Assembly: GCA_031281025.1 (NCBI GenBank)
Contig: JAITFY010000069.1
Coordinates: 1-33,129 of the forward strand
DNA from: Treponema sp.
Lineage (GTDB): Bacteria > Spirochaetota > Spirochaetia > Treponematales > Breznakiellaceae
Reading direction: 5' to 3'
DNA: 33,129 nt
Shown here one piece after another: positions 1 to 33,129 of this stretch. The notes under the pieces are model-generated. The model had not been told where the DNA came from and did not search any database. It saw only the letters and a program-made list of their open reading frames with translations. Position numbers and translations under genes: made by a program. Numbering within the stretch: the first letter of the stretch is position 1; each line of letters starts with the position of its first letter.

Positions 1-740
1 CCGCTAAGCGCGGCAAATTCCTTGAACACATCCAGAATGACTTTTTTGGAGTCTTTCATGGCCATAGCTCTTTGGTATTGGTGCTCATAATAGAACTGCG
101 GTGTATCATACGGACCGACAGAAAGAGGTTTGCCTCCAATCAACGACCAGCCTGGGTCATATTCGCCGACAAACTTTTTTACTTTATCGTCTTCCAATAG
201 CTCGATATTCTCGATGGCATGAGAAGTGATAAAGCCGTCCTGACAAACCATTACCGGAAGCATAACGTCTTTATGTTCGCCAATGCGAATGGACATTATG
301 TAGTTGTCATAAGCTTCCTGGTTATTTTCAGAGTAAATCTGAATCCAGCCGCTGTCTCTTGCGCCCATGGAATCGCTGTGATCATTGTTGATGTTGATAG
401 GGCCGCTCAAAGCGCGGTTTATTACGGCAAGGGTGACTGGCACTCTTGTACCGGATGCTACGTAGAGCAGCTCCCACATGAGCGCAAGCCCACAAGCTGA
501 TGTGATTGTAGCAGCACGGCTGCCGGCAGCCTGAGCGCCGATACAGGCGGACATGGCGCTGAGTTCGGATTCTACAGCGACAAACTCAGTGTCTACTTCG
601 CCGTCAGCGACAAACTGCGAAAAGTAGTGAACTACTTCTGTTGATGGAGTAATCGGGTAAGCGGCTACAACATCAGGATTAATTTGTTTTAAAGCAATAG
701 CAACTGCTTCATTGCCGGAAAGTCTTTCACGAATTCCCAT
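1..740 (-). CDS. porA: Pyruvate:ferredoxin oxidoreductase alpha subunit, partial (C-terminus beyond left edge)
   Basis: This is the alpha subunit of a multi-subunit 2-oxoacid:ferredoxin oxidoreductase, which oxidatively decarboxylates pyruvate to acetyl-CoA, CO2 and reduced ferredoxin in the cytoplasm. The translation from the ATG at 740 begins MGIRERLSGNEAVAIAL and contains the family signature AAYPITPSTEVV, followed by VAVESELSAMSACIGAQAAG and SDSMGARDSGWIQIYSENNQ, which fit the pyruvate rather than the branched-chain subclass. About 246 residues are visible; the rest, and the TPP-binding beta subunit that normally follows, lie past position 1. The start overlaps the porD stop by one base (TAATG on the minus strand) and a strong TCCTCCTT complement (AAGGAGGA) lies at 747-754, so the start is secure. 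Substrate class (pyruvate versus 2-oxoisovalerate) is inferred from similarity recalled from memory. Confidence 0.9.
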   Translation of the reverse strand, partial: MGIRERLSGNEAVAIALKQINPDVVAAYPITPSTEVVHYFSQFVADGEVDTEFVAVESELSAMSACIGAQAAGSRAATITSACGLALMWELLYVASGTRVPVTLAVINRALSGPININNDHSDSMGARDSGWIQIYSENNQEAYDNYIMSIRIGEHKDVMLPVMVCQDGFITSHAIENIELLEDDKVKKFVGEYDPGWSLIGGKPLSVGPYDTPQFYYEHQYQRAMAMKDSKKVILDVFKEFAALS

Positions 741-1042
741 TACTTATCCTCCTTTTCCCAGGTGATTGCACCAAAGGGACAGACTTTAAAGCATACGCCG
801 CAGCCTTTGCAATGTTTGAAGTCAAAATCATCACGTATTTCGTTTTTTACAGGGATTGAGCTGTCGGCACATACAGGGAAGCAGAGCATGCAATGTTTGC
901 ATTTTTCCTTGATCCATGCTGGAATCATGATCCGCCAATCGCCGGTATTAACTTCCAGCGAGGTTCCGCCTCCGTAAATATTCCCGCCAGTGGTAATTTC
1001 TTTCCAGGTAAGGCTTAAGTTTGCATCTTTTACATAAATCAT
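740..1042 (-). CDS. porD: Pyruvate:ferredoxin oxidoreductase delta subunit (2x[4Fe-4S] ferredoxin)
   Basis: This 100-residue protein is the ferredoxin-like delta subunit that passes electrons from the TPP centre of POR to external ferredoxin. Two complete CxxCxxCxxxC cluster motifs are visible near the C-terminus: CKHCMLCFPVC at about residues 48-58 and CKGCGVCFKVCP at about 79-90, so both [4Fe-4S] sites should be occupied. The N-terminal half (TWKEITTGGNIYGGG, NTGDWRIMIPAW) matches the usual delta-subunit leader. It overlaps porC upstream by four bases (ATGA) and porA downstream by one, so the three are translationally coupled. An AGGAGG lies about 10 nt upstream of the start. Gamma-delta-alpha is the common gene order of four-subunit POR. 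Confidence 0.93.
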   Translation of the reverse strand: MIYVKDANLSLTWKEITTGGNIYGGGTSLEVNTGDWRIMIPAWIKEKCKHCMLCFPVCADSSIPVKNEIRDDFDFKHCKGCGVCFKVCPFGAITWEKEDK

Positions 1043-1617
1043 AGTCCTTTAACCTCCTGCATTGAACGTTTAAGCGCCCTCATATTACCTTCTATTACAT
1101 GAGGTTTATTGGCGAATTTGTGTTTCATGGATGCTTCCATGTCTTTGAACAAATCTTCTTCCGGGATAATCCCGCTTACCTTAACCACGGCGCCCAACAT
1201 AGGTGTATTTGGGATATTTCTTCCGATTTCTTCTTCTGCTATCTTACCCGCGTCTATTGTGTAGACCTTGCCCTCGTAGCCTTCCAGTAAAGGCCTGAGT
1301 TCTTCGGGAGATTTAGAGGAATTAATGATGATGCCGCCTTCTTTTTTAAGGCCGCCCGTTACATCCACCGCCGTTAGAAGCGTTGGGTCTACCACTACGA
1401 CATAATCCGGCTCATAGATGTTGCTGTGTATTGGACAGCGTTCATCACTGATGCGGTTGTACGCGGATATGGGAGCGCCCATACGTTCCGGGCCGTACTC
1501 TGGGAAACCTTGCACAAATTTCCCGGTGTTGAATGCTGCATCGGCCAAAAGCAACGACGCTGTTTTAGCGCCCTGTCCGCCCCGCCCATGCCAGCGTATT
1601 TCTACCATTTTCGACAA
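1039..1617 (-). CDS. porC: Pyruvate:ferredoxin oxidoreductase gamma subunit
   Basis: This 192-residue gamma subunit of the 2-oxoacid:ferredoxin oxidoreductase family is recognised by EIRWHGRGGQGAKTA at the N-terminus, GFPEYGPERMGAPISAY at about residues 38-54, and the NTPMLGAVVKVSGII segment in the C-terminal third. In the holoenzyme it contributes to CoA binding and packs against alpha. The start is probably TTG at 1617: a GGAGG (1625-1629) sits 7 nt upstream of TTG but 16 nt upstream of the first ATG at 1608, which would remove only three residues. The gene is first in the cluster, directly behind a strong promoter, and overlaps porD by four bases. Confidence 0.92.
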   Translation of the reverse strand: MSKMVEIRWHGRGGQGAKTASLLLADAAFNTGKFVQGFPEYGPERMGAPISAYNRISDERCPIHSNIYEPDYVVVVDPTLLTAVDVTGGLKKEGGIIINSSKSPEELRPLLEGYEGKVYTIDAGKIAEEEIGRNIPNTPMLGAVVKVSGIIPEEDLFKDMEASMKHKFANKPHVIEGNMRALKRSMQEVKGL

Positions 1618-1651
1618 AATAGAACCTCCATCTCGATATTATAATGTATTC

Positions 1652-1680
1652 TTTATAACTCAGAATCTGGATAATGTCAA
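1652..1680 (-). promoter_or_regulatory. Sigma-70-type promoter for the por cluster
   Basis: On the minus strand a perfect TTGACA (1680-1675) is followed by exactly 17 nt and then TATAAA (1657-1652). The predicted start lies about 30 nt upstream of the porC start. It is one of the best-looking promoters in the window and fits high constitutive expression of a central catabolic enzyme. No operator-like palindrome is evident nearby. Confidence 0.8.
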
Positions 1681-1765
1681 GCGCTGAATGACTGTAGTAC
1701 TAATGCGGCGAAACAGTCCGGCAGAAACAGAGTTGCAATAAAGAATTAACGCATGGTTGTTTGAA

Positions 1766-3562
1766 TCAACCCTTATTTGCCAGGATAATCAATACCGCTA
1801 CATCTCCCTGCCTGACACCGGGAATTCGCGCTGCCTGCCCGACATTGAGGGGTTTTACAGCAAGGAGTTTTTCTCTGGCTTCGGTTGAAAGACCCAAAAT
1901 TGACGCATAATCCAAATTGGGATCAAGTTTGATCGAGTCCATCTTGGCGGCTTTTGCGGCAAAACGGCGTTCTTTTTCTATGTAACCTTCGTACTTCATG
2001 TCAAGAAGCACCCTTTCTACCAGCTCGGGCGGGTAACAGGACAGTTCGGCATCACCGGTACCGGCAGCTGCATTTGAACGTTTATTCAACGTCCGTTTTG
2101 CAATCAATTCGGTTATTACGTCTAATGTTTTTGTTTTTTCAAGAAAAGACTCCCAGCGTTCATCATCAATAAGGCCAACATCGCGCCCCTTTGGAGTAAG
2201 CCGCGTATCCGCTGTGTCGTGGCGGAGCATCAAGCGGTGTTCGGCGCGGCTTGTGAACATACGGTACGGTTCCTTCGTTCCCAGAGTGGTAAGATCGTCT
2301 ACAAGTACGCCGGTATACGCTTCGGCGCGCCCCAATACCAGCGGCGGCTTTCCAAGCATCTTCATCGATGCATTGATGCCTGCAAGCAGCCCCTGAGCGG
2401 CGGCCTCTTCGTAGCCGGAACTGCCGGTGCTCTGCCCCGCCGAAAAAAAGCCGGACAAGCGCTTGGATTCCAACGACGGATAAAGGTCAAGAGGATCGAT
2501 ATAATCGTAATCTACCGCATAGCCGGGGCGTACAATGTGTGCGTTTTCAAGACCGGGAATACTGTGTATAAAGTCATGTTGCACATCTTCGGGCAGCGAG
2601 CTGGATGCGCCGTTAATGTACATTTCGTTAGTTGAAAGCCCTTCCGGCTCGATAAAAACATGGTGCCTGTCACGCTGCGGAAAACGCACGACCTTATCCT
2701 CGATGGACGGGCAGTAACGCGCGCCTGTACCAATTATTTTTCCGCCATACAATGGCGAACGGTGGATATTCGCTCTAATTATTTCGTGCGTTTTTTCTGT
2801 AGTGAAAGTGACCCAGCAGGGAAGAGATATCCTTTGGATATTGGCAGACCCCATAAACGAAAAGGGACGCATTTCCTCGCCGTCTTGTTTATCCATTACC
2901 GAAAAATCAATTGAATTGCCGGCAATTCGTGCGGGGGTGCCGGTTTTTAATCTGCCCATTGGAAACCCAAGCCGCCGCAAAGAAACGCCTAACCCTATCG
3001 CAGCTTCTTCCCCCAACCGCCCCTGAGGAGCATAATACTCGCCAATGAAGATTTTCCCTTCCATGAACGTCCCGGCAGCAAGGATCACTGTACGCGCAGA
3101 AATACGATGCCCGCGTCTGGTTATTACACCTGCAACTTTGTTTCCTGTTTCTTCCCCGCTTTTTTCATCGATCAATAAATCTGTAACAGTGTCCATAAAG
3201 ATCGAAAGGTTCTTTTGATTTTCAAGGACTGAACGTGCTGTTACCTGATACGCCAGTTTATCCGCCTGAGCCCTTGGCGCCTGCACTGCCGGCCCGCGGG
3301 AGCGGTTAAGCACTCTGTATTGGATCATCGTAACATCAATGAGTTTTGCCATCTCACCGCCAAGCGCATCAATTTCTCGCACGATATTGCCTTTGGAAAG
3401 TCCGCCTATCGCGGGGTTGCACGACAGCATCCCAATGTTATCGGGGTTTTGCGTGATGAGTAGCGTAGAAAAACCAAGGCGTGCAGTTGCAAGGGAAGCT
3501 TCAATTCCTGCATGGCCGCCGCCTATGATGATGCTGTCGTAGTCCATGGGGTTATTATACAT
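1766..3562 (-). CDS. mnmG: tRNA uridine-5-carboxymethylaminomethyl modification enzyme MnmG (GidA)
   Basis: MnmG is the FAD-dependent partner of MnmE; together they install (carboxymethyl)aminomethyl groups on U34 of certain tRNAs. Visible motifs are the N-terminal Rossmann signature IIIGGGHAGIEAS, MLSCNPAIGGLSKG with a conserved Cys, GRLKTGTPARI, RYCPSIEDKVVRFP with the second conserved Cys, and FTSRAEHRLMLRHDTAD, followed by a helical C-terminal domain ending in a LNVGQAARIPGVRQGDVA segment. At 598 residues it is slightly shorter than the usual 620-630 but no motif is missing. The start is ambiguous between ATG 3562 and ATG 3547 (MDYDSIIIGGG), and neither has a clear Shine-Dalgarno sequence. 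A short GGTTG/CAACC hairpin overlaps the stop (1755-1771) without a U-run. mnmE is not in the window. Confidence 0.96.
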   Translation of the reverse strand: MYNNPMDYDSIIIGGGHAGIEASLATARLGFSTLLITQNPDNIGMLSCNPAIGGLSKGNIVREIDALGGEMAKLIDVTMIQYRVLNRSRGPAVQAPRAQADKLAYQVTARSVLENQKNLSIFMDTVTDLLIDEKSGEETGNKVAGVITRRGHRISARTVILAAGTFMEGKIFIGEYYAPQGRLGEEAAIGLGVSLRRLGFPMGRLKTGTPARIAGNSIDFSVMDKQDGEEMRPFSFMGSANIQRISLPCWVTFTTEKTHEIIRANIHRSPLYGGKIIGTGARYCPSIEDKVVRFPQRDRHHVFIEPEGLSTNEMYINGASSSLPEDVQHDFIHSIPGLENAHIVRPGYAVDYDYIDPLDLYPSLESKRLSGFFSAGQSTGSSGYEEAAAQGLLAGINASMKMLGKPPLVLGRAEAYTGVLVDDLTTLGTKEPYRMFTSRAEHRLMLRHDTADTRLTPKGRDVGLIDDERWESFLEKTKTLDVITELIAKRTLNKRSNAAAGTGDAELSCYPPELVERVLLDMKYEGYIEKERRFAAKAAKMDSIKLDPNLDYASILGLSTEAREKLLAVKPLNVGQAARIPGVRQGDVAVLIILANKG

Positions 3563-3670
3563 AATTATAAGTGAATGGGAATTAGGGGTGCTTGGGAGCC
3601 AGTAATGAATGTAATGAAGTGAAAATATTTTGCAAATTTATGCTGAAATGTGTGAGAAAACACAAAAAAA

Positions 3671-3697
3671 CCGGTATTTCGACAGGCTCAGTGACCG
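3671..3697. repeat. Candidate dispersed intergenic repeat (TTCGACAGGCTCAGTGACCG type)
   Basis: The intergenic gap between mnmG and the FecR-like gene contains TTCGACAGGCTCAGTGACCG preceded by CCGGTAT, with CGGT/ACCG ends that can pair. From memory, very similar words (ACTGAGC-TGTCGAA family) recur in intergenic DNA of many bacteria. Only one copy is seen here, so repetition cannot be shown from this window. The rest of 3563-3739 shows only A-rich tracts and no gene. Confidence 0.45.
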
Positions 3698-3739
3698 CAA
3701 AAATAACATCAAAATTCTGCAAAAAAAGCTAAAAAAAGC

Positions 3740-3768
3740 TTGAAATAAAGCTAAGAAAGTGATACAAT
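3740..3768 (+). promoter_or_regulatory. Promoter for the FecR-like/cyclase operon
   Basis: TTGAAA (3740-3745), a 17-nt spacer and TACAAT (3763-3768) make a good sigma-70-type promoter. The predicted start lies about 32 nt upstream of the ATG at 3807. A GTG that could extend the reading frame upstream (3759) lies inside the spacer just before the -10, which argues against using it. Confidence 0.72.
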
Positions 3769-3806
3769 ATAGTCGAAGTATTGTTTATATATCTGGAGGT
3801 ATTAAA

Positions 3807-4202
3807 ATGAAAAAATTAGTGGTTTTTGCAATTCTTGTGTGCGTGGCAGCTTTTGCTTTTGCAAGCGATTTTACAGTGCAATCTGTAAATGGCAGTGTTA
3901 TGCGGGAATCCGGCACTCAAAGAGTGGCAGTAAGAGCAGGGGAAGTCCTCAACGAATCTGTTGTTATTCATACTGGCATTGGAGCATCCCTTGTTTTGGT
4001 TGATGCAGGTGGAAGAACAGTAAATGTTCCCTCTGCACGGAACGGAACAGTAGCGGAATTATCAAGAGCGTCATCTGGTGTGCGTATCAGTGGAAATGTT
4101 ACTCAAGTAGATACAGGAAACAGAGTAGCAACCGGAAACTTCGTAACTGGTTCAGCACGTGCAAGTGATGCTGCCGGAGAAGATGACATCGCTGCCGAAT
4201 AA
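3807..4202 (+). CDS. Small exported FecR-domain-like protein
   Basis: This 131-residue protein has a clear signal peptide (MKKLVVFAILVCVAAFAFA, cleavage before SDF) and no lipobox Cys. The mature part resembles the beta-rich FecR domain: a VQSVNGSVMRESG opening, a RVAVRAGEVLNESVVIHTGIG central strand pair, then LVLVDAGGRTVNVP. FecR-type domains are usually periplasmic signal-receiving modules, but here there is no membrane anchor or sigma/anti-sigma partner. ATG 3807 is chosen because GGAGGT lies 6 nt upstream and the signal peptide starts there; the upstream in-frame GTG falls within the promoter. The stop overlaps the cyclase start by one base, so the two are coupled. A role as periplasmic partner or ligand sensor of the cyclase is inferred from position only. 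Confidence 0.75.
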   Translation: MKKLVVFAILVCVAAFAFASDFTVQSVNGSVMRESGTQRVAVRAGEVLNESVVIHTGIGASLVLVDAGGRTVNVPSARNGTVAELSRASSGVRISGNVTQVDTGNRVATGNFVTGSARASDAAGEDDIAAE

Positions 4203-6763
4203 TGTTTAAAAACAAGTCATTTATTGTCGTAGCATTGACAGTTTTTGCGCTGTCAATGTTGCTTTTTCTTACACCTCTTGATAACCAAATATTTGACTTG
4301 TTTTTGCGTGTAATTCCTTCTCTTACAGAAAATGAAAAAATCTATGTTCTAACTCTGGATGATGCTTCCATGGAATTGGCAGGCGGGTTTCCTTTTCGGC
4401 GTGAAGTTATGGCCGATGTGATAGTCTTATTAAAAGAAATGGGAGTGGACACAATTGCATTCGACTTAAGTTATCTGGATGAAAGCGAACAGCGGTTCGA
4501 CCCGGATTATGCAGTGGAGCAATTTTATCATTTCATCCATCTTGGTTTAATAGAAAATCTTGGCGATGTCGAGTATTTGATTCCGTATTTTGGCAGAGAT
4601 GTTGATGAATATTTTGCGCAAGCCATTGCATTTACTGATAATACATGGCTGACACTTACTTTTATTGGCGCTGAAAATATTCTTGACGAAATTAATATCG
4701 ATGAATTTGTTTTTGGAAGCGAAGAAATCGATCGTTATCTTGCCGAACACATTGCTTTAAATAATGTGACCAGTCTGGGAGATACCAGAACCCCAGAAAT
4801 GATTGGTGTAATGCCTGCGATACAAAAACTTCTGAGCCGTTCAACCGGTGCAGGGTTTGTTAATGCAATTATCGATCAAGACGGTTTACGCCGGCGTGTG
4901 AATCTATTGCACAAATACAATGGCGATTATTATGGGCACTTAACACTTGCAGCGCTTCAGAGTAAGCTGGCGATCTCATTAATAGAAGTTTCAAACAGGG
5001 CAATTATCCTTAACCTGGAAGATGGAAGGAAGATTCGTATCCCTCGTACTCAAGACGGCTCGGTGCTTTTAAAGTGGCCTAAAAAAACTTTTCACGACTA
5101 CCGCTATATATCCATGTTTGAATTAATTCAATACGAGTTGATAGAATCGGCGCTTGTGAATAACTTGTTTTTGATGGATTTTTGGGGATTTTTATCCATT
5201 TGGGATGATGGGCCAACTCCTTTGGAATATTATCTAACCGCCAGAGAAATTAAAAATGAAGCGTTTGTTAATAATCTGGCTGCTTGTGAAAATTGGCTGA
5301 CAATGCGGCAGATGTTTTTTGATTCTCTGGACACGTTTTTGAACGGTTCGCTTGAAGAGCGGATACTTGATTTAGTGGGTGATGATGAAGGCACAGTGAA
5401 TAGTACAAATGAATTATTTGATGTTTGTCGTAGTCAATATAACTTGCTTGCCGAAATTCGTAAAAATAACGAAAGTTTGCGGGGCAGTTTTATTGTTGTC
5501 GGTTCTGATGCCACATCAATGGTTGATTACGGTCTTAATACATTTCAGGAAGCTTATCCAAACGTAGGTTCTTACGCAGTAGTTGCAAACATGCTGTTAT
5601 CTGGGGAATTTCTTAATGATTCGCCGCGGTATGTATCTGCAATTATTGCCTTGTTATATTCGCTTTTAATTGGGCTTTTAATAAGCCGCTTTGATACATA
5701 TAAATCGATAATAACCGGCATTACAGGTTTGGTTTTTTTAACCGGCGCTTTTTTGGTTTTTTTTATGATTACCAAAAAATATATTGGCTTTGGCGTTCCG
5801 CTGATATCAACGCTTGTTACCTTTATCTCTATCATGATAACAAAATTTCTTACTGCAAGCCGCGAAAAAGCTTTTATTCACAACGCTTTCTCACGTTATC
5901 TTGCGCCTGAAGTAATATCCCAAATTATAAACGATCCCAGCAAACTCAATTTGGGCGGCGAAAAACGGGAAATGACAGCGATATTTACAGATGTTCAGGG
6001 TTTTGCGTCAATTTCCGAAAAACTAGACCCTACTCAACTGGTAAAGCTCCTTAACCGTTATCTGACATTGATGAGCAACATCATAATGGAAAATCAGGGT
6101 ACTATAGACAAATATGAGGGAGACGCGATAATCGCCTTTTTTGGCGCACCTTTATTTAATGCCGACCATCCTGCTCTTGCATGCCGCAGTGCTCTTGCCA
6201 TGAAGGCAGCGGAAAAAGAGCTGAATAAAACTGTTGTTGAAGAAGGCATGAGCCCTGTTCCATTGTTCACTCGTATGGGTATCAATACAGGCGACATGGT
6301 AGTAGGCAATATGGGCGCCGAATTTAAAATGGATTATACAATAATGGGTAATGCCGTAAACCTTGCAGCCAGACTGGAAGGAGTGAACAAACAATACAGT
6401 ACCGGCGGTATTTTAATTAGTGAATACACAAGGGCAAAAATCGGCGATGAGTTTATGCTTCGCCGTCTTGACAGGGTTCGTGTTGTTGGTGTTAACACTC
6501 CATTACGCTTATTCGAAGTGTTGGCTCTTAACAGCGAGTACGATTCAGAAAGTCCCGAACAAAAAGCCGTAAAAATGTGGGAACAGGCAATAGATCTTTA
6601 CGAACAGAAAAATTTTAACGAAGCTTCCGCTTTATTTAAAACATTGATCAAAAACGACCCCAACGACAAAGTTGCTCAACTGTATTTAGACCGCTGCGAT
6701 AAATTTATAGAAAATCCACCGCCCGCTGAGTGGGACGCAATCAGGAACTTAACCGAAAAGTGA
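4202..6763 (+). CDS. CHASE2-domain class III adenylate cyclase with C-terminal TPR-like segment
   Basis: This 853-residue membrane receptor cyclase probably makes cAMP. The order is one N-terminal TM helix (about 7-26), a long extracytoplasmic CHASE2 domain (about 27-470; MELAGGFPFRREVMADVI and GVDTIAFDLSYLD are typical), three closely spaced TM helices (about 476-548), a catalytic domain (about 585-770) and a short TPR-like tail (about 784-840). Catalytic residues are in place: a metal-binding Asp in AIFTDVQGF (about 592), DKYEGDAIIAFFGAP with the second metal Asp and a Lys expected for adenine recognition (about 636), and MDYTIMGNAVNLAARLE with the transition-state Asn/Arg (about 711). It should therefore be active. 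It is coupled to the FecR-like gene and ends 8 bases before a convergent gene. The signal sensed is unknown. Confidence 0.92.
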   Translation: MFKNKSFIVVALTVFALSMLLFLTPLDNQIFDLFLRVIPSLTENEKIYVLTLDDASMELAGGFPFRREVMADVIVLLKEMGVDTIAFDLSYLDESEQRFDPDYAVEQFYHFIHLGLIENLGDVEYLIPYFGRDVDEYFAQAIAFTDNTWLTLTFIGAENILDEINIDEFVFGSEEIDRYLAEHIALNNVTSLGDTRTPEMIGVMPAIQKLLSRSTGAGFVNAIIDQDGLRRRVNLLHKYNGDYYGHLTLAALQSKLAISLIEVSNRAIILNLEDGRKIRIPRTQDGSVLLKWPKKTFHDYRYISMFELIQYELIESALVNNLFLMDFWGFLSIWDDGPTPLEYYLTAREIKNEAFVNNLAACENWLTMRQMFFDSLDTFLNGSLEERILDLVGDDEGTVNSTNELFDVCRSQYNLLAEIRKNNESLRGSFIVVGSDATSMVDYGLNTFQEAYPNVGSYAVVANMLLSGEFLNDSPRYVSAIIALLYSLLIGLLISRFDTYKSIITGITGLVFLTGAFLVFFMITKKYIGFGVPLISTLVTFISIMITKFLTASREKAFIHNAFSRYLAPEVISQIINDPSKLNLGGEKREMTAIFTDVQGFASISEKLDPTQLVKLLNRYLTLMSNIIMENQGTIDKYEGDAIIAFFGAPLFNADHPALACRSALAMKAAEKELNKTVVEEGMSPVPLFTRMGINTGDMVVGNMGAEFKMDYTIMGNAVNLAARLEGVNKQYSTGGILISEYTRAKIGDEFMLRRLDRVRVVGVNTPLRLFEVLALNSEYDSESPEQKAVKMWEQAIDLYEQKNFNEASALFKTLIKNDPNDKVAQLYLDRCDKFIENPPPAEWDAIRNLTEK

Positions 6764-6773
6764 GTTTTCCGTT
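6751..6773. terminator. Hairpin between convergent genes (weak bidirectional terminator candidate)
   Basis: AACCGAAAA (6751-6759) and TTTTCCGTT (6765-6773) pair over 9 positions with one mismatch around a 5-nt loop. The hairpin spans the stop codons of both convergent genes. Neither side has a proper U-tract after the stem, so intrinsic termination would be weak. Confidence 0.35.
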
Positions 6774-7908
6774 AAAAAATATACGTTCTTAATCCCATAA
6801 CGCATTTGGTTAATGTTTGTCGCACGATATCAACATCTGTCGGTACAAACCAGAGCTGCCCTTCTGTAAAGAGACTGAATTTTTTAAAGATTTTTTGCTC
6901 TGGTATAGTTATCTTGGGAAACTCAATCTGCATTACCACAGCATTTAACCAGGCAGGCTTACCGCTTTGCGTGTACCCCTGTTTTGCAATATCAAATAAT
7001 GAAAAGTTTGCCCCCAAACTTATTGATGCATCAAGCCAACTATTTAAACTAAAATTGTAACCGCCAAGCATTTTAAAACCCAATACATGTCCGCCGTAAC
7101 GCACACGCCCTGTTCCACCCATAGATTCATATATTCGCTGAGTCATAAAACCATAATTGGCCTGTAATTTTAAATGTTCATTTAGGAAAGTCATACCTAA
7201 ACCAAAATCCATGTATGTCGCACCAGAAAAAATATTCGGTGTATTATTGTTAATTTGTTTTATAAATGGCGGAATAGTCGCTTCCAGATAAAGTCCAACC
7301 GGGAAAAGGCTTGTTTGTGATCGTTCATCGATTGGATTTGCATCATCAGGCGTAATTATTGGACTATACGAAATATCTTCATCAGGATTGTTCCAGTAAT
7401 TTATATTTGCTTTTATAGCGCTTATACCACTAAAAGAAATATTAATTGGCCGTTGAAAAAGATCAGGTATATTTCGCTGTTGATTAGTGACATGTAAAGT
7501 TAAGTTATTGCAATACAATAATTGGTCTGATAATTCATAAGTGATTACAAATCGTACAGTTTCCTGTAAACTCCCCTGTAATCCGCCAACAGACGGCATC
7601 CTCATTCTGGAAGGTGTGTTACCTCTTAATATAATTGCATCATTATTGTCAATTCCAACCATTAGGGTATTAATATCAAAATATTGTTCTGCGTATGTTT
7701 GGACTTCAAAGTAATATTGACTAACAGAATCGCTTATTGTTCTTCCAAAAGAAAAACTCATTCTTATACCATCGCTGTTAGCCTGACCAAGACCAACCGG
7801 ACTACCTGGATTTGATCCCAAATTCGCCGCCAAAGTTGAACAACCAAAGAAAAACACTGCAATTAAAACAACAAAGATTATAATAAAAAAACGGTTTTTG
7901 AAACTCAT
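6772..7908 (-). CDS. Unrecognised lipoprotein with probable C-terminal beta-barrel
   Basis: This 378-residue protein is not a family I can name. It has a lipoprotein signal peptide (IIIFVVLIAVFFFGCSTLA, probable lipidated Cys at about 23). Residues about 40-220 are beta-rich and soluble-looking. From about 230 there are alternating amphipathic strands with aromatic ends (YMDFGLGMTF, LKLQANYGFMTQRIY, VLGFKMLGGYNFSL), and the chain ends MGLRTYIF. A terminal Phe after a strand is the usual outer-membrane beta-barrel insertion signal. AAGGAG lies 5 nt upstream of the ATG. The gene follows the 192-residue protein on the same strand after 26 nt and is probably co-transcribed with it. Outer-membrane location is inferred. 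Confidence 0.6.
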   Translation of the reverse strand: MSFKNRFFIIIFVVLIAVFFFGCSTLAANLGSNPGSPVGLGQANSDGIRMSFSFGRTISDSVSQYYFEVQTYAEQYFDINTLMVGIDNNDAIILRGNTPSRMRMPSVGGLQGSLQETVRFVITYELSDQLLYCNNLTLHVTNQQRNIPDLFQRPINISFSGISAIKANINYWNNPDEDISYSPIITPDDANPIDERSQTSLFPVGLYLEATIPPFIKQINNNTPNIFSGATYMDFGLGMTFLNEHLKLQANYGFMTQRIYESMGGTGRVRYGGHVLGFKMLGGYNFSLNSWLDASISLGANFSLFDIAKQGYTQSGKPAWLNAVVMQIEFPKITIPEQKIFKKFSLFTEGQLWFVPTDVDIVRQTLTKCVMGLRTYIF

Positions 7909-7934
7909 AAAAACTCCTTTGCAGTTTTAGCATA

Positions 7935-8513
7935 TCAATCTATTTCGGATTCTGCAAGCATAATTAAAAGTATCAAGGCGATAATATCCATCTTTACGCC
8001 AACATGATATTTGGAGCTGTTGTTTATATTACGGTATCCCATTTCAAACGAAATAACATTGTATTTTAGCCTGCCAAAATTTCCCCTAAACCCTAAATTA
8101 ATTCCTGTAGTAAAAATATGCCTATTCCAGTGTATGTTCTCATCAACAAATAAATAATTAATCGAAGCAAATGGACCAAGATAAAAATTACTGAATCCAA
8201 GAGAATTATAGTTTATTACATTCCACATCGCATAAAAATTTAATAAACTGGCGCCTTCAAAACCTCTTTCAACTTCCTGATCGTTATTCCAGCCAAAAAA
8301 CATTAAAGGGCTAAACCCAATTTCAAAATTTGAATATCTGTTTTCAAATCCAATATTTAATAATGATAAACTGGTTTCAAAATTATAATCATTCTTTAGC
8401 GGAAAATTTCCTCCAATTCCTAGGTTCCCAACGTTAAAACTAGTCACATAATTACTCTGGGCAAAGGCAGGAATTGTTATGATTATCAGGATAGTTGTTA
8501 TGATATATCTCAT
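7935..8513 (-). CDS. Small exported protein, probable outer-membrane beta-barrel
   Basis: This 192-residue protein has a signal peptide (cleavage after IPAFA, before QSN) and a mature part made of alternating hydrophobic/aromatic strands: FNVGNLGIGGNFPL, FETSLSLLNIGFE, FEIGFSPLMFFGW, NFYLGPFASINYLF, HIFTTGINLGFRGNFG. That pattern fits a small 8-stranded barrel. The C-terminus (VGVKMDIIALILLIML followed by AESEID) is unusual because the last hydrophobic segment is helical in character and no terminal aromatic residue is present. I see no Shine-Dalgarno sequence before ATG 8513. It probably forms an operon with the downstream lipoprotein gene. Function unknown. Confidence 0.6.
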   Translation of the reverse strand: MRYIITTILIIITIPAFAQSNYVTSFNVGNLGIGGNFPLKNDYNFETSLSLLNIGFENRYSNFEIGFSPLMFFGWNNDQEVERGFEGASLLNFYAMWNVINYNSLGFSNFYLGPFASINYLFVDENIHWNRHIFTTGINLGFRGNFGRLKYNVISFEMGYRNINNSSKYHVGVKMDIIALILLIMLAESEID

Positions 8514-8560
8514 GCTTTAAATATATCGCAAGGAATTAAAAATTCATGTAAAAAAAGGTG

Positions 8561-8586
8561 AAAAAAGCCTACGCTACAGGTAGCGT
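8561..8586 (-). terminator. Terminator-like hairpin with U-run on the minus strand, upstream of the barrel gene
   Basis: ACGCTA (8571-8576) and TAGCGT (8581-8586) form a perfect 6-bp stem with a CAGG loop. Read on the minus strand the stem is followed within 4 nt by six U (complement of 8561-8566). No gene to the right is encoded on that strand, so this either attenuates the leader of the 7935-8513 gene or blocks antisense transcription from the divergent region. Apart from this, 8514-8724 shows only A/T tracts; I see no convincing promoter for the large plus-strand operon. Confidence 0.4.
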
Positions 8587-8724
8587 CATATAAAAAAACA
8601 CCCGCTATATATGGTGCAGGTGCCTGTCATCAAAAAAATATTTATTTTTTTTTCATTTTCGGTCAAGCACCACGCATGTGCACACCCATATAAGGGAAAC
8701 AAAATTTTCTTTATGGAGTTGCTT

Positions 8725-9723
8725 ATGAAAACAAAACATTTTTACTTACCTTTTTTACTTTTGATGATTGCTTTTTCTATCCAGGGGGTTACCTGCAGCA
8801 GGGAAACAATTTCCCGGGAATTACCTTCGGCGGTAATGGTTTCGTCGAATACATTGCCGGCGGCATTACAACGAGAGCTCGATTTAAGGTCGTTTTTGCA
8901 AACGCTGGATGAGCTTGCCGAGCTGGAAAGAGCCGGCTCCTGGATACAGGGGATGGCTTTTACAGAGTCGGGGATTAGGGAAAATGCCGGAGATTATGCG
9001 GGAGCTGTGATTGCTGCCTACAAGGAGCTTTCATGGGCCTACGGTATGGGGTTGATACAAAAACAGGAAATCGAACAGGGGTTATTAAATATAATCGCCG
9101 CAAAAAACGAAGATGAAACTCTTGCTGTTACAACCGCGTTACTTGCATTTTTAAACGGCCGTTGGGATGATGCCGCTGCCGGTCTTGCTCCGTTCATCGA
9201 TATTGACGACGAGCCTGATGGCTTTGGACGCTGGCTGCTGCTTGTTTGTGTTCTGGAGAAAGACAAAGATGACAGACATACAGGAGCGGCATACAGATCT
9301 ATCCGTGCGCGTTATGCGCAATTTCCTGAGTATTGGTATCGCGGCGCAAGGGCATTTTCCGGTATCATTGCCGCCGAGTTTGCGGAGAATGGCATTAATT
9401 CATCTCCTGTGGGGCCATTTGCAGATGAATGCCGCAAAATACTTGCATCTTTTATTGGCTTAAACGTGGAAGATGCTCCTTCGATCAGAACCAAAAGGGA
9501 AATTGAAGCGGTTGTTTCCCTTTCGGTTAATTCGGGGAATCCGCAAATTTTGGATGTTTTGCTGCCGTTGATCAGCCTTCCTGATAATGCCTACACAGTT
9601 TATGCAGTTGGCGCACTTAGGGCGCTGGCTTCAATATCCGGGTTCCGGGACTACTACGCCAGACGTGCAGAAGCTTCCAGCGGGCGTCTTGCTGAACGGC
9701 TTTCTTTTTTAGGGCGGGGTTAA
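8725..9723 (+). CDS. Unrecognised alpha-helical lipoprotein, first gene of the efflux/giant-protein operon
   Basis: This 332-residue protein has a lipoprotein-type signal peptide (FLLLMIAFSIQGVTCS; Thr before Cys is a relaxed lipobox of the sort spirochaetes tolerate). The mature chain is helical with Ala/Leu/Glu-rich pairs reminiscent of solenoid (TPR or HEAT-like) repeats, for example ENAGDYAGAVIAAYKELSWA and FLNGRWDDAAAGLAPFI, but I cannot assign a family. The start is set at ATG 8725 because GGAG lies 6 nt upstream and the signal peptide starts there; an in-frame ATG at 8611 would add 38 non-signal residues. The stop is one base from the next gene. Being first in a run that leads to TolC, adaptor and RND genes suggests a scaffold or assembly role, which is inference. 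Confidence 0.7.
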   Translation: MKTKHFYLPFLLLMIAFSIQGVTCSRETISRELPSAVMVSSNTLPAALQRELDLRSFLQTLDELAELERAGSWIQGMAFTESGIRENAGDYAGAVIAAYKELSWAYGMGLIQKQEIEQGLLNIIAAKNEDETLAVTTALLAFLNGRWDDAAAGLAPFIDIDDEPDGFGRWLLLVCVLEKDKDDRHTGAAYRSIRARYAQFPEYWYRGARAFSGIIAAEFAENGINSSPVGPFADECRKILASFIGLNVEDAPSIRTKREIEAVVSLSVNSGNPQILDVLLPLISLPDNAYTVYAVGALRALASISGFRDYYARRAEASSGRLAERLSFLGRG

Positions 9724-9724
9724 A

Positions 9725-10354
9725 ATGCGTCTTGCGTTATTTACATTTTGTACGCTGTTCCTTCTTTTGGCTTCCTGTAACAGAAAACCTGATGCAGAAA
9801 CAATACGTCTCTATGTTCGGGCTTCCGATGCCTATGCGCTTGGACAATTCGACAGCGTAAAACAAATTTTGCAAAGGGAAAACAATTTTCCGCCTGCATT
9901 GATGCTGCGTACTAAAGCCGAATATTTTTCCGGTGACATTGAAAGAGCGGAAATGTCCTGCCGCAGGGTTATCAAACTGCGTCCTTCGTCATCAGAGGCT
10001 CGCATTTTTCTGGCAAGAATCTTTCGCGAAAAAGGCGACATTGCCGGAGCGGTTAATATGACAGAAAACATATTGGCCGACAATCCGCAGGACATTCGTA
10101 CTTTGCGGCTTGCAGCCGAACTTGCAATGGATACAGGGAAATTGGATGAAGCGATGGTTTTCCTTAACAGGGCCTCTGAATACTCCGCCGAAAGCGCAAT
10201 GGTTTTACTGGACAGGGCACGATTACGATGGATAGCCGGATTGACAAACGACAATGTGCTGGAAGATTTAAGCCGTGCAAAAGCTATGCTCCCATGGGAT
10301 GCGCCATTATTACGCTCAATTTCAAATCTTGAAGAAATAATCAGGAGGCAATAA
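9725..10354 (+). CDS. TPR-repeat lipoprotein
   Basis: This 209-residue lipoprotein has a classical lipobox (LLLASC, Cys about 18). The rest is made of tetratricopeptide-like helix pairs: RASDAYALGQFDSVKQIL, RTKAEYFSGDIERAEMSCR with VIKLRPSSSEARIFLARI, FREKGDIAGAVNMTENILA with DNPQDIRTLRLA, and MDTGKLDEAMVFLNRA. These give about four repeats across residues 25-190. TPR lipoproteins commonly scaffold envelope complexes. It is one base from the preceding gene and one base from the following TolC-type gene, so it is an integral member of the operon and may help assemble the tripartite system. Confidence 0.8.
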   Translation: MRLALFTFCTLFLLLASCNRKPDAETIRLYVRASDAYALGQFDSVKQILQRENNFPPALMLRTKAEYFSGDIERAEMSCRRVIKLRPSSSEARIFLARIFREKGDIAGAVNMTENILADNPQDIRTLRLAAELAMDTGKLDEAMVFLNRASEYSAESAMVLLDRARLRWIAGLTNDNVLEDLSRAKAMLPWDAPLLRSISNLEEIIRRQ

Positions 10355-10355
10355 A

Positions 10356-11804
10356 GTGTGCAAATTTATCAGATTGATGAATTTTATTTTGTATTTTGTT
10401 TTTGCTTCATCGTTATTTGCAAATGAAACGCTTACTTTCTCGCAAGCTGCCAACATTGCTGTAACATCTTCTGTTGATCTTAGGCACTCTCAGTCTTCGC
10501 TTTCTCTTACGGAAGGAGCATGGAGATGGGGAGTGCGGGAATACTTTCCGCGATTAACAATTACCGCTTCCGAAAACGATCGTTTGCAGCAAATTGGCTC
10601 TGATTCGTTTATAAAAAATTACGGGGTTAGTCTGGATCAGTTGGTCTTTAACGGAGGCAGAACAATTATGTCCAGAAGGCTTGAGCGTATGGAACTTGAT
10701 CTAACTTCTTCCAGACTGGACAGAATGGCGTCCGATATTGCAGAAGCGGCAATATCAGCTTATCGCAATGTTCTTTCAGCAAGAGCAATACTGGAAATTC
10801 GCAAATCGGCATTAATCATTTTTGAAGAACAACGAATGATTTTAAACGAAGAAGTCCGGCTTGGATTGGCGCTTCCTGTCGATCTTGCAAATGCAGACAT
10901 TAACCTTGCCGATGCAAAACTGGACATTTTGTCTCTTCAACTGGATTTAACCGAGATGGAAAGGCAGTTTGCAGAACTTCTTGGGCTGGAACATTTGCCG
11001 GTTTTGATCGAAAAGGTTGATATTCACCGCTCTTCTGTTTTTCCTGCACAAACGGCGTTTGAAAAAACGGCGTTTGAACAAACGAGGTTTGCTTCTACGG
11101 CTGCTGCCATTGCAAGAGAGCATAATCCGGATCTAATTGAAGCGCGTTTTTCGATAACCAAAAGAGAGGCGGAGTTAAAGTACCTTTCCAATTCATGGAT
11201 ACCAACTTTACGGATGACAGGAAATTTTGGAATTACCGGGCAGCGTTATCCGCTAACACGTTACAACTGGTCTTTAGGTTTAACGGTTGACTTAACAAAT
11301 CCATGGTTTCAAAATCGCAGCGCTGGGCAGGCTGGTTTTGAGCCGCCGCATGACAAAACTGCAATGATCCAAAACAGCTTTACTCCGCTGCCGGATCCTG
11401 CATCAAGATACGGCAGGAAGCAGGCAGGGCTGATTTTGGATATTGAGCAGGAAAAATACAGCATCGCTCTTGAACAAATTGGCCGAGTTGCAGCAAATGC
11501 CGTAGAAAATTATGTAATTGCCGAACAAAGAAGGCTTTTAGCCCTTGAAGCTGCCGCTCTGGGAATTGAACGTTACCGTATTGAAGAAATAAGACTGACA
11601 CTTGGACAAATAACCAGATTAAAACTTATGGAAGTTTTAATCGAACAAACTCAAAGAGAAATTGCCGTTGTACAGGCTGCAACTGCTCTGCTTGAAGCAG
11701 AACGCGAATTAGAGCGTTTTCTTGATCTTGAACCTGGAGGGCTCATTATACTTGCGGCCAATATCGAAACAACGAATATTACACCATCACAAAGGAGAAA
11801 TTAA
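10356..11804 (+). CDS. TolC-family outer-membrane efflux protein
   Basis: This 482-residue outer-membrane factor would form the trimeric exit duct of a tripartite efflux or secretion system. The GTG start at 10356 is chosen because AGGAGG lies 7 nt upstream; a signal peptide ends at FASSLFA. Two OEP-type halves are visible: LTFSQAANIAVTSSVDLR leading to YFPRLTITASE and YGVSLDQLVFNGGR, then a long helical segment (residues about 120-210), and a second half starting with AREHNPDLIEARFSITKREA, SNSWIPTLRMTGNFGITGQ and YNWSLGLTVDLTNPW with another helix pair. The halves are joined by a short low-complexity linker encoded by a 15-bp repeat. The 3' end overlaps the adaptor gene by one base (TAATG). 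Confidence 0.9.
   Translation: MCKFIRLMNFILYFVFASSLFANETLTFSQAANIAVTSSVDLRHSQSSLSLTEGAWRWGVREYFPRLTITASENDRLQQIGSDSFIKNYGVSLDQLVFNGGRTIMSRRLERMELDLTSSRLDRMASDIAEAAISAYRNVLSARAILEIRKSALIIFEEQRMILNEEVRLGLALPVDLANADINLADAKLDILSLQLDLTEMERQFAELLGLEHLPVLIEKVDIHRSSVFPAQTAFEKTAFEQTRFASTAAAIAREHNPDLIEARFSITKREAELKYLSNSWIPTLRMTGNFGITGQRYPLTRYNWSLGLTVDLTNPWFQNRSAGQAGFEPPHDKTAMIQNSFTPLPDPASRYGRKQAGLILDIEQEKYSIALEQIGRVAANAVENYVIAEQRRLLALEAAALGIERYRIEEIRLTLGQITRLKLMEVLIEQTQREIAVVQAATALLEAERELERFLDLEPGGLIILAANIETTNITPSQRRN
11052..11096 (+). repeat. Three-unit 15-bp in-frame tandem repeat within the TolC-type gene
   Basis: Three consecutive 15-bp units (11052-11066, 11067-11081, 11082-11096) encode TAFEK, TAFEQ and TRFAS. 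The first two differ at one base; the third is degenerate. The repeat lies in the linker between the two OEP halves, where length change would be tolerated, and could arise by slippage without breaking the frame. Confidence 0.75.
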
Positions 11805-13165
11805 TGAAGAATTTATTACTGACAATTTTACACCTAACGGTTTTGTTAACAACATTGTTGTATTTTTCTTGTGAAAGACAACAGTTAAACATCAACAATG
11901 AAGCAAGAAGAGTAAGGGGAATTGCCGCATTTGAACAGGAAATGCCGGACGAATGTACAGGTTTTGGAAGCCTTTCCTTTCTGAGTAAAGTTGATATTGC
12001 TTCTCCGCATGAAGCGGTTATTGGCAGGCTCTTTTTCCGGGAAGGCGATTATGTGAATCAGGGGAATGTAATTATTCAGCTTGAAAACTCGCAGATTAAT
12101 CTTGCAGTTGAAAGGGCAAGAAACAATTATTCTCAGGCTTTGGCTGCATCCAATCTGGCAGGATCAAGGCTGCTGGAAGGCGTATTTCATGCCGAAGCGC
12201 AGATGCTTGCGCTTGAGAAGGCCTTTGTTGAGCTGGAACTGGCAAAACGAAGATGGGAGGAGAATAACCGTAAACATCAAAACCAGGAGGCTCTTTTCCA
12301 GGCCGGAGGCATTCACACAGAGGCAATTCTTGTAAGCCGGTTCAGCATTGACTCGGAATGGGAACAAATTCAATTAATGGAAAGAGAGCTGGAAATTCGC
12401 CTGATTGGCCGCCGCGATCAGGATCTGATAAAAGCAGGTATTCCAGTACCGTTAAACGAAACAGAAAGAAAAGAAGCCGTTATAATGCTTCTTACTGCTA
12501 CCCTAAGAGCGGAACTGGAAGCAGCGCAGGCAAGGCTTGAGGCGACAGAAAAGGAACTAACATCGGCTATTCTTGTATTGGAAGAACTGACAGTGCGAAG
12601 CCCTTTATCCGGTATTGTGGGAGCGCGTTATCTTGAAGAAGGAGAACGTGTCCGGTCTCAGGATAAAATCCTAAGTCTTATAGATACCAGTTCGTTATAT
12701 GCCATGTTTCCAATTCGTGAAAGAGAAGCCTTGCGGATAGAAAAGGGAATGAGAGCATCCGTTTTAATTGATGGAACAGGCGAAACCAGAGAAGGTATTG
12801 TCGATTTGGTTTATCCACAGGCAGACAGCCAAAGTTTAAGTTTTTTTGTAAGGGTTTTGCTGCAAAATTCAAACACAGAAGATTTTAACAGATTAAAGCC
12901 AGGAATGTTTGCCCGTGTAACGGTAATTCTTGGGTCTCCAAGGACAGCTGTTTTTATTCCAGAATCTGCGGTTTTTAATCAAAATAATGACGAAGGAAGC
13001 GTTTTTATTATCAACGGCAGCACACTTGCAGAAAGAAGAATAGTTCTTGGATTTTCGCATGGCGAAGAACGTGAGGTAAAAAATGGATTAACAGCTGGGG
13101 AAATCATCGTGCAGCGGCCAGATTCTTTTCTAAGGGAGGGAACCTATGTTACGCTTGCGGATTAA
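11804..13165 (+). CDS. Periplasmic adaptor (HlyD/AcrA-type membrane fusion protein), lipoprotein
   Basis: This 453-residue adaptor links an inner-membrane RND pump to the TolC-type duct. It has a lipoprotein signal (LLTTLLYFSC, Cys about 23). The split lipoyl domain is seen as VDIASPHEAVIGRLFFREGD with VNQGNVIIQLENSQI (about 62-102) and LTVRSPLSGIVGARYLEEGE (about 263-282). Between these halves lies a long hairpin of about 160 residues rich in Glu/Ala/Leu, with a LTATLRAELEAAQARLEATE helix; that is long for the family. The beta-barrel domain (LYAMFPIREREALRIEKGM) and membrane-proximal domain (VFIPESAVFNQ, GLTAGEIIVQRPDSF) follow. The start overlaps the TolC-type stop; AAAGGAG lies upstream. 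Its 3' end overlaps the next gene by 20 bases. Confidence 0.9.
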   Translation: MKNLLLTILHLTVLLTTLLYFSCERQQLNINNEARRVRGIAAFEQEMPDECTGFGSLSFLSKVDIASPHEAVIGRLFFREGDYVNQGNVIIQLENSQINLAVERARNNYSQALAASNLAGSRLLEGVFHAEAQMLALEKAFVELELAKRRWEENNRKHQNQEALFQAGGIHTEAILVSRFSIDSEWEQIQLMERELEIRLIGRRDQDLIKAGIPVPLNETERKEAVIMLLTATLRAELEAAQARLEATEKELTSAILVLEELTVRSPLSGIVGARYLEEGERVRSQDKILSLIDTSSLYAMFPIREREALRIEKGMRASVLIDGTGETREGIVDLVYPQADSQSLSFFVRVLLQNSNTEDFNRLKPGMFARVTVILGSPRTAVFIPESAVFNQNNDEGSVFIINGSTLAERRIVLGFSHGEEREVKNGLTAGEIIVQRPDSFLREGTYVTLAD

Positions 13166-14606
13166 TTTTTCCGGTGTTGTGTCACGTATCATTTTATTGA
13201 TTGCATTAACGTTTTTGTGTTTTACGGTTTCATGCGGCTTTATAGATCTGCGTCCAATAGGAGTAAAAATTGAACCAGGGAGCAACAATTCTGTTTTACC
13301 TGAGATATTCAGCCCTGTGATAATCAGATTTGATACAGCAATGATTAAAAATGAAACCGAAGGTAATTTGCATATAAGTTCGGATTCGGGAATCGTAAGA
13401 GGAGATACATACTGGAACGGCAACAATTTTTATTTTGTTCCTATTCCCGGATGGACAGCAGGAACCCGTTACACATTGAGTTTGTTGGGAACATTACGTT
13501 CAGTTGACGGAAGAGAAACGCGAGTTGAACATTTTGTTTCGTTTTTTGCAATAAACAAAAACGATCCGCCATTACTGGAATTTCACAATCCTTCTGACGG
13601 GGTTTCTGTTAGTACAAATAATTTTGTTATGGAATTTCATTTTTCCAAATCGATGGACAGACATTCTGTTGAATCTGCGCTTACTCTGGAAGGAATAAGA
13701 GAAACAACTTTTGAGTGGTTGGTTGATGACAAAATACTTAAAGTTTCTGCCGGAAATGTTCTTTCTCCCTGGCTTTTTTACCGGTGGAGTTTAAGAGATT
13801 CCGCCAAATGTAATGACGGAATTCCGCTGCCCAAAACATATTCAGGAAATTTTATAACTGATTTGGATCAAACCTTGCCGGAAGTTATCGATGTTTATCC
13901 GGTATTGTATGCAGACGGCAGCTGGTTTCCAACCGGCGCTTGTTTTGAAACAAAATTGGGACAGGGTCAGGGAGCAGCAGTTGTTTTTAATAAACCAATG
14001 GGTGAAAACGCACTTCGTTCATTGCGTTTTGATCCATCTCTTACAGGTAGAACAGAATTATTGTCGGAAAACTCAATTGTATATATTTTTACAAGAGATC
14101 CGGAGCCGGGTACAACATACACTTTAATTGTATCAGGAGATACAAGAGACCATGAAGGATTAAAAATAGGCGCTGATTTTAGAATCAATTTTACTCCCGA
14201 TATTCCATTAATAAATATTACATCAATTAATTTTGGCGGCGGATTTGTTATCGAAAATTTTTCTGCAACAAACAATTTTTTACAAGTTCAGGTTAATTCT
14301 GCAACAGGCGAATTTTATTTTACCATTAATTTTTCGCTATTATTTAACAATGATGGAAAGCAAAATACGCCTCAAAAAATAAAACTTGCTCCTTTTTTTC
14401 CGCGTACGCTCGCGCCGGTTGCTTTGCAGGACGTAAATTGGCTTTCAAGTAATCGTTTATACATGCGTTGGGAAGGATTAATCGCCACAGATGATATTCC
14501 CCATTATTATACGTTAACTATTCCCGGAGGAAGGGGCGGAATTAATCCAGATACAGGCATTTTTATGAAGGAAGATATAGTTATTTATCTGGAGGCGATC
14601 AAGTGA
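13146..14606 (+). CDS. Lipoprotein with Ig-like (Big_5-type) domains, paralogue 1
   Basis: This 486-residue lipoprotein (lipobox FTVSC, Cys about 35) has repeated bacterial Ig-like units of the SbsA/Big_5 kind. Each unit carries a P-V-I-I-R-F-D or M-E-F-H-F-S-K-S-M-D strand, then a FYFVP or ILKVS strand, then a RYTLSL-type strand with a LRSVDG turn. I see units at about 40-140, 145-240 and 245-355, with a divergent C-terminal part (about 360-486). Such domains are structural or adhesive rather than enzymatic. The ATG 13146 lies inside the adaptor reading frame (20-base overlap) with GGGAGGG upstream. The stop overlaps the next gene (GTGA). Placement between adaptor and RND genes is unusual for efflux operons. 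Confidence 0.78.
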   Translation: MLRLRINFSGVVSRIILLIALTFLCFTVSCGFIDLRPIGVKIEPGSNNSVLPEIFSPVIIRFDTAMIKNETEGNLHISSDSGIVRGDTYWNGNNFYFVPIPGWTAGTRYTLSLLGTLRSVDGRETRVEHFVSFFAINKNDPPLLEFHNPSDGVSVSTNNFVMEFHFSKSMDRHSVESALTLEGIRETTFEWLVDDKILKVSAGNVLSPWLFYRWSLRDSAKCNDGIPLPKTYSGNFITDLDQTLPEVIDVYPVLYADGSWFPTGACFETKLGQGQGAAVVFNKPMGENALRSLRFDPSLTGRTELLSENSIVYIFTRDPEPGTTYTLIVSGDTRDHEGLKIGADFRINFTPDIPLINITSINFGGGFVIENFSATNNFLQVQVNSATGEFYFTINFSLLFNNDGKQNTPQKIKLAPFFPRTLAPVALQDVNWLSSNRLYMRWEGLIATDDIPHYYTLTIPGGRGGINPDTGIFMKEDIVIYLEAIK

Positions 14607-16126
14607 AAAAAAATATAGTTGTTTTATGTTTAATGCTTTTTTTGTTATTGAGCGCCTGCGATATTTTAAGGTCTTCATTGTTTAAAGTTGTTTCCTGGAC
14701 ACCGGGAGACGGTTATCATTCAGATCCGGGAAATATAATTATTTCTTTTGATTTTTCACACACTCCACATAAATCCAGTGTAGAGCGAAACTTTACACTT
14801 AACGAAGATGGAAATCGTGTAAGAGGATTTTTTAAATGGGAAAAAAACAAAATGACTTTTGTCCCACTGGTTCCTCTTAAAAAAAATGCTGACTATACAA
14901 TAAATATTTCCACCGATGCTCGTGATACCAACGGCCTTTCTATGGAGACGGCGTTTTATCATGTTTTTACTACGAGACCTTGTACAACCCGTCCAGATTT
15001 AATTTCGTGTTTTCCATCAATGCATGAAGAAATAAGCGATTTAAAAAGCCAGATAATACTGGAATTTTCATTACCCATACCGCTAAAAAGTTTATACGAT
15101 AACATTTCATTTGTTCCATCAATGACAGGTTTATGGCGGCAGGAAGATGAAGGGAAAACAGCCGTTTTTCAGCCTTCGGATATGTGGCTGCAAAATAACC
15201 GTTATGAGATTCGTATTTCTTCTTCATTGACAGATAACAATGGAATGAACATAAGAAATGGGTTTTCCAGTGTATTTATAACTGGAGCTGATCACGAAAT
15301 ACCAGCGCTTTTGTCTGCAAGCCGAATCACAAAAGCGGGTATTTCTATTCAGTTAATGCCGGACAGGGGGTTTTCATGTGTATCAGAATTACCGGTAGAA
15401 AACTCCGGCTGGGAAAAAGATGACCGGTTTTTGCTGGTTTTTTCCAAACCTGTTGACAGCCTATTGGTTAGAAATTATACGAATATTGAAAATGGTCCCA
15501 ATTTTGTTATGGAAACATTACCAGGTTTTAAAACAGAATTTATTTTTAGATTTGAAAATACGCCTGTTTATGAAAGCAGATTTACATTGAGAATAAGGAA
15601 TGGTATCAGAGATGAATCTGGAAATGAAACCAAAGATGAAAGTATTTTCCGGATCTTTGCCGACGGAGAATTTTCAAAACCACCGGAACTTGCCGGAATC
15701 AGAATACCAATGGCGCCTAAAAACCATACGGATTCTGAACCTGTTTTTTTTACAATTGATTCGCTTTATGAAACTATTCCCATAACAGACGAAAACTATC
15801 CATCCGGTGAAACTGTTAATACATGGATAGAATTGTATTTTATCACTGCAGAAGAAACGTTGATTGATGTTTTTTCCCTAATGGAATTGTTTCGTGTAGA
15901 AACTTCGAACAATGTGATTTATTTTTCTCCAAAACAGATAAAAACATCAGATTTTACATTTGTTGAACCACAATCAGGATGGGAAGATTTTCAAAGAGTA
16001 GAAATTATTGGTGATCTTAGAAATTCAACCAACTTTGGAATAATAAATTTTCAAATTGCTGCCGGTCTTAGGGATAATGCCGGTAACAGAAACGAAAACA
16101 GCTTTAACGTATCACTTAAAAAGTAG
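14603..16126 (+). CDS. Lipoprotein with Ig-like (Big_5-type) domains, paralogue 2
   Basis: This 507-residue lipoprotein (lipobox LLLLSAC, Cys about 19) is built like the preceding protein: Big_5-type units at about 25-125 (VVSWTPGDGYHSDPGNIIIS, MTFVPLVPL, DYTINISTDARDTNGLS), 130-225 (LISCFPSMHEEIS, YEIRISSSLTDNNGMN) and about 270-350 (FLLVFSKPVDSLL, FTLRIRNGIRDESGNETKD). The final 150 residues are beta-rich without a clear repeat. The two genes are probably an old tandem duplication, since they share domain order more than sequence. GTG 14603 is the start: GGAGG lies 7 nt upstream and the signal peptide begins there. Seven bases separate its stop from the first RND gene. Confidence 0.78.
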   Translation: MKKNIVVLCLMLFLLLSACDILRSSLFKVVSWTPGDGYHSDPGNIIISFDFSHTPHKSSVERNFTLNEDGNRVRGFFKWEKNKMTFVPLVPLKKNADYTINISTDARDTNGLSMETAFYHVFTTRPCTTRPDLISCFPSMHEEISDLKSQIILEFSLPIPLKSLYDNISFVPSMTGLWRQEDEGKTAVFQPSDMWLQNNRYEIRISSSLTDNNGMNIRNGFSSVFITGADHEIPALLSASRITKAGISIQLMPDRGFSCVSELPVENSGWEKDDRFLLVFSKPVDSLLVRNYTNIENGPNFVMETLPGFKTEFIFRFENTPVYESRFTLRIRNGIRDESGNETKDESIFRIFADGEFSKPPELAGIRIPMAPKNHTDSEPVFFTIDSLYETIPITDENYPSGETVNTWIELYFITAEETLIDVFSLMELFRVETSNNVIYFSPKQIKTSDFTFVEPQSGWEDFQRVEIIGDLRNSTNFGIINFQIAAGLRDNAGNRNENSFNVSLKK

Positions 16127-16133
16127 GGGTTAC

Positions 16134-19100
16134 ATGAGAGAATTAATAGTTTTTTTTGTCCGCCGTTTTGTTACTGTAACAATGATTATTGCAGCGGTGG
16201 TTATTGCAGCAGTTTTTTCACTTTTTAATATGCCAATTAACAGATTGCCGGAATTTTCTGTGCCAAGGGTAACTGTGGAAACACTGTACCCTGGCATGGC
16301 AGCTAACGAAATCAGGAGCATGGTGACAATCCCGATAGAGGACGGCCTTTCGGCGATAAAAGGCCTTGAAAGAATACGAAGCATTACACGGGACAATCGC
16401 TCATTTATCAGCCTGGATTTCCGCTGGGGAACCGACCCAATGGCGGCTTCTGTTCTTGTTCGCGAAGCTGTTGATACGGTTTATCCAGGCTTGCCGGAAG
16501 GTATTCGTAAACCAACGGTAACCTCAGGCAATTCCGGAGTTGAACCCCATGCAGTTATTGCTGTAAGTTCACGTAACGGGAATGCTGAATTTGCACGCAA
16601 GCTCGCCGAATACGAGATACAGGCACGCCTGCGCAGAATCGATGGCGTTGGTTCTGTCGTTATAGTTGGCGGTGAAATCCTGGAAGAGAGGTTATCCCTT
16701 GATGTTCAGAGGCTTGCCGCTCTTGGTCTTACGCCCTCTGATTTTGCAGGAATCCTTGCCCAGGAAACTGTTGACATTCCCGCAGGAAATGCCCGCGAAG
16801 GAAACATGGAGCTTGTTGTGGTAAGTTCTGGAAGACCGGATACAATTTCGTCACTTTCACAGGTAATCCTGCCCATTGGCTCCGGAACTTTTAGGGTTGA
16901 AGATGCCGGAGAACTCAGGTCTGCTGCAACGCGCAGGGAAAGCGTTTTTGTCTACAACGGAATTGAAGCAACAGCCCTGGAGATTTACCGCAGGCCGGGC
17001 GCTGATCCGCTGCGTTTATCCCGTGACATAGAAAAAACACTTGATGAAGCGGCTTCTTTTTTTTCACGTGATGCGCACATTGAGCTTGTAGCAGATTCAA
17101 CTCCCTCATTGATTAGTAGCATTACCGGTTTGCTAATATCCGCCTCTCTTAGCGTTGTGGCAGTTGTAATCGTACTGTTTTTGTTTTTACGCAGGCTTAA
17201 ACACAGCTTTCTTGCTTCCATGTCGATCCCCTTTTCAATTGCTGCGGGTATTTGCATGCTTTCCGTTACGGGAAAATCCCTGAACAGCATGAGTCTTGGC
17301 GGACTCGCCATGGGCATAAGCCTTGTTTCTGACATCAGCGTAATTGTTTTGGATCTTCTCCACAGGACTTTTGGAAAAAGGGAAACAATACCGGATTCGG
17401 ATGAAGTTGGAAACAAAGCGTTTTCGATTGCTGGTTCAAGCATAACATCCACATTAACAACTGCATTAGTTTTTATTCCGATAATCATGCTCCCTGGAGC
17501 ATTAGGCAGTATCTTTGGCGATATAACAATTGCTCTTGTTACTTCGGTAACAGCAGGATGGTTCTACGCTCAATTTTGTCTTCCTTCCCTGTATCGATTG
17601 TTCTTTGGTTCTGCGATAAATAAAAAACTAAAAAATATTAAAACTGTTTTTACAGATGGCAGTCTTGTAAAAAAATATTCAAATTTGCTTTTAAAAGTTC
17701 TTCGTCGTCCGGTTAAGTTTTTCATTTTAACCTCACTATTAAGCATAATAGGTTTTTTTACACTATTTATGCGTCCAGTTGTTTTTTTAAATCCAGACGA
17801 TGCGGAAGAAGTATGGGTTTCAGTTGTTTTTTCTCCTGGTACATTGTTGGAAAATTTGGAAAATTATGCAGGTAGTGTTTCCTGTTATATTTCAAGGCTG
17901 CCATCTGTAAAAACAGTGTATGGAAGAGCAGGTTCCGAAGAAGAAGATGTTAACCGCAGAGCAGACATCGACTACAGGAGAGAAGAACTCATCCTGCGTT
18001 GTGTGCTTGAAAAAAGAGTCAGGCCGCAGAAAGCGTTAGTTGAGATAACCGGCGCTTTGAAACAATTCGATCTGGAAAATAACCTTCCGCCGTTTTCAGT
18101 GTATTTTCCAAAAGATAGAGTTGAAGCGCTGCTTGGATTATCCGCCGCACACACGTATGTGATCATGGCAAAAGACAGGGAAGAATTAATTGAGCGAATC
18201 GAACTTGCAGAAGAAATTTTTAATGCAAAGTCAGTTGGGGCAAATTTTAGACCGCAGGGACAAAGGCCTGAATTACGTTTGTATCCTAACAGGGAGGCTG
18301 CCGCATACCTGTCAATATCAGCGTCGGAAATAGCCGAAACTTTGTACATCCTTAACGAAGGGGTTGTTGTAACAAAACTGGAAATTGAAGGCAGACCCCT
18401 TGATGTGCGTGTAACAGGGCAAAATGCAGGTTATGGCGCTTTGGCGTATAATTCCGTTCAAAGGCTGGAGCAAATTCCATTAAGAACATCTCAAGGTAGA
18501 ACAGTTTTCCTTGGCTCATTGGGCAGAATAGAGCATAAAGAAGCGGAAGCATCTCTAACACGGCTTGATCGCTCCGATGTTATTTATGCAGATATTGCAG
18601 CAGACAGGAGCAATACTAAAGCAATCAAAAGTATTGCGGAAGAATTTCCCTGGTTTACTGGAGCAGATGAATCGGTTTTTGGCCGTTATCGTAATTCATT
18701 GATCCTTTATGTTTTACTCGTATTGATACTGCTCTATTTAACAATGGGCGCTCAATTTGAATCTTTCCTGCTTCCGGTGATCCTTATGATTACAATTCCC
18801 ATTTCACTTGCCGGCGCAGGGCCTGCACTTTTATTGGCCGGTTCAATGGTCGATTCAGGCGCCATACTTGGACTTACCGTTCTTTTTGGTCTTGTTGTGA
18901 ATAACAGCCTGATTCTTTATGAGATCAGCGAAGAAAAAATGAAAGCTGGTTTTTATCCGATGCAGGCTGTTTATCGCGGAGCCAACGAACGCTTTTTGGC
19001 AATTTTAATCACAATGATAACAACCATATTCGCTTTATTGCCATTAATAATCAGTCCAATGGGAAATTCTCAAAAATCTATGGCTGCTGCCATGCTTGGA

Positions 19101-19196
19101 GGTCTTGCGGTATCAACCATACTCAGCTTATTTGTAATTCCTCCGGTTCTTGTCAGGTACTTCAAATGGAAACTAACAAGAGGAGGTTATAAATGA
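16134..19196 (+). CDS. RND efflux transporter (AcrB-like), first of a tandem pair
   Basis: This 1020-residue inner-membrane RND permease has the usual layout: TM1 near the N-terminus (VTMIIAAVVIAAVFSLF), porter loop 1 (VPRVTVETLYPGMAANEI, VEDGL-type and GVGSVVIVGG segments), TM2-6 (about 335-500), porter loop 2, and TM8-12 (about 855-1010). The proton-relay positions are atypical: in TM4, GISLVSDISVIVLD carries Ser399 then Asp400 where AcrB has Asp407-Asp408, and in TM10, GLVVNNSLILYE carries Asn923 where AcrB has Lys940. ATG 16134 is chosen over an in-frame upstream ATG at 16056 because AGGGGT lies just before it and the homologous N-terminus (MRELIVFFVRRFVTV) starts there. It overlaps the second RND gene by four bases (ATGA), as in MdtBC-type heteromeric pumps. 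Confidence 0.92.
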   Translation: MRELIVFFVRRFVTVTMIIAAVVIAAVFSLFNMPINRLPEFSVPRVTVETLYPGMAANEIRSMVTIPIEDGLSAIKGLERIRSITRDNRSFISLDFRWGTDPMAASVLVREAVDTVYPGLPEGIRKPTVTSGNSGVEPHAVIAVSSRNGNAEFARKLAEYEIQARLRRIDGVGSVVIVGGEILEERLSLDVQRLAALGLTPSDFAGILAQETVDIPAGNAREGNMELVVVSSGRPDTISSLSQVILPIGSGTFRVEDAGELRSAATRRESVFVYNGIEATALEIYRRPGADPLRLSRDIEKTLDEAASFFSRDAHIELVADSTPSLISSITGLLISASLSVVAVVIVLFLFLRRLKHSFLASMSIPFSIAAGICMLSVTGKSLNSMSLGGLAMGISLVSDISVIVLDLLHRTFGKRETIPDSDEVGNKAFSIAGSSITSTLTTALVFIPIIMLPGALGSIFGDITIALVTSVTAGWFYAQFCLPSLYRLFFGSAINKKLKNIKTVFTDGSLVKKYSNLLLKVLRRPVKFFILTSLLSIIGFFTLFMRPVVFLNPDDAEEVWVSVVFSPGTLLENLENYAGSVSCYISRLPSVKTVYGRAGSEEEDVNRRADIDYRREELILRCVLEKRVRPQKALVEITGALKQFDLENNLPPFSVYFPKDRVEALLGLSAAHTYVIMAKDREELIERIELAEEIFNAKSVGANFRPQGQRPELRLYPNREAAAYLSISASEIAETLYILNEGVVVTKLEIEGRPLDVRVTGQNAGYGALAYNSVQRLEQIPLRTSQGRTVFLGSLGRIEHKEAEASLTRLDRSDVIYADIAADRSNTKAIKSIAEEFPWFTGADESVFGRYRNSLILYVLLVLILLYLTMGAQFESFLLPVILMITIPISLAGAGPALLLAGSMVDSGAILGLTVLFGLVVNNSLILYEISEEKMKAGFYPMQAVYRGANERFLAILITMITTIFALLPLIISPMGNSQKSMAAAMLGGLAVSTILSLFVIPPVLVRYFKWKLTRGGYK

Positions 19197-22100
19197 AGTC
19201 GTTAGTTTCGTGGCTGGAAAGAAAAAAAGCCAGTCTTTGCATATTGGCAGGAATCTGTGCAGTATCGTTATTCGTCATTATTAATTCAGGTGAAACAATT
19301 AAACAAAGTACAGGAGGTTCATATGTAATACGAATTAAGCATTATGGTATTGATGCTGCAGAAATGGAAAGAAGTATTACTATTCCACTGGAAGATGCTT
19401 TTTTTCTGATTCCCGGCATCATGTCTGTTCAAAGTTCCAGTGTTAACAGTTTGTCAAGTGTTTTTGTAAGGTTTAAACCAGGAACAAAAGGACGTTATGA
19501 AGCAGTTCGTGATGCTGCACAACGGGTATACGAAACACTTCCCTCATCGGCACAAAGACCGGAGATTTTAAGTTCCAACAATTCAATTGTTCCGGTATGG
19601 TCAGCTTCCGTTATAGCAGATAACAAAATGGAAGATGTAAATGAAATTGTTTTAGCGGCGGAAATGCTTGAAAAAATTGTAAAGCCAAGACTGGAAAGTC
19701 TTGAAGGAGCAGGAGAAGTTCTTGTTTCCGGTGCAGGTTTAAAAGAAATATTTATTATTTTTGATCAGGAAAAACTAAGCCTGCTTGGTTTGCAGCCAAT
19801 GTCGGCAGCTTCTATCCTTGCAATGAACGATTCAATTTTTTCCGGCGGTTCTATTTTAATGCAAAACAGAGAGACAATAATTTCTGTGGATGGCAGGTAC
19901 GGTAAGATAAATTCGTTAGAGCCTGATTCACTTGAAAAAGCGCTTATTCCACTTGGGGACGGAAGATTTGTAGAGCTTTCAGAAATTGCCTTAATAACCG
20001 GACAGGAGCGGGAGCCCGATATACTTTCACGTTTAAACGGCAGAAGGACAGCAAGTATTGCCATCATGGGAAGGTATGGAGCAGATCTGCGTAAATTGTC
20101 TGTTGACATCAACAGGGAATTGTCCTCTCTTTCATTGCCGCTGGAATTCACCGTGTTATCTGACCTTGGAGCGGAGGAAGCCGCTGCTTTTAGATCGGTT
20201 TTAATAGCCGCATTGTTAGGCGCCATCATGGTGGCAATTGTCAGTTTTTTATTAAACAAAAACAAACATTTAAACATCTCCGGCTTTTTTTGTGCGCTGG
20301 CAATTCCATTGATTTGTCTGATTTCGGCTGCAATACTTGGCATTTTTGGCTTTTCTCTTGACAGGCTTCTGTTGGCAGGAATCGCTGCCGGAATAGGTGT
20401 TGCAATTGATGCTGTCATTCTCTGTTCTGAAAGACTGCGCAAATGTATCAATTACAATTGCGCTTCGGCGGAAATATCGTCGCTAACAAGACCGCTATTG
20501 GCAGGTGCGGCAACAACTGTAGCAGCTCTCATTCCACTTACAGCGATTGATGACAGCGGTGCAAAAATTATAGCAAACGCAATTATAGTTGTAACAATCA
20601 CGACGTTTATCCTGAGTCTTTCTTTGCTGCCTCCGCTGCTTCTTTGGAATGTAGACAAAAAACCGCAAAAAACAAAACAAACAGGGCAGTTATCCAAGCG
20701 ATTATCACATCAGTCCAGCAGAATTCTTGCTGCAACGGTAAGGTTCAGCGCCCGCTATCCGGTTGTAGTTCTGGCAGCAAGTTTAATTATTACAGTTTCT
20801 GCAGTTATTATGTTATTTGCAAAAGGTGTGGATACCGGAAGTTTTGGTTCCGAAGATTCAGTTTTTGCGCAGGTTGAATTCAGCGGAGGTTTACTTACCG
20901 AAGAAGTAGACCGGCTTCTTGCAGTTTACAGCAGGCAGCTTTTGGATCACGCAGGAATTGTAAACATCGAAGCAGGCTCGCGAACAGGATCCGGCTCTCT
21001 ACTTATTTCTTTTGATCCTAAACAAAGAAATGCTCACTCTGTCAGAGATTTAGCAAGACATATTTCCATTCCCGGCGGTTTTATTTTCTTTCATGAAAAT
21101 TCTGCTAAAGACCGGTACTGGGAAATTTTTATTTACGGAGATGAAGATCAAAAATGCCGCGAACTTGCAGAAGAATTGGCAATTATCTGTGCCGATTTTA
21201 CATTGATAAACGATGTGGTTCTGAATTTTAAACAAGGCAGTAAAAAAATGGTATTGCTGCCAAACAGGGAAAAATTTGCAGAATCGAATATTAGTTTTTC
21301 CGCTGCATCCTCAATGGCGCGATTGGGCGTTTATGGACCTGTAGCTTATAAAAGGCTAAATGCAGATGGAGAAATGGATGTAAGAATCAGAACAGCCGAT
21401 GGAAAGCAAAATGCTGTTAAACGTCAATCAAGAGAGGGTTTGCAAAATATCCTTGTCTCTAAAAGCAATGAAGATATTAATATTTCACTTTCTCTTAATT
21501 CACTTATGGATATTAGGGAAGAAACAGAACCTTCCAGTATAAGAAGATACAACCGGCGAAGATATGCTTCGATTACAATTTCTACAAAACCAATGGATCC
21601 GCGCCGTGTAAAACAGGAGCTAATCCACATGTTCAGAAAACTAGACCTGCCGCCAGGTTACTCAATTGAATTTGATCCTCAAGCAATTAAAGAGAGCGAA
21701 AGCATATCTGCTACAGTAATTTCTCTGATTATGGCAATTATTTTTTGTTACATGATAATTGCTTCGATTAACGAATCATTTTCTGTTCCATTGCTGGTTT
21801 TATCAGCCATACCGCCATCTTTGGCCATTCCTGCCATTTGGCTTGTTCTAACCGGCAGTTCATATAACTTAATCATTGCATGCGCTTTTATTGCGGTAAG
21901 CGGCATGACGATTAACGCATCTGTTCTTTGCGTAGACAGCATACTTTTAAAAGTCCAAACGGAAAATAAAAAAACTATTTTAAATGTTTATCTGGCTCTC
22001 CGAAGAAAAATGCCCGCTCTTCTTGCTACAACCGGAACAACTATAATCGGAGCAATACCATTTCTTTTTCTTACAGAGGGAGCAAATACACTGATAAGAA

Positions 22101-22210
22101 CTTTATCATTGGTAAGCGCTTTAGGAATTGCATGTTCTTTTATTTGTTCAATAACAATAATACCATCAATTTTATTTCTAACAAAAAAAACAAATCACGC
22201 TTTTGCGTGA
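19193..22210 (+). CDS. RND efflux transporter (AcrB-like), second of a tandem pair
   Basis: This 1005-residue RND permease is full length, with TM1 (LCILAGICAVSLFVII), two porter loops (AEMERSITIPLEDAFFLIPG, LEGAGEVLVSGAG; second loop about 560-850) and two 5-helix bundles. Its relay residues differ from AcrB and from its neighbour: TM4 GIGVAIDAVIL has Ile405 then Asp406 in place of Asp407-Asp408, and TM10 SGMTINASVLCVD has Asn908 in place of Lys940. The porter sequences are more divergent than in the first copy (no canonical RVTVET opening). AGGAGGT lies 5 nt upstream of ATG 19193, which overlaps the previous stop (ATGA). The stop lies in a perfect hairpin. It probably forms a hetero-oligomer with the first RND protein. 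Confidence 0.9.
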   Translation: MKSLVSWLERKKASLCILAGICAVSLFVIINSGETIKQSTGGSYVIRIKHYGIDAAEMERSITIPLEDAFFLIPGIMSVQSSSVNSLSSVFVRFKPGTKGRYEAVRDAAQRVYETLPSSAQRPEILSSNNSIVPVWSASVIADNKMEDVNEIVLAAEMLEKIVKPRLESLEGAGEVLVSGAGLKEIFIIFDQEKLSLLGLQPMSAASILAMNDSIFSGGSILMQNRETIISVDGRYGKINSLEPDSLEKALIPLGDGRFVELSEIALITGQEREPDILSRLNGRRTASIAIMGRYGADLRKLSVDINRELSSLSLPLEFTVLSDLGAEEAAAFRSVLIAALLGAIMVAIVSFLLNKNKHLNISGFFCALAIPLICLISAAILGIFGFSLDRLLLAGIAAGIGVAIDAVILCSERLRKCINYNCASAEISSLTRPLLAGAATTVAALIPLTAIDDSGAKIIANAIIVVTITTFILSLSLLPPLLLWNVDKKPQKTKQTGQLSKRLSHQSSRILAATVRFSARYPVVVLAASLIITVSAVIMLFAKGVDTGSFGSEDSVFAQVEFSGGLLTEEVDRLLAVYSRQLLDHAGIVNIEAGSRTGSGSLLISFDPKQRNAHSVRDLARHISIPGGFIFFHENSAKDRYWEIFIYGDEDQKCRELAEELAIICADFTLINDVVLNFKQGSKKMVLLPNREKFAESNISFSAASSMARLGVYGPVAYKRLNADGEMDVRIRTADGKQNAVKRQSREGLQNILVSKSNEDINISLSLNSLMDIREETEPSSIRRYNRRRYASITISTKPMDPRRVKQELIHMFRKLDLPPGYSIEFDPQAIKESESISATVISLIMAIIFCYMIIASINESFSVPLLVLSAIPPSLAIPAIWLVLTGSSYNLIIACAFIAVSGMTINASVLCVDSILLKVQTENKKTILNVYLALRRKMPALLATTGTTIIGAIPFLFLTEGANTLIRTLSLVSALGIACSFICSITIIPSILFLTKKTNHAFA

Positions 22211-22211
22211 T
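22194..22211 (+). other. Perfect stem-loop at the RND/giant-gene junction
   Basis: ATCACGC (22194-22200), loop TTTT and GCGTGAT (22205-22211) form a perfect 7-bp stem that includes the RND stop codon and ends 15 nt before the Shine-Dalgarno sequence of the giant gene. Downstream on the plus strand is an A-run, so it is not a plus-strand intrinsic terminator. On the minus strand it is followed by a U-run (complement of 22183-22190) and would stop antisense transcripts. Confidence 0.65.
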
Positions 22212-22236
22212 AAAAATCAAAACATGGGAGAAAACA

Positions 22237-25200
22237 ATGAAAAATTACCTTTTTAATAAAACTATTGCTGCATTTTTAACTTTTATTTTTATTTTAAGCT
22301 TATTTCCGTCAATAGGATTTGCTCAGTCTAATCCCTTTTTATCACATGGAGAAATTAAAGGGTTTAACAGATCCGTTATTGACAGCCATTTTAGCAGGGC
22401 AGACAGGGAAATAAATCCAGAACGCTGGTTAACGGAAGCCAGGTTTGGCATAACACAGGCAATTGCCGCATGGGAGTTAATTGCCTGTTCGTTATTTGAA
22501 AATACTTTTCAAATGGAAGAAGCGAAAAACCAAATAATAATTTGGAGTAACGAGGAGCTGGAAAAACGCTTTTCGCAGTGGTTAATTGAACGTTTTTTTG
22601 GCGACGCAGTTGAAAAAGCTGTTATGAATTTATCGCAAATGCTGGAAAATACGCAGATTAGCTATTCCTGGCATCTTGATGATGACGGCAATATACTCGT
22701 TGATGATAAAACCGGCAATCCAATGGTTATACGCCCTGATGATACAAACAGGGAATTTTCCAATGATTTACTAAGCTGGCGGAATGAAGCGGATAACAAT
22801 ATTAGAACAGCAAGTAATTCATTTGATAACGTTATGATACATTTGTATCCAGAACTATTGGCATATATTCCTTTTGAATTACGCGAATCAATGTTTGATA
22901 TAATCAACGAAACTTCATTATTATTAAACAATTCCATCAGGAGAGAATTCGAAAACATTGCCGCCAGAGAAGAAAGGATATTTACAAACAGGCGAACAAG
23001 AGATATCTGGAGTCTTAGAAGAAAAAGCGAAGATGAAGCAGCAAGGGTCTTCACAGAAAAATTAATTGCAGAAACAGAAGCTTCTGTTAAAAACGGCATT
23101 GATGAATTGAATGTCAGAATAGAACAAGCGGCTGCCGGCACTGGCGATCTTGCTCTATTAGGTGAAGAATGGCTGCGCTTGTATAAAGAGCAATTTGAAA
23201 GAGGACTAAAAGCATGGGAAGAAGCCGAAGAAAGATTCTTTATCAGGCGTATTGAATGGGAACAGGATTCGATACGGCTATTTTACGAAAGTGAAGAAAT
23301 ATGGAGCAAAGCTTTTGATCAGCTGGAAAAACAACGGGATGATTGGGAATTAAGCGCAAAGAACTTATTTGAAGCCGGCGTATTAATGTTTCAGAATATT
23401 TCTGATGACTTTAAAAAAAATATAGAGGATGCAAGAAGAGAATTTGAGCTGAATATGGCAATGCGGATAGGAGAAGGAACAACCAAAGTAAAAGCGCTGA
23501 TTGATATGTATCTTCTTTGTTCATCTGCAGCTATTTCTGCATTGGAAAATATTAATTATTGGCAAGCACAATACGGTGAAGGCGAAATAAACCCATACGA
23601 GAATGACGCTTATCAAATGTATAATTCGTATTTGGAAAAAGCTCTTGAAATACGGGAAGAAATTTTGAGTAATTATACAGAACTTTTTGGAACAGGGGCG
23701 CTAAAAGATATCCTGTCTCCTGATGTATCAAGTGCAGATTTTTATCTTGATGAATATCAAATTGCACTTATTAAAGCAAGAGCTCTTGTTCTTTATTGGG
23801 AGCGAAAAACTGCAATAGCCGAAGCAGTAAACATTTATGCAAGTGATCTTGGTGCAGGAAGAATGACAGAAGCAGAAAGCCGGCTTGCATGGGAAGAAGC
23901 AAAAGCGGTCTATAATGCGTCGATAGCTAATTACGAAAAAGAATTGAATGAGCTTAATTCAATTGGAAATGATCTTCAAAAACAGAAAGATAAATTGAAT
24001 AACCTTGTTTTGATAATGCAGCAAGAGGAAGATAAATTAAACCAGCTGCATTCTGAATATACCTCATTAATTACTATCTCTGTAGTTAACCGTGAAAGTT
24101 ATTTTTACCATGACTTTAATACAAAATATAACAACCTTGTTTTGGAATACAAATTATTCCAAATGACGGGACGTAATTCATTGTATTTTGCAGAACTGGA
24201 ATATGCAATGAAATGGGAAATTTTGGAACAAAGGGAATCGGCAGAGAAAATCCTTAATATACTTATATACGGAGAAAATGACGAACTGCTTTCTCTTCTG
24301 GAACTGGAAGAAAAAGTTTTAGAAGGGTCAGCATCAGAGGTCGATTTGAGGATACGTCTTGCTGCAATAGATCTACTAAGTTTATTTGAGGAACCGTATA
24401 GCGGCGCAGATTGGTATTCCAAAGTAAAAGGAATTTATTTGTCAGAAGATGAAAAAGCTGCTCTTTACGGAAATGGTTTGAATACCCAGCTTTATACTGA
24501 TTATTTAAACAGCTCGCAGCTGCTTCTGAATAAACGTCTTGAATATGAATTGGAAGCATTTATAAACTTCTTGATAGAGAAAGAAAAAGCGGACAACATA
24601 GAGGACGATGAACCGGATATTCCTGAATTTGCTCTATTATTCCTGGACGACATGGAAAAAGCATTTTATATTCATGAAGTTTTAACTAACTTAAAATACA
24701 GAATAGATCAGGGAAAGTCATACTATACTGATGATTACGAAGAAAATTTAATAATTGAATATTTTGTATCAGGATATTCTTTTTTTGAAAGAGACAGTTC
24801 GTTTCTTATAAACTACTATGATGATTATTTCTTAAGTATAGGTTTATTGGAATTTTTCAATGAATATTCGATTTTTAGTTACTATATCCAGGAAGAAGCG
24901 TGGCAAAAATCACTTTTTGCCATAGCAAATTTGTTTAATGAATACGGCCTGGCTGCACCGGTTAATTTATTACCCGATATCCATGATATTTGCCAGGCTA
25001 TACTTGGCAAACACGGTGATTTTGTACTAAATTCCGCTCAATTTATTCATGATTTTGATAGTTGTTTCCAGATGATGCCGCAATGGATTGAATCAGAAAT
25101 AACTAATTGGAAAAATGCATTAATTGAATATATTGCAGCTTATGCGTTTTTTATTAACATAAAACCCGAAAAGAACACAATGGCTTTAGATATTGAGCAA

Positions 25201-28200
25201 AATGTTTTAAATGATAATTACGATTCAATAATTAATGAATTAACATCTTTTTATTTTCTGGACATTATTGAAACAGAAAGGATAAACATTCTGTTAAATG
25301 ACATGTATAATGAACTACAGTTATTGTTTTATATGAACATTATTACTGAAACATGGGAAAATAATCTCCGAATCTCATTAACAAATGAAAAACATTGGCG
25401 GCAGTATTTGCCGGATGTTAATTTAACAGACTTTTCCGTACCTGCATTGGTTTCGTCATGGGAAGAAGGTTTATTGGCAGATGCTTTGTTTAATGCAGAT
25501 TATCACACAAACAGAATAAACGATTTTTATATTATTTATTCACAAAAAGAAACATCAGAAATAGAAGGAGTTGCCGGAAATTATTATAATTCATATTTTA
25601 ACAGCACTTCTATTAATAGATTTCGTGTTAACTCACTGCAATTTCATTACAAAGACTTTGCAAACGCAGCCAGATTGTATGAATTATCAATAATGTCATC
25701 TGATGAGATTAGAGTACAGATATTGGCTAAAGAAGTGGAATTAAAAGCCCAAGAGGAAGTTTATAATTCAATCAGAAATAATTACTTCCGGGAAGCTAAA
25801 GAATTTATGGAAATTGGTACTCTTTATGATGAACAATACAGTGTATTAAAAGATAAATACGATTTTATGGATCAAAAACGATTTGAATACGAAAAACAGG
25901 ATGTTATACAAAGATGGGCAAGCACAGCATATCTAAATTTAGATACTTTTGATTTGGAAAATTGCAAGGCAAAATTATTAAGGGCAGAAATTGTATTAAA
26001 TGTTCTGTCTGATCTTTACAATGACGAAACAATACGTTCAGATAATTCTGAGTATGCCGCTTTATATTCTGCATACGAACAAAGTTTTGCCAGAAGACTT
26101 AAAGTAATGAACCTTATTGAAACACTGAATTCAGAAAGTGCAAGTGAATATGCCAACAATCAACTTATTTTTATAAATTATCAAAATTCACTTAATCAAC
26201 TTGGGTATGTTAATCAGGATTATTCTGATTATTATTTACCGGAATCAAGAAACGAATGGAAAATTGAAAATATTATAACAGTAAAAAATGGACGTCTTGT
26301 TTTTTCCAGAAATGACTCTATGTTAATAACAGGAGTAAATCAATCCGAGGCGGAGACAATTGCCGGCTTTTTTAATACAAAGGCAATTCCAGAAAATGAA
26401 TTTTTCGAAATAAGCCAGTTTGATGAAGCGCTAAGGGGATTGAGCCAAAGAATGGCGGGTTATTTTTCCAATCCTGATAAATTAATAAACTGGGGTTTGG
26501 CAAGAGAATATTTGTTATATTCATTAATAAATTCAAACCAGGATTTAGGATTTTTAGAACGCTATTATATTGGATTGGAACAACTGGATAGAAACGGCTC
26601 TATGGGCAGCCAAACAGTTTCTACTGGAGTATCTTATTTAACGGCAAATACAAAAAGTTTGTATTCTGCAATAAGTGATAAAGATGTTATTATAAATTTT
26701 GAAACCATCTATAAAAATGCCTGGGATAGTTTGTCTCAGGAAGAAAAAGCAGATCTTGAATTTTATGTGATTCTTATGCTTCATGATACCAATGATTATT
26801 TTGAAGGTTTTTCTAATGTATATACTCTTTCTGCTTATAATACAGCAGTTGATTATGTTGCTGAGCGTTACAATCGTGCAAGAAAAAAAGCAAAAAATAT
26901 TTTGACTGGAGTTAACATTCCAGCATATAAAACAATGCGGGATATAAATAAAAAAATGCTGGAGAGAATTACTTCGGCTTATGAAGAAAAATTAAAATTG
27001 GTAAATAATTGGCAAAATCAATTAATGAGTATTTTATCAACTTCACAAAGCCTCGCTTTGGCATATAAAGAATCGAACGAAAGACTTATTTCTTTGGAAG
27101 GGCATGTTATTGATGGGCAAAAAATTGTTTGGGAAGATTTAAACCAGACTTTTTTGGAATCTGGTAAAATAACTGAAGAGGATATTGCTGAAATAAAAGA
27201 ATACTGGGAAACAATGACGGAAGAAAATGCAAATATGGAATTCACCAGTGTTTCCAGAGCGTTATCGGCCTTGTTTAATTGGGCAAATAACGAAGAAATT
27301 ATAAGCAAAAATACATTGGATAATTTATGGCTGCGGGATATTCAAAATCAAAAAATTAACGAAAATTATTTTATTGCTGCCGCAGACGCATATATTGCCG
27401 GAACTATTAATGCAGAAACTTTAAGAGCAGCAGCAGAGAATGCCTATGGAAAATATTCTGTCTCATTAAAAAATCATCAATACAATATGTACGCAATTAT
27501 GATGAATAATTTATCATTGTATTTGGACATCGACAATAATTTTAGTTATGTGTTTGATGCAATTGGAGAAGAAATAATTTTATTAACCGCAGCATCACTG
27601 GAAAACAGATATAACGCAGAGCTTGCAGCCAGAGAAATTGAGTGGAATCAATTAATGAAAGACATCGAAGAAAAATACTCGGAATGGCTGGATTCTGCCG
27701 CTCAAATTTTTGAAAGGGGAAGAGCCGACTGGAATGCCGGTTTCCAAAGGATGAAAGCTGCAGAAGAACAATGGTATCTGAATTTCGAAAACGAATACAA
27801 CCGTGTAGAAAATGAATGGAACGAAGCGTATTTAATAGGTCTTATGGACAAAGAAAGCTGGCTGGAAATGGCGGCTGACGCAGCAAATGAAGCTTCCACA
27901 GATGCGTTTTTATCGCTGATTGGCGCGGAAGGAGAACGTTTATCCCGCTTTGTTGACACCAGAGAACCCTTTGGTATTCGTGATGCAATCCCCGAAGCGC
28001 AAAACCTGATGAATGAGCTGCTACAGTCTTCTGGAATCGCCAGCATGGCTAATGCCTTTGGTTCCTTAAACAGTATTGCAAGTACCGCTTCTGTAAACGT
28101 ACGACGCGGTTTGGGAGGCGCTTCTACATGGGACGCTAACCTGGTTAAAACAGCTGCAGCGGACCTGGCAAGACAAGTAAACTCCGAAATCGCTGATAAC

Positions 28201-31200
28201 GAAGCAAGGAAACTTGCGCATAATGCACGTTTAACTGCTAATGAGGCAATTAAGGGTTTGGAAGAAAGCGTGGATTCTGCAAATGAAAATTTCCGTCGTA
28301 GTATGGATAATACTTTTATTTTTAACGGGCTTTGGTCAAGGAGTGGAAATAATTACGTAAAAGATGTAATAAAGGGTTCTACACTCTTAAAACCAGTCGT
28401 TTCTAAAACAGTAACTGTTACAGGTTATGAAAATTATATAATGGAACCAATAATACTAAAAACAAGTCTGGAAGAAAATTATCTTGCCAGTTTGAATTCT
28501 ATTGCTATACAAGGATTATTGGAAAATGTTTTTTTTGAGATACAGGTTATATCCAGTGAAATTTTTGGAGTTGGTGAAAACCCAAAAGAGATAGAAGGAA
28601 ACCGCGAACAATCTCCTGGTAAATTCGGCGCTCACATTGGATACGGGCCCAGCACAAAACCAGAAAAAGATTTTAAAAAATCAAAAAAATCAATGTTTAA
28701 CGATGAAGGCGCCGGAGAACTTGGACGCTTGATGACGGAGTTTACCTATTGGGCTATAATTGATGCCAGAGGAACGGCTGAACTTTCTCTCGCACCGTGG
28801 GATAAACGAATATGGAATGACGACGGAAGCTGGTTTTCGTCACCTTCACTTCGCTCAGTTGGTTCGATAGCATGTTCGATAGCTGCAGGTATAGTTTCTG
28901 GCGGTGCAGGTTTTGCCGCGATATTTACAACAGCACTGGTAGGTTCTGCAAGTGAAATTGCATTTGGAGCGCTTGATGTTGCTTATGGATATAAATCCTG
29001 GGATGAAGCAGCTTTTGGTGTTGGTAAAACGATATTAACAAGTACAGTTAGTGGTTTAGGTTCAGAATATTTTGGTAAGGGGCTGACAAGTACTGTAATG
29101 GAGAAGGTAAACGGCCCTGTAAACACTGTCCTTGCACAAACCGCATTAACAGGAACTCAGACTTTAACAACTGGTTTTACTACCAGTTTAGTAGGCGGTA
29201 TTACCTACAACAGCAGCGATGGTTTTGGCTATTCCAACAAAGCTTTTAAAGCTGGAATGACAGGTGTCTTTAATAATACACTAACATCCATGGTCAGCAC
29301 ATTTACCACATCAAGCTTAACAGCAATAAACACTGGTTATTTATCGGATGATTCAAAAACAAATAAATTATTGGGTTTTAATCTTAATAATCGTGAAGAT
29401 GTTGGTAAACTTAATAACCTTATCGGCTCGCTTGCAGGTCAGGGAGTAGATTATGCTTTGGGCAATAATTTTACTATGAATGTACTCAATTTGAACCAAT
29501 TTGGCGAAGAAAAATACAATAGCGGCTTACTCGAATTAAATATTGGCCGCAGCGGCACAACAATGAACATAGGAACAGGAGGCGCAAATGTTAGTTATAA
29601 CAATTTAACCGCTGCTTTTAGAGGCGCAGCAGTCTGGAATGTAAATACACGTATTAGCGGATATATAAAAAACGAAAGCAAAGAAGGGGGCAACCAATTT
29701 GATGCTGCAGTAACTTTACGCGCTCAATATGGCTACGGAGATGATAGCGCAAAAGGTCAATTATGGGATATACTTAAAGGGGATACTTTGTTGAAGACTG
29801 ATGGAGAAGGGGATTATAGAGCGATGACTACACTCAACAAAAACGGGCAGAAAGTGGTTCATCTGACAGAGTACCGGCAAAACATGAGTGCAGAAGAACA
29901 ATTTCTTCTTGCAGTGGTTCTTGGACATGAAGCACACAGGGATGGAATAGTGACGGCTGACAATTATTTGAATACAAGAACAGCCACGCTTGCGCACACA
30001 GAAATGGCGATGAGGATGATGCTTGGCGGAGAAAGTATAGCGTTTGATCAAAACCTCGTAAACGATATGTCTGCACTCATAGCTGTAGCCACCGCGGGTG
30101 ATATGTCTGTTTTCAATGACTATGTTGATAATAATTACGATTCGAGCGCGGATTATTGGAAGTTGGTTGAAGGCGCAGATGGCTTTCACTACTTTGAATG
30201 GGACGGCAAATTAGAATTTGATTTGTCATCAATCGGAAGAGGAAACAATATTGGGGATTTAAGTGATGAAGATTTAGCGGCTATTTGGAGTGTGGGCGTT
30301 AATTTTGCAGATAAGGATGCTTTCTTGGCAGCTCTTGGGACGCTTGGTACTTTGAATAATGCAATTCATGGTTTTGAAAGAACCTTTAATGTTGTGCCAG
30401 GAAATACACCAACTACAGGTATTTTTGATACACATTGGGCTACTTTTGAAAATGCGATACTGGCGGCAGGTGATTCGGGACTGATAGCTAAAAGTGCCCA
30501 AAATATATTGAATCTTGGCACTGCGCCACAGGTTTTTGCCAATGGCTTTGGTGAAATTACGAGCAGTTACGGATGGAGAGCTATGTTATTGGGGAATACT
30601 GCTGGTCAGATTCGACCTCATTTCGCATGGGATTTAGGAGCACGAGGTCCTGGAAACAGACGAGAAAATGCAGACCCAAGATTAGTAGCCCCAATGGATG
30701 GAACACTGGCTTTTCATTTTACTCAACAAATGGGCATTCAACTGATAACTTCAGGCGGAGAGAATGAATCTATTACTTACTCCCATGCTAACGCATCATC
30801 AATTAGGAATTTTACAGGGTTGTTTTTTACTGATGGCATTAATTTAAGCGGCAATACGCTGACTGGAATATCTCAAAATATGGTTGTTGGAGTAATGGGA
30901 AATACAGGCTTATGGTCACAAGCCCCGCATGTAGATTTGATTTACAGAAAAAATGGTGTTGTACAAGACCCAGCAATCTTTTTCTATCAAAATGGAGGAA
31001 GGAATTCTTTCCCAATAACCCCTTTAGCCAGAGCTATGAGTGGGTTTTCTGGTACAGCCAATAATGTACAACTTACTTATGAAAATGTTCAAGGGATGTA
31101 TAATTATCTTACTACCGGTCCAAACAGACAAAATGTACAAGATATTTTCTGGACATTTGGAGCAAGCAGTGATTCGACACTTTTTCATAGGGTTTATACA

Positions 31201-31224
31201 AATCATAATATATTGGGTTTTTAA
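22237..31224 (+). CDS. Giant secreted protein (2995 aa): helical stalk, hydrophobic segment, HEAHRDG motif, C-terminal M23-like peptidase domain
   Basis: ATG 22237 has GGGAG 6 nt upstream and opens a signal peptide (LTFIFILSLFPSIGFA, cleavage before Q30); an in-frame ATG at 22132 lies inside the RND gene. Residues 30 to about 1880 are Glu/Trp/Tyr-rich and helical, with coiled coils at about 518-615 and 1147-1234 and related Trp-rich modules at about 339-385 and 1801-1875. About 2206-2310 is Ala/Gly/Ser-rich and hydrophobic. His2564-Glu-Ala-His-Arg-Asp-Gly follows, with a further His at 2587. About 2768-2918 is an M23/LytM-like domain: HFAWD (His2795, Asp2799), VAPMDG, YSHA (His2850), VMGNTG and PHVDL (His2898, Asp2900 where His is normal). 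About 75 residues follow. From memory it resembles very long Leptospira/Treponema proteins (TIGR04388, Lepto_longest). It is 26 nt behind the RND pair. Function unknown. Confidence 0.85.
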   Translation: MKNYLFNKTIAAFLTFIFILSLFPSIGFAQSNPFLSHGEIKGFNRSVIDSHFSRADREINPERWLTEARFGITQAIAAWELIACSLFENTFQMEEAKNQIIIWSNEELEKRFSQWLIERFFGDAVEKAVMNLSQMLENTQISYSWHLDDDGNILVDDKTGNPMVIRPDDTNREFSNDLLSWRNEADNNIRTASNSFDNVMIHLYPELLAYIPFELRESMFDIINETSLLLNNSIRREFENIAAREERIFTNRRTRDIWSLRRKSEDEAARVFTEKLIAETEASVKNGIDELNVRIEQAAAGTGDLALLGEEWLRLYKEQFERGLKAWEEAEERFFIRRIEWEQDSIRLFYESEEIWSKAFDQLEKQRDDWELSAKNLFEAGVLMFQNISDDFKKNIEDARREFELNMAMRIGEGTTKVKALIDMYLLCSSAAISALENINYWQAQYGEGEINPYENDAYQMYNSYLEKALEIREEILSNYTELFGTGALKDILSPDVSSADFYLDEYQIALIKARALVLYWERKTAIAEAVNIYASDLGAGRMTEAESRLAWEEAKAVYNASIANYEKELNELNSIGNDLQKQKDKLNNLVLIMQQEEDKLNQLHSEYTSLITISVVNRESYFYHDFNTKYNNLVLEYKLFQMTGRNSLYFAELEYAMKWEILEQRESAEKILNILIYGENDELLSLLELEEKVLEGSASEVDLRIRLAAIDLLSLFEEPYSGADWYSKVKGIYLSEDEKAALYGNGLNTQLYTDYLNSSQLLLNKRLEYELEAFINFLIEKEKADNIEDDEPDIPEFALLFLDDMEKAFYIHEVLTNLKYRIDQGKSYYTDDYEENLIIEYFVSGYSFFERDSSFLINYYDDYFLSIGLLEFFNEYSIFSYYIQEEAWQKSLFAIANLFNEYGLAAPVNLLPDIHDICQAILGKHGDFVLNSAQFIHDFDSCFQMMPQWIESEITNWKNALIEYIAAYAFFINIKPEKNTMALDIEQNVLNDNYDSIINELTSFYFLDIIETERINILLNDMYNELQLLFYMNIITETWENNLRISLTNEKHWRQYLPDVNLTDFSVPALVSSWEEGLLADALFNADYHTNRINDFYIIYSQKETSEIEGVAGNYYNSYFNSTSINRFRVNSLQFHYKDFANAARLYELSIMSSDEIRVQILAKEVELKAQEEVYNSIRNNYFREAKEFMEIGTLYDEQYSVLKDKYDFMDQKRFEYEKQDVIQRWASTAYLNLDTFDLENCKAKLLRAEIVLNVLSDLYNDETIRSDNSEYAALYSAYEQSFARRLKVMNLIETLNSESASEYANNQLIFINYQNSLNQLGYVNQDYSDYYLPESRNEWKIENIITVKNGRLVFSRNDSMLITGVNQSEAETIAGFFNTKAIPENEFFEISQFDEALRGLSQRMAGYFSNPDKLINWGLAREYLLYSLINSNQDLGFLERYYIGLEQLDRNGSMGSQTVSTGVSYLTANTKSLYSAISDKDVIINFETIYKNAWDSLSQEEKADLEFYVILMLHDTNDYFEGFSNVYTLSAYNTAVDYVAERYNRARKKAKNILTGVNIPAYKTMRDINKKMLERITSAYEEKLKLVNNWQNQLMSILSTSQSLALAYKESNERLISLEGHVIDGQKIVWEDLNQTFLESGKITEEDIAEIKEYWETMTEENANMEFTSVSRALSALFNWANNEEIISKNTLDNLWLRDIQNQKINENYFIAAADAYIAGTINAETLRAAAENAYGKYSVSLKNHQYNMYAIMMNNLSLYLDIDNNFSYVFDAIGEEIILLTAASLENRYNAELAAREIEWNQLMKDIEEKYSEWLDSAAQIFERGRADWNAGFQRMKAAEEQWYLNFENEYNRVENEWNEAYLIGLMDKESWLEMAADAANEASTDAFLSLIGAEGERLSRFVDTREPFGIRDAIPEAQNLMNELLQSSGIASMANAFGSLNSIASTASVNVRRGLGGASTWDANLVKTAAADLARQVNSEIADNEARKLAHNARLTANEAIKGLEESVDSANENFRRSMDNTFIFNGLWSRSGNNYVKDVIKGSTLLKPVVSKTVTVTGYENYIMEPIILKTSLEENYLASLNSIAIQGLLENVFFEIQVISSEIFGVGENPKEIEGNREQSPGKFGAHIGYGPSTKPEKDFKKSKKSMFNDEGAGELGRLMTEFTYWAIIDARGTAELSLAPWDKRIWNDDGSWFSSPSLRSVGSIACSIAAGIVSGGAGFAAIFTTALVGSASEIAFGALDVAYGYKSWDEAAFGVGKTILTSTVSGLGSEYFGKGLTSTVMEKVNGPVNTVLAQTALTGTQTLTTGFTTSLVGGITYNSSDGFGYSNKAFKAGMTGVFNNTLTSMVSTFTTSSLTAINTGYLSDDSKTNKLLGFNLNNREDVGKLNNLIGSLAGQGVDYALGNNFTMNVLNLNQFGEEKYNSGLLELNIGRSGTTMNIGTGGANVSYNNLTAAFRGAAVWNVNTRISGYIKNESKEGGNQFDAAVTLRAQYGYGDDSAKGQLWDILKGDTLLKTDGEGDYRAMTTLNKNGQKVVHLTEYRQNMSAEEQFLLAVVLGHEAHRDGIVTADNYLNTRTATLAHTEMAMRMMLGGESIAFDQNLVNDMSALIAVATAGDMSVFNDYVDNNYDSSADYWKLVEGADGFHYFEWDGKLEFDLSSIGRGNNIGDLSDEDLAAIWSVGVNFADKDAFLAALGTLGTLNNAIHGFERTFNVVPGNTPTTGIFDTHWATFENAILAAGDSGLIAKSAQNILNLGTAPQVFANGFGEITSSYGWRAMLLGNTAGQIRPHFAWDLGARGPGNRRENADPRLVAPMDGTLAFHFTQQMGIQLITSGGENESITYSHANASSIRNFTGLFFTDGINLSGNTLTGISQNMVVGVMGNTGLWSQAPHVDLIYRKNGVVQDPAIFFYQNGGRNSFPITPLARAMSGFSGTANNVQLTYENVQGMYNYLTTGPNRQNVQDIFWTFGASSDSTLFHRVYTNHNILGF

Positions 31225-31232
31225 TAATCACA

Positions 31233-31275
31233 AATAGAACAGGGTTAAGTATAAATATTTAATCCTGTTTCTATT
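31233..31275 (+). terminator. Long stem-loop after the giant gene
   Basis: AATAGAACAGGGTTAA (31233-31248) pairs with TTAATCCTGTTTCTATT (31259-31275): 16 bp with one bulge and one G-U pair around a 10-nt loop. It starts 9 nt after the giant-gene stop. The following bases are AT-rich but not a U-tract, so it may be an imperfect terminator or a 3'-end stabilising or processing hairpin. It sits 25 nt before the next start codon. Confidence 0.55.
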
Positions 31276-31299
31276 ATATATTAATTTAAGGAGAGATAG

Positions 31300-31686
31300 A
31301 TGAAAACACTAGAAGGAATTTTGCTGCTTTTTTTATTTATTGCTATGCTTTTTTCATGCAATAGAAATACAAATGAAGCAAGAGAACGAATTTCAGAGCA
31401 AAATATTGTTGGAGATATTACTATCTTTGATGAGTTTACTGAAAGCAATGAAATTGAATTGGAATCCTTTTTTAACCCATATTTGTTTGTGCTTGAAGAA
31501 GTTGAAGTATACGATTTTCCTGATATTATAACTGGCAAAATAATTTATACCTTAGAAATGTACGAAGATATATTTTTTGTTGGAAGAAGCGTTGTTACAT
31601 TTGAAATTAATGGGATAAACGATCACTGGACGAAAATAACTTCTCCTGTTGTAGGCTGGGTATTTGCAGCAAAGTTCGCTCAATAA
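31300..31686 (+). CDS. Small lipoprotein with SH3-like C-terminus
   Basis: This 128-residue lipoprotein has signal GILLLFLFIAMLFSCNR (lipidated Cys about 20), an acidic Ser/Glu-rich linker (about 25-60), then a compact beta-rich segment (about 62-128): LFVLEEVEVYDFPDI, FVGRSVVTFEINGI, HWTKITSPVVGWVFAAKF. The WxKI...GWVFA ending is the classical last-strand pattern of bacterial SH3 domains, which often bind peptidoglycan peptides. AAGGAGAG lies 4 nt upstream of ATG 31300. Its signal peptide (MKTLEG...FSCNR) is strikingly like that of the lipoprotein at 31997. Its position after a giant protein with a peptidoglycan-hydrolase-like tip suggests an immunity or accessory role, but that is inference. 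Confidence 0.72.
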   Translation: MKTLEGILLLFLFIAMLFSCNRNTNEARERISEQNIVGDITIFDEFTESNEIELESFFNPYLFVLEEVEVYDFPDIITGKIIYTLEMYEDIFFVGRSVVTFEINGINDHWTKITSPVVGWVFAAKFAQ

Positions 31687-31703
31687 CGAGTAGCTTGTAA
31701 TAT

Positions 31704-31741
31704 TTAACGCAATTATGTAGCAGAGTACATAATTGCGTTAA
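31704..31741 (+). terminator. Perfect 16-bp inverted repeat between the two lipoprotein genes
   Basis: TTAACGCAATTATGTA (31704-31719) and TACATAATTGCGTTAA (31726-31741) are perfect complements around a 6-nt loop. The hairpin begins 17 nt after the stop at 31686. The downstream sequence TAATTTGGTT is not a clean U-run. It may terminate the lipoprotein transcript. The TAACGC...GCGTTA ends also resemble recombination-site arms (see findings). Confidence 0.6.
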
Positions 31742-31996
31742 TAATTTGGTTGGGATGCTTCTTAGATAAGTGAAATTATTGCTTGAAAAAGATGTTTTCA
31801 AAAGCCTCAACAAACGGTAAGTGCTACATTGCCCAATGATAATAAAATACAGGTTTATGGTATTCGTGACGGTTTGTAGCAAAGATTAAGGCATTACAAA
31901 CCATCAGCTCTCCGGCTCACAAACATCAAAAGATAAATCATCCAACATATGGAAGCACTAACAAAAGGTTGTTAGTATTAATAATAGGAGTAAAAA
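31742..31996 (+). other. Non-coding gap with several small hairpins and a possible gene remnant
   Basis: This gap holds no intact gene. It contains a 7-bp hairpin (TTGAAAA 31783-31789 / TTTTCAA 31795-31801), an 8-bp repeat pair (GGTTTGTA 31871-31878 / TACAAACC 31895-31902) and an 8-bp hairpin (ACTAACAA 31957-31964 / TTGTTAGT 31969-31976). A 30-codon open stretch (31787-31879) ends IQVYGIRDGL-stop without a start codon and could be the tail of a lost gene. The Shine-Dalgarno TAGGAG at 31985-31990 serves the next gene. I see no clear promoter. Confidence 0.4.
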
Positions 31997-32887
31997 ATGA
32001 AAACATTAAAAAAAACCTGGTGTGTTTTTTTAGTTATGGCTCTGTTTTTTTCCTGTAACAGAGCTATAAATGTTATGAAAGAACAGATTGTACAGGAAAC
32101 AACTGTTGATACTATTGTCGCTGTACCGGAAACTGTAAATGAAAATATATCTGAAAGGGTTTCTGAAACAGATAATATATCACTTTTGATAAGGGAGAAT
32201 CGTGATTTGCTTACAGATCATTATTGGAGTATTTCAGATGGCAGATGGCTTGAAGGCGGTCAGACCCATGATTGGGTTGGCTCTATGACACCGCATGCTG
32301 TTTTTTATAAACTGGAAATACCACCAAACAGTGTTATATATCAAGAACGGCTCAGAAGGGAAATATTTTATTTTCTATATCAGACAGAAGAAAGTGACAA
32401 TTTTTTCCCAATCGGTTTGGTATCAAACGAACCATTTGAAATAATATTTAATGATAATTTTTCTTTCTTTAGGAAGTTAAGAGGTGGCAGACATTTTTCT
32501 GTTGGTAATAGGATTGGTGAACAAACAAATCTCAATTACCCCCTTGTCGGTATTTGGGAGGAGTATTCATTTATAAATGAATACCATTTGGTTGATCCTT
32601 TAGATAGTCTGTATTACATGGTAATTGATAAAGCAATACCATTTTGGGCAGTACGTGAGGGTACCTACTTAATAAGGCAGACTGGGGGTAATACATTCGA
32701 GACTGTATCCTCATTCCCTGATGGCCGCTTACAGCTTGAAGTAAAAAGCAACAGGCAGATGGTACTTAGGCCATTATTTGAATTGCCCGATGACGAAGAA
32801 GGTCTTGTTGATATTTTAATTATGGACCGAAACCAGATGAGGATTAGTGAGATACCTGAGGAGTATTTAAATTCTGATGGATGGTAA
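31997..32887 (+). CDS. Unrecognised lipoprotein, related at the N-terminus to the upstream small lipoprotein
   Basis: This 296-residue lipoprotein has signal TWCVFLVMALFFSCNR (lipidated Cys about 20) and an acidic linker (about 25-65) much like the 128-residue lipoprotein upstream. The body is beta-rich and aromatic: HYWSISDGRWLEGGQTHDW (about 75-93), a YKLEIPPNSVIYQERLRREI segment, VGIWEEYSFINEYHLVDP and a C-terminal REGTYLIRQTGGNTFETVSS. I do not recognise the family. TAGGAG lies 6 nt before ATG 31997. A 55-bp piece of this gene is repeated just after its stop. It could be an immunity or surface lipoprotein paired with the giant protein, or a cassette gene unrelated to it. Confidence 0.7.
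   Translation: MKTLKKTWCVFLVMALFFSCNRAINVMKEQIVQETTVDTIVAVPETVNENISERVSETDNISLLIRENRDLLTDHYWSISDGRWLEGGQTHDWVGSMTPHAVFYKLEIPPNSVIYQERLRREIFYFLYQTEESDNFFPIGLVSNEPFEIIFNDNFSFFRKLRGGRHFSVGNRIGEQTNLNYPLVGIWEEYSFINEYHLVDPLDSLYYMVIDKAIPFWAVREGTYLIRQTGGNTFETVSSFPDGRLQLEVKSNRQMVLRPLFELPDDEEGLVDILIMDRNQMRISEIPEEYLNSDGW
32219..32273 (+). repeat. Donor copy of a 55-bp direct repeat inside the lipoprotein gene
   Basis: This segment encodes HYWSISDGRWLEGGQTHD. It matches 32892-32946 at 50 of 55 positions in the same orientation, 673 bp downstream. Confidence 0.85.
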
Positions 32888-32891
32888 ATTT

Positions 32892-32948
32892 CATTATTGG
32901 TTCATTTCAGATGGCAGATGGCTTGAAGGCGGTCAAACCTATGATTAA
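32892..32948 (+). pseudogene. Relic of a second copy of the lipoprotein gene
   Basis: Starting 4 nt after the lipoprotein stop, this stretch reads HYWFISDGRWLEGGQTYD-stop in one frame and matches codons in the middle of the upstream gene (32219-32273). Of the five differences, three change one codon (AGT to TTC), one is silent (CAG to CAA) and one changes His to Tyr. Keeping the frame over 18 codons with a silent change suggests the copy once diverged as coding sequence and was later truncated by recombination. There is no start codon or signal sequence, so it is not a working gene. Confidence 0.7.
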
Positions 32949-33026
32949 TATTAACGAATTCATGACAAAAAACGTTAGACGAAATGGCTAAAAAATGATT
33001 AAAAGTCAGCAAAAATTAAAAAGGAC

Positions 33027-33055
33027 TTGACAATATATCAAAATAATGATATGTT
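33027..33055 (+). promoter_or_regulatory. Promoter of the antitoxin-like gene
   Basis: Perfect TTGACA (33027-33032), 17-nt spacer and TATGTT (33050-33055). The predicted start lies about 25 nt upstream of ATG 33088. This is an independent promoter, so the downstream module is not part of the lipoprotein transcripts. Confidence 0.7.
33035..33052. promoter_or_regulatory. Palindromic operator candidate overlapping the antitoxin promoter
   Basis: ATATCA (33035-33040) and TGATAT (33047-33052) are perfect inverted half-sites separated by AAATAA, covering the spacer and the first bases of the -10. Autorepression by the antitoxin through a palindrome over its promoter is the normal mode for Phd/YefM-type modules, so this is the likely operator. 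Confidence 0.55.
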
Positions 33056-33087
33056 TAATTATAGTATATTTTTATGGGGGTAATCTA

Positions 33088-33129
33088 ATGCCAGCAATAA
33101 GGAAAAGTGCAGATTTACGCAATAATTAT
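33088..33129 (+). CDS. Phd/YefM-like antitoxin, partial (N-terminus only; runs off right edge)
   Basis: The 14 visible codons read MPAIRKSADLRNNY. A start of this form (MP-I-R-SADLRNNY) is characteristic of Phd/YefM-family type II antitoxins, where it forms the beginning of the DNA-binding domain. GGGGG at 33076-33080 lies 7 nt upstream of the ATG. A toxin gene (often RelE/ParE or Fic/Doc type) would be expected immediately downstream, outside the window. The promoter and palindrome upstream support the assignment, but so few residues limit confidence. Confidence 0.65.
   Translation, partial: MPAIRKSADLRNNY

What the first reader, a model, noticed from the sequence alone, without database searches (positions are those of the whole stretch)
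22237..31224. A 2995-residue secreted stalk-and-tip protein is encoded in the same operon as a tripartite RND system
The gene follows two RND genes by 26 nt, in a run of overlapping genes that includes TolC-type, adaptor and TPR lipoprotein genes. The product has a signal peptide, roughly 1850 residues of helical/coiled-coil sequence and a C-terminal enzyme-like fold. Efflux operons do not normally encode such a protein. It could be a periplasm-spanning tether or ruler, a substrate carried by the pump, or a surface effector. The sequence supports linkage and architecture; the mechanism is inference.
Basis: partly seen in the sequence, partly recalled or inferred. Interest (0 to 1): 0.85.

Follow-up and report, generated by a model that had tools for sequence, protein, structure and literature searches.

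The report
Spirochaete giant cell-wall-cutting toxin operon
A gut spirochaete encodes a 2995-residue secreted protein with an interchangeable, probably cell-wall-cutting tip, directly behind a pump operon that accompanies this protein family throughout the spirochaetes; it looks like a weapon against rival bacteria that comes with its own dedicated export pump, a pairing I did not find described.

Summary
Window 22237-31224 encodes a 2995-aa protein with a signal peptide, 26 nt behind two RND genes, in a run lipoprotein-TPR-TolC-MFP-Big_5-Big_5-RND1-RND2. The linkage is not accidental: all 67 homologues found among 84,980 species genomes lie in spirochaetes, and 51 have RND2 directly upstream. 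In 244 genomes of the order, giant and Big_5 marker co-occur (66 both, 1 giant only, 10 marker only, 167 neither). Other Treponema have the gene order rearranged but the linkage kept.

Up to about residue 2640 the family is conserved; beyond that, 80 proteins fall into 27 tail clusters, many recognisable as peptidoglycan peptidases (M23, M15/VanY, CHAP). Giants 78% identical in the backbone carry unrelated tails. Lipoprotein genes often follow directly and track the tail type. Relatives carry arrays of signal-less tail cassettes. This is the anatomy of a polymorphic toxin system.

Best explanation: a Sec-exported giant carries a peptidoglycan peptidase, is moved across or displayed on the outer membrane by its dedicated tripartite RND system, and attacks competitors; lipoproteins protect the producer. 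Toxicity, immunity and RND-driven export are inferred, not shown.

The parts
8716..9723 (+). first gene of the conserved operon, probable lipoprotein (mechanical ORF starts at 8611)
   Evidence: first gene of the syntenic block in most relatives with enough upstream DNA
9725..10354 (+). TPR protein, probable lipoprotein
   Evidence: Pfam TPR_19 2e-16; conserved in the block
10356..11804 (+). TolC-type outer-membrane channel
   Evidence: Pfam OEP 3e-34
11804..13165 (+). periplasmic adaptor (MFP, HlyD/CusB type)
   Evidence: Pfam HlyD_D23 4e-20
13146..14606 (+). Big_5 lipoprotein a
   Evidence: Pfam Big_5 5e-9; lipobox TVSC
14603..16126 (+). Big_5 lipoprotein b, used as operon marker
   Evidence: Pfam Big_5 2e-26; lipobox LSAC; co-occurrence with the giant
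16056..19196 (+). RND permease 1
   Evidence: Pfam ACR_tran 7e-152; TM4 Asp invariant 45/45
19193..22210 (+). RND permease 2
   Evidence: Pfam ACR_tran 2e-77; TM4 Asp invariant 50/50
22237..31224 (+). giant secreted protein, 2995 aa: signal peptide, helical stalk, pre-toxin region, variable M23-like tail
28594..30156 (+). conserved pre-toxin region (about residues 2120-2640), with a hydrophobic helical part and a HEA[HY]RDG motif; also found on orphan cassettes
   Evidence: alignments A2 and A3, orphan cassettes, model
30157..31221 (+). variable C-terminal domain, M23-like (HxxxD kept as HFAWD; HxH altered to HVD)
31300..31686 (+). small lipoprotein (im1), candidate cognate immunity protein
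   Evidence: 75 nt after the giant, lipobox LFSC; only faint similarity to im2-family genes
31997..32887 (+). lipoprotein (im2), candidate orphan immunity gene
   Evidence: homologues lie directly after C39/papain-like-tailed giants in L042, L047, L048, L052, L054, and as a later gene behind M23-like-tailed giants in L046 and L051
32886..32945 (+). decayed second copy of im2 (fragment)
   Evidence: frame reads HYWFISDGRWLEGGQTYD then stops; tblastn match to im2-family proteins

Best explanation
The giant is a polymorphic toxin-like protein of spirochaetes. A signal peptide takes it into the periplasm through Sec. A long helical stalk and a pre-toxin region present an exchangeable C-terminal peptidoglycan peptidase, M23-like in this genome. 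The eight genes upstream encode a dedicated PMF-driven tripartite RND system with Big_5 and TPR lipoproteins, which takes the giant from the periplasm through the TolC-type channel and displays or releases it. The tip then cuts the wall of competing bacteria, while lipoproteins encoded directly downstream protect the producer's own periplasm, through which the toxin must pass. Shown here: gene order, its conservation, co-occurrence, tail exchange, peptidase families of many tails, lipoprotein genes that track tail type, orphan cassettes. Inferred: toxicity, immunity, RND-driven export of the protein, and bacterial targets.
For: 51 of 67 homologous loci have RND2 directly upstream, and 14 of 16 genomes checked because the giant was detached, differently arranged or cut off still carry the operon marker. 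In 244 genomes: 66 both, 1 giant only, 10 marker only, 167 neither (Fisher p 1e-47, not corrected for phylogeny). Treponema of another family keep the linkage with a different gene order (Big_5-Big_5-TolC-MFP-RND1-RND2-giant); two others have the operon divergent beside the giant. Tails: identity to the window 26-60% in the pre-toxin region but about 10-20% after residue 2700, except in two relatives; 27 tail clusters among 80 proteins; backbones 76-78% identical with unrelated tails (L114 versus L111/L121). Pfam above cut-off in tails: M23, M15_4/VanY; CHAP just below. Downstream gene clusters follow tail clusters: 6/6, 5/5, 3/3, 2/2, 2/2 in the main groups. Orphan cassettes alternate with small genes in G243, G231, G181 and G252. 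TM4 Asp invariant in both RND subunits.
Against: No experiment. No protein export by a tripartite RND system was found in the papers searched; physical feasibility for a 2995-aa chain is unproven. The window's own tail changes the second His of HxH to Asp and scores below Pfam's cut-off. im1 has no clear relative. Some giants lack an adjacent lipoprotein gene (L057, L060, L094-L096). One downstream cluster (imm 3) joins different tails. G454 has the full operon followed by an unrelated gene. One locus in G043 has lost its RND pair, though a second operon copy there keeps it.
Confidence: 0.6

Rival explanations
1. Toxin and pump are partners in a conflict operon, but the RND system exports a small molecule or lipid (or detoxifies something), and the giant leaves the cell by another route.
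For: All well-studied RND pumps known to me move small molecules; the review consulted credits large protein export to ABC-type T1SS. Some giants are detached from the operon.
Against: Near-exclusive co-occurrence, rearranged but kept linkage, and no biosynthetic genes in the conserved block.
Confidence: 0.22
2. The giant is delivered against eukaryotic gut protists or the host rather than bacteria.
For: Most loci come from termite-gut spirochaetes (habitat from the isolate names and general knowledge).
Against: Recognisable tails are peptidoglycan peptidases; lipoprotein immunity suits a periplasmic target; homologues also occur in non-gut spirochaetes such as Gracilinema caldarium.
Confidence: 0.07
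3. The giant is a housekeeping wall enzyme that clears a path for the pump or remodels the producer's own peptidoglycan.
For: Tails are wall peptidases; wall enzymes accompany some envelope-spanning machines (general knowledge).
Against: Tail families differ between close relatives; orphan cassette arrays and tail-specific partner genes.
Confidence: 0.06
4. The giant is a structural tether, stalk or ruler of the RND complex (a reader's option).
For: Long all-helical N-terminal part.
Against: Exchangeable enzymatic tip with tail-specific partner lipoproteins; family length runs from about 2300 to 3900 aa.
Confidence: 0.05

Closest known systems
Polymorphic toxin systems (CDI/CdiA, Rhs, MafB and others; Zhang et al. 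2012, PMC3482391)
   Same: secreted giant with conserved N-terminal part, pre-toxin region, exchangeable C-terminal domain, adjacent candidate immunity genes, orphan cassette arrays
   Different: linked to a tripartite RND operon; that 2012 catalogue lists routes such as Sec/T2SS, T5SS, T6SS, T7SS, PVC, TcdB/TcaC, PrsW and MuF, and its text (first 300,000 characters) mentions neither RND nor TolC; recognisable tails are all wall peptidases; the stalk is helical rather than RHS or filamentous-haemagglutinin repeats
Tripartite RND efflux systems (AcrAB-TolC, heteromeric MdtBC type)
   Same: RND pair, MFP adaptor and TolC-type channel in one operon; TM4 Asp kept
   Different: extra Big_5 and TPR lipoproteins, and co-occurs almost exclusively with one giant protein family
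Type 1 secretion systems (HlyBD-TolC, LapBCE)
   Same: adaptor and TolC-type channel linked to a very large secreted protein
   Different: RND pair instead of an ABC transporter; substrate has an N-terminal Sec signal peptide
Lysostaphin, zoocin A and other M23 bacteriocins with self-protection genes
   Same: M23 peptidase (profile hits) with a neighbouring candidate protection gene
   Different: carried as an interchangeable tip on a ~3000-aa protein

Membership tests
Polymorphic toxin system | N-terminal trafficking signal | tested here: met
   signal peptide at 22237; family N-termini alike
Polymorphic toxin system | conserved backbone with variable C-terminal domain | tested here: met
Polymorphic toxin system | gene directly downstream that matches the tail type | tested here: met
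   met for the family; for the window, im1 is only a candidate
Polymorphic toxin system | orphan toxin cassettes and immunity arrays | tested here: met
   met in G243, G231, G181, G252, G007, G011; none found in the window's own 82%-complete genome
Polymorphic toxin system | neighbourhood of a catalogued specialised export route | tested here: inconclusive
   a signal peptide fits the Sec-dependent class of the 2012 list, but the neighbourhood is an RND-TolC operon, which that list lacks
Polymorphic toxin system | toxicity and neutralisation by the partner | not testable with these tools
   needs expression experiments
Tripartite RND efflux system | RND permease, MFP adaptor and outer-membrane channel | tested here: met
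Tripartite RND efflux system | TM4 proton-relay aspartate | tested here: met
   one Asp invariant in RND1 (45/45) and RND2 (50/50); the second Asp of AcrB is Ser or Ile/Val
Type 1 secretion system | ABC transporter | tested here: not met
   no ABC gene in the conserved block
Peptidase M23 (window tail) | Pfam gathering score | tested here: not met
   17.9 bits against 28.7; relatives L041, L051, L066 pass
Peptidase M23 (window tail) | HxxxD motif | tested here: met
   HFAWD
Peptidase M23 (window tail) | HxH motif | tested here: not met
   HVD in the window and L079, HVH in L078
CDI / two-partner secretion (T5SS) | TpsB-type partner beside the giant | tested here: not met
   no such gene in the conserved block

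The most novel reading that the evidence does not exclude
A tripartite RND system, energised by proton motive force and fed from the periplasm, is the dedicated secretion or surface-assembly machine for a ~3000-residue polymorphic toxin: a protein secretion route distinct from T1SS and from the catalogued polymorphic-toxin routes, spread through spirochaetes.
Probability: 0.5. Interest if true: 0.92.

Novelty: new variant of a known kind. Interest (0 to 1): 0.8.

Why it matters
If true, an RND pump would be a secretion machine for a giant protein, which changes what this well-studied transporter superfamily is thought able to carry. It would also give spirochaetes, abundant in termite guts and other dense communities, a dedicated weapon against rivals, with exchangeable wall-cutting tips and matching protection genes. 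The question is directly testable in a cultivable relative.

Tried and rejected
Whole-protein Pfam, NCBIfam and PHROGs scans gave nothing. An NCBIfam scan of the pre-toxin region gave only chance matches; a literature search for TIGR04388, a Leptospira family recalled from memory, found no paper. Foldseek on both models gave no match with E under 0.001, and VIA-align none with Z of 8 or more for the pre-toxin/tail model. The M23-like tail was modelled at low confidence (pLDDT mostly 30-45), so no fold claim is made for it. Profile searches of the C39/papain-like and LDT-like tail groups against PDB sequences found no relative; those two names rest on motifs only. No plasmid or phage record carries the pre-toxin region. 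A displaced toxin remnant between im1 and im2 was sought and not found, but a decayed im2 copy was found behind im2. Literature searches found no RND-linked polymorphic toxin, within open-access papers only.
Full report
Observation. The gene is at the stated place: 2995 codons from ATG 22237, with a clear signal peptide. RND2 ends 26 nt upstream; the gap carries a GGGAG box, and no plus-strand terminator-like site was listed there. The upstream genes are as described: TPR protein, TolC-type channel, HlyD-type adaptor, two Big_5 proteins and two ACR_tran permeases. Their ends overlap or nearly touch. Residues 28-760 are predicted almost wholly helical with very long helices (pLDDT 75, pTM 0.35).

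Linkage. In 60 related genomes, 25 encode the giant. Upstream sequence from these showed the same order, lipoprotein-TPR-TolC-MFP-Big_5-Big_5-RND1-RND2-giant, in most loci with enough upstream DNA. A pattern search of 84,980 species genomes with the N-terminal alignment returned 67 loci, all spirochaetes, mostly termite-gut Treponema assemblies but also Gracilinema caldarium and other lineages. RND2 is directly upstream in 51; one has a 1.8 kb gap, one has the operon without its RND pair, one has it divergent, nine are detached and four have too little upstream sequence. Of 16 genomes checked because of such arrangements, 14 carry the Big_5 marker. In 244 genomes of the order, 66 have giant and marker, 1 giant only, 10 marker only and 167 neither. 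Fisher p is 1e-47, but species are not independent. Independent support comes from rearrangement: another Treponema family uses the order Big_5-Big_5-TolC-MFP-RND1-RND2-giant, and two distant genomes have the operon divergent beside the giant. G043 lost the RND pair beside its giant but keeps a complete second operon. G454 has the operon without an adjacent giant.

The variable tip. Conservation falls abruptly after residue ~2640. In relatives the pre-toxin region is 26-60% identical to the window while the tail is essentially unalignable, except in two relatives with the same tail type. Eighty proteins with the pre-toxin region carry tails in 27 clusters. Clusters do not follow the backbone: L114 and L121 are 78% identical in the backbone with unrelated tails, while the same cluster recurs in different families (L134, L100, L143, L170). 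Recognisable tails are peptidoglycan peptidases: M23 (E to 4e-11), M15_4/VanY (1.5e-13, 3.6e-12, 4e-11), CHAP (1e-4, just below cut-off). A further large group has an invariant Cys and His with an NPW motif, resembling papain/C39-like peptidases, and another has an S-x-G-C motif like L,D-transpeptidases; both names rest on motifs only. The window's tail keeps HxxxD but reads HVD in place of HxH, and alone scores below Pfam's cut-off. A profile of it with six relatives finds lysostaphin, zoocin A and ShyA, but that profile includes canonical M23 sequences.

Partner genes. A lipoprotein gene often follows the giant within about 100 nt. Sequence clusters of the downstream genes mostly follow tail clusters (6/6, 5/5, 3/3, 2/2, 2/2), with one mixed cluster and one that is plainly a housekeeping gene. 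In the window, im1 (31300-31686) follows directly and has only faint similarity to others. The second, im2 (31997-32887), belongs to the family that directly follows C39/papain-like-tailed giants in five other species (E to 5e-81) and stands as a later gene behind M23-like tails in two more. A decayed copy follows at the contig end. This is how retained or orphan immunity genes look in known polymorphic toxin loci (general knowledge).

Orphan cassettes. The single-contig genome G243 has, behind operon and giant, signal-less proteins of 627-1344 aa made of the pre-toxin region and a new tail, each followed by a small gene; G231, G181 and G252 have similar arrays. Two such cassettes in G007 lie on contigs with a transposase gene.

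Mechanism. Sec export puts a wall peptidase into the producer's periplasm, which would explain why the partner genes are lipoproteins. RND pumps take substrates from the periplasm (established for AcrB), and both permeases keep the TM4 aspartate in every homologue aligned, so a PMF-driven passage through the TolC-type channel is a coherent route. Export of a protein by such a system was not found in the literature available and is the weakest step. The alternative, that the pump moves something else in the same conflict operon, is kept at 0.22.

Verdict. By anatomy a polymorphic toxin system, with the export linkage as the new element; hence 'new variant of a known kind'. If RND-driven export were shown, the secretion route itself would be new.

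Noticed in passing
window 3759-6763: A small secreted FecR-like protein (by eye) followed by a CHASE2-guanylate/adenylate cyclase of 853 aa, a possible signalling pair upstream of the operon.
   Followed up: no
window 32886-32945: A decayed second copy of the im2 lipoprotein gene (HYWFISDGRWLEGGQTYD) near the contig end.
   Followed up: partly
window 31237-31270 and 31704-31741: Terminator-like hairpins after the giant and after im1; the first could separate the giant from im1 transcriptionally.
   Followed up: no
L068 (G007:C12) and L070 (G007:C13): Orphan toxin cassettes lie on contigs with a transposase-like ORF, suggesting how tails may move.
   Followed up: partly
window 29926-29946: A nearly invariant HEA[HY]RDG motif in the pre-toxin region, shared by giants and orphan cassettes; it may be a self-cleavage or metal site, with no fold match found.
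   Followed up: partly
L188 (G043:C26:2104-16568): A second complete copy of the RND operon, with no giant in the remaining 1.6 kb of the contig, in the same genome whose giant-linked copy lost its RND pair.
   Followed up: yes
window 1-3562 minus strand: Pyruvate:ferredoxin oxidoreductase genes and a GidA/MnmG-like gene, ordinary housekeeping neighbours.
   Followed up: no

What the first reader, a model, noticed from the sequence alone, without database searches (positions are those of the whole stretch)
30541..30990. M23/LytM-like domain with the HxH motif changed to HxD
HFAWD supplies the expected first zinc ligands (His2795, Asp2799) and YSHA supplies the expected catalytic-type His (2850). 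The terminal motif is PHVDL, so the residue that is normally the third zinc ligand (second His of HxH) is Asp2900. An Asp could still bind zinc, or the domain could be a non-catalytic peptidoglycan binder, as with degenerate LytM domains such as EnvC.
Basis: partly seen in the sequence, partly recalled or inferred. Interest (0 to 1): 0.65.

Follow-up and report, generated by a model that had tools for sequence, protein, structure and literature searches.

The report
Giant spirochaete toxin's variant wall-cutting domain
The end of a 3,000-residue protein from a termite-gut-type spirochaete looks like an interchangeable cell-wall-cutting warhead of a weapon used against other bacteria, and one of the three residues that should hold its metal is naturally an aspartate instead of a histidine, a swap that also turns up in related spirochaetes and in phages.

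Summary
HxD is not a lone mutation: of 11 domains of this long-insert M23 subfamily, 7 have HxD (five genera) and 4 HxH, and all 11 keep the other four catalytic residues. HxD also occurs in phage-tail M23 domains. The EnvC-like dead-domain reading is therefore disfavoured and a working one-His/two-Asp metal site favoured; activity is untested.

The larger result is context. The giant looks like a polymorphic toxin: a conserved body with exchangeable C-termini (M23 of three ligand types, VanY/M15, a papain-like fold matching CdiA-CT toxins), matched downstream lipoproteins (candidate immunity), orphan cassettes and orphan immunity genes. The window carries the M23 end, an SH3b lipoprotein, and an orphan lipoprotein of the papain-like type. 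The giant follows a conserved OEP-MFP-Ig-Ig-RND-RND cluster; in its genus giant and RND2 co-occur (22 both, 1 each alone, 15 neither), suggesting a dedicated exporter (inferred). New variant of a known kind.

The parts
22237..31224 (+). giant protein, about 2,995 aa from the likely start (frame opens at 22132)
   Evidence: body homologous in 24 of 59 related genomes
22237..22326 (+). signal-peptide-like N-terminus (MKNYLF...FAQ), read by eye, no predictor run
28399..30201 (+). conserved pre-C-terminal body, after which homologues carry different C-terminal domains
30511..30993 (+). M23/LytM-like domain, long-insert subfamily, H/D/D ligand set
30619..30621 (+). H2795, first metal ligand
30631..30633 (+). 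D2799, second metal ligand
30784..30786 (+). H2850, catalytic-type His
30928..30930 (+). H2898, first His of the HxH position (catalytic type)
30934..30936 (+). D2900, Asp in place of the third zinc-ligand His (GAT)
31300..31686 (+). 128-aa lipoprotein with SH3b domain; candidate cognate immunity protein
   Evidence: hhalign probability 74.6 to 87.8 against partner SH3b profiles, best of 60 shuffles 1.2; not found by Pfam
31997..32887 (+). 296-aa lipoprotein, 40-52% identical to the six lipoproteins directly downstream of papain-like-type giants; candidate orphan immunity gene
10356..13165 (+). outer-membrane efflux protein (OEP) and HlyD/CusB-type membrane fusion protein
   Evidence: Pfam; conserved order
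13146..16126 (+). two Big_5 (Ig-like) domain proteins
   Evidence: Pfam
16056..22210 (+). two RND (ACR_tran) proteins directly upstream of the giant

Best explanation
The domain is the C-terminal warhead of a giant polymorphic toxin. The body carries a Sec-type signal and is probably exported, perhaps through the RND/MFP/OEP apparatus encoded just upstream (inferred). On contact with another bacterium the variable C-terminus acts on the cell envelope; here it is an M23-type peptidase that would cut peptide links in peptidoglycan (inferred from fold and residues). The metal is held by His2795, Asp2799 and Asp2900 rather than His/Asp/His, with His2850 and His2898 activating water (inferred). The producer is protected by the SH3b lipoprotein encoded next (31300-31686; inferred from position and co-segregation). 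A second lipoprotein gene (31997-32887) would protect against siblings armed with the papain-like version. Shown here: fold, residues, their conservation, exchangeable C-termini, matched partner families, orphan genes, gene-cluster conservation. Not shown: secretion, toxicity, peptidase activity, metal binding, immunity.
For: M23 fold. HxD in 7 of 11 long-insert M23 domains (window, G015, G355, G244, G063 cassette 2, G593 cassettes 3 and 5) with the other four catalytic residues in 11 of 11 (in the 7-row alignment all four are among the 14 invariant columns). One-base codon difference and dN/dS about 0.34/1.88 between window and G015 (dS near saturation). C-termini differ after a shared body: papain-like in 11 giants, M23 in others, VanY (E 2.3e-13), NlpC/CHAP-like. 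The papain-like domain model matches a papain-like toxin/immunity pair 9l5u and CdiA-CT 8ssm as best PDB hits. Partner families follow the C-terminal type; SH3b in partners of 13 of 21 M23-type against 1 of 17 other-type toxins. Orphan immunity in the window, in G008 and, reciprocally, in G031 (by eye). Orphan cassettes in G593, G063, G007 and T. parvum.
Against: No activity, metal or toxicity data exist. The domain fails the textbook M23 ligand definition (HxH). The single-sequence Pfam score is below the gathering cut-off. The HxH relative G008 shows that canonical ligands are available to the lineage, so Asp could be a step towards loss. The tree of the 11 domains is poorly resolved (1 of 8 inner branches starred) and cannot tell how often the swap happened (3 changes at fewest). 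SH3b is missing from partners of 8 of 21 M23-type toxins, including the gene next to G008's, which is an LRR-like protein (by eye). The papain-like type need not act on peptidoglycan: papain-like CDI toxins may act in the cytoplasm (recalled).
Confidence: 0.62

Rival explanations
1. Degenerate LytM domain: the Asp abolishes catalysis and the domain only binds peptidoglycan or activates a host amidase, as EnvC or NlpD do.
For: Third ligand changed in 7 of 11 subfamily members; EnvC is among the best structural matches (Z 12.9); degenerate M23 folds are known (PMC9662197, passages).
Against: The other four catalytic residues are kept in all 11; the substitute is a good metal ligand; a close relative carries HxH; phage-tail M23 domains with HxD keep the same residues (26 of 32 stretches); EnvC-type domains have lost most of theirs (recalled). 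The C-terminus of a polymorphic toxin is expected to be an effector.
Confidence: 0.2
2. The giant is not a weapon but a self-acting envelope protein (wall remodelling for growth or periplasmic flagella), and the variable ends are housekeeping peptidases.
For: Sec-type signal, wall-peptidase folds, SH3b partners that could be wall binders.
Against: Sister genomes swap unrelated peptidase folds on the same body; 16 of 39 same-genus genomes, many incomplete, show no giant; orphan cassettes and orphan partner genes; the papain-like version matches CDI toxins.
Confidence: 0.1
3. The window copy is an attenuated toxin on the way to decay.
For: The 128-aa partner is shorter than the other SH3b partners (262-486 aa), and a repeated, stop-broken fragment of the second lipoprotein gene follows it, showing gene remodelling at this locus.
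Against: Giant frame intact over 3,030 codons; same Asp in an independent genome at 63% domain identity; dN well below dS.
Confidence: 0.08

Closest known systems
M23 peptidases (LytM, lysostaphin, StM23; Pfam PF01551)
   Same: Fold, HxxxD motif, catalytic His, first His of HxH, G[NS]TG loop
   Different: Third zinc ligand is Asp; long insert (about 35 aa) between the catalytic-His motif and the GNTG motif; sits at the end of a 3,000-aa protein
Degenerate LytM factors (EnvC, NlpD)
   Same: LytM fold, incomplete canonical ligand set
   Different: Only one of five residues differs and it is metal-competent; no amidase-activator context seen
Phage-tail (tape-measure-like) M23 domains with HLDF
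   Same: H/D/D ligand set with the other residues kept
   Different: Different proteins; lack the long insert
Polymorphic toxin systems / CDI (Zhang et al. 2012, PMC3482391, passages read)
   Same: Conserved body, exchangeable C-terminal effector, downstream matched gene, orphan cassettes, orphan immunity genes
   Different: Body not in Pfam or NCBIfam; no filamentous-haemagglutinin or RHS hit; linked to an RND/MFP/OEP cluster; the words M23 and VanY are absent from the held text of that survey

Membership tests
M23 peptidase | HxxxD zinc-ligand motif | tested here: met
   HFAWD
M23 peptidase | catalytic His before HxH | tested here: met
   YSHA, invariant in A3
M23 peptidase | HxH with second His as third zinc ligand | tested here: not met
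   PHVDL; HxD in 7 of 11 of the subfamily. So it is filed as a variant with the M23 fold, not as a canonical M23 peptidase
M23 peptidase | M23/LytM fold | tested here: met
M23 peptidase | Pfam PF01551 gathering score | tested here: not met
   20.1 of 28.7 bits on the domain
M23 peptidase | zinc-dependent peptidoglycan cleavage | not testable with these tools
   no wet-lab data
Degenerate LytM factor (EnvC/NlpD type) | catalytic residues lost | tested here: not met
   four of five kept in 11 of 11
Degenerate LytM factor (EnvC/NlpD type) | activates an amidase | not testable with these tools
   none
Polymorphic toxin system | conserved N-terminal part with alternative C-terminal effector domains | tested here: met
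Polymorphic toxin system | adjacent immunity gene matched to the effector type | tested here: met
   by position and co-segregation only; neutralisation untested
Polymorphic toxin system | orphan cassettes and orphan immunity genes | tested here: met
Polymorphic toxin system | effector is toxic to bacteria | not testable with these tools
   none
CdiA/FhaB two-partner secretion | haemagglutinin-type domains in the N-terminal part | tested here: not met
   no such Pfam hit up to E 1
TIGR04388 Lepto_longest giant family | match to the family model | tested here: not met
   0 of 9 genomes at E 0.1

The most novel reading that the evidence does not exclude
Spirochaetes carry an undescribed toxin-delivery locus: a Sec-signalled giant polymorphic toxin moved across the outer membrane by its own OEP/MFP/double-RND machine with two Ig-like proteins. 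Its peptidoglycan-peptidase warheads have repeatedly shifted from a two-His/one-Asp to a one-His/two-Asp metal site, at the third ligand (HxD) in one group and at the first (DxxxD) in another, perhaps to work with another metal or to escape cognate immunity.
Probability: 0.3. Interest if true: 0.85.

Novelty: new variant of a known kind. Interest (0 to 1): 0.6.

Why it matters
It turns an odd residue into a testable question: does an M23 fold with a His/Asp/Asp site work, and with which metal? Natural HxH (G008) and HxD (window, G015) versions at 50-63% identity give a ready comparison. It also describes a large spirochaete weapon family with matched candidate immunity genes and a conserved RND-type exporter cluster; spirochaete antibacterial weapons are little described in the literature that I could search, and an RND pump exporting a 3,000-residue protein would be new to me.

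Tried and rejected
TIGR04388 (Leptospira longest-protein family, recalled as a likeness) was tested and rejected. NCBIfam and Pfam name no family for the body. GHEAYRDG as a second metallopeptidase motif was dropped: the His is not invariant. BLASTP of the 128-aa partner against another SH3b partner found nothing; profile comparison did. A profile of only the three nearest domains finds no PDB chain; the 7-row profile does. The tree of 11 domains does not separate HxD from HxH and is weakly supported, so no count of origins is claimed. I first labelled G593 cassette 4 as a cysteine type; reading it showed M23 with HxH and no SH3b partner, and the count was corrected (13/20 against 1/18 became 13/21 against 1/17; the probability threshold of 20 was chosen after seeing the scores, and at 60 the uncorrected count is 11/20 against 1/18). 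T. parvum L117 (type unresolved) is the one non-M23 partner with an SH3b hit. Class labels (papain-like, NlpC/CHAP-like, an L,D-transpeptidase-like motif in G042) rest on motifs read by eye except where Pfam or Foldseek is cited. The DxxxD group and the ligand types of G063 cassette 1 and G593 cassettes 1, 2 and 6 were read by eye. The comparison with ordinary M23 (0 of 55 with HxD; 56 loci examined, one without a readable motif) required HxxxD, so it says nothing on DxxxD. G061 carries HIHIHID and its exact HxH register is uncertain.

Full report
What was checked. The stated frame, residues and numbering are exact: counted from the second ATG at 22237, H2795, D2799, H2850, H2898 and D2900. 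The domain belongs to the M23/LytM fold: weak Pfam match on the single sequence, significant profile match to solved M23 structures, and a predicted model (pLDDT 73.6) whose Foldseek matches and VIA-align scores are led by M23/LytM chains (Z 13.5 to StM23, 12.9 to EnvC, 12.0 to LytM).

Is HxD fixed? In the first 59 related genomes only G015 (63% identical, HxD) and G008 (50%, HxH) carry the domain besides the window's own. Profile searches of 390, 195 and 392 genomes (order, family, phylum samples, overlapping), with reading of the loci, added G355, G244, G063, G146, G158 and G593. In all, the long-insert subfamily has 11 domains: HxD in window, G015, G355, G244, G063 cassette 2 and G593 cassettes 3 and 5 (five genera by the tables); HxH in G008, G146, G158 (the last two near-copies) and G593 cassette 4. 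HxxxD, the catalytic His and the first His of HxH stand in all 11. The Asp codon differs from His by one base. A tree needs at least 3 changes but is weakly supported. Ordinary M23 genes of the same searches have HxH in 55 of 55 readable loci (56 examined), against 7 HxD among the 23 toxin-type M23 domains that I read (Fisher 9e-5; sequences are related, so this is only a guide). A human-faecal phage record has it too.

A second ligand swap. In G010, G017 and G033 (contig C17) the HxH is intact but the first motif reads DxxxD; G593 cassette 1 appears alike by eye. Both swaps leave one His and two Asp.

What the protein is. The body is shared by 24 of 59 related genomes and 22 of 39 of the genus, but most matches stop before the M23 domain. 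Reading the ends shows unrelated C-termini: a papain-like domain in 11 giants (invariant Cys, His and Asn-Pro in the 8 aligned), M23 of three ligand types, VanY/M15 (Pfam 2.3e-13), and NlpC/CHAP-like. The papain-like domain (model pLDDT 82) finds as best PDB matches a papain-like toxin/immunity pair and the C. rodentium CdiA toxin (E 4e-4 to 6e-4, modest). Named relatives are Treponema MAGs, several with isolate names of a higher-termite gut MAG set (the prefix Emb289 occurs in PMC7024585, seen only in a search listing), a deer-omasum Treponema and Treponema parvum.

Partner genes. Of 42 toxin ends examined, 38 have an open frame of 100 aa or more starting within 450 nt downstream, many with a lipobox. 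Partners of 6 papain-like giants form one family. Those of the DxxxD giants G017 and G033 form another. Those of G063 cassette 2 and G593 cassettes 3 and 5, all HxD and from distant genomes, form a third. SH3b domains, scored with leave-one-out profiles, occur in partners of 13 of 21 M23-type and 1 of 17 other toxins; Pfam SH3_3 passes its cut-off in 5 of the 7 M23 partners scanned apart from the window's own. All 6 HxD toxins with a near partner have SH3b there; G244 has no partner within 450 nt. The window's 128-aa lipoprotein has SH3b by profile comparison. The next gene, 296 aa, is 40-52% identical over its length to the partners of six papain-like giants: an orphan immunity gene in the sense of polymorphic toxin loci. 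G008 carries such a gene too and a distal homologue of G015's partner; G031, a papain-like type, appears to carry a homologue of G015's partner (by eye). G593 holds a row of truncated bodies with different ends, each followed by another gene, and G063 holds three cassettes.

Export context. Directly upstream of the giant lie OEP, MFP, two Big_5 proteins and two RND proteins. Of 21 giants whose start lies inside the locus, 15 have an RND2 homologue directly upstream; of the other 6, two had at most about 310 nt of upstream sequence. Within the genus RND2 orthologues are found in 23 of 39 genomes and giants in 23: both 22, giant alone 1 (G060), RND2 alone 1 (G022), neither 15 (Fisher 1e-8; genomes are related and many incomplete). 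The whole gene order including two upstream lipoprotein-like genes is kept in G063 (another genus) and G053 (another family); G050 keeps RND2 next to the giant on a short contig; G042 keeps all but the RND pair; G048 shows none of it upstream. In G244 an RND-like pair lies convergent to the 3' end of the giant. In G027 and G028 RND2 and giant lie on different contigs. A dedicated exporter is a fair inference, not shown.

Mechanism and limits. Best reading: an interchangeable peptidoglycan-peptidase warhead with a His/Asp/Asp metal site, neutralised at home by an SH3b lipoprotein. The degenerate EnvC-like reading is less likely but not excluded. By the strict rule the domain fails one defining M23 feature (HxH), so it is called an M23-fold variant. 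Literature: the M23 review PMC9662197 (passages) gives H(x)nD and HxH as the conserved motifs; no held paper has HxD, M23 and peptidase together as whole words; papers on T6SS effectors and immunity proteins mention M23 (search listing only). Searches for polymorphic toxins with spirochaete terms and with RND showed no description of this family in their listings; of those papers only Zhang 2012 (passages) and PMC4751964 (passages, a Leptospira HINT protein) were opened.

Noticed in passing
window 32231-32262 and 32904-32935: A 32-base perfect direct repeat inside and just after the 296-aa lipoprotein gene; the second copy begins a stop-broken fragment of the same gene, a trace of recombination at the immunity locus.
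   Followed up: partly
window 8611-22210: Conserved cluster lipoprotein, TPR lipoprotein, OEP, MFP, Big_5, Big_5, RND, RND ahead of giant toxins in several spirochaete families; possible dedicated exporter.
   Followed up: partly
L191 and L192 (G593 C1:1010000-1045000): Row of orphan toxin cassettes with partner genes, with repeated genes beginning MKRRILVFMAERKPWD between them that look like Rpn/YhgA-type nucleases (by eye).
   Followed up: partly
viral loci L199-L230: HxD variants of M23 domains recur in phage-tail-like proteins (26 of 32 pattern matches complete).
   Followed up: partly
L085:1-2808: Giant relative G042 ends in a motif HNFGT...LGC reminiscent of L,D-transpeptidases; no Pfam hit.
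   Followed up: no
L117 (Treponema parvum ATCC 700773): A cultured oral treponeme carries a divergent giant, an SH3b-type partner and a truncated second cassette.
   Followed up: no
L111, L115, L118: Giant fragments on contigs labelled Tannerellaceae, Lachnospiraceae and Bacteroidales, probably mis-binned spirochaete DNA or transfer.
   Followed up: no
window 4202-6763: CHASE2 sensor fused to an adenylate/guanylate cyclase (Pfam).
   Followed up: no
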